DNA from: Sordariomycetes sp. S80-01Y
Lineage: Eukaryota; Ascomycota; Sordariomycetes
Length of the DNA: 64,000 bases
Reading direction: 5' to 3'
NCBI GenBank assembly: GCA_037042185.1
Contig: JAXQJY010000026.1
Span: forward strand, 496,001 to 560,000
Of the stretch, positions 1-64,000 are shown piece by piece. The translations under genes and the position numbers were made by a program. The notes beneath the pieces were generated by a model. The model did not search any database, was not told where the DNA came from, and saw only the letters and a program-made list of their open reading frames with translations. Positions within the stretch are counted from its first letter, which is position 1, and each line of letters starts with the position of its first letter.

Positions 1-173
1 TCGACCGTCTCCAAAACCCTCCTTATAGCTTCCGTAGGCGCATCGCGATAGTTAGCCGGATCTTCACTCAGAAGCTTAAAGATGAGCGGCTCACGACCGT
101 CAATGTGAGCGATGACATCGCAAAACGTGCCACCGCGGTCGATAGCAACTCGTACGTCACCCATTTCGGTCAT
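1..173 (-). CDS. 5-oxoprolinase / hydantoinase A family protein, N-terminal part, cut by the window edge
   Basis: Only the first 57 codons are present; the gene runs off the left end. The start is the ATG whose first base is 173; a second in-frame Met lies at residue 4. Residues 7-19 read [13 protein letters not shown], the phosphate-binding N-terminal motif of the HyuA/5-oxoprolinase (ATP-hydrolysing) family, followed by a conserved stretch around [11 protein letters not shown]. Members open 5-oxoproline or hydantoin rings in the cytosol with ATP. Full-length fungal members have about 1300 residues, so most of the gene lies outside. It is divergent from a permease of the allantoate/pantothenate type, which could supply a related substrate. 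Oxoprolinase and hydantoinase cannot be separated from this fragment. Confidence 0.8.
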
Positions 174-956
174 TTGGTGTCAAGGACGATAGCGCATGCC
201 GCCAGCTTCATCCAAGTCTTGATGAAGCTTTTGAATAGGACCTTGGACTCCGTACCGGGAGCATCGTCGGCAACAGCACGCTCGGTGCTTGAGCGGGTCG
301 TTGGAAGGCCGACAGTCGATGAGTGAGCCGCCGACGGATAGAGCACATTGGCGGAGTTAACGATTGCGTGCTGTTGCGGTGAGACGCCGACGCCATTGCC
401 GCATTAGGAGATTTCGGCAAATGCTAAGGTTTGCCACCGGGTCGAGGCTCGCGACTCGTGGACAATTACGGGGTGGAATTGAGTTCAGGAGTCAAGTGAG
501 GGAGATAAGTCGCAGCCGCAAGACGATCTCGTTTCTTCAAGGTCAAGAATCCAGGGAATCGCTATCTCGAACTCGTCTTGATTGACTGCTCCCAGCCTTG
601 CGACCACGTTTCCCAGCCTCAAAGCCGCGTCGGACGCTGCGCGCTTCGGCAGTCGAGCGACTCTCCACAATCATCGGCAACGATCCGATGAGAAGCTCTG
701 ATAAGGGAAATCTCGCGGCCCCAAACTTCACTCCTTCACCTCCTCGACCACCGAGATACCGGCTGGAAATCACAATAGTCGCCGCCCCGGGCTTGGCGAG
801 ATTGATGTCGTGATAACCCCAGCGTGCAACGCCATGTGCTAAAGGGTCGGTCTTGAAGGCGCTACCCTATCCCTAGTATTAAAACGGGGACACACTCGAG
901 CTTTCGAGCTTCATTCACAGTCTACTTCACTCCTCGGGAAGAGACGAACCGTCGAT
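174..956. promoter_or_regulatory. Divergent intergenic region between the oxoprolinase-type gene and the MFS gene
   Basis: 783 bases between two start codons, so it should hold both promoters. Short open frames here overlap each other on both strands and show no recognisable protein. I see no clear TATA box or repeat. Confidence 0.5.
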
Positions 957-2543
957 ATGGCATCTGCTCAGCCTGTCACGTCCCCGATTGCGGTCGACAA
1001 CCCTATCGATACGGCCGCCAGCCGCGATCAGAGTGACGAGAAACGCCCGTCTGCCGACATTAAGGAAGCGGCACCTTCGACTGATGGAACGCTTGGGAGA
1101 TCGGGGTGGTTTCATTGGCATGAGCCTGGCACGAGCAAAGAAGAGAAGAGGCTGATCTTCAAGCTCGATTTCTTTTTGCTCACCTTCTCATGTCTGACTT
1201 ACTTCTTGAAGCAGGTAAGCTAGTCTCCACCACAGTCTGGAATATTTCATGTTAATCAGGCGCAGCTTGACCAAAACAATGTCGCCAATGCCTATGTTAG
1301 CGGCATGGCGGACGATCTCGGGTTTGGGCCCGGCGACGAGCTCTCGTGGATGAACACCTACTTCTCTATTGGAACCATCATCGGAGGCTCTTTTGCAAAC
1401 CTCATCATTACTGTCGTTCGCCCTCGCTACTGGCTCTGCGGCTGTCTTTTCGCGTGGTCCCTCGTCGTGTTGTTCCTGTTCAAGTCACATAATGCCGCCG
1501 AGTTCTACGCTTTGCGCTTCCTCATCGGCCTTTTCGAGAGTGCCGCTTGGCCTGGTGTCATGTATACCATCGGCTGCTGGTACAGGAAGAGTGAACTTGC
1601 CCGGCGCAGTGGCCTGTTTGTGATCTCCGGCGTCATCGGCCAGATGTTCTCCGGCTATCTCCAGGCTGCGTTGTACACAGGCATGGAAGGCAAGGGTGGG
1701 CTGCCAGCCTATCGATGGCTTTTCATCTTCGACTTTATCTTGGCTATCCCTGTCGTCATCTACGGGCTGTTCACCTTCCCGGATACGCCTCACACAACGA
1801 CCGCATTCTACCTCAACGAATGGGAGAGGAAGCGAGCTTGCGAACGTATCGAAGAGGAAGGCCGCAAGCCCGTCGGCAAGATGGATTGGAGTGTCATTCG
1901 TCGCATCTTCTGCTCTTGGCAAGTGTACGCCTTCACTGTTGCCTACTCGTGCTGGACCTTGACTTGCGGCTCCTACGTAATGCAGTACTTTGGTCTGTAT
2001 CTCCGTTGGACCGAGGACTACACGGTGCCCGAGATCAACAACATTCCCACCTGTATTGGTGCTGTCAACTTTGTCGTCATGATTAGCACTGGCTACATCG
2101 CTGACAAGCTTGGACGACGATGGCCTGTGTGCCTCGTTGTCGGTTGTGTCTTGATCTTCGACTATGCGGTCCTTGCCGCTTGGGATGTTCCTCACATGTT
2201 CCGCATGGCTGTCTTTATCCTGATTGGATTCTATGGCTGCTATACCCCCTTGCTGGCCGGTTGGTGCAATGAAGCCTGCGGCGGAGATCAGCAGAAGCGA
2301 GCATTCGTGCTCGGGTTCATGGTCAGTGTTGGCCAGGCTGTCGTCATTCCCTTCCAGCAGCTGCAATTTCCGTCTTCCAAGGCGCCTCAGTTCAAAGAGA
2401 CGCACGGCTGGGGGAGTGGACTGGGCATGGTTGTGGCCCTGACGCTGTGGACCGGTATAGGTCTGCCCCTGCTACAGACTTGGGGACAGAAAAGGACGGA
2501 GGTCGTCTCGAGAACCCACGAGGATGACATTGAAGAGATTTGA
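957..2543 (+). CDS. MFS permease, anion:cation symporter (Dal5/Liz1-like) family
   Basis: Two exons, 957..1214 and 1260..2543, with a 45-nt phase-0 intron (GTAAGC...CAG), give 513 residues. Across the junction the protein reads LKQ|AQLDQNNVANAYVSG, the family signature at the end of TM1 of ACS permeases for allantoate, pantothenate and related carboxylates. About 12 hydrophobic segments follow, with a DKLGRR motif in the central loop region, and the length is normal for the family. The N-terminus is hydrophilic and cytosolic. Its divergent neighbour is an oxoprolinase/hydantoinase, so uptake of a cyclic amide or ureide is a reasonable guess, but the substrate cannot be read from sequence. An AATAAA hexamer at 2726-2731 could serve 3' processing. 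Confidence 0.88.
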
Positions 2544-2967
2544 GGGCCTCTCGGTGTTTATCGACGGCCGCCGGAACATACCCACGTTCGACTGTGCACC
2601 TTGTAGACACTCTGCTATTGTTTACCCTATCAGGGCTGCGCCGTTGCGACTGGAATCGATTGTCCTGTCCTTACATATGACTGTTTTGCTTCACACATCA
2701 CTCCTATTTTGTGTCTTGTAGGACAAATAAACTTAGCAAGTGCGGCCGATTTAATGTCAGACCCAGCAGGTTTCTCTCCGTCTTTATATCCAGACAATTT
2801 CGATTAGCAGTTGGTTCACCTACGTTCATTGAACAGCGAGCTCAATGCATCGATTGGTATCAATAGTTGCCCACATCACTCTTGACGGTGTAAAAATTCG
2901 CTTGAAATGGTGTAGATGTACATTTTTTCTTGTAAGCTACAAATGGTCCTCATCAAGTATATGCGAT
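2544..2967. other. Intergenic, convergent 3' ends
   Basis: 424 bases between the stop codons of the MFS gene (plus) and the acyltransferase (minus). It holds an AATAAA-type signal at 2726-2731 and AT-rich sequence; no gene seen. Confidence 0.5.
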
Positions 2968-4434
2968 TTAAAGCCTAGAAGCATGTTCCCGAGACCCAAG
3001 TCCCAGGCCCTCCATCATCTTCCCCAAAACCAGCTGATTGAAGTCATCAACCTCAGTATAGTTGTAATATGCCGAGTTATAACAAGTGTTTAGTGATAGT
3101 CTCCCTTGCCAAGTCCAGAGGAAGCATTCCAGCCATGGACCAGTCACTGTGTCCCCAAACCATACATCCTTAACATGCCATGTCCCCTTTCCACCGTTCC
3201 CAGGGTAAGTAGATTTGATGAAACTGTCAACTGCTCCAAGACTTGAAACCGCGGGCGTTGTCTCTTGCAGCTGTGCCTGGGTGAACTCTGGCACCAAGGT
3301 TCGTACCATGGGTCCCAAAGCACTCCAGACTTCGGGATCACCCTTTGGCAGATCCTGCTGATAGAAGCGTGCAAGGTCGTCCGCGATTTGAGCAAATGTC
3401 TTTCCGTTTGGCTCGACGACGCACGGAAGCACGCAGTGATGGTTCCCTATCGAGTACGAGTCTTGTGAAGGATCTGATTTACCAGAAGCAGCAAAGTATC
3501 GCCGAAGATCGAAATTACCAAACGTAGCAAGCTTTGTCCCCGCGCCTTCAGGTGCTCCCGAATTGCGCTCCTTCTGGACAGCCTGTGCGGCTAGCACTAC
3601 CGCAGCATGCCAGCTTGCAGTGACGCTCAGACGCTGAGCTTTGCAGGCACCGATGATGGCTTTGGTCAAGGAAGAGCTTGCTTTCAACTGCTCTGCCGAG
3701 TTCCGTTGCGAGCAGGGGAGTAAAGGTTGAGACACAGGTATGCAGATTGGAGAATCTATCGCTGTCAACGGCGCTAGAATCTCTTGCGCACGCTTCTCTC
3801 CCCTCCCGGGAGAACTCTCTGTCATGTTGAGGAGGTCATCTGACCGGAGAGGAAGACGAGAAACCTCGGATCCGTCAATTTGCATCCGAGGACTTCCCCC
3901 AGGCGAAGCAAGAAATCCAAAGAATCTATCCCAGAAGTTCATCAAGCCTCTCCCATCGAGAATATGGTGCTCTCCCTGAAGGAACAGCTGCTGCTCCTCT
4001 GGAAGATAGTTAAGCGTCATCTGCTTCGGCTTTACCATATTCCTCCAATGTTCAGTGGACGTTCGTCCTCGAATAACGACAAAAGTCGTGTCAAGCCAAT
4101 GTTTGAGCTCGACATCACTCAAGGGCGACTTGTACGACTTTCCATCTGACAGATTTTCGGCTGCTAACCCGGGGTACTTGTGGCGCATTTGTAACCAAGC
4201 CTCTCGCAATTGGGGAACCAAGTCGTATGAAGACACCCTGTCGCTGGCTGAGGACGGAGTGTGTTTGAAAGTAACCCAAGTAGCGATCAGAAACAGTCCA
4301 GGGGACCCGGGAGGGACCATAATGGCATTGTAAAGAACCTCTTGAAAGCCATAGGGCTGACGGTAGGTACAGGAGTCCTCCTTGGTCCAGGAGGATTCTG
4401 GGTTTAGACTTTTATCGGTCATTATGTCCAACAT
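2968..4434 (-). CDS. HHxxDG acyltransferase (BAHD/Tri3-like, condensation-domain fold)
   Basis: A single exon of 488 residues; a Met at residue 5 is an alternative start. The catalytic motif HHILDG lies at residues 156-161, matching the HHxxxDG/HxxxD active site of CoA-dependent acyltransferases related to NRPS condensation domains and to trichothecene 15-O-acetyltransferase (Tri3). The C-terminal part (WTWQGRLSLNTCYNSAYYN) resembles the terminal strands of the Tri3/alcohol-acetyltransferase branch, and length fits. There is no signal peptide. It sits in the same orientation as, and 360 bases downstream of, the dioxygenase and reductase genes that flank the hybrid synthase, so it probably O-acylates the product of that pathway; this is inference. 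A weaker alternative is an unrelated housekeeping alcohol acyltransferase. Confidence 0.8.
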   Translation of the reverse strand: MLDIMTDKSLNPESSWTKEDSCTYRQPYGFQEVLYNAIMVPPGSPGLFLIATWVTFKHTPSSASDRVSSYDLVPQLREAWLQMRHKYPGLAAENLSDGKSYKSPLSDVELKHWLDTTFVVIRGRTSTEHWRNMVKPKQMTLNYLPEEQQLFLQGEHHILDGRGLMNFWDRFFGFLASPGGSPRMQIDGSEVSRLPLRSDDLLNMTESSPGRGEKRAQEILAPLTAIDSPICIPVSQPLLPCSQRNSAEQLKASSSLTKAIIGACKAQRLSVTASWHAAVVLAAQAVQKERNSGAPEGAGTKLATFGNFDLRRYFAASGKSDPSQDSYSIGNHHCVLPCVVEPNGKTFAQIADDLARFYQQDLPKGDPEVWSALGPMVRTLVPEFTQAQLQETTPAVSSLGAVDSFIKSTYPGNGGKGTWHVKDVWFGDTVTGPWLECFLWTWQGRLSLNTCYNSAYYNYTEVDDFNQLVLGKMMEGLGLGSREHASRL

Positions 4435-4794
4435 CTAAATGACTTTTGGGCGTCTACAAAGTCACCCAGAAACACAGCTGGCGGGGCTGCTCTGGTTCCT
4501 CTGCGTTCATATAGTGCGACAAAGATCCTTTGCTGACGGGAGCATCTAGTCACATCTAGCCCTCAATCACACCACCTTGTTTCGGACTCCAGACCCTGCC
4601 AAGGGAAGTCCGAGAGGAAGCGCGGGATGCAAGGATCGGAACCCAGGCCCCAGAGGGGCAGAATATGCAAGGGTAGTCCTGAGGGGGGTGGGCTTGTGGT
4701 GGCGGTAATAACAGTTCGCCGATCGAGACCTTGAAACCGAGAACCCTGCTACATTTACTACCTCATTCGGCGCGTCTACCCGGATATCGCTATG
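4435..4794. promoter_or_regulatory. Intergenic upstream of the acyltransferase
   Basis: 360 bases between two minus-strand genes, holding the acyltransferase promoter and the dioxygenase 3' end. A C/G-rich stretch at about 4600-4710 is the only notable composition; no gene seen. Confidence 0.4.
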
Positions 4795-5652
4795 CTAACA
4801 GTGTACCTCGTCCATTTCCCCGTAGTCGCGCTTCCAGACACCGGGGCTATCCTTCAAGAACTGAGAGCGGAATCCGAGCATGCGCTGGGCCCGGGGTGTC
4901 AGAGTCCTCGCCAATGCCCGGTCAACGAGGAAAGGGTGCGCCTCTTCCGGAGTAAGGTACGAGCACTGGAAGACGAGAGCTATCCCCCTTCTTATGGAGT
5001 CATCCGTTGTGTTAGCCCCTCCCCCATGCACAACCTTGCCTGTTATGAAGACAGCATCTCCGGGCTCCATCTCCGCCGGAAGAGTGTCGGCCGGTGAGCC
5101 ATTCTCGGCAAGATTATCCCATTTGTGGCTGCCAGGAATCACCCGCGTCGCACCGTTGTCCGCGGTGAAGCTGGACAAGGCCACGATGAAGTTCACACTA
5201 GCTTCAGGCGCCTCGGGCCCGCAGTAGGTGAAGATGGGAAATTGCCACTGGTCGCGGTGCAGAGGTTGAGCCACAGCGCCGGGTCCTACATCGATGACTT
5301 GGGCAGTATTCATCCAGTAGCCACCTGCGTCTTTGAGATAGATCTCCTCGCAAATCTCATGGATTAGATTGTTCTCCATGATCTCCTCGCGGAAGGTCTT
5401 GCTCAGGGTGACGACATTGAGCAATCGCTTCGTAGCTGAGCCATGAAATTCCCGCACCCATTCGTTGTCGTGTTTGGACCCTGTACCAAGATGGTCCATG
5501 GCTGGCTGCACGTCCTGGTTCAGACGCGCAACTTGATCTGGGCTAATCAATCCCTTGATTATCACCGCGCCATCGTTCCGAATTGCTTTAAGCACTGCAC
5601 CACTGCCCGCAGACGCTGGCACACGCTGCAGCTGCGTCGCTTGATGAGACAT
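4795..5652 (-). CDS. PhyH-type Fe(II)/2-oxoglutarate dioxygenase (SwnH-like)
   Basis: An intronless 285-residue protein of the phytanoyl-CoA dioxygenase family. The iron triad is visible: H132 and D134 in LHRDQW, H209 in KVVHGGG, with R222 placed to bind 2-oxoglutarate. The jelly-roll strands between them (VNFIVALSSFTADNGATR, then VIPGSHKW) are typical of fungal secondary-metabolite members such as FtmOx1 and the SwnH1/SwnH2 enzymes, which hydroxylate or oxidise indolizidines. Its place beside an NmrA reductase and a SwnK-type synthase supports a tailoring role in that pathway. I cannot decide from sequence whether it matches SwnH1 or SwnH2. No targeting signal is seen; it is probably cytosolic. 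Confidence 0.87.
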   Translation of the reverse strand: MSHQATQLQRVPASAGSGAVLKAIRNDGAVIIKGLISPDQVARLNQDVQPAMDHLGTGSKHDNEWVREFHGSATKRLLNVVTLSKTFREEIMENNLIHEICEEIYLKDAGGYWMNTAQVIDVGPGAVAQPLHRDQWQFPIFTYCGPEAPEASVNFIVALSSFTADNGATRVIPGSHKWDNLAENGSPADTLPAEMEPGDAVFITGKVVHGGGANTTDDSIRRGIALVFQCSYLTPEEAHPFLVDRALARTLTPRAQRMLGFRSQFLKDSPGVWKRDYGEMDEVHC

Positions 5653-5951
5653 GCTGAGAATAGAGCAGAATGAAGAGGATAAAAGCTAATTTGTCACAAA
5701 ACGAGTGATATAGCTTGGTGCAGAGCGTCGTTATATTCTCAAAAAGTTGACGTCTTCTGCTAATCTTGCTATGTTGGGAAGCTTTGGGTGCGGTTACATT
5801 GACGCGGTCAGCATGTAACCCTCCCTGAAATACGACCCTGGTACTTGCATTCTCTAAGGCTTAACTAGCTAGGTATGTACACGCACTGCTAGTCTTGCGG
5901 TAATAGTCAGTAAGTCCTTAGCCGCCCCGAACCTCATCCGCGCGGTCTAGA
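5653..5951. promoter_or_regulatory. Short intergenic region upstream of the dioxygenase
   Basis: 299 bases holding the dioxygenase promoter and the 3' end of the reductase gene; AT-rich near the middle, with no clear element. Confidence 0.35.
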
Positions 5952-6999
5952 TCACGTACCCCATGCTTCCTGGATGACTTCCTCGATGCGCCTTGGGGGT
6001 GGAGCCTTATCCTTGAACAGCTCGACAAGGTTAACATGCTCATTGGTCTGTTCGAGATCATACGCGCCTAGCGCGACACCTGCTTCCAGATCGGCGACCA
6101 AAGCTCGGACCTGCTCAAGTCCGCCCGGGAAACGCTCTGGATACTGGCTAGCCACTTCCACATTGGATGGCAAGTCAATGGTCTTATGCTGGAGTAAGTC
6201 CTCCACAGGCTGGTAGGTGATTTCAATGTTGTGGCCAAGAGTTGACTCCACGATCTTGACAAGCACGTTCAACGAAACCGTGTTTGCCACTGCCTTCAAG
6301 ACGCGTGGCCACTTGTCCAAATCGAGTGCCATGACAAGGTAGCGTGCAGCATCCGTCGTAAATGTCATACTCATCCGGCCTTCGCCATCCCCTGGTAGCA
6401 CGGCCCGATGATGAGCAGGATCGAGGAAAAAGTACAGGGGACGGAGGGTGCTCGCCACTCTGGGCAAGCCGAAGTAGTCCATGAACATGCCGGGGTAGAA
6501 GTACGTATACTCGAGAGTAGTAGTGTTCCTTTCCAGTTCTCGTCGAGCAACGATGTGGAACTTCTTCTCCGGGTATGGGAGGACGTGATCGCCAACATCG
6601 TATTCCACGTTGAATTCGGATGGAATGAAGCGGGTGACGCTCTCCGCTCGTTCGGCGGCTCGGATCAACTTCACCTGAGCCTCTGAAGCCGAGTCGCTGT
6701 CCATAATTAGGGCAGAGATGACAACTTCTACTGATCGTGCCGAGAGCTCGGCCGTCAAACTCTCTTGGGAGTAGTCAGTTTCGACGATGGATGGTACCCG
6801 CTCTGTTGCGGCAGTCAAATTCTGGGCACGCGCATCGTTCTTCTACATTACTGGTTTGTCATCCTGTCTTAAATGCGTTTCTTGGACGACTGACCTTCCT
6901 AGAGAGTACGAAAACGTGGTGTTTGCTGCTTGCGACCAAGGCCTGCACGATGAGGCGACCGATGTCGCCGAGACCGCCTGCAACTGCGACAACAACCAT
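5952..6999 (-). CDS. NmrA-like NAD(P)-dependent reductase (SwnN/SwnR-like)
   Basis: Exons on the minus strand are 6999..6895 and 6842..5952, split by a 52-nt phase-0 intron (GTCAGT...TAG), giving 331 residues. The first exon supplies the Rossmann loop AGGLGDIGR (residues 7-15) and the second beta-strand ending VFVLSRK; without it the long open frame would lack a cofactor site and begin at a TTG. The second exon has the NmrA/isoflavone-reductase landmarks RFIPSEFNVEYD, the K of PYPEKKFHI and FYPGMFMDYFGLP. The family uses NADPH to reduce imines, ketones or enones. It is divergent from the synthase start by 655 bases, the arrangement seen for swnN or swnR around swnK; which of the two it matches is undecided. 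Confidence 0.87.
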
Positions 7000-7654
7000 G
7001 ATGCTTCGATGTACTGTGAGAATCTTGTCGATGATGATGAGGGGTGATGGATAAGCGGATTAATGCCATTGCAGTGCTGATTTATACCTCAAACTTGAGA
7101 AACGACGGACAAACGCCTGTGCCTGCTGATGAATACGGCTAGATCTCCGGCATCACACGACCCTTGACGATGCAGGAGACATAGCAGGACTATCTCCTAT
7201 TTAGGATTAATAAGCTTACAGAACTACGATGGCTATCACAAGGGATTACCCGCGTTGCCGCCGTCAGCCCCTGTCCAACCCCTCTTCTTCTTCAAGCTCA
7301 AATTGGCTGTAACTCATCGTCGAATCACGCTCCCACCCCTGATAAAGTCCGAGGAGGCGAATTAAGACGGGTCTCATCATCATGTAGCACATGTAACTTC
7401 TTCTTAAAGAGTCAAGATCACTGTCACACATACAGAGAAACCTCGGTGTGGCTATGTCAGGGTCGTAATGGGAATCTGACTGTCTCTGCACTGAAGCTGG
7501 CTTGATCTACAGGCATATGTAGCTTGAAGAAAGCTGGAATATCATTTCAAGGAGCCCCATCACGCGGAAGGGCATTTAGAGGGCAACTATTAAAACGTAT
7601 GAACAATTCATCAGGCTACCGCATTGCCGCCACTGGCAACGACCAAACACCGAC
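7000..7654. promoter_or_regulatory. Bidirectional promoter of reductase and hybrid synthase
   Basis: 655 bases between two divergent start codons, presumably co-regulating the tailoring genes and the synthase. No TATA box stands out near the synthase start. No protein-coding sequence is supported here. Confidence 0.5.
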
Positions 7655-10600
7655 ATGCACCATCTTTCACAGCGAGACCCCATGGATGTGGCCAAACCTG
7701 CTCCTAGCGAAAAGACCGATATTTCGACGCTTGGACAATGTACGCACAGGCTATTTGAAAATGCTGCCCGCGAACATAGCAGCCAGACTGCTCTGATTTG
7801 TGGCGAGGCCACAATGACTTTTCACGACTTGAATGCTAAGGCGAACCTCCTTGCTAGAGCATTGATCACCCGAGGGATCACCCACGGAGATGTTATCGGC
7901 GTCTACTTGGATCGATCTATCGATCTGATAGTGGCTTTACTGGCCGTCATGAAAGCAGGGGCCACTTATGTGCCTATTGATACTGCTCTGCCATCGGAAC
8001 GAATCAACACAATGATCGCAGATGCCTGCCCAAAGCTTGTCGTCACTGGCCACAACATTCCCGACGCATCAAATATACCCATCCCATTGGACACAAGCTC
8101 ATATGCCCGCATATCAGATCTCACACGCCAATTGCTGTCTTCAGACGAGGCTGACACTGGCAACATCAACGCTTCTGACGATCCGAGCAGTCTCGCATAC
8201 ATCATGTACACTTCAGGCTCTACAGGCCAGCCAAAAGGTGTCGAGGTTTCCCATGGAAGTGTGGCGAATTTATTATTATCGATGCAAAAAGACCCTGGAT
8301 TTAGTTGCTTCGATCGACTCCTCGCTGTCACCACAGTGTCTTTTGACATGGCAGTTCTTGAGATATTCCTGCCACTGATATCGGGTGGTATGGTGGTCAT
8401 AACACAAAGACATGAGCAGACAGACCCGATCGCCATTGTCAATCTCATGATTCAGCACGATATAAACATCATGCAAGGAACCCCGGCAATCTGGCAAATC
8501 CTGCTAGATTCGGGCTGGGATGGCAATCCCCGCCTCGATAAAATCCTTTGCGGCGGCGAAAGGCTACCCCGATCACTAGCAGATCGTCTTTTGAGGTGCG
8601 GCGATCACTTCTGGAATATGTACGGGCCAACCGAGGCAGCAGTCTATGCAAGCATATGGAAGGTGGAAAGGAGCCAAGAGATTGTTGTGGGGAGTTCTGT
8701 TACGAATTGTCGACTTTACGTGCTTGACGACAACTTGATACCTGTTCCCCCTGGATCGCCAGGAGAACTCTACATTGGTGGCGCTGGCGTGGCGCGAGGG
8801 TATCGGAACAAAGAACAACTCACTAGCTCGCGGTTTCTGCAAGATCCTTTTCACGACGGCCAGATGTACCGTACCGGAGACCTAGCTTGCTTGATTGGTC
8901 CAGACAAGCTGAGCATACTTGGCCGCATAGATGATCAAGTGAAGATCCGAGGGCATCGAGTCGAGCTTGGTGAGATCGAGAACGCTTTAGCCGAGTTGGA
9001 TGTGATATTGGGAGCCGTAGTCATCCTCCGTGCTGAGCGACTGATAGCCTACTACATGTCCAGGAAGAACACCAGCATTGACACCCCTATTCTACGAGAA
9101 TGGCTGGTGCGGAGACTACCAGCGTATATGGTCCCTGCATTCTTTGTCAGGATACAATCATTTCCTTTGAATACCAATGGGAAGATTGATCGCAAAGCCC
9201 TACCCGACCCGGTGGTTTCGATTACGGCCTCTTCGGCAACCGCACCGACAGCGTCACAGCTCTATGGATCAGAACTAGAGCAGTCTTTGGCCGCGATCTG
9301 GTCTTCAACTCTGGAGCACAACCAGTTCGGTATCTATGACAATTTTTTCGAAGTTGGTGGGGACTCAATGCGCCTAATTCGGGTGCAAACAGAGCTAAGA
9401 TCCCTGCTGGATCGGCGTGTCCCAGTGGCGAAGCTATTCGAGAACTACACTATAGCAAAACTGGCGTCGTACTTGAAAGACATCCAAGCGGAGGAGTCAA
9501 AAGTGTCAGAAGTCACGATTGCAGAAGAGAGTGAGTGTCGGTCCAAGACTGGAGAAGAAGACATTGCGATCATCGCAACGGCATGTCGCCTGCCTGGGGG
9601 AATCACAACACCAGACGAGTTTTGGACGTTGCTCGACAATGGAGACGAATCCATTACTGACGTGCCTGAGGGCAGATGGGGTGATGATGACCAGAAAGAT
9701 TCTTCCTACTGTCGCAAGGGTGGCTTCATATCTCGGGTGCACGACTACGACACCAGCTTCTTCGGCATTTCCCCACGAGAATCTCGGATGCTCGACCCAG
9801 CCCAATACATGATGCTTGAGACATGCTGGGAAGGATTTGAACGTGCCGGCTATACCTTGGAAAGCCTACGTGGCAGCGAAACGGGCACGTACATTGGTAC
9901 AAGTAATATTCTGGCTCACCTCCCTCTGAATCCAGCCGCCTGCAGAAATACCTCTGAACTCGACGGATACACAGCCACAGGTTCAGCCGGCGGGACTATG
10001 TCGGGTCGAATTGCCTATCAGTTAGGGCTTGAAGGCCCGACCATGACTGTAGACACAGCATGTTCTTCGTCGTTAGTCTCAACACACCTCGCGTGCACGG
10101 CCCTACGGCAGGGCGAATGCGACTTGGCAGTGTCCGGAGGCGTCAGTCTCATGCTGAATCCTGGTTTGCATGCCGAATTCGATCTTCTGAACGGAATGTC
10201 TCCAGACGGCAGATGCCGGGCATTCTCTGCCGACAGTCAAGGCACCGGGTGGGCAGAAGGCTCCGCGGCGGTCATCCTCAAGCGAGTTTCCGATGCCAAA
10301 CGTGACGGTGACACAATTCATGCAGTCATTCGCGCAACTGCTGTTAACCACGACGGCCGCAGTGCAACTTTGACTACTCCAAGGCAATCAGCTCAATCGC
10401 GTCTCATTCGCAAAGCCCTGAGCTCGGCCCAACTTCAGCCGACTGACATCGACTACATCGAGGCTCATGGAACCGGCACTCGACTTGGGGATCCTATTGA
10501 AGCTTCTGCGTTAGCTGAGGTTTTCGCCACTGTTAGCCGAAAAAGAAAAGACTTATTGCATATTGGTTCTGTCAAGTCTAATATCGGACACACACAAGCC

Positions 10601-13600
10601 ACTGCTGGTCTAGCAGGCCTTTTGAAAGTGGTGCTTTCCATGCGCAACAACAAGCTACCTAAGAGCCTTCACATAGCTCAACCAACTCCGGCAGTGGACT
10701 GGGAACAAGCCAATATGCTTCCCGTCCTGGAAGCTAGACCCTGGCTACCACAGCAGCAACGACAGCGCCGTGCTGGCGTAAGTGCCTTCGGCATCGGAGG
10801 GACCAACGCCCACGTGATCATCGAAGAAGCGCCAGTGCCTGCATCCATGGGCAATGCCACGGCTCTTTTCTCCACGAAGTCAGTCCCAACCGTGACAGTC
10901 AGACCTATCCCATTTGTTCTTTCAGCGGACACCGATGCAGCTCTGAGTGGACAGGCGAGGAAGCTCCATGAATACATTGGCAGTATCGCTGATGACAACA
11001 TGTCTTCTCTCTTCGATGTTGCCTTCTCACTTGCCAATACTCGCACGCATTTTCGAAGAAGGCTTGTAGTGGTGGCAAAAGACAAAGCAGACTTGTTGGA
11101 GAGATTGGATGCAACTATAAATGTCTGTGCCACGGCTTCCTTGGTGAAACAGCCTTTTGTTGCTAGTTCATCCTCTTTGGAGCCACCTAAAATTGCCATG
11201 GTTTTCACGGGCCAAGGCAGCCAATGGCCGGGAATGGGCAAAGAGCTGTCGGAGACATACCTGTTGTTCCGAGATACGATTTATGATATCGAGACACGAT
11301 TCTCAGAACTAGACGTGCCGCTAACAAAAGTTATGTGGGCTGAGCCAGATACTGCCTCTGCCTACCTCCTGGATCGAACGGATTATGCACAGCCCGCCTT
11401 ATTTGCTCTAGGCGTGGCGCTATGCAGGCTATGGCAGAGCTGGGGTGTTAGCCCGCACCTTGTTCTTGGCCACAGTCTGGGTGAGATAACCGCTGCTCAC
11501 GTCGCTGGCGTTTTTGATCTTTCAGATGCCTGTAGGCTTGTTCATGCCCGAGCCCGGTTGATGCAAGGCATGCAGCTTGAAGATCTGAAGATGATCTCTC
11601 TCGAAGGCACAGCCAAGGAAGTACAAGAGGCTATCTCCGAACTTGACCTGCGGAGCCAAATTGAGATTGCTCTATACAACTCACCTAACCAGACGGTCAT
11701 CTCTGGTCGCAAGGAGGCAGCGGACGAAGTGGCCGACAAGTTTTTGCGTCAAGACCGCAAAGCAAAGACTGTAACAAGAGGTCAAGCTTTTCACTCACGC
11801 TACATGGACTCTATGCTTGAAGAATATAGGTCTGTAGCCGATACGATCAACTTCAGAGATCCCAGCATTGGCTTGGTCAGCAGTCTAGACGGCACTCTGG
11901 CGGTGCCGGGTCAAGTGAATCAAGCGAGTTATTGGACGAGACAGGCCCGCGAGGCGGTCCGTTTCGCAGACGGTGTTGAAAAAATTACTAAATATGGTAT
12001 CAATATGTTCCTAGAAATCGGCCCCCGACCAATCTTGTGCGGGTTGGGCGCAGCATGCCTCGATGGTAGACAAGAAAGCGGGAGGGCACCAGCCTCTTGG
12101 TTGCCCTCGTTGAGCCACAACAAAACCACTTTGGATAGCAGTTGGATGACTCTCTATGGAAGTGCATCCACATTGCACAAGCTAGGTGTCGCGTTAGATT
12201 GGGATGCACTTTTCAGCCCGTATGCTTGTCATCGTGTGGAGCTGCCCACCTATGCCTTCCATCGGGACTTCGACGCCACGCCAAAGGCAAAGACCAAGTC
12301 AATCGATCCTTATAGACACTCGGAGCAAATACCTGACCTACGTTTCGAGGTCATGTGGCAGAAAGCAGAGATGGGACGAGGGTTCCCTACTGGAACTTGG
12401 GGTTTGCTACCCCCTAGCACAGACACGGCCTGGTCAAGCAGCGTGTTTCGGTCCTTGTCGCATGCTGGCAGGCATTTTGTTAAAGTTTCAAATATCCATG
12501 GAAATGAGGAGTTGCAGGGCCTGATCTCTATATGGGATCCTGATGTTAGCAACACTTCGGAGTTGCAAGGATGCCTTGGTGAAGCTTTGAAGCAGCTTCA
12601 AGTTGCCGCCCAAACCCCATCATCTCCTCCCATAATTTGGATCACTCACCATGCGATTGGAACTGGTAACAAAATTCATGATGATGGAATGAGAGTCGGA
12701 GCTTCGCCCTTATTGGGCCTCATGCGAACGGTCAGAAGTGAGCATCCGGAGATGAATGTGCGCTTGATTGATCTGGTCGACTGTCAGGACGCATTATCAA
12801 TCGCATCAACTCTGGCGCAAACTGCGGAACCTGAATGCGCGATACGGGAACAGGCGGTCTTGGTACCACGCATGCAAAGAGCTAGGGCATCGGAAACTGA
12901 CCGGGAGAATCGTACGCTGTCAAGACGCCATCTTATCCGTCCGGATGGAGCGGTGCTGATAACCGGAGGCCTGGGATACCTAGGGAAGTGCTTGGCTCGA
13001 TGGCTCACCAGAAAGCACGGCGTCCGTGATCTACTCTTGACATCGCGAAAGGGCCCGGAGACTCCTGGTGCGAGTGAATTTGTCAGAGATCTGTCACATC
13101 AGGGCTCCAACTCGCAAATCTCCGTGGAGATAGTGGCAGGTGACATTGCCGACCCCTTTTTCGTGAAGACCATAATGGCAAAGTTCAGCGATCAACGACC
13201 TCTGAGAGCGGTCTTCCATGCGGCTGGAGTCTCAGATTCTGGACTTCTTGCGTCCTTGACGCCTGAACGCTGCCTGAATACCCTCAACCCCAAAGCTCTT
13301 GGTGCGTGGGCCCTGCATCAGGAAACGCAGCACCTAGACCTGGACGTCTTCTTCCTTTTTTCGTCCATATCGGGGGTTATGGGCATGCCAGGCCTTGCCA
13401 ACTACGCTGCCTCCAATACCTTCCTTGACGCACTAGCCTACAGTCGCCAGGCTCAAGGCCTCCCTGCAACATCGGTAGCTTTTGGTACTTGGGCTGGCGA
13501 CGGTATGGCTTCTGAACTCGGTCGAAGCACTCTTGCCCACCTCAATCAGTTTGGACTACATCATTTGACGCCTGATGAGGGCTTGAATATCATTCAACAG

Positions 13601-15262
13601 TGTCTTGCCGAAGCTGCACCTCTTACCGTGGGTGCCGCGTTGGATCTGAAGCAACTAAGCATCTATGCCACGTCACAGGGAGGTATACCGTCGCTCCTCA
13701 ATGTACTTCTGGATGGAAAACTTGAAGAGACCGGTTCGAAAAAAAGTCTTCACGAGCTTCTTTCGCAATCAGAAGAAAACGAACATCCGGATATCGTCCT
13801 ACGTATGGTGCGCGAAGTAGTGGCTAGCGCCTTAGGCCATACCCATGCTGAGCGTTTGGATGTCGATTGCCCTTTGCAAAGTATCGGGATCGATTCTTTG
13901 ACAGCAGTGCAGACAAGAAATCATCTTGCGACGCTGACTGGGCTGGTTTTATCCGTCAATGTGGTCTTCCATCATCGCACACTGCGCGCCCTCAGTCAAT
14001 ACCTGCAGTCGCAGCTGCTACGCGACATATCCACATCGCCATCGATGGCCTCATCAGAAGTTGAGACTGAAGCAACATCTGTACAACAATTTCATGCATC
14101 GAATACGGATGCCATGTGTAGAGGTTGTCTTGATGATAGTTTCATGTTCAACAACATCAGCACTTCTCCTACGGGGGCCACCTCGGTCCTACTCACAGGA
14201 GCGACAGGCTTTGTTGGCGCATTCATCCTCGATGGTCTTTTACGGAAAGGTATCGAGGTGTATGCAATTGTGCGTGCCAACAACACCGACGAGGCACGGA
14301 AGCGTTTGGAAAGCATTTTGGAAAGCTACGGGCTGTGGGATCCCGGCTTTGCATCACTTTTGAAACCCCTGATAGGGGATATTTCCAGGCCGTTACTTGG
14401 TCTGCCTGACGAAGAATTTCATAATTTGGCTCAAGTGGTCAATTCGATATGTCATTCTGGCGCGCTTGTTGACTGGATGCGTCCGCTAGAAGATTACGTC
14501 GGACCAAACATCATCAGCACCCACGAGGTCCTACGGTTAGCTTCATATGGCCGTGCTAAAACCGTCCACGTCATATCCACCATGTCTACGCTTCCCAAGC
14601 ACCTGGGATTTGACTTGACAGAGAAGGATCCAGAATATGGGTATGGAACATCGAAGTACGTCGCGGAAAGACTCGTAGCAGCAGCTCGATGGCGCGGAGC
14701 CAATGCTTCGGTATATCGCCTGCCGTATGTCACCGCATCCACCTCGACTGGACACTTCCGCCTTGATCGAGGAGATTTCTTGCACAACATGTTTGTCGGA
14801 AGCCTGCAGATGGGAGCATTGCCCCAGGTTGGGGGTGCAGACATGTCCGCAGTCTTGCCTGTCAACTACCTAAGCGAAACTGTCGTCAGACTTATGATGG
14901 ATGACGCGCAAGTACGAGGACAAGACTACGACTTCCGTAACATGCGCGCCCCGACTTGTGATGTCTTCTTCAAAACCCTTGCGGAAGAAGCCGGTCGCCA
15001 TACGAAATTGGTGCCTTTTGGTCAATGGAAACAGTTGGCGGCGGAACAGGCCTCCCAAAACCCTCAAAGTCCTTTGGCTCGCATATTTTCTGTGCTCGAC
15101 AATTATACTGATGAGACTGCGATTAATTTGTTCAAGGCTTTGCCGCCTGGAGAGCACGTGTTGGGCGGCGCTGAATACCCTGCGCCTGAACTCGGGGCAT
15201 CTTTTGCAGCCATCTACGCCAAGCGAATAGGCCTTTGCTCAGTATTCGAAACAACTGGATAA
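7655..15262 (+). CDS. swnK: SwnK-type hybrid NRPS-PKS, A-T-KS-AT-KR-T-R
   Basis: One uninterrupted 2535-residue frame. Domains in order: adenylation (about 29-518; YTSGSTGQPKG, YGPTEAA, YRTGDL, NGKIDRKAL); carrier with phosphopantetheine Ser571 (GGDSM); ketosynthase (about 636-1059) with C803, H938, H979; malonyl-type acyltransferase with Ser1274 in GHSLGE and QAFHSRYM; ketoreductase (about 1760-1945; TGGLGYLG, Y1917); carrier Ser2081 (GIDSL); C-terminal thioester reductase (TGATGFVG from about 2178, Y2330xxxK2334). No condensation, dehydratase, enoylreductase or methyltransferase domain is seen. This is the swainsonine synthase architecture: load an amino acid (pipecolate in SwnK), extend once with malonyl-CoA, reduce, and release an aldehyde that cyclises. 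The symbol marks the type; orthology and product are unproven. The second Met, at 7682, could be the start. Confidence 0.88.
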   Translation: MHHLSQRDPMDVAKPAPSEKTDISTLGQCTHRLFENAAREHSSQTALICGEATMTFHDLNAKANLLARALITRGITHGDVIGVYLDRSIDLIVALLAVMKAGATYVPIDTALPSERINTMIADACPKLVVTGHNIPDASNIPIPLDTSSYARISDLTRQLLSSDEADTGNINASDDPSSLAYIMYTSGSTGQPKGVEVSHGSVANLLLSMQKDPGFSCFDRLLAVTTVSFDMAVLEIFLPLISGGMVVITQRHEQTDPIAIVNLMIQHDINIMQGTPAIWQILLDSGWDGNPRLDKILCGGERLPRSLADRLLRCGDHFWNMYGPTEAAVYASIWKVERSQEIVVGSSVTNCRLYVLDDNLIPVPPGSPGELYIGGAGVARGYRNKEQLTSSRFLQDPFHDGQMYRTGDLACLIGPDKLSILGRIDDQVKIRGHRVELGEIENALAELDVILGAVVILRAERLIAYYMSRKNTSIDTPILREWLVRRLPAYMVPAFFVRIQSFPLNTNGKIDRKALPDPVVSITASSATAPTASQLYGSELEQSLAAIWSSTLEHNQFGIYDNFFEVGGDSMRLIRVQTELRSLLDRRVPVAKLFENYTIAKLASYLKDIQAEESKVSEVTIAEESECRSKTGEEDIAIIATACRLPGGITTPDEFWTLLDNGDESITDVPEGRWGDDDQKDSSYCRKGGFISRVHDYDTSFFGISPRESRMLDPAQYMMLETCWEGFERAGYTLESLRGSETGTYIGTSNILAHLPLNPAACRNTSELDGYTATGSAGGTMSGRIAYQLGLEGPTMTVDTACSSSLVSTHLACTALRQGECDLAVSGGVSLMLNPGLHAEFDLLNGMSPDGRCRAFSADSQGTGWAEGSAAVILKRVSDAKRDGDTIHAVIRATAVNHDGRSATLTTPRQSAQSRLIRKALSSAQLQPTDIDYIEAHGTGTRLGDPIEASALAEVFATVSRKRKDLLHIGSVKSNIGHTQATAGLAGLLKVVLSMRNNKLPKSLHIAQPTPAVDWEQANMLPVLEARPWLPQQQRQRRAGVSAFGIGGTNAHVIIEEAPVPASMGNATALFSTKSVPTVTVRPIPFVLSADTDAALSGQARKLHEYIGSIADDNMSSLFDVAFSLANTRTHFRRRLVVVAKDKADLLERLDATINVCATASLVKQPFVASSSSLEPPKIAMVFTGQGSQWPGMGKELSETYLLFRDTIYDIETRFSELDVPLTKVMWAEPDTASAYLLDRTDYAQPALFALGVALCRLWQSWGVSPHLVLGHSLGEITAAHVAGVFDLSDACRLVHARARLMQGMQLEDLKMISLEGTAKEVQEAISELDLRSQIEIALYNSPNQTVISGRKEAADEVADKFLRQDRKAKTVTRGQAFHSRYMDSMLEEYRSVADTINFRDPSIGLVSSLDGTLAVPGQVNQASYWTRQAREAVRFADGVEKITKYGINMFLEIGPRPILCGLGAACLDGRQESGRAPASWLPSLSHNKTTLDSSWMTLYGSASTLHKLGVALDWDALFSPYACHRVELPTYAFHRDFDATPKAKTKSIDPYRHSEQIPDLRFEVMWQKAEMGRGFPTGTWGLLPPSTDTAWSSSVFRSLSHAGRHFVKVSNIHGNEELQGLISIWDPDVSNTSELQGCLGEALKQLQVAAQTPSSPPIIWITHHAIGTGNKIHDDGMRVGASPLLGLMRTVRSEHPEMNVRLIDLVDCQDALSIASTLAQTAEPECAIREQAVLVPRMQRARASETDRENRTLSRRHLIRPDGAVLITGGLGYLGKCLARWLTRKHGVRDLLLTSRKGPETPGASEFVRDLSHQGSNSQISVEIVAGDIADPFFVKTIMAKFSDQRPLRAVFHAAGVSDSGLLASLTPERCLNTLNPKALGAWALHQETQHLDLDVFFLFSSISGVMGMPGLANYAASNTFLDALAYSRQAQGLPATSVAFGTWAGDGMASELGRSTLAHLNQFGLHHLTPDEGLNIIQQCLAEAAPLTVGAALDLKQLSIYATSQGGIPSLLNVLLDGKLEETGSKKSLHELLSQSEENEHPDIVLRMVREVVASALGHTHAERLDVDCPLQSIGIDSLTAVQTRNHLATLTGLVLSVNVVFHHRTLRALSQYLQSQLLRDISTSPSMASSEVETEATSVQQFHASNTDAMCRGCLDDSFMFNNISTSPTGATSVLLTGATGFVGAFILDGLLRKGIEVYAIVRANNTDEARKRLESILESYGLWDPGFASLLKPLIGDISRPLLGLPDEEFHNLAQVVNSICHSGALVDWMRPLEDYVGPNIISTHEVLRLASYGRAKTVHVISTMSTLPKHLGFDLTEKDPEYGYGTSKYVAERLVAAARWRGANASVYRLPYVTASTSTGHFRLDRGDFLHNMFVGSLQMGALPQVGGADMSAVLPVNYLSETVVRLMMDDAQVRGQDYDFRNMRAPTCDVFFKTLAEEAGRHTKLVPFGQWKQLAAEQASQNPQSPLARIFSVLDNYTDETAINLFKALPPGEHVLGGAEYPAPELGASFAAIYAKRIGLCSVFETTG

Positions 15263-15627
15263 TTAGGTGGAAATAAGATGATTCTTAGAGAGCAAACACT
15301 TGTTAAAGGCGGAGTTGGGCCAGGTGACCGCCGTGAAGTGATTAAACATCTTGACAATCTGCTGCTCAATACAGAAATCCCTCCATGCCCCATTTTGCCC
15401 GAAACCTGTGGAGCTCTTTTTCCAAATATTTCTCTCAATAAGAGATAGAAGCCTTCGTACCCCTTTCATTCACCATTAGTCTCTCATTGGCGGGAGGTTC
15501 AGCAACTGATATAGCCATTTGCTGGAATTATACAACGTTGGTACGGCGATCCCGTAACTCGTCCTATTGAGGAACATATTCAAATCTGGAGAATTCAGGG
15601 CTCATCTTCGGAAGTGTCCTCTGTAAC
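15263..15627. other. Intergenic, convergent 3' ends
   Basis: 365 bases between the stop codons of the synthase and the GNAT gene. I see nothing coding in it. Confidence 0.4.
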
Positions 15628-16185
15628 TCAAACCAGTGGCTTCTTCAGCACTCTGAAGTACAAGTCGTCTCTCGACGGAGTGCCGTTCTCCAGCTGTCCG
15701 TACGGGAAGGGCCTCTTCTCATCTGTCTTCACATACCCCCTCCTCTCGTACCATGCCATCAACTCTTCCCTCGTCCAAATGACGCTCATTTCCATAGTCT
15801 TGACACCCATCTCCTCCTTTGCGTACCTCTCTGCCTCGTTCATCACGCTCTTCCCAATCCCGCCAGATTGTCTCTGCGGATCAACCGCAAACAGCCCAAA
15901 GTAGGCATAGTCATTCTGCTTCAACAGCTCGCAGCAAGAGGCAAGTTGGCCCTGCTCGTCATGGGCGAGGACGATGGCACCGCCAGGGGTATTGATCTTT
16001 TCCGCAACCCCGGCGGGGTTGATACGCGTGCCACCCACCAAGTCAGCCTCGGTTGTCCAGCCGGCACGGGATGATTCGCCACGGTAAGCAGAGTTGACCA
16101 GCTTGGTGATGGAATTCAGATCTTCCTCGCCTGTCGTGGCGATGCGGAATGTAAGGGGTGTGGGTTGGGGCGCGGAGTGAGGCAT
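15628..16185 (-). CDS. GNAT-family N-acetyltransferase
   Basis: A single exon of 185 residues with one Gcn5-related acetyltransferase domain. The acetyl-CoA loop (motif A) is QRQSGGIG at residues 104-111, preceded by the strand AYFGLFAVDP and followed by WYERRGY, the usual motif B region. It has no signal or membrane segment and is probably cytosolic. Substrate unknown. It lies tail-to-tail with the synthase, so membership of that pathway is possible but not suggested by orientation or by known swn clusters. Confidence 0.85.
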   Translation of the reverse strand: MPHSAPQPTPLTFRIATTGEEDLNSITKLVNSAYRGESSRAGWTTEADLVGGTRINPAGVAEKINTPGGAIVLAHDEQGQLASCCELLKQNDYAYFGLFAVDPQRQSGGIGKSVMNEAERYAKEEMGVKTMEMSVIWTREELMAWYERRGYVKTDEKRPFPYGQLENGTPSRDDLYFRVLKKPLV

Positions 16186-16721
16186 TTTGGCGAAAGATTT
16201 GTTGAAGGTGTGCGAATGTTCGGGTACCGCGGAGGTTTGGTGAAGAAGAGAATTGTTTATGTACAGCTCACGCGTTGCGATGAAACTATTTGAAGATTCT
16301 CCTTCTAGACGAGGGCAGGCTTGACATCGTTCTTGTACGATGAGGTGTCAACTCAAATCATCATTCGGCTCTAGTTGGTCGGCGATATCGGTGTCCGTTA
16401 GCTTCGATGCGGTTCTCCCCACACGATGTCAGTGACATCCCGCATGCAAAGGGCGCAGAAAACGACATCTATTGACATGACATGAAATCCCCGTTTCAAA
16501 ACACCGTGGCCTAAAAAATGGATGTTCAGGATATCGCGGCCATTTTGTTTGTTTCTCACTTCACATCGCGCCAGCACAATGGAGGCTTAGGCTCCGGTGT
16601 CGGCACAGGAGTCACCAACCAGTGGATTTGCGACAAAATAGGTACTTTGAAATTGGTTCATGAAAGAAAAGAATGAATATCCGTTCCCGCCACAAAACGT
16701 CAAGACCCATTTCCAAGCATC
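16186..16721. promoter_or_regulatory. Intergenic upstream of the GNAT gene
   Basis: 536 bases with the GNAT promoter and the 3' end of the RGS gene. No repeat or coding sequence recognised. Confidence 0.4.
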
Positions 16722-18562
16722 TCAGACAGACTCAATCGAATCCATCGATGATCTCCTCTCCCTCACGAACTTCGGCCACGTGTTCGTCAATACCAAGTAT
16801 TTTATACTCGCTTCCGCCTCCTCGAACACCCTGTCATGGAAGCTATCCGGAATTTCCCCAACGAACCTTGGCTTGGCTGCAGTTGGCGACGGGGGAGTGA
16901 CTATCGTAGTCTCGGAGCCTGCTTTGGATGCCTTCGAGTCATGGGAGCCCTTTCGCTGCCACGGTGTCGAATCGAACGGAGTAGCAGGATTTGAGTCTAA
17001 CGGGCCGCCTAGGACTAACCGAGCAGCGTCTTCGAAGGTTGTTTCGAGCTTCTTGAAGATAGGTGAGGGGAGGTTGACTTGGAACTGTGCGTGGGAGCTG
17101 ATGTAGTCGGCGTAGATTTTCAACGCCTTCATGAATCGCTCCTGACGTAGGTTGACGTTGTTGTTCAGGTCCTCCACCAGCTTCTCGGGGTTGCACGACT
17201 GCCGTGTTGGCGGCGGTAGCATGGCCTTCCATTCAGATACGGCCATCAAGAACGCGATGTTCTCTCCAGAGAAGTCTCTCAATGCGGAGAACTCCAAAAG
17301 AGGTCCAGGGTTGCGCTCGAGCACATGGTCTAGAGCACCCATGGTCAGGATGCTCTCATGCGACTCGGACTTGTAGCTGCCGTCCATCGACTTCTGCCCT
17401 GTGACGATCGAGTCCACTGCAGTAGAGCTTGAAAGTACGGACTTGTTGCCGATGATAACAGGCGACTTGTTGTTGTTCTCCCATTGCGCGATGGAGTCGA
17501 GGGTTTCTTGTTTTAGCGTCTGGTGTTGCACGACTTGCCAACAGGGCACGAAGATTGTGAAGATCTCAATGAATACGATGGAAACGGCGATCCTGTGCAT
17601 GTCAGCTCAGATCTTGAGGAATTGCATCTCTCTCATCATACCATTGGGGCGGAATAAAGTACTCGTTCACCTTTTCCATCTGGGGTAGGTAGAGCGCAAT
17701 AAGCCACATGGGTGTCGCATGCAGACTGGCAATGCAGCAAGCGACTGTTTGTAGTCTCCACCCTTGCGTATCATGGATACCACGAGACTGCCATAGGATG
17801 ATGGGAGCGACAATCCAGGCCCAGAAGACCTGCCAAAAGACTGAGGGCCACCTTTGAAGAGCAGTTAGCAACGTTCGCAATCGGTGATGGAAGCTTAACC
17901 TACCACTCCCAACCTCTACCCATGTTGGTCTTCCTCTCCATGCGTGTGTCGCCGTCCACTTCGGTCCCTGGAATACCCCAGCCACCGTGCCATTTCCTCG
18001 ATAACACATACATGAGGACTGTGACGAAGATCTGCAAGTGGTTAGTACGTTGTGCCCGTTGGAATGTGGCCGAGAGGATACCCACCTGGAATACCATTCC
18101 AGCACCAACAAGGAGGAAGACCTTCCTCGTGTGACTTTGCCTGCGGAAGCGTGCCAACCATCCTTTCTGTGATGGCTTTGGCTTCTCATCAGTTTTCTGC
18201 ACAAAGCGCCGTTGCTTCTTCGCGATGTGCAGGAAGCGCGAGTTGGAAGCGTGGAAGAGCGCAATGCCTAGAGGCAGCCACGTCCCCATAATCCAGTACT
18301 CTGCATCACCTGGCATGACGGGGCCAGTCATGTACCCCAGCTGGACCGAGATGAAGTAGCAGTGCAGGAAAGCGACTGCGCAGAAAGATAGCAAGATACC
18401 TCGTATCCGAAGCACGGGACTGTCGCGTCGACGATAGAGGAAGATGGCGCCGACGGCCAGGCACAGCGTCCACGCGCAGGCGAAGACGCCGTAGAAGATG
18501 GCCAAGCCATCGAGCTTGAGCTCGTGCGGCGTGTCAGCCGTCAGGCCAAGTTCGGATCCCAT
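16722..18562 (-). CDS. Seven-transmembrane protein with C-terminal RGS domain (GprK-like)
   Basis: Minus-strand exons 18562..18086, 18031..17904, 17851..17642 and 17592..16722 give 561 residues. Seven hydrophobic segments are seen, from [20 protein letters not shown] to [18 protein letters not shown]; the fourth forms only when the 54-nt first intron is removed, joining GAGMVFQ to [10 protein letters not shown]. That intron carries a TACTAAC branch site but is in frame and free of stops. The RGS domain lies in the C-terminal half ([24 protein letters not shown]), the part that speeds GTP hydrolysis by G-alpha. This is the fungal class VI GPCR-like layout. Role in signalling is inferred from family; there is no obvious link to the neighbouring pathway genes. 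Confidence 0.88.
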
Positions 18563-19759
18563 AATGAAGGAGTGTCGTGGTCGGATGGGAGATCGTGGGG
18601 AGGCTCAGTCCGAAGGGAGGGGGCGTCGCGATGTTAAGAGCACCATCGCTCCAGGTACGGATGCGTGATCAAGGCGGAGGAGGACTACGGGACCGAAAGT
18701 GGGCTCAGGTGTGCTAGGGCGCCTTTTGCTTTTGAGCCATCGTCAAGGTGCCGTGTGTGGGTGGGCACCGAAGCCTGGACGGTGTTGGTCGATGCCGGGA
18801 ATGAATGTCTTGCAAGTGTCTCTGGCTAGGGCCATTCGGTAGGCTCTGCGGCGAATGAAGATTCGAGGTGCCTGAGAAAGGTGAGCTTTCAAGCCCCAGA
18901 GACCCGCAAGGCTCACCGTCAGGGTTCCCTGTCACATACGATCTTGACACTGCGACTCGACTGGTCAGGCGGGCACGACCGCAGGAGTGACAATGCACGA
19001 TTCACATCTGCCATTTGCCGTGATGACGGTAGGTTCCCGGCGGGACGATCGACGCCTTAGGGCCCTGTCAGCAGGGGGGGAAGATCCGGCAACAGATCTT
19101 AGCGCCGCAGCTCGAGATGAGGCCCCGCACCGGAAAAGAAAACATCGTCAGCTTCCCGTCCGGCCGGTGATGAGACACGGCAAAGGTCATGCTGAAGGAT
19201 CTTGAGCCGCTGTGTCTCTAGATTTCGAGGTAAACTTGCGGCAACAACTGTTGCAGAAGTCTCCGACTGTCGCAAGAACTCCGTGAGAGGACCACGCTTG
19301 GTGTCCAGCTTGGATGAGAGCCGTACGTCCGAGAAGAGATGGTGCTCATCTCCCCTGCATGTTGGTTGGGTCATTTCTCCAGTCTGCTGGAGCCCCCTTG
19401 CGGTGGTCACCCACGTCCGCAGAAGCAATGTCATCCCTGAGCGCAATCAATGATACGATTGCCGAGACATGACGCGAGGATCTCTTAGAGCGCATCTCGG
19501 GAATAGCATCTGTGATGACCTTGCCTTTCTCACATTCTGAGAAGAGCTGAGAGCGGTGACACACACAGGAATCAATCGTGCATTCACAGACAGGCGTTAG
19601 ATGCACCTTGTGACAAGGTTCCCGCATTTGCCCAGCCGCTCGGTCACGCATTTCAAATATTAAGGTTTCGTTTATTATTATGAAGGGTAAGGCGTGGTAG
19701 CCATTCGTGTTCGACGCATCCATAGATTCATGGGTAGCGCCAGTCTCCTCTGCCATTTC
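18563..19759. other. Intergenic, 1.2 kb
   Basis: Holds the promoter of the RGS gene and the 3' flank of the lipase gene. Several short open frames on both strands overlap one another and match nothing I recognise. Confidence 0.4.
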
Positions 19760-21227
19760 TTACCCAGCAAGTGGCTTCTCTCTCGTGCATTCTCCCGAAG
19801 ACGCAGTGTATTCCATGATCGGCGGTTCGTCGAAGACCTTGGGCAAATAAGTGAGCAGCGCGATAACAGCAATGACGACCGCGTTCTCCGTAATGAGGAA
19901 GTCCTCCAATCCCAGCCCCGGGGCAAGATAAGAATCACACACGCTTGGCAAGTCCAAGCGGTCCATGTTACCGGGTCCTGGATGCGTCAAGGCATCTTTT
20001 GCCAATGCAAAAGCCAACGGATTGGCGAGTGTGCTTTCATGTGTGTATAAGGTTCCAGCTAGTTGTTTTGGGCACACTTTCTGCACCTCAGCGTTGGTAA
20101 CACCAACACCACGGGCGTCCAGGAGAAACGCAGAAGCCTCAGTTCCAGATTGAGGCTGGACAATCTCATCGAGGAATCCGGAGTAAATGCTCGTGGTTGG
20201 CACGTATCCAGAGTCACCATCGTCCGAGCGAAGAGTGTTGATGAAATCGCTTCCGGCCTTCTGCTGCACAACGCTGGGGGAATTGATGACACCAACTAGA
20301 GCAAGGACGTTGGCAAGCACAGTACCCTTATAGTCTGCGCTGATGGCTATGTGATCCGTGGTAACCTCCCTCGTCGAAGGCCAGTACTTGAAAGCCCACT
20401 GCGCATCGATGTTACCCTGAGACCAAGCGATAATTCCAACATCGCGCTCTGTGATGGCGGCGATGTAGTTCAACGCATACGCGGCATACTCGGCGTTGGT
20501 TTGCGCGTCGTCGCCGAGGTACCCCGGCACATTGACCCAGACCGGATCAGCCCAGTCAACGTCGGTAAGTAACGGGATGAAGTTGCCCTTGAACGCGATG
20601 TACCCCGTCGTGCCTGTTCCGGGGAACAGAATGACTGGGGGCTTTTCGCCGTATGTGAAGCCGTCGGGTATGAAGATTGCGGATCTGAGGTCTGACTCTT
20701 CCACCGAGTACGGAGCATCGCAGGGGTCTGCCTTCGGGTAGATTTGCTTCGGCGGGGGACGGTTGCTGAGATGATCAGTAAATTTGGACATTGCTAGTCA
20801 CCAGAGTCCGGGAGATATACCTGTTCTTGCTGCTGTTCTCTGCTGAGGCAAGATCCTTGGCATAGTCAAACAGGTCACCCACGGAGCCTAAGATTAAGCC
20901 GTTGGCGATAAGTTGACCGGCGTAATCGACTAGGTTCTGATCCTCTTCATCATTTGTGGCAATCGTCTGCAGCCTAGTGAAAGCATCCTCCACGTCCGAA
21001 GGCGCCTTCTTCGATACCTGCAACTCTCGCATAGCGTTGAGAGCCCCATCTCTATCGCCATTCTTAACCGCGCGGTCCAAGTCGCCAAGCAAACCTCTTA
21101 CGAGATCATCAACAGTGCCAGTGACGCCAGTAACGAGGCCCCCGACCAGGTTTTGGCGTTCCTCGAGAGGGGCCGCGTTAGCGACACCGAAGGCGTGAAG
21201 CCCCAAGATAGCAGCGCTGAACCTCAT
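19760..21227 (-). CDS. Secreted CalB-like lipase
   Basis: Minus-strand exons 21227..20821 and 20765..19760, with a 55-nt phase-2 intron (GTATAT...CTCAG, branch TACTGAT), give 470 residues. The N-terminus has a signal peptide (MRFSAAILGLHAFGVANA) and a pro-like region of about 110 residues. The catalytic part follows the Candida antarctica lipase B family: oxyanion turn in PGTGTTG (about 184-190), nucleophile Ser251 in AWSQG, and a His in LTHPGPGN near the C-terminus. Such enzymes hydrolyse triglycerides and other esters outside the cell. An in-frame Met lies inside the intron, so the second frame can look like a separate gene; the phase fit argues for one protein. Confidence 0.87.
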
Positions 21228-22759
21228 TGCGAAGTAAACCCCAATAGCGAGGTGAGGTATTGAAAGGTAAAACCAGACAGACTCGACTCGAGTCAGCTAG
21301 CCTTCAAAGAAAAGGCGAGAGCTTATGTAGGTGAGCTTGCGGGGGGGCGATCTCCAGTTCAACTTTCTAATACGTCGCCAAAGCTCCTCGGTAGACTCTC
21401 TCCCCCGCCGTTTGTGGGATTTAGCGTCCACATGGATTGCTTAGCCTCGACCCAAGTCGGGAACAATGTTCCCGGTCGAATGAGCGATGCCTCTAATGCT
21501 GCTATTGTAACCCCATCTTTGACTATGACAAATTGAGATGGACGCCCTTCCCCGGCACTTGCTCCAGGATCGAAACGACCTATCAACTACGTCCAAATCA
21601 ACTGCGTCAGAGAGCGCCGTCTCACGGCAATCGGTCTTCTGTCAAGGGCCTGCATTAAGAGGAATACCGCAAGCTTAGCGACTCCGAGGATGCCCGCCTC
21701 GAAGCTTGCTCATTGAGCGAGGAGCATTAAAGAGACGAGAGTCCGGCAATCATGGAATCTCCCAAAGAAATTCCCACCTGACAGGTCGCTTGTTTTGAGC
21801 CCGCCAAGCACTCTTGCGCCCCCGAGTCAGAGTTGACGGGAAATTAGGTCGCGTTCTGCCGATGATCGATTCAGGTCCACCGACCACCAAGTCTGGGTCC
21901 TGTACGACGAGCTAATTGCCTTCTCTGGCCAATTTGCCCAAAGAAAAATCCGAACCCGGCGATCTGGGAACCTCACTGTCACTGCAGCTGTGAGACAGCA
22001 TAACTCACCACGAAAGTTTCAATTGAATACGAGAAAACTCATAGAAGCTCCAGAAGTACTATGCCGTTGTTCAGGACAATTTTAAGGCTTGTTCTAAGCG
22101 TGCGCGTGGCTGCCAAAACTAGAACCCTCGCATCAGTCGAGGTTCCATGTTCGGTGATTCGGGCTTCTCTTTGGTTACTTTCTAGCTCGGGTGGGATTCA
22201 GCTACCCTACGGCTCTGCCTACAATGGCTACGGGCGAGCCCACGACTACAGGAAGTGTAAAGAACGTTCAAAAGAAAGAACAGATTTAGGACTCTCAAAT
22301 ATGCTCGATCAAAGAATTGATTTCTTGCAGCAGTCAAGACAGTAAGCACAACTAGCTTGGGCTCATCATAACAGCGGCCGTTTATGACGCGACAAAATGT
22401 TTTTTTCACGGAACACTCTTCTTTCAGGGCATTCTAAACGCCAAAGTGATTCACTAGCCAGCTTCAAGGCACATGTTTACTATGGGTGCACTCATTGTAG
22501 TGGATCATTGGTCCGTTGTAAGTAAAAAGGTTGACGGCAGTCTTACATCCCGTCGATTTACACAGTCCGGGTGCGGCTGAAACGGCACCGAGAAGTCTGT
22601 CACCACCATCGAAAAGCTGGCCACTCATCAATCTTCCCATCTTCCATCCCACATCATCAACAACTGTCGACAAAGAGCAACGGAAAAGGCCAAGGCAGAG
22701 ATCCGAAAACATCCGATTGACCACCTCCAGATCTCCAGCGACCACCAGATGCGGATCAG
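21228..22759. promoter_or_regulatory. Divergent intergenic region, 1.5 kb
   Basis: Between the lipase and the Zn2Cys6 regulator, which point away from each other. Short open frames at 21359-21586, 22061-22345 and 22464-22838 have no recognisable motif or splice logic. I see nothing certain here apart from the two promoters it must contain. Confidence 0.4.
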
Positions 22760-24274
22760 ATGGTGGGAGTTCCACGGTCCAAAGGTTGCCAACTCTGCGT
22801 GAAGCGAAGAGTGAGATGCGACGAGGAGAGACCAGCATGTGGGAATTGCAGCCGATACGGGGTCAGCTGCCCAGGATATGAACGCAGCCGCAAGTTCGTG
22901 GACAACAAGCACCGCATTCGACCACGTCGAGATAGGAAACCTCGATCTAATGGCTCGAGCTCGCCCGAGAGTTCAGGGTCGCCAACCACCGTGGTGCTGG
23001 CGCCTCGGTCAGCGATCCCGGCAACGCCACGCACTGACCGCGGCCAATATATCACGACCCTGCTAAAAACCCTCTACTTGAGCGTGACCACCAGCGAGAT
23101 GGTCTTCATGAGCCCTTGGTTCGTCGGAATCGAGGAGTTGCTCGGAGCCAAGGTCACCCTCGACAGCGCCATAATGTCTCTGATTCTCCAGATACTGGGC
23201 AAAGCCCACAACGACGCGCATTTAGTCGGCGAGAGCCTCTCTCTTTATACGCGCTCGTTGTCTGCTTTGCAGGCTTCCCTCAACCATCCAACCGAGTGGA
23301 AGAGTGCAGAAACGCTGTGCACCACTATTATGATGTGTTATTTCGAGGTGGGCATTTGACTGTCTGCGTTACGCATAATGACTGATGTATTTCACAGATG
23401 TTCGCTGGTACAAAGAGCGATACAACCTGGATGGTTCACGCAGGCGCCATCGGTTCTTTGATCAAACAGAGGGGACCATCTGCTTTTGTCGACGGATGGG
23501 AAGCAGCTGTGCTCAGAAGCTTCCGCGTCAACATTGTGAGCTCACTCTTAGTCTCAACTGCTTAGCTTTGGCTTACACGTCCAGATCATGTATTACTTCT
23601 TCATCGGTCAAGATTGCTTCCTGGCCGAGCCTGCTTGGCAAAAGGTCCTGATGGGCACGAGCTGTCAAGGAGACAGTAACCCGTTGAAAACACAACAGTG
23701 GTCTCTGATCAATACCTACGTGGCAATTCTGGCCAAGATACCCGGCATCATGCTGCGAATTTATCCTTTGCATGAAGCTCGCCTGAAAGACATGCCCCTT
23801 CCAGACGTAGCTGATGGCGCATCATCAGCTACCTACATCCAAAACCTCTACAACGATCTACTCGATTGCGAATCCGAGCTCCACCGCCTCATCCCGCCGC
23901 CTAAAGAGGTTCAATCTGAAGACGCAAACGCACCTTGGCCGACAATGCTGACCTATGACACCGTCTGGTTCGGCGCCCTGTATATGGGGTTTTGGACGAC
24001 GCAACTAATTCTGCGGGAGGGATTGAGGCTGCTCAAGGGCGAGGTTGCTTTGACCGGTGAAAGTCTTGCTCTGGTAGACAAGGTGCTGCGGTCCGTTGAG
24101 ATGGTGGGTGACGGTGTGATGGGGCCATATCGCGTCGGATACGGCCTGAGGGTGACGTACGACATGGCGGACGCGCCGACGCGAGAATGGCTCAGGACGA
24201 AGCTGAGGACGTATCAGAAGACGTACGCTGGGCTGCAGGAACAGTCATTCAGAGCGCTCGACGAGATGTCTTAG
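22760..24274 (+). CDS. Zn2Cys6 transcription factor
   Basis: Exons 22760..23347, 23398..23535 and 23585..24274, with phase-0 introns of 50 and 49 nt, give 471 residues. The binuclear zinc cluster is at the N-terminus with Cys10, 13, 20, 27, 30, 37 (spacing 2-6-6-2-6), followed by a basic linker. The second exon carries the stretch KQRGPSAFVDGWE, typical of the fungal-specific (Fungal_trans_2) middle region of C6 regulators. It should act in the nucleus on CGG-containing sites. Downstream in the same direction is a DUF7702-like membrane gene; the acyltransferase and MFS further on may be its targets, which is a guess. Confidence 0.88.
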
Positions 24275-24635
24275 ATGGGCCAGTAAGAGAGCATTTTGAC
24301 CATGGCGTCCACCACGAGACAGTCAAGTGCAGCTCGAAATGAACCACTACCTACAGACAGTCTGGACCGGCCGTTTTATCCGTCGGGCGAACAGCCGCAC
24401 TCTTACATCTCAGCTCGTGGTATGATGCCAAAAAGGGAATAGCGCCGATATGGCCGTTGGACCGTGGGTTGGGTTCTTCTCCCGCTAGACCGGTTTGGGG
24501 ATCATACCACGAAGCTGTAAGAAAGCCCAGTCAATTTCGGGGTGGACAGCTCGAGTTTCTCTGAGGAGCAGCGGCAGTTGAGGGAGTATTGCGGAATAAG
24601 TATAAGTAGGCTGCTGCTATGGCCAAAAGGTCTCA
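24275..24635. promoter_or_regulatory. Intergenic with a long imperfect inverted repeat
   Basis: 361 bases between two plus-strand genes. It contains the inverted repeat listed separately and the promoter of the membrane-protein gene. Confidence 0.5.
24402..24521. repeat. Imperfect inverted repeat with 11-bp perfect core
   Basis: The core cgtggtatgat at 24416-24426 is matched by its reverse complement at 24501-24511. Both arms extend outward to cttaca (24402-24407) and tgtaag (24516-24521), with 4 extra bases in the left arm. The arms are about 74 bases apart. It could be a regulatory dyad, a cruciform-forming site or the remnant of a small mobile element. Confidence 0.6.
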
Positions 24636-25651
24636 ATGGATAGTTCTTCCAGATATTCTCTGTATCATATCATCTTGGTGCTCGTCAACGCGGATGCGGA
24701 ACAGATCATGATGAACCACCACACTGCCCTGGGCATCGCCCAGATTATTTTCTACGTGCCCGCTGTCCCGCTGTCAATATGGCTCATGGCACGCAATGGA
24801 AAGCAGCATCCACGGATGGCTTGGTACCCCTTCATTCCCTTCACGCTGAGTGAGTAGCAGCAATCTTGCAACACGAGGATAACCCGTTGATGTGTCAAGC
24901 AGTGCGACTTGCAGGAGGTCCCCTGATCATAGCGCTCGAGAGACATCCCGAAAATATGGCACTCGCGACGACAGCAGTTGTGCTTCTTAACGTCGGCGTT
25001 GTCCCCCTCGTGATCTCCGCCTCGGGCTTCCTGCGTTTGGTGTACGTCCACCCCCCACCCTGATGACAACTAAGCTGACTGCCTGCCCTTCAACAGCCTT
25101 ATGGACAATTTTCGACTCGATGCGCGGAACAAGAGACGGAATGTCCTCCTGAGAGTCGTCGCAATTGTTGCTATTGGTCTCCTGGCGGCTGGGGGTGGCC
25201 TCTTGGGTCATCCGGAGTCGTTAGTGAGAGACGTTGGCCGCGGCCTCATCCTTGCGGGATACGGAATATTCGGCGCTGAGCTTCTCGCCATCACCGGAGC
25301 CGCGGCCCATTTCTGGCGTAAAGGCTCGCTGTTGCTCCCGAGCAGTCGCAAGGCATGTCCACAAGCCTCTTGTTGGTCCATGTGCAAGTTTGCTAATAGG
25401 ATGGCTAGGCAACCCGTGGGATGCTGATCTCAAGCCCTTTCCTGATCGTCCGCACTGTTTATGGGCTGCTGCAGGTAATATTTCAGAACAACCAGCGCAA
25501 GTGGAACCCTGTGTATGGTTCAGCAGTGTTGTTTGCCATGATGGCTCTGTTGATGGAGTACATTGCTATGGGTGTCTTCTTTTACATTGGGTTCTCCATG
25601 CCGCCGGAAAGAGAGAAGCCTCAGCAGCTGGAGCGAGAGATTTACGAGTAA
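24636..25651 (+). CDS. DUF7702-like multi-pass membrane protein
   Basis: Exons 24636..24849, 24903..25041, 25097..25352 and 25409..25651 give 283 residues; starting at the Met codon 24708 would give 259 and fits the family's short N-terminus better. The third intron begins with GC (AAG|GCATGT) and ends TAG; reading phase supports it. The spliced protein has about seven hydrophobic segments (for example ALGIAQIIFYVPAVPLSIWL and ALLMEYIAMGVFFYIGFSM), the RLAGG turn at the first junction and a basic stretch RLDARNKRRN, as in fungal DUF7702 proteins. Function unknown for the family; a membrane location is clear. Confidence 0.78.
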
Positions 25652-26197
25652 GCGGTCCGTTTTGATCCGTTTTGATCATCTGGTGGAGTTCCCCCATTAG
25701 CAGATGTACATACTCCAAGAAATCGCGGGCAATGTTCTGTAAGCTTGGTCTTTCCAAAGACGCGAAAAGCTGCCTGTCCGTCCTACCATTACGGGTCATT
25801 GTGGATGATGATCGGAGTACACGTCTCAGCAACTAGAAATACATATTGCCTCATGAGGCATGATGATGAATATTCAATAGGCATTCGACCACTAGAACGT
25901 ATTAATGGGAAGGTTTAATTGCTAGGGTCCGTATGAGCAAGCGCGGCATTGCGGGATAATGACCAACACGCAAGACGAAAAGCAGCATGAAAGGCTTACT
26001 GTCACATGTGAACTAGCTCTATCAGACAACGTTGTACAAGCTCGTCGGAAAAGATCAATTGCGTCGACCTAAAAATTGATCCATGGTTCCAGAACGACGC
26101 TCCCTAGACTAGAAACCGCCATCTGTTCGCGGCGACTCTTCTGGCCTGGCGCAGCAGTGGCAATTTACGAGCTCCTCCAAGGGGAGCTGGCGCGTTC
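25652..26197. other. Intergenic, convergent 3' ends
   Basis: 546 bases between the membrane-protein gene and the second acyltransferase. A short tandem duplication of the run gttttgatc occurs just after the membrane-protein stop (about 25659-25677). No gene seen. Confidence 0.4.
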
Positions 26198-27760
26198 CTA
26201 GCCCTGCTTGTAATCCTTCACCCCAAAAAGACCCAGATTGACAATCTCAATGACCCGACGCAAGAAGTCCCTAGTTTCAGCATGGTTGTGCCAGGCATCG
26301 TTGTACGCAGCGCTGACCGTGAGGCTTCCCCTGTATGTGCCCAGAAACAAGCCAAGACCGTTGCGCAGCTCCTCGCCCGTCACCCACGGGTCATGCACTT
26401 CGATATTACCCCTTTTGCTTTCGATGATGCTATCAATGACACCCATGCTGGAGATCGAGACGGCCGCGGTGTCGGACTGCTCTGGCACAGGAGGAGGTTG
26501 CGCAGCGATGGTGGTCGGCAGGGGCCATATGCCATTTGCGAAGATGTAGGGAACGAGATCTATATGCTGCTTATCGTAGCGAACAGAGGTGTAGAAGCCG
26601 CGGGCCGTGTCAAGCGCGGTCTTGAACTCTTTTTGGCGATGCTCATCGGTGATGGCGGCGCCTGCGCGGGGCACTTCGAGATCGACTGCCATCTTGTCGC
26701 TCGAAGCTGAGTGGTAGACGCCGGTCGGATGGGCCTTGCCTTCATAAGGCGGCAGAAGACTGGTCCGTTCGTTTCTCAGCAGGTAACTGATATACCGAAC
26801 GAGCTTGCTCTCGTTGCCTTTGTCGACGAGGTCGCGAATGACGGTCGGGATGGCGGCGTGGAAGGCCATTGTCGGGGTGACGTTGTTAGCCCTGCAAGCT
26901 TGAACCAGGTGCTTTGTGGCGGTTACATCTAAGCCATGTTCAACTCGCTTGTGCACGCCTGGCACCTTTGCTGTCGACATGGAGGGCAGACCAAGAGGCT
27001 CAAGAGGAGCCCAGAGGCCGGCTTTGGTCTTCTCTTCAAGGGCGGCGAGACGGGCTTTGACATCGTCGCTGGGCTCGGGGGGGATGTTGGCGGCGACTCG
27101 AAGAGGTGGACTCAGATTTTCGAGAAGTCGGGCATCGTCAAGAGATGGCGGGTTGAAGGAGTCACCCTGGGCGAAGGCGTCGGAGACATGACGAACAAAG
27201 TTGTCGAACAGCATCAACGTACCGACCCCATCAATGATGTCGTGGGGGCTCCGGAAGACGAGGTCTCTTCGAACAATCCTGTCATTGACTGAAGCAGGAG
27301 ACAGGATGTTGAGTGTTGGCAAAAGGGGCGCGGCGGGGTCCTCGTTCGCCCATTCTGCTCCAGTCTCGCCCGTGAGCACCTTGTTGAAAGTCTTCTCTAC
27401 CCAGGCGCCAGAGTCCATGCGGTAGACCTTGTAATAGTTGCCGTCGGCCGGATCCAGCAGGACTTGCGACGCGATGCAGGGGTGGTCGTACCTCAAGGCG
27501 ATCCAAGCCTTCTCGAGCGCTTTGTCGAGCTGCTCTCCCGCCTTGTCAGCTGTCTGTCCAGGGTTGAGGTTGAGAAGCAGGATCAGGTGACCGGTCATGT
27601 AGAAGAAGGTCCGACCAGTTCCCTCCCACTCCTTGAATTTGGAATGGTAGAAGAGCTCGGCTTCGTCGCAGTCCCGGCGCCACACGCCCTTCTCGCTCTC
27701 GCGCCATTCGAATCTAGAGTAATCGGCGGCCATCTTGGCTTGCGTTGCACTGAGTGGCAC
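26198..27760 (-). CDS. HxxxDG acyltransferase (Tri3/alcohol-acetyltransferase-like)
   Basis: A single exon of 520 residues. The active-site motif is HDIIDG at residues 173-178, the HxxxDG form of the condensation-like acyltransferase superfamily; the length and the closing region (GLGLFLGTYRGSLTVSAAYN) resemble trichothecene 15-O-acetyltransferase-type enzymes. It has no signal peptide. It belongs to the same superfamily as the acyltransferase at 2968-4434 but differs through most of its length, so the pair is not a recent duplication. Its immediate neighbours are a DUF7702 gene and, divergently, an MFS permease; with the C6 regulator upstream it could be part of a small biosynthetic set. Acyl donor and acceptor unknown. 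Confidence 0.8.
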   Translation of the reverse strand: MPLSATQAKMAADYSRFEWRESEKGVWRRDCDEAELFYHSKFKEWEGTGRTFFYMTGHLILLLNLNPGQTADKAGEQLDKALEKAWIALRYDHPCIASQVLLDPADGNYYKVYRMDSGAWVEKTFNKVLTGETGAEWANEDPAAPLLPTLNILSPASVNDRIVRRDLVFRSPHDIIDGVGTLMLFDNFVRHVSDAFAQGDSFNPPSLDDARLLENLSPPLRVAANIPPEPSDDVKARLAALEEKTKAGLWAPLEPLGLPSMSTAKVPGVHKRVEHGLDVTATKHLVQACRANNVTPTMAFHAAIPTVIRDLVDKGNESKLVRYISYLLRNERTSLLPPYEGKAHPTGVYHSASSDKMAVDLEVPRAGAAITDEHRQKEFKTALDTARGFYTSVRYDKQHIDLVPYIFANGIWPLPTTIAAQPPPVPEQSDTAAVSISSMGVIDSIIESKRGNIEVHDPWVTGEELRNGLGLFLGTYRGSLTVSAAYNDAWHNHAETRDFLRRVIEIVNLGLFGVKDYKQG

Positions 27761-28228
27761 TTCTTGTAGGATTGAGCTTATAAACGAAGAAAGAAATGAG
27801 ACTTAGGGCCAGGGACTTTAATGCTTTAATTCCTAGTCCGGGGATGTGTGGGGTGTGGTGAGGCGGAACACAGGAGGTTGTAAGAAGTACGGATATATAC
27901 TAGACTGGCAATGAAGACCCGCGTCATGGACTGCTCAGACAAATATAAGTAGTTGCGCTCACCGCCGCCAACTGCCAGCTTGGTTCATCTGGAGTTCAGA
28001 GCTGGACAGCGAAGTGCTTGCCTCTAAGAGGCAACGGGCGATATCCGCGTGGCGTAGGTCACGCTTAGATGGGCATGCAGCATTAGTTACTGCACATTTA
28101 TTACCATATACACTCGATAGTCTCGACTGGACGCGAGGATACCCGAATTCGCCTCCTCTTGTCCCCTCGATGCGAGGTTGTTGGACGAATCTGGAACCTC
28201 CCGGGGAAGCATTGGCGCCTCCGGCTGG

Positions 28229-28340
28229 GGTTCAGCGAGCAATCCGCTAATTTACCGCTGAATTAGCGAGGTTTCGGCGTGGCGGTCCGCTGAACCCGCT
28301 GTTTTCTCTGCACTACTGCGGGTTTCGCCTGGATCGTCAA
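28229..28340. repeat. Nested inverted repeats, possible remnant of a small transposable element
   Basis: Three inverted pairs are packed together: ggttcagc (28229-28236) with gctgaacc (28289-28296); cgctaatt (28245-28252) with aattagcg (28261-28268); and aacccgc with gcgggtt spanning about 28293-28325. The GC-rich composition and repeated ccgctgaa-like units differ from the surrounding DNA. Confidence 0.5.
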
Positions 28341-28636
28341 CTTCCTCACCCTCGTCGACTACGGAGAAATACGTAACGGTTTCGCGGACTTTTGCGAGTC
28401 TGACTGTCACGTTCGCTTGTTCCAGCAAAGCTCAGCGCACCTGCTGACCTTCCACAGCTGACACCTCCATGGAGATAAGGAGGTTCGCTCCGGCCACAAA
28501 CAAGCTGCTGTGCTAAGCTTCGCAAGGCGGTCGTATAGTAACCAGGGTCCTCATTTAGACTGCTGGCAGTACTTCCTCTTTTGGATCACTCGCAGTAGAT
28601 CACCGACAGTTTCCCACCCTTTTAACATTGGTCACT

Positions 28637-28644
28637 TATATAAG
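28637..28644 (+). promoter_or_regulatory. TATA box of the MFS gene
   Basis: TATATAAG lies 115 bases before the MFS start codon, a usual distance for filamentous fungi. Confidence 0.5.
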
Positions 28645-28758
28645 GTACTGGCCTATTGAGTTCGCGAATTTGAAACTCACGCTAGAGTCCTTTCATTGAA
28701 AGTGACTCAATTATCAATCTTTCGTGAGCCAACGCCTGTCTCAGCATACTTATCAGAG

Positions 28759-30319
28759 ATGGCTACAACCACGACGCAGACCGACACAATCGAGTTCCAT
28801 GAGCTCAGCAGTCCGGCTCCATGGGCCCAGACGCAACAGATAGACCATCAGGCGTCACAGCCTGCCGAGCCAACTGAGCCATCTGGGAACCAGTCGTCTG
28901 GTAAGCTAGACCGGCGCACTCTCTTGAAGGTCTCAAGTGCAAGCTTTTCTTTCTTCGTTGCCGGTGTCAATGACGGCAGCGTTGGAGCCATCATCCCGCA
29001 TGTGATCCGAGAGTACAACGTCAACACAGACATCGTCTCGAGCGTGTAAGTCATGGCTCTGATCTCAATTCGGACACGCAACTGACGCTCATCTTAGCTA
29101 CGGCGCCACCTTCGCTGGATGGCTCTTTGCCGCTGCAACCAACACACACCTATGCCAGTACCTTGATCTGGGGTCGATGCTGGCTCTGGGGGCTGTCTTT
29201 CAAATTTTAGCACATGCCCTCCGAGCGTGGATGCCACCGTTTGGTCTTTTCGTCGTGACCTTCTTCTTTGCCGCCGTCGGTCAAGCGTACAACGACACGC
29301 ACGCCAACACCTTCGTTGCCAATGTTAAGGGCGCCCATAGATGGCTTGCAGTCATCCATGCCTCGTTCATGGTGCGCTCTTCTACGCTTGATACTTAACC
29401 CTGACTGCTGACAATTTATAGGGCGGCTGCCTCGTCGGTCCCTTTGTAGCTACGGCAATTGCATCGGCTGGCGAGAGGGGCACCTGGTATCTGTTCTACA
29501 CTTTCCCCGTCGGCATTTCCCTGATGAACCTGGCCCTGATCTCTTATGCCTTCCGCGACACCCTACCAATCAAGCGCAAACCTGGAACGACCGAAACACC
29601 GAATGCGGAGATCAACGTCGAATCTAATAATACCGCAGCCGACGTATCTCGCAGCAAGGGTGCCATGGTCCTGATCAAAAGCTCCTTGAAGACACCCAGT
29701 GTTTGGCTCTTGAGCATGTTCTACTTCTTCTACGTCGGATCGCAAATCACCTCCAATGGCTGGGTCGTCGAGTACTTGGTCGACGTCCGCGGAGGCGATC
29801 TGTCTCAGATGGGTTACGTCCCAGCGGGCTTCAATGGAGGTTGTCTTATAGGAAGGCTGCTTTTGGCCGAGCCGACCCATCGTTTCGGTGAGAAGAGAAT
29901 GGTCTTCTTCTACTGTTGCTTGGCGATCATCCTTCAAATCATCTTCTGGCTGTAAGTGTATTCGAAGCATCTCAAACGCAAGATACGTTGCTGACGAGAC
30001 TAGCGTCCCGAACATTGTAGCCGCGGCTGTCGCCATCTCCTTCATCGGTTTCTTCACCGGGCCTCTCTTCGCGACTGGCATCTCCTTAGGCTCGAAGCTT
30101 TTCCCCCACGAAATCCAATCGACGGCACTGGCTTTCGTTTTTGTCTTCGCGCAAGGCGGTGGCTCCATATTCCCAATCGTCACCGGTGTCATCGCCTCTC
30201 GCGTCGGCATCAGTATCCTGCAACCGATTCTGGTAGGTATCTTGACGGGAACGACCGTAGCTTGGCTGCTGGTTCCCCGGCCTAAATCACAGCTCAATGC
30301 CGGGTTGCACCAAGAGTAA
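28759..30319 (+). CDS. MFS transporter, BSC6/fucose-permease-like
   Basis: Exons 28759..29045, 29098..29371, 29422..29951 and 30004..30319 give 468 residues. The start is the first ATG in frame; the frame upstream has only a TTG. After a polar N-terminus there are about 12 hydrophobic segments. The first carries FFVAGVNDGSVGAIIPHV, the N-D-G-x-x-G-x-x-I-P pattern of the fungal fucose-permease-like/Bsc6 MFS group, and the central loop is polar (residues around KRKPGTTETP). Substrate unknown; members have been linked to sugars or to secondary metabolites. It is divergent from the second acyltransferase and 375 bases before the carbonic anhydrase. Confidence 0.85.
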
Positions 30320-30693
30320 AAAGGCCAAGGTGGAGGTTACCGGAGCTAAGAAATGCCGGTGTGGCTTCTGTCGATGATGCGACCGTTGTTGTACCTGATT
30401 GGTCTTGTAAGACAGAGGCTGCCTCAGCTTGTTGAGGGGTCGAAGTTGGATTCGTTGCAATTGGTTGCGCCCCGAATGAGGTCATGATAGGGTGTTTGAC
30501 GCAAGCCCCGGACTTGTGTTGCTTTGAGCATCGCTGGTTTGCTTGGGTTGTCGTTCTGTTGAAGGAGATGGAGGAGGGCAGTAGACCAGGGTCTCGGCTG
30601 GACATACTTACATATATAAGCCAGGCCTGCGCACCTTGATGGCTGACTTCGCCCTAAATTCTTATCTTGACCTACACTTATCCATATTACATC
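30320..30693. promoter_or_regulatory. Intergenic upstream of carbonic anhydrase
   Basis: 374 bases; a TATA box near its end is listed separately. No gene seen. Confidence 0.4.
30613..30620 (+). promoter_or_regulatory. TATA box of the carbonic anhydrase gene
   Basis: TATATAAG 74 bases before the start codon. Confidence 0.5.
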
Positions 30694-31287
30694 ATGTCTG
30701 TCGTCCCAGAGATCGAAGCTGCGAATCAGAAGTATGCATCGAACTTCACCAAGGGCGATGTCCCATTGCCACCAGGCCGGTAAGCACCCCAAACCCCACA
30801 ATATCTTCTCTCCCACTAAAGAATCAACAGCAAGTTCCTGGTCGTAGCTTGCATGGATGCTCGGATTGATGTCTTCAGTATCTTAGGACTCGATGTTGGA
30901 GACGCGCACGTCATCCGGAACGCAGGTGGTCGGGCTATCGATGCTTTACGCTCCGTAGTCATCTCCCAGCAGCTACTCGGCACCCGAGAGATCATCATAG
31001 TGCACCATGTCAGTCAAGACCCCGGACAGCGCGAAACTGCGTAGCTGATCATCAAGCAGACTGATTGTGGAATGCTTACTTTCTCCGACAACGACATCCG
31101 TTCAAAGATCAGCAGCGATCTCGGAGAAAATGCTGACCACATCGCTTTCTTACCATTTGGGGATCTGAAGAAGAGCGTCGTGGATGACATTCAATTGCTG
31201 AAGAAAAGCTCGCTGGTTTTGGATGTACCAGTCACGGGCTACATTTACGATGTCAAGACTGGAAAGCTGGAGAAGGTCAATGCCTAA
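30694..31287 (+). CDS. Small beta-class carbonic anhydrase
   Basis: Exons 30694..30779, 30831..31008 and 31060..31287 give 163 residues, shorter than the roughly 220-280 of the larger fungal enzymes and matching the compact single-domain form. The zinc site is complete once spliced: C36 in ACMDAR, H88 and C91 in HHTDCG, the latter created by the second junction; D38 and R40 form the usual dyad. It interconverts CO2 and bicarbonate, probably in the cytosol as no targeting signal is visible. The second intron uses a GTCAGT donor. It is convergent with the glucosaminidase, 70 bases away, with no evident functional link. Confidence 0.9.
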
Positions 31288-31357
31288 TATGCCCATGCAC
31301 AAACAGATGATGACTTGAATTAATGATTCAGTGTATCATGTAGGGGTGGAACGAGCT

Positions 31358-34057
31358 TCATAACGCCAGCTTGGTAGCAAGAACGTTCGAGCCATCCAAG
31401 TGAACTGACGCCCCCTTGCCCCAGCCGTCCACAGTCAACTCCAACTTCTCCATAGGCCAAAGTGTAACATAATTGTCAGACCATGTAACAGGGTTGACAT
31501 CGTTTCCCTCCCCATCAACAAGGTTCAGGCGCAAGAAGAAGGCAGGGACATCAGACTCGTTCTCCAAAGTCACCGTCCAGACGTTGGTCTCGCCCTTCTT
31601 AGCCGCGGTGGTGGCTTTGACCGAAGCCTTCTCCATGTCAAAGAGAGCAGTGTAGTCAGAATACTCTGTGACTGGCGTGTGATACCAAGTTGAATTATCC
31701 CAGTCCAGCTTGTCGACGGTGGGGCTAACCCAGTAGACGTTGCGGCTCAGCGGCGCGCCGTCCTGGTCGTGGAGAACAAGACGCATGAAAACAACGCTGT
31801 CAACACTCTCAAGACCAGGAACTATATCAACCCTCTTACTGGTGTTCGGCTTGGTATCGACGTCGAAGCTCGCGCTCGACACTTGACTGCCGTCGAGCTT
31901 GATGACCTCAACTTCGACACTCCTTGGCCCTTCTAGGTCAAGCGAGTGGTTGATCAACCAAACATCCTTCGTCTCGTAATTGAACGAAACATGCTCGACT
32001 CTCGAACCAACTTTGCTGCCAAAGTACGTTCCGGCAGGGTGCAAGTAGTTATCAAATTGGTTCCAATGCAGACTGGGCCACGCGTTGACGAGCATCCAGT
32101 AGATCATGCCGGTTGCGATACGCCCAGTGCTCCATTGCGCGGCGAAAGCTTCATGTTCAGCGCGTATTGCTTCGTAGTCCATGATTTGTGCCTTGCGGAG
32201 GTAGTCTTCTAATGAGCTGGGTTCGCCATAGCGCTTGAACAGACCTTCGTTGTAGATGCTGCGGTCGTAGAACTGAGAGACGTTGGTCGACATGTGGTAA
32301 AGACCCTTGTTGGGTTTCTTCCACAGATCCTCCATGTCTTCTTCAGTGAGGAAGCGCCGGAGACTACCGATCTCCGGGGTACCAACACCAGCACCCAGTT
32401 CGGAGCCGAACCCGAAAGCTGCGCCGTAGCGATCCTCAGCCGGCTCAACATCGTACCAGTAATTGGGTGGTACCCAGTCATAGGGCCCTTCCATCTTCAT
32501 GCCCCCTCTTCCAAGCAGCTCAGGATAGCCGCGCTTGCTCGCCGCTCCGACGATTGGGACCTGCCAGTGTGCCCCTTGTAGTGCGTTAACGTAGATTTCC
32601 GTCGCTCTGTCGTTCGGCCAGAAGTCGCTGCCCACCAAGTAGGCAAGCATACTGGGATGAGTTTGCTGCATCTGCGCCTCGTGCCACATCGTCGCGTTCG
32701 CATCCGAGTAATCTTGCTCGTCCCAGTAGTCGGGGGTGCCAATGGCGAGCTCCTCGTTGTACTCCCAAGACTCCCACTTGTTGCAGCATTCCCAGCCCGC
32801 TATAACCATGAGTCCAAGACGATCAGTAATCTCGTACAGCTCAGGCTGCTCGTTATTGCCTTCAAGGCGGATTGTGTTCAGCCCCATGTCAAGCATGTAC
32901 TTGACAATAGTCTCGAAGCGCTCCGTGTCGAAGCGTAAGAACATGTCCGCACTGTAGCCACCCCCAATCACTTGGAAAGGGTTGTTGTTGACTGAGAAGA
33001 CTCTATCATCATCTTCGTTGACCTTTGAGGTCACTTTGCGGATACCAAAGTGGCGCTCTACGGCGTCAGACGTGGCGTTGTTGACTGACGCTGACACGTA
33101 GGCGGAGTAGAGGGGTTGCTCTCCCCATTGTTTCGGCCACCACAACTTTGGATCCTCAAATTCTTGTATGAACTCTATCACCTTGCTTTGTCCAGGGCCC
33201 AGTGAAACCATTTGCTCTAGGTCGTACCCCGAGCCATTATCAGGCTCGGATATTGCGGCCCTTGCAATGAACTTCAGTTCCTTGTCTTCAAGGTTCCTCG
33301 CAATGGACCGTAAAGTAACCTTGCCGGGATCAGTGTCGACAGCAGCGCTCAAGGGCCCAAGGCTGACAGAGCCTGTCTGTTTGATGCTCACATCACGCCA
33401 GATTCCTGTCCCATTGTCGGGCTATGAGTTTAGCAAGCAGTCGCGAGGTTTATGTTGACTCCAACTTACCGGGACGGGATTCCAGTCAATGAAACCCAAA
33501 GCTAGGTCTGTATAGTAGTTCGTGGGATACACCTGAATGAGCAAGGCGTTCTGGTCTAAGACAAACTCGGTGATTTCGTACTCATGACCAGAGTATGATC
33601 CGGATTGCATTTCTTTGTCTGCGATGAGCTCGCCGTTGAAGTAAATGTCTGCTCGGGACGTGATTCCATTCGTTTGCAGCAAGAAATGCTTCCCTGCTTC
33701 AGGCTCCAGGGCGAATTCGTGCCGATATACCCACGGCACCGTGAATTGTCCCCAATTGAAGTCTTTCAAGTTCTCGGAGAACCACAAGTCCTCGTCGCTG
33801 TAAACGCCAGCCTCTAGGAAACACGCCATCAGGGTGCATCTGGATGTCGGGATGTGCGTCCATGATTCCGAATCAACATCGGCAGCTCCGGGTTTAGACA
33901 GCTCAACCAGATCCTCGAGACCTGGCGAAGTCGACGATGCGATGTCCCAGTTTGGTATCACAGAGCCTTCACCTGGCTTTGCGGCGAGAAGGGTGGACTT
34001 TTGAGCCACGGCCCCAGCAACTGCAGCGAGGCCGAACCATAAACTGCGTGACGCCAT
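31358..34057 (-). CDS. Secreted exo-beta-D-glucosaminidase (GH2)
   Basis: Minus-strand exons 34057..33470 and 33421..31358, with a 48-nt phase-0 intron, give 883 residues. The start at MASRSLWFGLAAV gives a clean signal peptide; an upstream in-frame Met would bury it. GH2 sandwich domains precede a TIM barrel with MVIAGWECCNKWE, a strong marker of exo-chitosanases (CsxA, Trichoderma Gls93). The catalytic acid is D462 in VGSDFWPN and the nucleophile E537 in GSELGAG; the spacing matches D469/E541 of CsxA, and the Asp acid in place of the usual GH2 Glu separates this group from beta-mannosidases. It releases glucosamine from the non-reducing end of chitosan outside the cell. Confidence 0.9.
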
Positions 34058-34815
34058 CTTGCTAAACGGGCTGCTGTGCCCCAAACACCACATACTAGGG
34101 ATCACCCAATGTTTAAGTGATTTCTTGGAACCAGAGCCCCTCGCTGAAGCAACGTTACCTACTCTTACGGGCTCCGGTCGCCTGCCGTTGATGTTTCACG
34201 GGATGTTTCCCCCGCACCTAGCCACATTGGCGATGTGACGCTGGTGGAGGATGGCAGGTAGAGATCTACAGGGGATGCCCAGGGTGCATAAGCCGCGCAG
34301 ACTAATATTGGAGCTGCCGTTCGAGGGTAAAAATGAAAGTGCGATGACGTGAACATGGGCTGGTTATCGTAATGAACAGGTAGGGATTTGCGGTATCTTC
34401 GACCCTAGGCACTAATTGTGAGGTTGTGTTTGCCTCTCAGTTAGTTCAGGCATTCTTTCAGTGCCACCACCTGCCAGACCTTCAGAGTAATCCAAAGCGG
34501 GCGATGTAACCGAGTTAGCTCACATCGTCGCATGGCACCATCTTGCCCATTGTAAGCGAGGGGGTTCCCCACGCACGCTACTAGCCGTCGATCAGACGAA
34601 ACAGGAGGCGCCGACCTACACAATGCGTCTCGAAGCATGTTGACATGATTGTCCGTCCCTTCGTAGTGAATCGCATGATTCGAAATGCCTTGACACAAAC
34701 ACATTCACCGGTCTCTGTATTTGTGACGGGGAAAAACGGGGTCTGGCAGAGGCTTCCCGAGAGTCCATCCGCCGTTAAACCTGTGCACGACCTCACCGCC
34801 ACTGTACAGGGTCCC
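34058..34815. promoter_or_regulatory. Intergenic upstream of the glucosaminidase
   Basis: 758 bases with the GH2 promoter and the 3' flank of the kinase gene. A CRE-like TGACGTGA occurs near 34345. Short antisense-type open frames show no recognisable protein. Confidence 0.4.
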
Positions 34816-36638
34816 TCATGACTGAACAGATATTTCTAGGCCTTTTGCAAGGCCCCGCAAAATCTCATACAGAGCCCAAGCGCCAGGGTCAGGCAATTCC
34901 TGCCCACTGGCCTCGCCAACATACGACGCCCGTCCCATCTTAGCTTTCAAGTACCGAGTAGCTTCCGCCTTGTCTGCTGCGACCTTAACGGAGCTTCCAA
35001 AGTCAGCTGACTTGAGGAACGAATCGGCGAACGGCAGAAGCACGTCCATAACGGTACGGTCACCCTCGCGGGCGGCTGTATGCGACTTCAACGACTCAAC
35101 AGCTTGAGCCAGTGATGCTGCGTACAATTGCTGGGTTGGGAGACCGTTCCTGGCATTTGCGCGAAGAGACGTAAACAAAGCTGACAACAGAATGCCAAAT
35201 ATCGCTCCAAGGGTACCGCCCATATCATCGACTGCGTCCGTTATCGAGGAAAGGAAGCTAAGGATTGACCCTTCCTCGGCTGCGCCTTTCTCGAGTTCCT
35301 TAAGTATAGACTCACAGAGACCTTTAACACCCTCGCCACAGTCTCCATCGCCCATGACCATATCCCACTTGGTCAGCTGAGGCTCTGCAGCAATTGCTCC
35401 CTCGCAAGCAGAGCGAACGGCGGCATCGAGAACCTTCGGGTTAACGGGGATGCTGTTTTCGACTTTCTCCACCTGGTCAACTTGAGCTGGGGTCGCCATA
35501 GACTTGATGATATCTCCGGATGGACGAATAGTGTTTGGCCAAGATACTGACGTTGTTGGGCTATCGAAGAAACGGAGCAGCTCTGATGAAGCCTCCGAGC
35601 ATTGCCTGGCAGCAGCTGTGATGTTGACAAGAGATATTGAGAAGCCGGGCGCGTTAAGAGATGTCTCGAATGTTCCTGAAAGCGCACGAACAGGCTTGAT
35701 GTGCCAAGTGGAAGCCAGCTGTTGCTGAACTTCGTCCGTTAGAGCACCCAGCTCCAGTGGAGAAAGACCGCCGTAGTTGTTCACCAACAGCATAACCTCA
35801 TCGTGCTTCTCAAAATGAACAAAGGCCCTCTCCTCGTCAGTCTGGTCGCACAGTAAAGCAAGGCAGCGTTTGATGAGGTCGTTGACGGATGGGAACGGCG
35901 AGATCATCTGCTGAGCAGGCTCATTGTGTATTCCAGCGCCAACAGCACAGAGATCGTCAGAGTAGGATTGGTGTTGTCTCCCCGGTACGTGGCAGTGGTC
36001 TAGCGCTGAGCCGATGGACACTGTCTGCGCGTTCACAGCTTGACCTAGCGCAAGGCATCGTTCGAAGGACCACTTGTCGCGAGCTGCTGCTCCCAGAATC
36101 TTCATCGCTGCTGTCGTCAGCCAATATGTTCTTGAGACAAGCGCAAATGCGTACTGAAGATGTGCCCAGGCATTCCTCTCCTTCCAACTCGGCTGCTTCT
36201 ACTTCGCCCAATCGACACATCATCCGTCGCAGGGAGAATGACGACCTTTTCCCCCAGCCCCGAAGCTTTGGCACGCTCAGCAGCCAGACCGAAATGCAGG
36301 CGATCGCCGGTGTAGTTCGTGATCAGCAAGATGGTACCCTCCTTTGAGGGCGCCAGTCTCATCGCAGCAAGCACTTGTTTCGTGCTCGGTGACGCGAAGA
36401 TATCGCCGCACGCGACGGCTGACAGCAGCCCCTCGCCAACAAACCCGCTCCAGGCTGGTTCGTGGCCGGAACCTCCACCGCTAATGATGCTCACAGCCGA
36501 TGCGTCATGGCGACTGTCTGCGACAACACGCTCTGGCTCGTCGAGTATCAGATGAGGGTTGGCGTTTACCAGTGCTCTCAATGCACGAGGCACCAGCGTG
36601 TTCGCAGCGATATCCGGGAAGTAGTGTTTGGTTGACAT
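34816..36638 (-). CDS. Dihydroxyacetone-type kinase (DhaK-DhaL fusion)
   Basis: Minus-strand exons 36638..36155 and 36107..34816, joined over a 47-nt phase-1 intron, give 591 residues, the normal length for fungal ATP-dependent DAK. The DhaK half has SGGGSGHEP (54-61 region) and LDHCHVPG, where the substrate-binding His lies; the DhaL half has GDGDCGEG for Mg-ATP and ends in DPGAWAL. The acceptor is a CAGCAG tandem; using the second copy aligns GHIFTMKIL with Dak proteins. The enzyme phosphorylates dihydroxyacetone; close relatives phosphorylate erythrulose (EYK1 of Yarrowia). It neighbours an aldolase, a polyol dehydrogenase, a permease and a C6 regulator, pointing to ketose or polyol catabolism. 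Confidence 0.9.
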
Positions 36639-37199
36639 CTTCGGCGTGCGACGGTTGCATCACTCGATGAGACACGCACCGATCAGCGCGGAGCAGCGCT
36701 TCCTTTAACGTGAAACCAACAAAGCCTGGATATCCTCTCACATCGTGTCCGCTTGCCTTCAAGTCGGGCGCCGAATCCCACATCGCAGAGCAACATCACG
36801 AGAGGGCACAATAGCAGACATCTTCCACAGCGTCACGACCCGTCACGCGCCCTGCAGCCGAGACGCGGCTTTCTGCAGTCTGCCGCGACTCGAGGCCAGC
36901 ATGGGTCGGGACCCAGGACACCCCTGTCATTCGGGCAGAAGCCGACGATGGTCCAGAGTTTAACACCGATCAGTCAACCAATACCCCAGAAGAACGAGTC
37001 ATGGCCATTTCTTCAAGCCTAGCTCCAGCTTGAAAGGCATGGCAGGGTGCCATTGCGTGTTTGCTCCCACTTTCCCCATAACTGGGGGAGGAGATGATCA
37101 GATATCAATGCAGCGTCTCGCGCCTCGTCCCGCCGTTCCTCCACACTAATTCGAGCGCGCGTTTCGTGATCCAGCTTGTGCCCACAGCGAATTTGGAGC
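36639..37199. promoter_or_regulatory. Bidirectional promoter of kinase and C6 regulator
   Basis: 561 bases between divergent start codons. No TATA box or clear CGG dyad stood out; nothing coding is supported. Confidence 0.45.
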
Positions 37200-39180
37200 A
37201 TGGAGAATGGGGGCGCTAAGGAGGATGCCTCGCAGAAAAAGCGTATGCGCAAACCACGCGGCAAAGGGCTCAGGACAAAGACAGGCTGGTAAGTCGTGCT
37301 CTCTAGACTGAGTTGCAGTTCACTTGTTGATCTTTGCGTGCAGCCTGACTTGTCGCAAGAGGCACAAGAAGTGCGATGAACGACGGCCTGTCTGCGGCCC
37401 ATGCGGTATCTCGTCACGGGATTGTTTCTTCCCCAGCCCTTCCGGAGATCCTGCTTCTTCCACGACTCCAGCTGTTGAGAGTCAACAGTCAAATGCCCAA
37501 TGTTCAGATGCAACTCGCAGTCACGATGGGCGCTCACCGCGACGGCCGCTTGAAGCTCATCATGGTTCACCATCTTCAGCCGGGGGTCTGGCCTCTCAGT
37601 CGTTGAAATCAGGCGGCCAAGAATCACTACGCGAGCACGTCTCGCCGCAGAACTTCATCAACAATCCTCTTCGCTCACAGCAACAGCCGCATGCCTCTGC
37701 CGGCATTCCATTGCAGGAGTCATTGCAGTTCTCGACGTCCCCCGCGGATACGGTAGCCTCCGAGCTCTGGTCCACGGACTTTGCCTCAACGCGATGGCTT
37801 GGCCTCCTTGCGACAGACGCTGCGCAAGCAGATAGTACTTTCAGCCTAGCCCCGAGCCCAGCACCGGAAGATACCGAGAGGCCTGCTGCTGCCGGGGCTC
37901 TGGATGCTCCGGCGAGCACCTTTGCGCCGTTCCACGCCGGAAGACAAGGACTGCTAGTTCCAGATGTCGAAAGGAAGACATGGCAGAGTGATGTTGATGC
38001 GATGCTGACCGAACATGAGGCAGTGCTTTTCAGACATTTTGCTGAGAGGTCAGCGCGATGGCTTGACTTTCTCGATCCTCAAAAGTTGTTCTCGACGTAT
38101 GCCGTGAGGTTGGCGCTCCGGAACACGGGCCTCATGAAAGCCATTCTAGCGCTGTCAGCAAAGCACAGAGCCAAATCGAAAGGTCGATGCCCGGGTTTCG
38201 ATGCTTACACAAAGCAGAACGACGAGTTCGTGTCGGATGACGGTAGCAATGAGTGGATACGCTACTACTATGAAACTCTTCACTACGTTCAAGAGGCGCT
38301 TTCATACAAGAGCTATACCAACTCAGAGGAGCTTTTAGCTACCGCCATCGTCATCTCGGCGTACGAGATGCTCGATGAATCTGACGGCCAAGGTAATTGG
38401 CAGAGACACCTTAAGGGGGTCTTCTGGATCCAACGCTCCCAAGACGTCAATGGTGGCTCGGGAGGCTTGAGACAGGCAGTGTGGTGGGCGTGGCTGCGGC
38501 AGGACATCTGGGCCGCATTCCGCGAGAAGAGGCATTGCCTCAGCTTCTGGGCACCTGTGAGGGACTATTCTGAGCTTGACCAGCACGGTCTGGCGGACAG
38601 GGCGGTGTATCTCCTGTCCCAAGCAGTGAATTACTGCGCAGACGTGTGTGGCCTGGACACTCCCTCACATCTTGACCCAGCTACATCAATGAAACGACGG
38701 CAGTCTAAAGAGGACCTGTTGGCAAAGATGGCGCGCTGGAAATCCTATCTCGGTCCGGAATTCAAGCCGTTGCCCACATATCGCAACCCGTCAGACCCCT
38801 TCACACCGCTTTGGATACATCCCCCGCAGTTCGGCGTCGCGCTGCAGGCGTACTCCTTTGCACAGATCCTGGTGACTCTGTACAGCCCGAACCCTTCAGG
38901 CTTCAACGGGTATCTGAAGATGCAGAAGACGTTGGAGGAGTCGGTTGAAACGATATGCGGCATTGCGATTGACCTGAAAGATGAAGGTTGTCAGATAATG
39001 TCTGCGCAGTGCCTGTACGGTGCTGGGCTTTGCGTCCAGAACTCCTCCAGGAGAGAAAAGATCATCTCACTGATGGAACAGTGTGAGTCGAGGGTGGGAT
39101 GGGCGCCAATGTCAAAGTGGCGTGACGATCTGCGACGAGAATGGGCTAGAGCCGACAGAGAAGTCCAGGAAGATACGTAG
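37200..39180 (+). CDS. Zn2Cys6 transcription factor of the polyol/ketose unit
   Basis: Exons 37200..37288 and 37344..39180 (55-nt phase-2 intron) give 641 residues. The intron splits the codon of the first zinc ligand: TKTGC|LTCRKRHKKCDE. The ligands are Cys30, 33, 40, 47, 50, 57. The N-terminus is basic (KKRMRKPRGKGLR), likely a nuclear localisation signal. The middle and C-terminal parts show the fungal-specific factor features, with HFAERSARWLDFLDP and ALSAKHRAK. It is divergent from the kinase and convergent with the aldolase, so it is the natural candidate regulator of this unit. The inducer is unknown. Confidence 0.88.
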
Positions 39181-39250
39181 CTTTACAAAATGAAAGAAAG
39201 AAGCTTGATACCCCTGAATCGATTTCTGATTTCGCTTTATGAGCCAACAT

Positions 39251-40120
39251 CTAAACAGCCTGGCCAGCTGATCCGCAGACATCCATTTGCCACTCCATCA
39301 ACTTCTGAGACTCCTTGACGCCCTCTTCCATCAGCGTCGTCAGGCTCAGCTTAGAAGCCTTCTCCTTCATCAATATCAAGTAATCATCGAGGACGAGCTT
39401 GTTGACGTTGATCTTGGTGCAGCTGTACGAGATGCATCGCTTCATAATGTCCTCGGGAAAGTCGTTCGTGCCGTGCAACACGATACGGACCCGGCCATTG
39501 ACCTTGCTCTTGATCATCTGGATCCTGTCCCAGTCCAGGACTGGTCCCCTCTTGCCGTACTCTCCGTGAACATTGCCGAAAGCTGGGGCGAGGAAATCAA
39601 TACCAGTAGCAATAAAGTCCTCGACCTGTTCCTCGGTTGTCAAAGCACCCTCCAAGTCAGCGGTATCAGCGATACCATCCTCACCACCCTCGATGCGTCC
39701 AGGCTCCGCCTCCGTCGCAATGCCTCTGTCATGACAGTAAGCCACCAACGCCTTGGTCTTGGCCAGGTTCTCCTCCATCTCATAATGGCTCATATCGACC
39801 ATGATGCTGTCAAAGGGCAGATTGTCCGCTGCGTGGCGAACCATCTTCTCGTCTTGACAGTGGTCGAGGTGGATTGCGACCGGGACTGAGGCATTCTTAG
39901 CAGCCATTGCTGCGGCGTGGACGAGCAGGCCATTGGAGAATGTGATAGCCCAAGGGAAGACCTGGATGATGAGAGGTGACTTCTTCGCTTCAGCAGCTGC
40001 GATAAAGGCTAGGATGTGCTCAATGTTGTAGGCGATGGGTGCGACAACGCCATAGCCATTTTCCTCAGCCTTCTTGAGGATTTGGTAGGTCTTGTTCTTC
40101 GTGGGATCCCAAGGCGCCAT
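39251..40120 (-). CDS. Class II fructose/tagatose-bisphosphate-type aldolase
   Basis: Intronless, 289 residues, the size of the KbaY/GatY-like short class II aldolases and smaller than glycolytic fungal FBA (about 360). Motifs: HLDHCQD with H84, D86 and H87 (zinc ligand and catalytic Asp region), FGNVHGEYG (zinc His and phosphate loop) and LHGTND, where most members have LHGG(S/T). Class II aldolases cleave ketose phosphates to dihydroxyacetone phosphate and an aldehyde using Zn. The C-terminal Ala-Val does not form a peroxisomal signal. Placed among kinase, SDR and permease, it probably cleaves a ketose phosphate from a less common sugar or polyol; the glycolytic enzyme should be encoded elsewhere. 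Confidence 0.88.
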   Translation of the reverse strand: MAPWDPTKNKTYQILKKAEENGYGVVAPIAYNIEHILAFIAAAEAKKSPLIIQVFPWAITFSNGLLVHAAAMAAKNASVPVAIHLDHCQDEKMVRHAADNLPFDSIMVDMSHYEMEENLAKTKALVAYCHDRGIATEAEPGRIEGGEDGIADTADLEGALTTEEQVEDFIATGIDFLAPAFGNVHGEYGKRGPVLDWDRIQMIKSKVNGRVRIVLHGTNDFPEDIMKRCISYSCTKINVNKLVLDDYLILMKEKASKLSLTTLMEEGVKESQKLMEWQMDVCGSAGQAV

Positions 40121-41068
40121 GACGGTCGATTTCCAGTTAACTTGGGTGCTGGATCGATGTCGAAGAAAATCCGAGACAATGTTTGTGAGGTTTACGATAT
40201 GATGAACCGCCTTCGTCTCGGAGCGAATGAGGCTCGACTATATCCATGAGCTTCAACCTCCCCCTCGTGTCGAGCATCTTGGCGCCGTGGCTCCCGATGA
40301 GTGGAACCGGTCCACAGCTGATTGAATCCAGCAACTGTTCTGCCCGCGAGCCGCTCCGATCTCTGCTCGGGGAATGGGTCGGTTGTCTGCGGCATTTGTT
40401 AAGCTGAGTCGCGTCTGCGGCAATTGGCAATCCACCACGTTAGGCCGGCCTACCCTACAGCTTTCCTTCGGGAGTGTATCATGCAACATGTTAATGGTTT
40501 CCTATTTGCCTTAACAGCTCGTTGACGCAAGCCTCTACTTCTACGTTGACAATGCCGCTCAGAATTCTGGAGCAATCGCGCTAGTGAGCTGGTGACAAGC
40601 ATTGTAGAGATCTTTCTGGTGTGGAAACCCAACGCAAAGTGCTCTTTTTTGGTTTTGAAAACGGATTACTGCTGTCAAAGCCGCAACAGCCGAAAACAAC
40701 AAGAAAATCCCAACATAGAAGGCTTCTGGAACGAAATAAATAGGGACCATACACGGCCCTGAGAACTTTTTGACATATTCTTAAAACGAGCTAGTTGGCG
40801 CCGAATTGGGCGGACGAAGGCAGCCATTCAACCAGATGGTGTACCGGAGCTATGAAGAGGTTCAAATTTGGGGCTGCTGGAGCTGTGCCTAAAAGGCAAT
40901 TGTTCGGCATGCGAGTCCATGTGAACAACGAGTAAGCTCACTCTTGACAGCCGCCTGCGAGTCCCCCGAACGCCTAGTCAGCTATTAAAGATAAAAAAGT
41001 AGGTGATATTGCCATATTCTATCCAATCCCATGCCTAAACGCCGTGAAATGCCTTTGCCCATGTCCAT
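40121..41068. promoter_or_regulatory. Intergenic upstream of the aldolase, 0.95 kb
   Basis: Contains the aldolase promoter and the 3' flank of the SDR gene. A hydrophobic open frame of 63 codons at 40559-40750 on the minus strand has no support as a gene. Nothing else recognised. Confidence 0.4.
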
Positions 41069-42034
41069 CTACCACGCACCAACGATACCGGCGATCGGAA
41101 TATCGATACCGGTGGTGTAAGTGGCCGTCTCGCTCAAAAGGTACACGTAGGCACCGCCGAGCTCTTGAGGCAGCGCCAAGCGGGGCATGCCACCGTAATA
41201 CTTCATCTTGGTGTCCCAGTCGGGAGACCTCTCAACGTAGTAGGTGAGAGCAGTCTTGACGAATCCAGGAGAGATGGAGTTGACCCGGATACCGTGCTGA
41301 GCCCACTCCATGGCAAGGGTATGCGTCATGTTGCGCACAGCACCCTTGGTGGCGCCATAAGGTGCAGAGGGGGCGGCCTGGAGATGATCAATAACTTGCC
41401 CGAACTAAAGGCGAAATGGGATCACATACGCGGTTGGGGCGGTAAGACGTCATGGAAGCAGTGAAAACGATGCTACCCTTGCAGCCGAGCTTGATGAAGG
41501 TCCGGGCCGCGGCGGTAGCACAATTCCAAGCACCAAAGACATTGAGCTTGAAAAGGCGCTCGACTTGCTCCATTGAAAACTCAAGAGCAGGCTGGTGCTT
41601 AGTGGCGCCGGCATTGGCGACCATGCCGTCGAAACGACCCTTGGCAGCCACGATCGCATCGAGAGCTGCAGCGACAGAGTTTTCATCGGTCACATCACAG
41701 TGCTGGAACTCTAGCTTGCCTGGAAAGCGCTTCAAGAGTGCCTGGAAGGGCTCTGCAGGCTCCGAGACATCCAAGCTGTAAACGCAGGCAGCGTTGTTAA
41801 CGAGGCAGACCTCAGCGATGCCCAAGCCAATACCCTGGTTTGCACCGGTGACTGTACTGGTCAGAAACAACTCGAAAGCCCAAAAAGCCCGTATTACTTA
41901 CTGGCAATGACCTTGTCCTTTAGCGACACGGAGTAGTCGTGACCCTCTTGAGGAATGGTGTTGAGGTACGCTGGAGGAGCTCCATTTGGGGCCTCGACGT
42001 GGCCGTTGGTGCCGTTGGTACCGTTTGAAGCCAT
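41069..42034 (-). CDS. Short-chain dehydrogenase/reductase, sorbose reductase / polyol dehydrogenase type
   Basis: Minus-strand exons 42034..41902, 41851..41430 and 41377..41069 give 287 residues. The first junction makes KVIAITGANQGIG, the NAD(P) loop; the second makes SYRPNR|AAPSAPYGATKGAV, bringing together the catalytic Ser (FTASMTS) and YxxxK. NAG is at ANAGATKH. The N-terminal extension of about 40 polar residues (rich in NGTNG) is usual in fungal Sou-like SDRs that interconvert ketoses and sugar alcohols. It is divergent from an ACS permease over 900 bases and next to the aldolase, consistent with oxidation of an imported polyol to a ketose. Exact substrate unknown. Confidence 0.9.
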
Positions 42035-42934
42035 TTTTGGATTGAGATCTGGGGCTAGACGAGAAAAAGTCTTTTCGGTGCGACGAGAAGCGGAAGACGA
42101 CGATGCTGTAGAGTAGAGTGTAATTACAAGGACGAAGGGGTTTCGTGGACTTAGAGAATTCAAACCCCCTACCACTTAAGTATCACGGGCACTTGGCCCT
42201 ACTTTGAGAACTCTCCTCAATGGTCCGAGAGCGGAACCAAACAGGGTCGCCTCATAAAGTGAGGATGCAGGGCGAGAAACACGAGCAACGTCTTTTTGAC
42301 CGCGAGTCGCGTCCATGCCGCGGCTATTGGAAAGTCGGACGGACAACAGCCGCACGACTCGCGCCTCGCGTCCACTTACACGCTACCGTTTCGGTAGCAA
42401 CTTGCAGGGATTCTCACCCACTGCCCCGGGAACCCTCGCAACGAGTCCAGCTGACGACCCCGAACCGCGTCCTTCACCATGTTTTGCTCCAGCCGTCCCC
42501 GCACCCCAGACGCTAGCATTTTCAGCCCTCCAGCTCCCCGGTGGTTCGAGTCGCGGAGTTGTGGGGGATCGGGAGAGGAAATTTGGGTTCCTCGTGTGAT
42601 CATGCGACGGCAGTGCCGCTGGCTGAACCTCCAGCGCGCCTACAGTTAACATCCTGGCCGGTTATCCGGGGCGAGAGTCACCTCGATAACCCCAAAAACG
42701 TGGTTGGAAGCCTTGACGTTTTCCGAGCATGCTATGGAGTCATCGGGGTAGTGGACGGGTACCGAGCTTTCTTACTCCTACCTCTCCTCGCGTGGACGCG
42801 AGCCGCAATATCTCGCAGGCGACTGACTACTTAAGGATCCCCAACGGACAAACCAGCGAGCAAAGTGTCTCGCCCGCTTCTCCCATCTCTTCGTATACCC
42901 CTTTGTCTATTCTCGTAATTTCGGACTATCCAAG
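42035..42934. promoter_or_regulatory. Bidirectional promoter of SDR and permease
   Basis: 900 bases between divergent start codons; contains the nested inverted repeat listed separately and several GGGG/CCCC tracts that could bind a Cre1-type repressor. Open frames of about 95 codons on both strands are low-complexity and unsupported. Confidence 0.5.
42302..42362. repeat. Nested inverted repeat within the SDR/permease promoter
   Basis: Outer arms gcgagtcg (42302-42309) and cgactcgc (42355-42362) enclose inner arms gcggctattg (about 42320-42329) and caacagccgc (about 42344-42353), which match at 9 of 10 positions. The centre holds tcggacgga. A regulator dyad or an extrudable hairpin is possible. 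Confidence 0.55.
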
Positions 42935-44461
42935 ATGGCGACCGACACGCACGAGAAGCAAGAGTACCTTGAGCACGATGACTTCGTTGCGAAGGGAAAC
43001 GACACTTCCACCCAGATGGATGACTACGTGCCCGGTACGGAGGCAGAGAAGAAGCTCGTTCGCAAGATTGACCTCTTCCTGCTCCCGATGATGTGGATCA
43101 TGTATCTTCTGTCGTACATGGACAGGACCAAGTAAGTGTTGTCGTTGTCGAGGTTTTGTGATTCTTAGGGGTTGACCATCGATCCAGCATCGGAAACGCC
43201 CGCATCGCCGGTATGGAGGAGGATCTCAACCTCGACTCTAGCCGATACTCGATCGTTCTTGTCGTCTTCTTCGTCACCTACGTCTTCTTCGAAGTTCCCT
43301 CCAACATGATCCTCACCCGCACCAGACCCAGTCTCTACCTTCCCCTGATCATGTTCCTCTGGGGAGGCGTCACGGTCGGCATGGCTTTCACACCTAGCTA
43401 CGAGGCCCTCATAGCCTTCCGCATCCTCATGGGTACCCTCGAGTCCGGCTTTGCCCCCGGCATGCTCATGTTGCTGTCGTCGTGGTACAAGCGCGAGGAG
43501 CAGAGCAAGCGCTTCGCCGTCTACATCTCGGCCGCCATTCTCTCGGGTGCATTCGGTGGTCTCCTCGCTGGTTCCATTACCAGTGGTCTAGATGGCGCTC
43601 ACGGTAGGGCTGGATGGCGATGGCTGTTCGTCGTGGAGGGCGCCGCGACCATGGGTGTGGCCATCATCGCCGTCTTCCTGCTCCCCGACTTCCCTGCCAC
43701 CACCTCCAGCCTCAAATTCACCGAGGAAGAGAAGAAGCTCGCTGTGCGCCGGCTGCAGTACGACGCTTCACAAGTGCACTCCGAGGAGCAGCCTCGTCTT
43801 GGTCACTGGCAGGCTTTTAAACTTAGCGTGACCAACTGGAAGACCTGGCTTTTTGTCGTCGGTTACATGGTGAGCTCAAGCTCTTTAAACATCGATGGCC
43901 ATTGCTAACGCATCTCAGGCCGTCGTCGGATCTTCCACCCTCTCCTACTTCTACCCCACCCTGGTCAACGGATTAGGATACGAAGCTACGGCTGCCCAGT
44001 ACATGACTATTCCCATCTTCGGCGTCGCATTTGTCTGCACGGCCATTACCGGTATCTTTGCCGACAGATACTCCAAGTACCGCGGCCTCATCTTGACATT
44101 CTGGATGATTGTTGCCATGCTTTGCTCGATTATCATCTGCGCCGTCTACAACTTCAAAGCTCGTTACGCCCTGCTCGTGATCATGGCATCTGGGCTTTGG
44201 GCTTCAAACGGCTTGTCACTCTCCTACGCCTCAGTATCGTTCGGCAACATGGAGAGAGAGACTAAGGCCATTTCTCTGGCTTTGGTCAATGCCATGGGTA
44301 ACCTCGCACAAATCTATGGCGCTTACCTCTTCCCTTCCAAGGACGAGCCGAAGTATTTGATGGGGTTCGGCGTCATTAGCGGTCTGTGTTTTACCGGTGT
44401 TGTGTCGTACTTTTCCCTTTATTACATTTTCCGCCGGATGGAGAAGCACTCGACTGTTTAA
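42935..44461 (+). CDS. MFS permease, anion:cation symporter (Tna1-like) family
   Basis: Exons 42935..43131, 43188..43869 and 43919..44461 give 473 residues. The first junction restores the ACS signature YMDRTN|IGNARIAGM at TM1; later come the landmark FEVPSN, the stretch RILMGTLESGF and the TM5 turn GWRWLFVVEG, all typical of nicotinate/phthalate-type fungal permeases. Twelve membrane segments, normal length. Substrates of the family are usually carboxylates, but the setting beside a polyol dehydrogenase, aldolase and kinase makes a sugar acid or polyol derivative worth considering. Divergent with the SDR, so probably co-regulated. Confidence 0.88.
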
Positions 44462-45172
44462 AGGCGACTATGCCCTGTTATTTGGAAATTGCCGCACCAG
44501 TGGCCCGCCCAATGTATGTAGTGGTGAAGATGAATCTTATCATATATTTGAGATCAGATTCCCCGCAACAAACTTTTCTACCTCGAGACAAGCACGTAGG
44601 GAAATATCAAGCTAAAGCTGGACAAGCTTTCCACCTGTCTGACCGAGTCATTATTGGAGCGGCAGTTTCTGTTGGCTGCCGGAATCTCGGCATCCAGAAT
44701 GCGGGGGATAGTCAGCCTATTGCAGCAACTGCAACGCTAATATAGCACGGGTGGCATCCCCGGACAGCTTGGCTGACGCCATGGCGGGACGAGGTGCGGA
44801 GATGCTGTACAACAGAATATCTTCTGATGCTTCAGAAAGGATCGCAAACCATTAGAAGAACCACCCGTCTACGGCAGTGTCCTGTCTTGTTCCTGCGGCC
44901 TTGAGGGCAAAGATCGAAATCTAGATGATCGATTCTTCGATGTGAAATCAGTAATGGCCATTGAATCAATGTTGGGCGTTCATGAACTCCGTCGATGATG
45001 CCTGGTAATCGGCATGATCGACATTCGCGCCCACATGTCCCGTCCACCACCGAGTATTCCGTGAGTATTCCGCAATGAACCGTCGGTAGAAGAGCTCCCC
45101 CTCTCTTTGTATAAATGTTACGTCCCTTTCCTCATCGTAGTGCTGACTCTGTAGATCACACTCCCTCACAAA
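44462..45172. promoter_or_regulatory. Intergenic upstream of the alpha-galactosidase
   Basis: 711 bases. Near its end there is a 13-bp palindrome (cattgaatcaatg, 44959-44971), a tandem pair of gagtattccg (45052-45061 and 45063-45072) and a TATA box. No gene seen. Confidence 0.5.
45110..45116 (+). promoter_or_regulatory. TATA box of the alpha-galactosidase gene
   Basis: TATAAAT 57 bases before the start codon. Confidence 0.5.
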
Positions 45173-47515
45173 ATGACACGCTATAAGCTCAAAACGTTTA
45201 CGGCGTCTGCTGCGGCAGCCTTGGGACTGCAGTCAGTCTTCGTCGTCGGCCAGAATTCGCGTAGGTCACGCCTCCCCACAGTGATATAGCGAAGACTGAA
45301 TGAGTCCAGCAATTCAAGTTGACGGCAAACATTTCGCCTTGAACGGTGACAATGTATCCTATCGCTTCCACGTGAACGAGACGAGCGGCGACCTCATCAC
45401 GGACCACTTCGGCGGGCCGGCCATGGAAGATGGCATCACTGCTGAAGTAGGCCCGGTCCAGGGTTGGGTCAATAAGATTGGTCGCGTTCGCCGCGAGTTC
45501 CCTGATCTTGGCCGTGGCGACTTCAGGGTTCCAGCTTTCCAGATCAAGCAGTCAGCAGGATATACAGTCAGTGACTTCAGGTACGAGTCGCACGAGGTAA
45601 TGGAGGGCAAACCCGCCCTGCCTGGGCTGCCTTCGACGTTTGGCGAAGATGACGAAGTCTCAACGCTGGTTGTGAAATTGCGCGATAATTACAGCGCTGT
45701 TGACGCCGACTTGATGTACTCAATCTTCCCAAAGTACGACGCAATCGCACGCAGTGTCAACATCACCAACAGAGGCAACGGAACAATCCATCTCGAAAAG
45801 CTGGCCAGTCTCAGCGTGGATCTTCCGCAGACAGATTTGGACATGTTGGAGATCAAGGGAGATTGGGCTCGAGAGGGGATGAGGGTGCGTCGCAAGGTCG
45901 ACGTCGGCACGCAGGGGTAAGTCATTTTCACAAGTTAATGGAAGCGGTAGTTAACAGATATCCTAGCTTCCAAAGTTCCACTGGCTACTCTTCACATCTC
46001 CATAACCCCTTCCTGTCTCTCGTCTCACCAACCACGACTGAGTCTAACGGAGAGGCATATGGATTCTCGCTCGTCTACACCGGATCCTTCGCCGTCGATG
46101 TTGAAAAGGGCTCCCAGGGATTGACTCGGGCGATGATCGGTCTTAACCCGTATCAGTTCTCGTGGCCGCTGAAGCCCGGCGAGACATTCACCTCGCCTGA
46201 GTCTGTCGCAGTGTATTCCTCTGAGGGGATCGGTGGGATGTCGCGCAAGTTCCATCGGCTGTACCGCAAGCATTTGATGAAGAGCAAGTTTGCTGAGGAG
46301 ACTCGCCCCGCTCTGCTTAACAGCTGGGAAGGGTTAACTTTCGATATTAACGAGACTTCGGTCCAAAAGCTTGCCCAGGAGTCTGCAGATCTCGGCGTCA
46401 AGCTCTTTGTCATGGACGATGGCTGGTTTGGGAACAAGTATCCCCGTGTATCTGATAACACTGGGCTGGGAGATTGGGAGGCCAATACCGATCGCTTTCC
46501 CAATGGTCTGGACCCTATGATCAGAAACATCACCGAACTAAAGGCTGCCAACTCATCTGATAACCTCCAGTTTGGTTTGTGGTTCGAGCCTGAGATGGTA
46601 AATGCCCAGTCAGAATTGTACAAGAAACATCCTGATTGGGCTATTCACGCTGGTGACTACCCTCGCACGGAGACACGACAGCAGCTCGTGCTGAACTTGG
46701 CGTTGCCCGAGGTTCAGGAACATGTAATCAACTCGCTGGCCAAGTTCTTGGAAGAGTCACCGATCACTTACATCAAATGGGACAACAACCGCGGGATCCA
46801 CGAAACCCCGAGTCCAAATCTCGACCATCAGTACATGATTGGCATCTATCGCGTGTTCGAAGAACTGACTACTCGCTTCCCCGACGTCCTCTGGGAAGGC
46901 TGTGCTTCTGGTGGCGGTCGGTTTGACCCGGGTGTCCTGCAATGGTTCCCTCAGGTCTGGACATCTGACGATACAGATGCCGTCGAGCGCATTGCCATTC
47001 AATTCGGCACGTCGCTCGTTTATCCGCCATCCGCAATGGGGGCGCATATCTCCCATGTGCCGAATGGAGTCACGGGCCGAAGTACGTCTGTTTCTTTCCG
47101 TGCACACGTTGCCATGATGGGCGGATCGTTCGGTCTTGAGTTGAACCCCGAGGACATGGACGAGGATGAGATCGCCGAAATCCCTGAAATAATGCAGCTG
47201 GCAGAAAGAATCAACCCCATTGTGATCACGGGCGACTTCTATCGCCTAGCACTTCCAGAGGAGACCAACCATCCTGCTGGCCAATTCATCTCGGCAGACG
47301 GAGACAAGGTGGTGCTATTCGCCTTCCAGACGAGGGCTACCATCAACAATGCTTGGCCGTGGTTCCGACTCCAGGGTTTGGACTCATCGGCGAAGTACAC
47401 CCTCAATGGAAACCAGACACTGTCAGGTTCGACGCTGATGAATATCGGTGTACAACTCCAGTTCGAGGGTGACTACGACAGTCACGTCATGATTTTCGAA
47501 AAAGAGGATGCGTGA
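45173..47515 (+). CDS. Secreted alpha-galactosidase (GH36)
   Basis: Exons 45173..45260, 45310..45916 and 45967..47515 give 747 residues, the usual size of GH36 subgroup I enzymes. Exon 1 encodes a signal peptide ([20 protein letters not shown]). The beta-sandwich N-domain is followed by the barrel, with nucleophile D504 in YIKWDNNR and acid/base D566 in WTSDDTD; the motif [14 protein letters not shown] lies between. It removes alpha-1,6-galactose from melibiose, raffinose and galactomannan outside the cell. The adjacent permease and ketose unit could use the released sugar, though galactose itself normally enters by other routes. Confidence 0.92.
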
Positions 47516-48765
47516 GTAGGAACAGGGAGAAGTGCGGGGGGTTGGAGGCCACCATCATGTTCACAAATAGTATGTCGCCGTAATATGCCTCCTCTGGGGT
47601 AAAAGATCCAGGAAGTACGGCCGGCGTAGTGTCTGAAGGATTCAGAACTCATGTGAAATCATTCAGAACCCACTTCAATCCACAAAGACTATCATTCAGC
47701 CAGTCGTCTCCCTGGTCACTTAGTGCTGCTCACTCGCGGCTTCTTCCAGAAGGATATCACCTATGCTTCGGACGGACCCCGGGCTTTGTAGGTGTTCGGG
47801 CCGTCAGTATAGGATCTGTTTCAAGACTCTTCCAGACTCTCACAGTAATTGAGATTTTGCAAATTTTCATACGGAGGCGGTCTGTTTCATTTGTACTTGC
47901 TGGCTCGATTCATCTTCAGCTGATGTCCCGTTGGCATCACAGGGTCTGAGAAGTTGAATACAATGCCAATCAAAGCTGGTAATGGCTTTGCATCAACTGA
48001 TCATTCTACTTGTCATGGCGGCGAGTGTTGGGCTTCAATATCCTCGGGAACTCCTTCTCAGCGCTTGTTTCCCTGACCCCCGTCGTCACATAAGTAGGCA
48101 GTAATTCCCGCGCATCCAGCCTGAGCTCACGGTGCCGTATTATCCTAGTATATCGTCTCTCCTTATAGATGCCTAAACAGTTCCTCAGCCCTACTGTCTC
48201 GGTCCCGGCCACGAAGATCCTTCCGAGGAACAAGGCAGTTAAGCCCCACAAAGCAGGCGGAGTTTTAGATCCTTCAACAGGAGTCGTCCTAAGGATTCGA
48301 GCTCCCACGTTCTGGTCGCTCCAGCGCTTGCGGAACTCTCCGACGAACCTATCACTGATGACTTTCGATGGATGTCTCGGCACACTAATGGCCCCCATTG
48401 CAAGTGCCGGTTACTGAGCTTACAACCAGCCTCCGCTCGGTTGCCGGGATGTCCATCATGGAAGAAGAGGCCTAGAGTCAGACACCACATTAATACCTTC
48501 CATGACAGCCTCGAATCCATAAAAAGTTGGTCGGGGGTCAGAGTTAGGCGGCTACTCCCTGGAAAGTATATCCTTGCTCAAGTTTCATGAGGTCCCGCGC
48601 AGCCCGCCTATCTACGGAGAAAGATCCTCCAAGTCCACGCAGACAGGCATCTATTTTCTATAAAAGGAGTTACAACTTCCTCTTGCTTTGGTGTCTGTTG
48701 TTTCTCATGAACAAATCTGCTATTTGCAAATAGAAACATCCATACTATCAACAAGAACAGCCATC
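47516..48765. other. Intergenic, 1.25 kb
   Basis: Between the alpha-galactosidase and the small cysteine-rich peptide gene. A 130-codon frame at 48006-48398 (minus) shows no motif, signal or homologous feel. Two copies of attcagaac lie near 47640-47670. Otherwise only the peptide promoter. Confidence 0.4.
48659..48666 (+). promoter_or_regulatory. TATA box of the cysteine-rich peptide gene
   Basis: TATAAAAG 100 bases before the start codon, a strong consensus match that supports a highly expressed small gene. Confidence 0.6.
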
Positions 48766-49001
48766 ATGAAGTTCCAGCTTCTTGCCCTCTTCGCTCTTGC
48801 CTCGCTCGGGTCCGCCCAAGACTTGTCAGTTTACTCCGTCCAGATATTTTCACGAATAGTTGCTGACGTATGAACAGCGAGAAGCGCCAGTGCGCTCGCT
48901 TCTGGCCGGGTGCCATCAGCAACTGCCAGGCCAACTGCCCCCAAGGCGACTGTCTCTCTGCCAACAATGGTTCCGAGGACGGTTTCTCCTGCGTATGCTA
49001 G
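48766..49001 (+). CDS. Small secreted six-cysteine peptide, defensin-like (CS-alpha-beta candidate)
   Basis: Exons 48766..48824 and 48878..49001, with a 53-nt phase-2 intron (GTCAGT...CAG), give a 60-residue precursor. A signal peptide (MKFQLLALFALASLGSAQ) is followed by a short acidic-basic spacer ending in Lys-Arg at 22-23, a Kex2 site, leaving a mature part of 37 residues. This has six cysteines spaced C-x10-C-x3-C-x4-C-x12-C-x1-C. The CxxxC and CxC pairs plus a G-x-C before the fourth Cys are the CS-alpha-beta pattern of fungal and invertebrate defensins, although the C3-C4 gap is short and the C4-C5 gap long. Too short to be seen as a single open frame. Antimicrobial or effector roles are inference. 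Confidence 0.75.
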
Positions 49002-49300
49002 GCTCTGAGACTTAATATGAGCTCGGCATGTGGCGTAATTCAGGATCCGGTGGAAGTGTTCATGAATACTGGTCGATACTTGTGGTGACAGGATTGCTCT
49101 CTGTCAAGCAAGGCGAAGGGTTCATAAGCCGCTAATAGACAAGAATTCACCCAGAACTAAATTTCAAGACGGATTCAATCACATCGCCCGCCGCACATTG
49201 CTGACGCATATTACTGCCTCTACGGGTGGCCTCACACACGATTGTCTCCTTCATTTGCTGCTGAAACAGGATTGAAGCTATATTCAGACCGCAAAAGGCC
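49002..49300. other. Short intergenic region, convergent 3' ends
   Basis: 299 bases between the peptide gene and the oxidoreductase; nothing recognised. Confidence 0.35.
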
Positions 49301-50511
49301 TCACTTCTGTCCGTAACCATGATTCATGATCATGCCAAAGAGCTCAATGTCTTGCAGCGCATCCTGGGCTGTTGTCTTCACCGGCTGATCCTCAACCACC
49401 AGTTTCCAAAGCTGCTTCATTTCCAGAGTATATGCATCTTCGTACGTTTTACGGACGGTAGACTCCTTGTACGCGCCGTCGGCATTCTCGGCAATGTGCA
49501 TAGTAATCGGTAAGCCCTTAACGTAGGGCGTATCGTATTGAACCCGGACCGTTTTGTTCGCACTGTAGACTTTGAGGTGCGCGTCGAAACGGGGAATATT
49601 GTCAATTCCGGATTCGTACGAGACTGTAAAGGTTGGGTACTTCATCAATACACTGTAAGGGTGTTAGCAGGGACAGCCTCGCTGGTAGCTGGGGCCTTAG
49701 CTATCTCACTTCCAAAACGGGAACCCTAAAGATGAGCCGACTATCTTCTCGGGCATGCCCAGAGCTTCCCTCATCACTGAAAGATCATGCGATCCGAGGC
49801 CACCAAGGATGCGCCACATTCGTGTCGACTCATCGGTCACGGCCACGCCACCAATCTCCTCGAAGGCGGTCTTGACCAGCTCTTTCGAACGGGAAGCCTT
49901 GTCTGCCGAATCAGTTGGCGAAAAGTCTGTGAACGCCTTCGCAAACGTCCCAGACTGCCCGACGAAGAACGAATTCGGCCCCAAGATGTCTGCTGTGATC
50001 AGCGTGGAACCGTGAAGAGGACTTGGAGATTGGGTCGCGTACCTCGTACTCGTGCGTAAAGGATCTTGTCCATTCCGCCGATTTCCCTGACTGCATCCTC
50101 AAAGGCCGCCGCGTACCGCCTCATATACCCCACCATAAGCCTGCCTTTGCTGGTCTTCTCCGCCTCGATCACTTGCAAGACATCTCTTTTCGTCAAAGCC
50201 AAGGGCTTCTCAACTAGGACGTGCTTGTCGTTCTTCAAAGCGAGAAGGGCATGTTGGACGTGATACTCGTCAGAGTTGATGACCATCACAACATCGACAT
50301 CGGGGTCCGCGCACAGTTCCTCGGCACGTTGGGTTGTTTTGACGGAGGGATTAGGTATCTTGCCCTTGCAATGCGCGAGGGATGAAGGCGAGACGTCGCA
50401 GAGATGCGTGACTTTGAACCAATCCGACATGTGTAGCAAGGTCGGAATGTGAATGACTTGTGCCACCTCACCGCACCCTATCAAACCTACGTTAATAACT
50501 CTTTGCCCCAT
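49301..50511 (-). CDS. Gfo/Idh/MocA-family oxidoreductase
   Basis: Minus-strand exons 50511..50043, 49989..49710 and 49652..49301 give 366 residues. The Rossmann part begins VGLIGCGEVAQ (8-18) and contains the family motif VEKPLALT with E101-K102-P103, the Lys being catalytic. The spliced junctions read YARVR|DILGPNSFFVGQ and FPFW|NVLMKYPTFTVSYESG. The first acceptor is a CAGCAG tandem and the second copy gives the family-like reading. These NAD(P) enzymes oxidise or reduce sugars, inositols and their derivatives in the cytosol. It is divergent from a C6 regulator and near sugar porters, so it likely acts on an imported sugar; substrate unknown. Confidence 0.88.
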
Positions 50512-50955
50512 TGTCTTGGTCTGATGTGGTAGATGCTCCGAATGCTGATGGGTGCGAGATGTTCAAACCAACCTGCGGTTTTGGAAATGCAGAAACCAGG
50601 AGACGACGCATAAGAAGTAGACAATGTCTACAGGAAGTGATATTTATCATCGGAATCAAACGCCCAGATGACTGAGGGCTTCTTCAACAATTGCCCCCTC
50701 ATTTGATGAGCGGCCCTCCACAACCGGCTGAGAGCATCTCCGCGCCGCCCGAGACTCCCCGAGAGTTCCCTCGTCCGAGTCATGGAGACAACGACCCCAC
50801 CCAGGGTTCTCTGGCTAACAAAACGAGAGCCTTCCCCAGACACTCTTGCGCTCCCCGCGTTTCCGCGAACACCACAACACGCCCGCAGCACTTTTCTTGG
50901 CACTTAGCACCTGAAGACAACTGACTTCGCCAAACAGGGCAGTGGAAGCCTATCA
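50512..50955. promoter_or_regulatory. Bidirectional promoter of oxidoreductase and C6 regulator
   Basis: 444 bases between divergent start codons. No TATA box or strong dyad seen. Confidence 0.45.
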
Positions 50956-53119
50956 ATGACCAACCGGACGAGCCAGGATCACTCTCCTGGGCCAAGTCCA
51001 TCTGCGCAGTTGGCCCAAGACAGAGAACAGGCAAGCCTCTCCCAGGAAGGGCAACTAGCGAATGCCGAAGGACAACAGGGATCAAAGCGAAAGCGATCCC
51101 GTCCAGAGAACCCGAGGAGTGCGGCAGGATACCCCCGCAAACGGGCAGTGGCAGCATGTCAATCTTGTCGAGCTCGAAAGATCAAGTGCAACAATGCCCG
51201 CCCAGCATGCGGGAGATGCCTGGCTTCTGAGATGCCATGTATCTACGAGGATACTCATGACCTTTCTTCGTGAGTCAGGGCCGTGGAGTATCCAATTCTA
51301 GCTGACGCATGCGAAAGGTTTGATCCAGCGAGCATAGCAATCCTAGATCGACTGAATCAGGTCCTAGCACGGCTGGACGAAATCCCCAGCGCACCAACCC
51401 CCGTCTTATCCGGACCTGCGGATTTGGCATCTAGCTCAACTTTGCGGATTCCCGAAACGCCGCCTGTAGCTAGAGGTGCAGTCTCAGCGCCAGGCGACGA
51501 ATACGACGAACTCCACATACCTTCTGGGCGAACAACCCCTGACGCTATCCTGCAATGGCCCATCTTTGAGCATCAGTATCCTTCCACGTACCTGATAGAT
51601 GCAACGTTTGCAGCCGAGATGCCAGACGACGACTCTGAAAGCGAAAGTAACACCCGAACGTCAAAGGCCAAAGGCAGCGGCTACAGCGAGGGTCAGATTC
51701 TAGAGCGAGTCCAGAAGTTTTTCGACCTGGTTCATATTAAAAACCCCATTCTGGACCAACAGACTGTCTGGTCCTACGCACAAGCAGTAGTTGAAGATGG
51801 GCTCGAATGGGACTCTTCTTCGTGTCTGGTGGTAAGTACAATTGCGATGTGATGGCTTGGATTCGATGTTTACTGCTGACTGACGCATTCAGTTGCTGGC
51901 CTGCGCGCTTGGTTCTGTAGCTAATCCGTACGAGGCGTTCCCCATCCATGTTAATCAAAGCCCGGGACAACTTAGAGCGCCCAGCCAAGATGATCGTAAA
52001 GAAGCTGAGCGATATTACCATCTCGCAAGAAGACGAATCGGGCTCATTGGCCGCGGAATTCGGGCATCACAGTGTCATTTCCTTGCCGGCGTCTATCTAA
52101 TGTACACAATGCGACCCCTTAGCGCATGGCAAGAGTTTCATGCGGCAACCCAGGCAATACAGGTCTACCTCAAAGCTCAGCAATGTCGAGGAACCACCAC
52201 CTCACCACGGTCCCAAAATTCCCCCGGCGCTTTGAACAGAAGGCGCATGGAGCAAAGGCTGTATTGGAGTTGCTACAAGTCAGAGTGCGAGCTTCGGGTG
52301 GAGATGGACATACCCAACAGCCTACTCGCTGACTTCCAGTACCCTGATCTCTATCCGTCTCCGCCGGATGCATTGAGCCCCGTCGAGACAGTCCGCACCC
52401 CAGGAAGCACCGGTCTCAGAAGCTCGGCACTCCAGAGCGCGCGATCCCAAGAGCAGTGCTGGTTTTACTATCTAACCGAGATCACGTTGCGACGGATAGG
52501 CAACCGGGTGCTCAACATGTTTTACCAGACAGGCCCATCTGCATGGAGTGAGGAGATGCTGCCGAAGATGGCATCGATAGCGCGCGAGTTTGAGCAACAG
52601 CTGCAAGACTGGTACGTCCCCTTTCATATGGCTAGCCGGAATACCGACTTATTAATCCGCTCCAGGCTTACGCATTTGCCCGAGCCAATACGCTACGACG
52701 AGGATGAGATGCCCTCTGAGGAACTCCCATACATGGTGTGGGGTCGAGCTCTGGAGATTAAAGCCTGGATTTACAGACCATTCCTCTTCTACGCTGTGCA
52801 CAGCTCTCCTGATGACCAGGGTCGGAGGATCGCTGCACCATTTGTAGCGAAAGCACTCACTTGTAGCTTCCAGCTGCTGAGTAAACGCTCGATATTTCAC
52901 CGACACCATGGCACCTGGTATGAACTGCGGCAAACTGTGTCTGGCGCTTTGCTGCTTGTGGGATCAGCCAAGTGCGGCACCCTGAGTTTGCCGCCAGAGT
53001 GGAGAAGCGCTGTGCAAGCTGGCATGGCAAGGTTGAGATACTGGGAACACGAAGTTCCAGGGGTGAACAGGGCTTTGGGGGTTCTTGAGCATCTTTTACA
53101 ACAGGTTACGTGTAGCTGA
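50956..53119 (+). CDS. Zn2Cys6 transcription factor of the sugar-uptake region
   Basis: Exons 50956..51269, 51318..51831 and 51893..53119 give 684 residues. The zinc cluster has Cys68, 71, 78, 85, 88, 95 (ACQSCRARKIKCNNARPACG), preceded by a basic run KRKRSRP. The middle homology region includes RLYWSCYKSECELRVEMDIP, typical of fungal-specific transcription factors (Fungal_trans) that control sugar and secondary metabolism. It sits between the oxidoreductase and a lactose-permease-like porter and may regulate both. The third exon starts at the family's LLACALGSVA helix. Confidence 0.88.
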
Positions 53120-53640
53120 GGGTTTGGGTCTCGACAGTTCTCGACTGGGACGGACGTGTCGGCAGGAATCAATCAGTGAGTGAATCATTCCACTAGATGA
53201 CCACATGAGACTTGCTGGGAAACTCACATCCGCTCTAAGCATTGCTCAGACAACAATCCCATCACGATGCATGTAAACGCAATCAAACTTCCAATAGTCT
53301 CCGCGGCATCAGGCCCAGCCCGAGTGCACGACCTAGTTGATGCTTGGGGTAGCCCCCACGCTGCCTCTGCCCATACCCGTAACTCCGCGAGAATTTCAAC
53401 GCAGTTAACCCACAGCCTCACTACAGAATCGGGACGGAGAAATGCGAGACGCACAATGCTACTTCCCCAGCTTTCATCTCGCCTGCACTCCGCATGTCAG
53501 GTGTTCTCGGCATTTCCCGCTGCTCTCCTCGGCAGATCGGTAGAGCTATAAGAAGGCCGAGACTCGACTGGCATCCCGAGATACTCCTCCTGTCGAAACC
53601 AACACTTTCCAAAGTCGAGATTTCTCAGATTTTCTTCATC
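53120..53640. promoter_or_regulatory. Intergenic upstream of the first sugar porter
   Basis: 521 bases with a TATA-like TATAAG at 53547-53552, 89 bases before the porter start. The open frame continues upstream of that start without a signal; it is treated as leader. Confidence 0.45.
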
Positions 53641-55251
53641 ATGCACATCAAGCCGAAAGACATGTCTTCCCGAGACAAAGCCATCGGCGTGGAGCTCGCC
53701 CGCGTCCTCCCTAACCACGACATCCCCTGGTACAAACAGCGCCATCTCCTCGTCCTCAACTACTGCGCTATATCTATGGCCCTGCTTGCAGCAGCTAACG
53801 GCTACGACGGAACACTCATGAATGGCCTGATGGCTCTCCCTCAATGGGAAGAATGGATGGGCTACCCTTCCGGCGCTTGGCTCGGCTTCATCAACGCCGT
53901 GCAGTCGCTGTCAGCCTTTCTGGCCTATCCGATTGTCGCCTACTCCGCCAATCGCTGGGGCAGGAAGAAGGGTCTGTTCGTTGGATACTTTTTCCTTCTG
54001 CTCGGTGTTCTCGTGCAAGCTCTGGCCCGCAACGTGCCGATGTTTGTGATCGGACGCTTTTTCATCGGCCAGCCGAGTGCCTGGTGGGGTGGTCTTGCGC
54101 CTCTTCTCATCACCGAGATTGCCTATCCGACCCATCGATCGTTCCTCACGGCATTATACAACAGCGGGTGGTATGTTGGATCTACCGTCGCGGCATGGGC
54201 GACATTCGCGACGAGGAACTACGACAACGACTGGTCCTGGAGGATCCCGTCCTTGCTTCAGCTCGCGATCCCAATCATTGTTTTACCGGCTGTTATACTT
54301 GTACCGGAGTCACCTCGTTACCTCATATCCAAAGGCCGGTCAGGTGAAGCAAGAACAACCTTTGCTCGTTACCATAGCGGAGGCGACGAGAATTCCCCTT
54401 TGGTGGACTTTGAGGTCAGCGAAATTGAGCGCGCACTGGAAGCGGAAGCGCACAACGCGCAAAGCACATCTTGGATGGACCTCATCAACACTAAAGGAAA
54501 TCGTCACCGCGCTTTTATTTCAACTACTCTTGGCATATTTGCCCAGTGGAACGGCGTGGGCGTGGTGTCATACTACCTGGCCATGGTGCTTCGCTCAGTC
54601 GGCATCACCTCTGTCACGCACCAGACCCTCATCAGTGGATGTCTCCAGGTCTGGAACCTCATCATCGCTGTCGGAGCAGCTGCAATGGTTGACCCTCTCG
54701 GTCGACGACCCTTGTTCCTAATTAGCTCTATCGGTATGCTTATTAGCTATATCTGTATCTCCGCTCTCTCGGGCACGTTTGCTACGCAGGGCAATGCTGC
54801 TGTCGGAATAGCCGTGGTGCCGTTCTTGTACATTTACTATGGGTTTTACGACATTGCCTTGTAAGTATATCCCGCTCTCAAGATGCCACTTGTAGTTAAC
54901 GCGAACACTAGCACCCCCCTCATCGTCTCGTATCCCGCCGAGATCTGGCCCTACGAGCTGCGTGCTCGCGGTATTGCGCTCACTCAACTCGCAACTTACG
55001 TTGCCATTTTCTTCAACACCTTTGTTAACCCAATCGCGCTTGACGCGATCGGCTGGAAGTACTACGTGGTGTTCGCCGTGATCTTAGCATCGATCACAGT
55101 CGTTGTCTACTTCTTCTATCCCGAAACCAAGGGCCACACGTTGGAGGAGATGGCCATCATCTTCGACGGAGCGGACGCATTAGGCGATGGAGGAGGCGCT
55201 GCTGTCAAAGTTGAGAGCCAGGAAAACTCTCAACACAAGGAGCGTGTCTAG
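53641..55251 (+). CDS. MFS sugar porter, lactose-permease-like
   Basis: Exons 53641..54860 and 54912..55251 (51-nt phase-2 intron) give 519 residues. The Met at 53641 (MHIKPKDMSS) gives the usual short polar N-terminus; an in-frame upstream Met would add 49 odd residues. Sugar-porter marks: NGYDGTLMNGL in TM1, RWGRKKG, PESPRYLISKGR after TM6, DPLGRRPLF and a terminal PETKGHTLEEM. About 12 membrane segments. It resembles fungal lactose/cellobiose-type permeases. It is convergent with the secreted propeller enzyme 79 bases away, so the importer may take up its product. Confidence 0.9.
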
Positions 55252-55330
55252 TGATTCCAGCTGGAAGTGGCCCTTGGCCAACGATGACCTGATTAAATTT
55301 TGAGAAGAGTTTCTATTTGTATGGTATCTG

Positions 55331-56807
55331 CTAGAAGGCCAGGTGGAAGTCCCAGACTTGCAATTTGCGGTCAGGATAAGGTCCGCCCTGCCTGACAAAG
55401 ACACTCAATACGTTCTCATCACGAAGCCTTGCCTCATCGAACAGAGGTTCAGTAGATGTGTTGGGAATGACAGTCAACAGCGTCCAATCTTTGAAACCAG
55501 CAGATGCCGTTGAGGTGTAGATTCGGGTCTCCAAAGCTGGCTCGTCAGGAAGCAATGCAATGAGCGTCTCCCCGGTGCTGTCTGCTGCAAGCTTGCCGCG
55601 CGGGGCATACAGGTCTGGGCCGGATATATCGCCAGGGTTGATCAAGTTCTGGGACCAGTTGCCTAAAGCAGTCAGCACATTCACTTTCGGCAATGATGGA
55701 GAAGTCTTACCATCTGTGTCGCGCAGGTAGTGCTCGTACAGTTGCTCGCCAGAGGTATTTCCTCTCATCAACATGTGGAATCTCCCTTGAGCATCCATGA
55801 GCTGGCCCTCCTGGTTCACCATCGCGCTGTTCTGCGGGATCTCCCAGACGAGAACATCGGGTGAGTCCGCCAAGATGGGCTTCTCCACGGCTTTGCCCTC
55901 GCTGTTCAACCAAGTTTGGCCGTCATCTTCAGAATAGGCGAAGAAGAGATCATGGTTGGTGTTGGCGTCCGGGGTTTCGCGAACAGTCCAAGACGTGTAT
56001 AGCTTTCCCTCCCAGGCATCGAGGCCGTTGATGTACGCATTGTTGTCATTACCTTGGATGTACATCCCGTACGGCGTCCATTGTCCGCTTTCGGTTGAGT
56101 AGCGGTGGATGTAACTGTTTCCATCGCCGGAACTACCTCGTGTCAGTCGATGTATCGCATGACAGTAGAGGAACTTGTCATCGCTTACCCTCCAATTCTC
56201 AGCTCCAGAAGCAAGTCACCACCGTCCAGTCTCTGGAATCGAGGATAGGTCAAGGGGTCCCAAGGCCCTTCTGAGCCAGGAAGCTCGTGAATTACTTCGT
56301 CAAATAGCTCGGCATTCCAGTCAGTTGGGACCTCAGTCGCGACGCTCCCTTTAGACACGCGATAGTTCAGAGGGACATCCTTGGCGATATTAGTAGATGA
56401 TACCGATAGTAGATAAATGAGAAAGAAGCACTGACGTGGTGATCGAAGCTCAGATGGATCTTTCCATCTCCTGAAATTCCCATGGAGATCATGTTATGAC
56501 CATCCATGGTCTTTTGAACGTAGTCCGTCAAGGTGAGGAACTCCCATTCTCCTACCGAGGGCGATATCTGACGACGGCCCACGTTCACATAGTGGTTGAG
56601 GTATCCAGCCGGAGCAGTGTCGTAAAAGGTCACGTACTGGTGGTTACCAAAGGTGATCAGAACATCTTCTTGATAGCTCACCCCGTTCAGGCGCTCAGAT
56701 CCCTCGATGTCAGTCCCGATCGTCCAGTGGTCTTCAGAGGTGATCTCCACAGCAGAGACGCCGGCACCGACGAGAGACAACATTGAAACAATGGCGTGCA
56801 GCTTCAT
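55331..56807 (-). CDS. Secreted BNR-type beta-propeller protein (BNR_4; GH145/PL24-like candidate)
   Basis: Minus-strand exons 56807..56436, 56379..56189, 56132..55711 and 55662..55331 give 438 residues. The N-terminus is a signal peptide ([19 protein letters not shown]). The spliced chain carries [42 protein letters not shown] and [12 protein letters not shown], the blade motifs of the BNR_4 group, which includes ulvan lyases (PL24/PL25) and gum-arabic alpha-L-rhamnosidases (GH145), here of fungal type. The third intron (48 nt) is in frame and stop-free. Between two sugar porters and next to a GH1 enzyme, it is probably a polysaccharide-trimming hydrolase or lyase; which one cannot be read from sequence. 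A true sialidase is less likely, since no FRIP motif is seen. Confidence 0.8.
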
Positions 56808-57619
56808 GATCACAATTACTTTGACATGAAAGCTACGTAACAACGGCGGGCTCCTCAAAATATAAAGATTGAGCCGTTGGCCGCAGCTCCACGTGGCCGT
56901 ATTTCTCAGTGCGCTTCCTTCAAAATCAGCCGGTACAAGCGACCCAATACATTCGCCCGATGCCCGTCAACGTCGGTTTCATGCAGTCACCCTCACCTGC
57001 GGAGCATTCCACGCAGTCAAGCGCATCTCCACACCGGCTTTCGAGGGTGGCAGTGGAGAGATTGCGGGGGAGATGGAGTTGACCAGCAGAGAGTCGAGGT
57101 GGACAGGAGGCCGTCGGGGGAGTCGAGGTCGCTCCCAAGACGTCACAAGCATGAGCGAGACCGAACCAATGAGCAGAATCTGTCATGACCCGGCCACGTA
57201 CTCGCGCCGGTTCATTGCAGCGAAAGGCCGAACTCATCTGCCGACCACGGCGTTAACGGGGGTTCCCCAGACGGTGCCTTCGGTGAGAGGGATCATCATG
57301 TGGCGACTTGCTCTTCCATTAGTTCGTCGGTACACGATGGCCCGAATTCTCGACATAATGCTGCACCGAATGAGCAGATCATCCACATCAAACGTCAAGC
57401 TCCACGCTCCTCTGCCAATTAGGATGACATGCTGTCCAAACTAACATGCGAGAGCTCCCTGATACCGGTCGGTCTGAAGTAGTTTCGGGCCAAAGACGAC
57501 GAACTTGGCGATAGCCGACGATCATTAAAAATCAAGCTTCACCATGGCAATTGACAGAGCGCTTGCGCGACGCTGGCAGCTCCCGTTTCCTAGCCATCTC
57601 CATCGTTTCCGACACAATC
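56808..57619. promoter_or_regulatory. Bidirectional promoter of the propeller enzyme and second sugar porter
   Basis: 812 bases between divergent start codons. A TATA-like run (56860-56867) lies about 55 bases before the propeller start. A short upstream ATG frame at 57544 overlaps the start of the porter and might act as an upstream open frame. A 191-codon frame at 56869-57444 has no recognisable motif. Confidence 0.45.
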
Positions 57620-59257
57620 ATGCTGCAACTTTGGAAGCACAGCTTCCGTGGCCAGGCTTTGGTCGCCGCCATCACTTTGGCATCATGCCAAGCCTTCCTC
57701 CTCCTGGGTTTCGACCAAGGCGTCATGGCCGGTATCATCGGCGCTGACAACCGCTTCGGCCGCGACTTCAATAACCCCGGGCCTGACATGCAAGGAAACA
57801 TCACATCACTCTACAACATCGGCTGCGTGGTTGGCTCGATCATATCGTATTTCATAGGCGAGCGTTTTGGTCGGAGGACCATGTTGATGCTGGGCGGCAG
57901 CATCATGATCGTCGGCGCCGCCATCCTCGGAGCTTCTTTCACAATCGGACAGCTCATCGTTGGGCGCATTGTCACAGGCATCGGCAACGGCATGAACTCG
58001 TCTACTGCGCCGGTGTACCTCAGTGAATGTGCACCCTCAAAGATCCGCGGTGCACTTCTTACACTGCAGGGCACCGTCACCATTCTTGGGGTTGTAATCG
58101 CCTACTGGTACGTGACAGCCACCTGTTCTTGGTGCCTTTGCTCAAAGTCTAACCCAATAATAGGATGGATTACGGCACCAGCTTCTACGCGTCGTCATTC
58201 CAGTGGCGCTTCCCTCTCGCCTTCCAGGCCGTCTTCGCGGTCCTCCTCATTCTACAAGTCATAGGTCTCCCCGAAACGCCGCGGTGGCTCGTCCAACATG
58301 ATCGGTACGAAGAAGCTGCTGGTGTAGTGGCGGCCCTCGAAGGTAAGATGGACGATGACACAGATGTCAACCGTATTATCCTCGATATCAGAGTCGGTCT
58401 TGAAGAGGAGCAGAAGGGCGGCCCCTTCAAGTTCGCGGAGTTGTTCTCGTGGGGTGAGACCCAGAACTTCCGTCGGCTGCTCCTGATCATATCGATTCAG
58501 CTGGCCCAGCAATTCTCCGGCAGCAACATGCTGAACTATTATCTGCCCGTCATTTTGACGGACAACATGGGCGTCAGCCGTGAGATGTCGCTGCTGCTGG
58601 GTGGCGCTGCCCAATGCACGTACTTGGTCGGATCAGCCATTCCGGTGTTCCTGATGGACCGGTTCGGCAGACGCACGCTCCTGATGGTGTGTTCGGCCGG
58701 TTTGAGTTTCTGCTTTGTCATGGTGTCCATTCTGCTCTCTATTGGAAGCACTGGGGCCTCATATGGCGCCGTAGCGTTCATATTCGTCTTCCAGCTATTC
58801 ATAGGCGTGGGTTGGCTTCCGGTGCCTTGGTTCTATCCTTCGGAGATCAACACCACCCGTACTCGCACTCGTATGCAGGCGATCGCGTCAGGTTGGAACT
58901 GGATGGCCGTTTTTGCGGTCGTAAAGATTACCCCCATCTCCTTCGGTGAGTATTTCCGATTCCCAACTGCTCTGATGTATGCTAAGTGTCTTTCCAGCGA
59001 ATATCGGGTGGCGCACTTTTATCATATTTGCGGTGCTCAACGCTGTCTTTATCCCGATGGTTTACTACTTCTACCCTGAGACTAAGGGCATCGAGCTCGA
59101 AGATATTCCCCTTCTTTTCAGCAAGGGCGGGTTAACTGGAGGTGTCTTCAGTTCAAAGGGTGGTCGCACGGTGGAGCCACATCAACACGCACAGGAGCGG
59201 GAAATTGACATCAAAGTCGGGGGGGTCAGGGATGAACAACAAGAGCACCTAAGCTGA
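57620..59257 (+). CDS. MFS sugar porter
   Basis: Exons 57620..58107, 58164..58945 and 58998..59257 give 509 residues. The start at MLQLWKHSFRGQ fits the short cytosolic tail of hexose transporters. Marks of the sugar-porter family: GFDQGVMAGI in TM1, GERFGRR, PVYLSECAP, PETPRWLVQH, QQFSGSNMLNYY in TM7, MDRFGRR and PETKGIELEDI. Twelve membrane segments. Different from the porter at 53641, so the two probably prefer different sugars. Divergent from the propeller enzyme, suggesting shared control. Confidence 0.9.
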
Positions 59258-60161
59258 GCTTGTGAGCTACACGAAAGTAGGACCTGAATCAATGCGGCTC
59301 AACTCCCAATGCCGGAGCACCAGGCTAAAGAAACAGTCCTACCCTATAGTAATATGAGCAAGCAACTCACGTACAACCGCGGCGTATCTAGCCGGAAAGA
59401 AATCGAGGACGGAGAGGCAGTAATGACAAACGGGAATAACCCATACGCTCAGTGGCTGAGTTATCGAACCTTCATTTGTGCTTAGCGCCTGGGAAATGTG
59501 TGGCGTGTGAAGATTGAGCCTATTGCCTCCAAGTTGGAAACACCACTTGCCCCAACTTCTTAGTGTGTAGAAAAGCCTGTGATTTCGTCGAAACCCAACG
59601 AAGGTGGACTCCTCACTTGATCGCAGAGCCAGAACCTTTCCGCAGCAAATCAGGTACTAGCAACCGTCAATGCCGAACCGTTTGCCATCCATCCCCGGAT
59701 TCCCCCACACGAGAGGGGGAAGCACAAAGCAACCGAGAATTTGGCCACCGAATCAGAGCAGCGTAATGTTTACAATGACGCGATTCATGTCCGGGATACG
59801 TCTAGTCGTTCTCCATCCGCGCCCGTTGCCCACTCGCAATGTAGCGAACCCTCGTAAGACCCGCTCTGCATGTGGTGGCTTGGGCTATTTCTCCGATTCT
59901 CCTACGTACCAAAAGCAGTCATGGCTTGACCGGAGAAACAACAACGAGTGACTCGGCAGAAAGAATTCGGTCCGATCTGTGGAGAGCTATGAGCATTATT
60001 TGTTTTCTGGGGACAATGAGGGGACCCCCCAGCTTGCTGAGTGCGGAGTTGGCTAATAGGGGAGGTGTATAAATCCATCAGGTGTGATGCTCGTCGTCTT
60101 CCAAGTCTCCGTCCGGGGATCTCACAGCGTATAGCTCCCGCAGTCGTCTGAAGTAATCACA
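59258..60161. promoter_or_regulatory. Intergenic upstream of the GH1 gene, 0.9 kb
   Basis: Contains the 3' flank of the porter and the GH1 promoter with its TATA box, listed separately. Nothing coding recognised. Confidence 0.4.
60068..60074 (+). promoter_or_regulatory. TATA box of the GH1 gene
   Basis: TATAAAT 88 bases before the start codon. Confidence 0.5.
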
Positions 60162-62071
60162 ATGACTCGTTTCATGGTCGGCCAGGCTCTTTTGGCCTCC
60201 TTGGTCACAGCCCAACAAGTCTTCCTGCCGAACGACGGCCCTACTAATCGTTCTCAATGCGATTGCACAGAAGCGCCAGAGCCAACATACTCCTTCACAC
60301 CCTTCAGCTACACGCTTACCACGACCGTTCGATATGCGACTTCCCGAACGCAAGCCGAGGCAACAACCTATGCTCCACCGCCAGAGTCCCTAGCAACACT
60401 CATCCCTGAGCAGTCGTACACCACTTGGGGGAAATGGGATCCCAATGCCACCGAGAGCGCCACTGACACGGAAGACCCGTACGGAAGAGCAGCATGGACG
60501 GCGTTGTGGGAATACGCGAATCCACCCAACTTTACAGAGACAGCAATCTATAGCACGACCGTCGAGCCTACGCCAATCCCAAGCGAGGAGCTCGTCCTGC
60601 CGCCGAGGGACTATTTCGGTCCCACAGACTGCTACAACTTCCCTGAGGACTTCGAATTTGGCGTGTCCAGCTCGGCATCGCAAGTTGAGGGTGCCACGGC
60701 CGAGGAGGGCAAGTCGCCATCACTGATGGACATTCTGGTTCAAGACGATCGGGCAAAATCCTACGTAACAAACGAGAACTACTACTATTACAAGCAAGAT
60801 ATCGAGAGGGTTGCGGCTATGGGAGTCAAGTACTTCTCCTTTAGTGTTGCTTGGACTCGAATCCTGCCGTTTGCCTTGCCTGGCACGCCAGTCAACCAGG
60901 AGGGCATTGACCACTACAATGATCTCATCAACTTCATCCTGGAGAAAGGCATGGTTCCCGAGGTTACTCTGCTTCATTTTGACACACCACTGCAGTTTTA
61001 CGGCAACAACCTCACGGAGGCCCAGAAGCCTCCTGAGATTGGCTACGTCAACGGAGCCTACCAGAATGAGACCTTCCCGGACGCCTTCGTGAACTACGCG
61101 CAAATTGTGATGACACATTTTGCCGACCGTGTTTCGACTTGGTATACATTCAATGAGCCGCTTCTATACTCCCAGAACGGACAGTCAGTCTACAACGTCG
61201 TCAAATCGCACGCGCGAGTATATCACTTCTACAAGTATGAGCTCAAAGGCGAAGGCAAGGTGGCGCTCAAGTTCAACAACAACTTCGGAGTTCCCCGTGA
61301 CCCTGAAAGCGAGGCAGATGTTGCAGCCGCGGACCACTTCAACAGCTTCCAACTCGGCCCTTTCTGCAACCCGATCTACCTGGGCATTGACTATCCCGAG
61401 TCCTATAAATCGACGATCCACGATTTTGTCCCTCTGACGCAAGAGGACTTGGAGTACATGAACGGTACTGCAGATCTGTTGGGTATTGACCCCTACACCG
61501 CCACGGTCATCGCACCTCCCGAGCCGGGAAGTATGGAGAGCATGGCAGAGTGCGCCTCTAACTACAGCTCGCCTTTCCGACCGTACTGTGTCAACCAGAC
61601 CACAGCCGATGTCTATGGCTGGAACATCGGCTATAGATCGCAGACGTACGTGTACATCACGCCAACGTACCTCCGCAGCTACCTCAACTACCTCTGGAAC
61701 ACGTGGAAACATCCAGTTGCCTTGACCGAATTCGGCTTCCCAGTCTTCGGCGAGGCGGACAAGGAGCTGACCGACCAGCTGTTCGACACGCCGCGCAGCA
61801 TCTACTATTTGAGCTTCATGTCGGAAGTACTGAAGTCGATTTGGGAGGATGGAGTCAAGGTGGTTGGCGCGTTTGCTTGGAGCTACACGGACAACTGGTA
61901 AGTGAACTCGTCTATGCATTTCCGTGAACCGTGGCTAATTCTAGCAGGGAATTTGGGGACTACGATGCGCATTTCGGTATCCAGACCGTCAACCGTACGA
62001 CGCAAGAGAGACGGTACAAGAAGAGCTTCTTCGACCTTGTAGACTTCATGAAGGCCCGGGGCGTGGACTGA
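60162..62071 (+). CDS. Secreted GH1 beta-glucosidase-like enzyme with N-terminal extension
   Basis: Exons 60162..61897 and 61948..62071 (50-nt phase-2 intron ending TAGCAG) give 619 residues. A signal peptide (MTRFMVGQALLASLVTAQ) precedes a Thr/Pro/Tyr-rich stretch of about 140 residues with Cys33 and Cys35. The GH1 barrel starts near residue 155 (NFPEDFEFGVSSSASQVEG), with acid/base E332 in TFNEP and nucleophile E523 in ALTEFGF, where most GH1 enzymes have TENG. The junction restores SYTDNW|EFGDYDAHFG. It should hydrolyse beta-glycosides outside the cell or at the wall. The extension and changed nucleophile loop mark a fungal-specific branch whose substrate is uncertain. Confidence 0.88.
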
Positions 62072-62126
62072 GGGATCATAAGTACTTATTATTACAGTAA
62101 TGTTACTCTCTTTTGCCAATGCTACC

Positions 62127-63587
62127 CTAGCGTGTCTCCAAGCCCTGAAGAATGTTCGGCCACGTCGCTAAGTAGATGTCCTTGATGTAGTTCCTCCTGG
62201 GCGCCCACATACCCTCGCCACCACGAGGCATGTCCTTTTGGCCTTCTTTGATATACGTCGAGTTCAGGTCCAGCGGAGGCCTGGGCTTCCACTTCCCCGT
62301 CTCCTCACTGTCCGCCCTTGGGATTACAGCCTTGATCCCCTTCTTCTCCATCGTGTTCCACAGGCGCGTCAAGAAGACACCCGTTGCCTCGGCGCCGAGC
62401 GTCCATGATGCATTGGCGTATCCTAGTACAAATGCTAGATTCGGAGCATCTTGCACCATTGCCCCTTTGAAGGCATACTTGCTCGGCGCATTGAGTGGCT
62501 TGCCATCCACTGTGAGCTCAATGCCGCCGGCAAACCGGAGCTGAAGACCTGTTGCCGCGACAATGATGTCCGGCTTAAGCTCCTGACCGCTCTGCAGCTG
62601 GATTGAGCTCTCAGTGACCGTCTTGATGGTGTCGGTTGTAATGCTGGCTTTGGTGGATCGGATCGCGTCGAAGAAGTCACCGTCCGGACATAGACAGAGC
62701 CTCTGATCCCACGGATTGTATCGTGGCTTGAAATGCGTGTCGAGGTCGTAGTTCGGCGGTAGCTGCTCCCTCGCCGCGGCCTTGATCACTTTCTTTGCAC
62801 GTCCCGGCAGCCACTGGCAAAAGAAGTACATGAAGTTCGCGAGCAGTATGAATTGCCATCTCATGAAAATCCCCGAGATCCACCGCGGTAGGAATCGGCG
62901 AATGGCCTTTGTCAACAGCCCCTGCTTGGATTTCAGGGAGAAGATGTAACTGGGGCTTCGCTGCAGCATCGTTACGTGTCGCGCATCTTCCGCCATGTTG
63001 GGGAGCAGCGTTATCGCCGTGGCGCCAGAGCCAATGATGACGACGTTTTTGTTGGTGTACTGGACATCTTTGGACCAATGCTGGGGCTTGATAACCTGGC
63101 CTTGAAATCTTTCAATACCAGGTATGATGGTCTTGAGAGGCTGGTCGTAGTGGTAGTAGCCCGTACTCAGTACCAGGAACTTGGCCGAGATCTTCTTGGA
63201 GCCCCCGTCCGGCGTTCCTACGCGAAGCAGCCATCTCGACTTCTCCGAGCTCCAATCCGCATTCTGCACCTTGTGATTGAACCGGATCTTTTTGTCAATG
63301 CCGGATATGGCTGCCGACTGGCTGAGATATGAGCAAATCTTATCGCCCGAGGCGATTGGATTGTCGCCTGGCCAGGGGTTCCACGAGAAACCAAAGGTGA
63401 AAATGTCGGAGTCTGACCTGATGCCGGGATACTGGAAGAGATCCCAGGTGCCACCCAGGCGGGGGCGACCCTCAAGGATGGTGTATGTATAACCTTCAGG
63501 GCCCCTGGTCTGCAGATAATGCGCGGTGTTGATGCCGGAAATCCCAGCACCAACAATTACAACGTCGAGGGATTCGGTTGAAGTCAT
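62127..63587 (-). CDS. Flavoprotein monooxygenase, EthA-like Baeyer-Villiger type
   Basis: A single exon of 486 residues, the length of the EthA group. FAD loop VGAGISG (12-18), GGTW (45-48), and second dinucleotide loop IGSGATA (185-191). The Baeyer-Villiger fingerprint region at 161-171 reads FQGQVIKPQHW, where EthA-like enzymes usually have FxGxxxHPQxW; the His is replaced by Lys. The closing ATG motif VAATGLQ is present. Such enzymes insert oxygen next to ketones or oxidise S/N atoms using NADPH. A hydrophobic stretch (FILLANFMYFFCQWLPG) may associate with membranes. It is convergent with the GH1 gene, 55 bases away, without obvious pathway link. Confidence 0.87.
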   Translation of the reverse strand: MTSTESLDVVIVGAGISGINTAHYLQTRGPEGYTYTILEGRPRLGGTWDLFQYPGIRSDSDIFTFGFSWNPWPGDNPIASGDKICSYLSQSAAISGIDKKIRFNHKVQNADWSSEKSRWLLRVGTPDGGSKKISAKFLVLSTGYYHYDQPLKTIIPGIERFQGQVIKPQHWSKDVQYTNKNVVIIGSGATAITLLPNMAEDARHVTMLQRSPSYIFSLKSKQGLLTKAIRRFLPRWISGIFMRWQFILLANFMYFFCQWLPGRAKKVIKAAAREQLPPNYDLDTHFKPRYNPWDQRLCLCPDGDFFDAIRSTKASITTDTIKTVTESSIQLQSGQELKPDIIVAATGLQLRFAGGIELTVDGKPLNAPSKYAFKGAMVQDAPNLAFVLGYANASWTLGAEATGVFLTRLWNTMEKKGIKAVIPRADSEETGKWKPRPPLDLNSTYIKEGQKDMPRGGEGMWAPRRNYIKDIYLATWPNILQGLETR

Positions 63588-64000
63588 ATTGGAATACGGT
63601 CGTCGCCTTCAAGCTGGCGGTTCAGCCATCGTTTGGTTTGGGTGGGAGGACGGTTACGATATATTTCAAGTCTCCTCGCACCAAACCAGACTAGACGCCC
63701 CAAGATGCTCCGGTGTGCCACTAATGCAAATGGCTTGCCTTCCTCCCTCTAAAGGATGGTCTTTCAAGACACGGACGAATCATTATGACCTCTACCGTCT
63801 CTCCACGACGCCGTTGGCAACGGAACTCAGAGGGCGGAGGCCAAGTCCTACCGTCTCTCCGATGGGCATGACATCGACTAATGCATATCTTACCTAAATC
63901 GGAAGTATCTTCCCGACAGCCACCGTCCCCCAGAGGCCCATTTCAGAGGAGTTCCACCGCCCAGCCCCCCCGCCGCCCCAACCTTCAATGACACTCGTGA
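63588..64000. other. Right-end intergenic region
   Basis: 413 bases with the monooxygenase promoter, ending in a C-rich run. No gene recognised before the window ends. Confidence 0.4.

What the first reader, a model, noticed from the sequence alone, without database searches (positions are those of the whole stretch)
2968..15262. Compact SwnK-type cluster: hybrid synthase with NmrA reductase, PhyH dioxygenase and acyltransferase
The A-T-KS-AT-KR-T-R order is seen directly in one 2535-residue frame, and a PhyH dioxygenase and an NmrA reductase sit beside it. Established knowledge: this combination defines swainsonine (SWN) clusters, where SwnK loads pipecolate, extends it once and releases it reductively. 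Inference: this genome can make an indolizidine-like or related bicyclic alkaloid.
Basis: partly seen in the sequence, partly recalled or inferred. Interest (0 to 1): 0.85.

Follow-up and report, generated by a model that had tools for sequence, protein, structure and literature searches.

The report
SwnK-like alkaloid cluster, not swainsonine
A fungal four-gene cluster that looks like the one for the alkaloid swainsonine belongs to a separate, uncharacterised sister family with its own acyltransferase, so it probably makes a different, acylated small cyclic amine.

Summary
In detail: an intron-free 2535-aa frame (7655-15262) encodes A-T-KS-AT-KR-T-R with the catalytic residues checked, and an NmrA reductase, a PhyH-type 2OG dioxygenase and an HxxxDG acyltransferase are divergent from it. 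The reading 'swainsonine (SWN) cluster, pipecolate-loading' is not supported. The dioxygenase resembles EasH (225 bits), not SwnH1 (96) or SwnH2 (72). The A-domain specificity loop is one residue longer than in SwnK (15 residues in 66 of 66; SwnK 14 in 66 of 67). The acyltransferase has a TRI3-type fold, and its family pairs with this clade: 16 of 54 homologues share a contig length with an own-clade synthase, none with 92 other listed synthases. Best reading: a conserved, uncharacterised SwnK-like cluster making an O-acylated, hydroxylated pyrrolidine- or indolizidine-type amine; the amino acid is unknown. The clade was probably noticed in 2021 as 'SwnK-like1'; I found no product assigned in the held papers.

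The parts
7655..15262 (+). NRPS-PKS hybrid synthase, 2535 aa, A-T-KS-AT-KR-T-R, no intron
   Evidence: Pfam; catalytic residues T1 S571, KS C803/H938/H979, AT S1274/H1380, KR S1903/Y1917/N1921, T2 S2081, R T2309/Y2330/K2334; 99% and 86% homologues P0002, P0003
8615..8659 (+). A5 specificity loop of the A domain (residues 321-335), one residue longer than in SwnK
   Evidence: 15 residues in 66 of 66 own-clade rows, 14 in 66 of 67 SwnK-clade rows, the 67th being a gap
5952..6999 (-). NmrA/isoflavone-reductase-like NAD(P) reductase; exon 1 6895-6999, then one intron, main exon 5952 to about 6821
   Evidence: Pfam NmrA on the main exon; start and splice signals located (acceptor not fixed); 52-69% identical to the NmrA half of 8 relatives' NmrA-acyltransferase proteins
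4795..5652 (-). PhyH-type Fe(II)/2-oxoglutarate dioxygenase, 285 aa
   Evidence: Pfam PhyH; best solved relative EasH 225 bits, SwnH1 96, SwnH2 72; HxD here aligned with HxE of EasH, distal His aligned
2968..4434 (-). TRI3-like/condensation-fold acyltransferase, 488 aa, HxxxDG motif
   Evidence: AlphaFold pLDDT 90.5; Foldseek top match TRI3 3fot E 1.5e-22; H156, D160, G161 invariant in 39 rows
7000..7654 (.). 655-bp divergent intergenic region between the NmrA gene and the synthase (possible shared promoter)
   Evidence: coordinates; function not tested
1224..2543 (+). MFS transporter beside the acyltransferase; membership of the cluster not shown
   Evidence: Pfam MFS_1 E 3.9e-35 on 1224-2540

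Best explanation
This is a member of a conserved, chemically uncharacterised fungal cluster family related to, but not part of, the swainsonine family. Proposed working: the A domain loads one amino acid (a small one, or a cyclic imino acid) on T1. KS-AT adds one malonyl unit, KR reduces the beta-keto group, and R releases a gamma-amino-beta-hydroxy aldehyde, which closes on its own nitrogen to a five-membered cyclic imine or iminium. The NmrA enzyme reduces that C=N to a 3-hydroxypyrrolidine (or 1-hydroxy-indolizidine/pyrrolizidine if the amino acid is cyclic), the EasH-like dioxygenase hydroxylates a carbon, and the TRI3-like acyltransferase puts an acyl group on a hydroxyl. SHOWN: gene content, domain order, intact catalytic residues, separate clade, TRI3-type fold (predicted model), repeated pairing of synthase and acyltransferase on contigs of equal length. 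INFERRED: every chemical step, their order, and the amino acid.
For: Architecture and residues. Separate clade: 166-row tree, KS tree of 45 chosen rows 100/100, A-domain tree of the same rows SH-aLRT 99, AU p 0.0071 for the window and P0003 held with 15 SwnK-side rows. Identity 47.6-52.3% to 67 SwnK-clade rows, against 63.5-99.2%, mean 73.9, among 12 reference SwnK rows. Different tailoring: EasH-like dioxygenase, TRI3-type acyltransferase. Locus tags EPUS_05757/05760 and PFICI_07789/07792 leave room for two genes between synthase and acyltransferase, as here. NmrA and acyltransferase are annotated as one protein in 8 of the 54. The SwnK pathway logic is from PMC5473758 and PMC11477355.
Against: No product is known to me for any member. 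The A code (DMLQLGMVYK) agrees with SwnK codes at 7 of 10 positions (commonest) or 8 of 10 (second), so pipecolate loading is not excluded. Contig lengths are a proxy for linkage: 38 of 54 acyltransferase hits had no match, and both synthase lists were capped at 120. The 8 fused proteins may be merged gene models: the junctions differ and lack the acyltransferase's first 12-25 residues. The dioxygenase was not seen directly in relatives. Having one dioxygenase is not decisive alone: 3 of 36 species in PMC9030584 lack swnH1. SwnN is proposed to reduce a ketone, not an imine, so the NmrA step may differ. The short loop also occurs outside the SwnK clade, so it is no unique SwnK mark.
Confidence: 0.72

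Rival explanations
1. A true but reduced SWN cluster: the synthase loads pipecolate and the cluster makes swainsonine or a near relative.
For: Same domain order; NmrA and PhyH neighbours; A code identical to SwnK codes at 7 or 8 of 10 positions. SWN clusters do lose genes in some species (PMC9030584).
Against: Outside the SwnK clade; about 50% identity against >70% between orthologues in PMC5473758 (in my alignment 47 of 66 reference pairs exceed 70%); dioxygenase not SwnH-like, no second one found by tblastn at E 1e-3; no second reductase in the 40 frames scanned (not every frame); A5 loop of different length.
Confidence: 0.07
2. Sub-case of the best explanation: the amino acid is pipecolate or proline, giving an O-acylated hydroxy-indolizidine or -pyrrolizidine (slaframine-like chemistry: slaframine is 1-acetoxy-6-aminooctahydroindolizine).
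For: Acyltransferase, hydroxylase and reductase are three tailoring types that slaframine would need (inference); M236 and Y331 of the code are shared with SwnK, and 11 of 67 SwnK-clade codes agree at 8 of 10 positions. PMC5473758 expects a SwnK paralogue for slaframine.
Against: Loop length agrees with the bacterial and NPS7 relatives, not with SwnK; no aminotransferase among the frames scanned (not every frame).
Confidence: 0.36
3. Sub-case of the best explanation: the amino acid is small (glycine or alanine type), giving an acylated hydroxypyrrolidine.
For: Window code agrees at 8 of 10 positions with DILQLGMVWK of the 3 bacterial and 10 of 12 NPS7-clade rows, and at 7 of 10 with DILQLGMIWK, reported as glycine-activating (PMC12283262); DILQLGVI is predicted for glycine in nocamycin (PMC5466765). 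Same loop length as those rows.
Against: The substrates of the bacterial and NPS7 rows are themselves unknown. The code agrees with SwnK about as well. W331 to Y and I236 to M change the pocket, and code prediction across fungal and bacterial A domains is unreliable.
Confidence: 0.36
4. The four genes are merely neighbours and not one pathway.
For: Co-expression could not be tested; the dioxygenase was not traced in relatives.
Against: Acyltransferase and synthase share a contig length in 16 cases, and the NmrA and acyltransferase homologues are annotated as one protein in 8.
Confidence: 0.06

Closest known systems
Swainsonine (SWN) cluster, SwnK
   Same: Synthase domain order A-T-KS-AT-KR-T-R; an NmrA-type reductase and a PhyH-type dioxygenase nearby
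   Different: Synthase in another clade at about 50% identity; one EasH-like dioxygenase instead of SwnH1 and SwnH2; no SwnR or SwnA type among the frames scanned; extra TRI3-like acyltransferase; A5 loop one residue longer
SwnK-like1 and SwnK-like2 subclades (PMC7864672)
   Same: Same domain order; SwnK-like1 is said to be flanked by SwnN and SwnH, the types found here; probably this clade
   Different: Their member list is in a supplement I could not open, so identity with SwnK-like1 is inferred. SwnK-like2 probably equals my NPS7 clade (inferred from the classes of its best hits), most rows of which carry DILQLGMVWK
Slaframine (Slafractonia leguminicola), cluster not assigned
   Same: An O-acetylated cyclic amine would need a SwnK-like synthase, reductase, hydroxylase and acetyltransferase (inference)
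   Different: Needs an amination step; no aminotransferase among the frames scanned; Slafractonia 'SwnK-like protein 1' (P0078) lies in the NPS7 clade, not in this one; its second paralogue was not found by name in my lists
TRI3 trichothecene 15-O-acetyltransferase
   Same: Fold of the predicted model (Foldseek E 1.5e-22, TM 0.74/0.72) and HxxxDG (motif recalled for the family)
   Different: 17% identity; different pathway and substrate; no Pfam Tri3 hit for this protein
EasH / AusE / PrhA fungal 2OG dioxygenases
   Same: Family and iron-ligand positions; 225, 210 and 208 bits
   Different: Their substrates (recalled: ergopeptide lactam, meroterpenoids) are unrelated to this scaffold

Membership tests
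SWN (swainsonine) cluster | Synthase with A-T-KS-AT-KR-T-R | tested here: met
SWN (swainsonine) cluster | Synthase in the SwnK orthologue clade, >70% identity between orthologues (PMC5473758) | tested here: not met
   47.6-52.3% to 67 clade rows; separate clade; AU p 0.0071
SWN (swainsonine) cluster | swnH1 and swnH2 dioxygenases | tested here: not met
   One PhyH, which scores 96 bits to SwnH1 and 72 to SwnH2 against 225 to EasH; no second relative by tblastn at E 1e-3
SWN (swainsonine) cluster | swnN, NmrA-type reductase | tested here: inconclusive
   An NmrA is there; no SwnN sequence could be obtained, so orthology is untested
SWN (swainsonine) cluster | swnR second Rossmann reductase (elsewhere in the genome in some species) | tested here: inconclusive
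   None in the 40 frames scanned (not every frame of the window); the rest of the genome could not be searched (genome search did not complete)
SWN (swainsonine) cluster | A5 loop of 14 residues (marker found here; also seen in other clades) | tested here: not met
SWN (swainsonine) cluster | Swainsonine production | not testable with these tools
   needs LC-MS; even SWN-clade species have been reported without detected swainsonine (PMC8403587)
SwnK-like1 subclade (PMC7864672) | Tree position and flanking SwnN/SwnH types | tested here: inconclusive
TRI3-like O-acyltransferase | Fold and HxxxDG | tested here: met
   (predicted model)
TRI3-like O-acyltransferase | Acyl transfer to a hydroxyl | not testable with these tools
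   needs an enzyme assay
PhyH-type Fe(II)/2OG dioxygenase | HxD/E...H iron ligands in a PhyH domain | tested here: met

The most novel reading that the evidence does not exclude
A widespread fungal cluster family (synthase, NmrA reductase, 2OG dioxygenase, dedicated TRI3-like acyltransferase) makes a class of O-acylated, hydroxylated monocyclic pyrrolidines from a small amino acid plus one malonyl unit. SwnK arose beside it when its A domain lost one residue of the specificity loop and switched from glycine-type substrates to pipecolate.
Probability: 0.27. Interest if true: 0.68.

Novelty: new variant of a known kind. Interest (0 to 1): 0.46.

Why it matters
Such synthases can be labelled 'SwnK' (a Paramyrothecium protein in this clade is named so), which suggests a livestock toxin. 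Clade, loop length and the acyltransferase partner together give a quick way to tell the families apart. If the pairing holds, a conserved alkaloid family present in many Sordariomycetes still lacks a product, and the switch of A-domain specificity to pipecolate becomes testable.

Tried and rejected
Relatives with context in genome contigs: one weak Clostridiales hit (21% over part of the A domain, L001), not useful. Pfam gave no name above threshold for the 488-aa protein and a PDB sequence search found nothing; the fold did. Nine paper searches gave me no product for this clade; that says nothing about papers not held, and most listed papers were seen as listings only. I considered the GNAT protein (15631-16347) and the second TRI3-like protein (26201-27802) as cluster members and left them out: nothing I saw ties them to the synthase. 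SwnN orthology could not be tested for want of a sequence. Of 180 synthase-like proteins 14 were dropped before the tree (11 over 2800 aa, 3 under 2290 aa; three bacterial rows over 2800 aa were kept as outgroup); the 180 come from two lists capped at 120. The KS and A trees used 45 rows that I chose.

Full report
WHAT IS THERE. The window is fungal in character: the synthase's named relatives are fungal apart from a few bacterial entries and one Quercus suber entry, and the NmrA gene has an intron. The synthase is an uninterrupted frame at 7655-15262. Pfam finds AMP-binding, two PP-binding stretches, ketoacyl synthase, acyltransferase, ketoreductase and thioester reductase; no DH or ER domain is listed. 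The catalytic residues checked are present, as they are in nearly all relatives. On the other strand, read away from the synthase, lie the NmrA reductase (start 6999, one intron), a single-exon PhyH dioxygenase (4795-5652) and a single-exon 488-aa protein (2968-4434).

THE FOURTH GENE. The 488-aa protein has no Pfam match above threshold (PapA_C E 0.048) and no sequence match in the PDB up to E 1. With 39 aligned sequences (the window's and 38 of its 54 homologues; the 8 NmrA fusions and 8 partial ones were left out) AlphaFold gives pLDDT 90.5. Foldseek's best PDB match is TRI3, a trichothecene 15-O-acetyltransferase (E 1.5e-22, TM 0.74/0.72, 17% identity), followed by mannosylerythritol-lipid acyltransferases and NRPS condensation-type folds. 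H156, D160 and G161 of an HxxxDG motif are invariant in the 39 rows.

IT IS NOT THE SWAINSONINE CLADE. The closest proteins are two unnamed database entries at 99% (P0002) and 86% (P0003), then a drop to 59%. A search with Slafractonia SwnK (P0099) returns a SwnK group at 63-82% identity; P0002 and P0003 are not among the 120 listed. In a FastTree tree of 166 rows the reference SwnK rows fall in a clade of 67 (support 0.93), with Slafractonia, the Chaetothyriaceae endophyte, Alternaria oxytropis, Metarhizium and Arthrodermataceae; the window falls in another of 66 (support 1.0), whose named members (39 rows bear a name) are mostly Xylariales, Sordariales and Hypocreales. An IQ-TREE KS tree of 45 chosen rows gives the window's group 100/100 (the bootstrap had not fully settled), and a quick A-domain tree with the specificity loop removed gives SH-aLRT 99. 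Holding the window and P0003 with 15 SwnK-side rows costs 64.9 log-likelihood units, AU p 0.0071. The window is 47.6-52.3% identical to the 67 SwnK-clade rows; 12 reference SwnK rows are 63.5-99.2% identical to each other, mean 73.9, 47 of 66 pairs above 70%. Cook et al. give >70% for SwnK orthologues and 53-55% for the two Slafractonia paralogues (PMC5473758, parts 1-3 of 4 read).

THE DIOXYGENASE. SwnH1 (9osa) and SwnH2 (9otb) are in the PDB, so the relation can be tested. The window enzyme scores 225 bits to EasH, 210 to AusE, 96 to SwnH1 and 72 to SwnH2; HxD of the window aligns with HxE of EasH, and the distal His aligns. tblastn at E 1e-3 finds no second relative in the window. Of 36 species compared in PMC9030584 (parts 1-2 of 6 read) all have swnH2 and all but three swnH1, so a missing swnH1 alone would not exclude a SWN cluster.

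THE AMINO ACID. The ten-residue A-domain code, placed by motifs recalled from the literature, is DMLQLGMVYK in the window and in 19 of 66 own-clade rows, the window included. SwnK-clade rows read DMLQIGV-YK in 54 of 67 and DMLQLGV-YK in 11; the 3 bacterial rows, 10 of 12 NPS7-clade rows and 1 own-clade row read DILQLGMVWK. The stretch around position 330 is 15 residues in 66 of 66 own-clade rows and 14 in 66 of 67 SwnK-clade rows, the other being a gap. The short loop is also in the rows next to the SwnK clade and in 8 of 9 rows of a third group (Purpureocillium, Ophiocordyceps, Dactylonectria, Ilyonectria; the ninth unreadable), so the deletion either happened twice or was reversed in the window's clade. 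DILQLGMIWK is reported for glycine-activating domains (PMC12283262, passages) and DILQLGVI is predicted for glycine in nocamycin (PMC5466765, one passage). The window agrees with DILQLGMVWK at 8 of 10, with DILQLGMIWK at 7, and with the two SwnK codes at 7 and 8. The code alone therefore does not decide; loop length points away from SwnK. I hold a small amino acid and a pipecolate/proline-type one as about equally likely.

A CONSERVED CLUSTER OF ITS OWN. A search with the 488-aa protein passed 54 proteins at E 1e-5, 51 of them 40% identical or more, some over part of the length (7995 candidates scored). For 16 of the 54 the longest contig has exactly the length of the contig of an own-clade synthase (63 with a length); none matches the 92 synthases outside that clade in my two capped lists (hypergeometric 1.5e-7, rows not independent). 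38 of 54 had no match, which may only mean a different representative contig. In Endocarpon (EPUS_05757, EPUS_05760) and Pestalotiopsis fici (PFICI_07789, PFICI_07792) the numbering leaves two genes between synthase and acyltransferase, as in the window. In 8 of 54 an NmrA domain 52-69% identical to the window's is annotated in one protein with the acyltransferase; the junctions vary and drop the acyltransferase's start, so these may be merged gene models, but they put the two genes side by side.

HOW IT LIKELY WORKS. By analogy with SwnK, for which Cook et al. predict a released hydroxy intermediate that cyclises to an iminium, the synthase should make a gamma-amino-beta-hydroxy aldehyde that closes to a five-membered imine. 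The NmrA enzyme would reduce it (SwnN is proposed elsewhere to reduce 1-oxoindolizine, PMC11477355, passages), the dioxygenase would hydroxylate it and the acyltransferase would acylate a hydroxyl. All of this chemistry is inference.

WHAT IS KNOWN. A Marssonina paper (PMC7864672, passages) already describes SwnK-like1 and SwnK-like2 subclades without any experimentally supported member, the first flanked by SwnN and SwnH; the window's clade is probably SwnK-like1 (inference). PFICI_07789 is listed in the P. [quoted passage not shown] Two Xylariales genome papers report SWN clusters without detecting swainsonine (PMC8403587, PMC13293291, passages), so cluster presence and product must be kept apart. 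I found no product for this clade in the held papers. What seems added here is the dedicated TRI3-like acyltransferase, the EasH-like identity of the dioxygenase and the loop length; I could not see the Marssonina figure, which may show some of it.

LIMITS. The whole genome could not be searched, so a separate true SWN cluster elsewhere is not excluded. The organism was not identified. No expression or chemistry was available.

Noticed in passing
window 26201-27802 (-): A second TRI3-like acyltransferase (Pfam Tri3 E 0.0016, below cut-off), 25% identical to the cluster's acyltransferase; no sign seen that it belongs to the cluster.
   Followed up: partly
window 31361-61898: Sugar-use genes near each other: GH2 exo-glucosaminidase-like pieces, Dak1/Dak2 kinase, class II aldolase, GH36 melibiase, sugar transporter, GH1, and a Zn2Cys6 regulator.
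   Followed up: no
window 15631-23356: Downstream of the synthase: a GNAT acetyltransferase, an RGS-domain protein, a possible 7TM receptor piece (7tm_3, below cut-off) and a Zn2Cys6 piece.
   Followed up: no
protein P0078 (Slafractonia SwnK-like protein 1): It has the code DILQLGMVWK (close to a reported glycine code) and lies in the NPS7 clade, which sits awkwardly with the suggestion that a SwnK paralogue makes pipecolate-derived slaframine, unless that is the other paralogue.
   Followed up: partly
protein P0044 (Paramyrothecium 'swnK'): Named SwnK in its source but lies in the window's clade, not the SwnK clade: a likely misannotation.
   Followed up: partly
proteins P0048, P0049, P0051, P0068, P0070, P0075, P0087, P0094, P0104: A third group of Hypocreales synthases, 8 of 9 with the short A5 loop of SwnK (one unreadable) but other codes such as DMMQLSL-YK and DMLQLTL-IK: a further group without a product known to me.
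   Followed up: no
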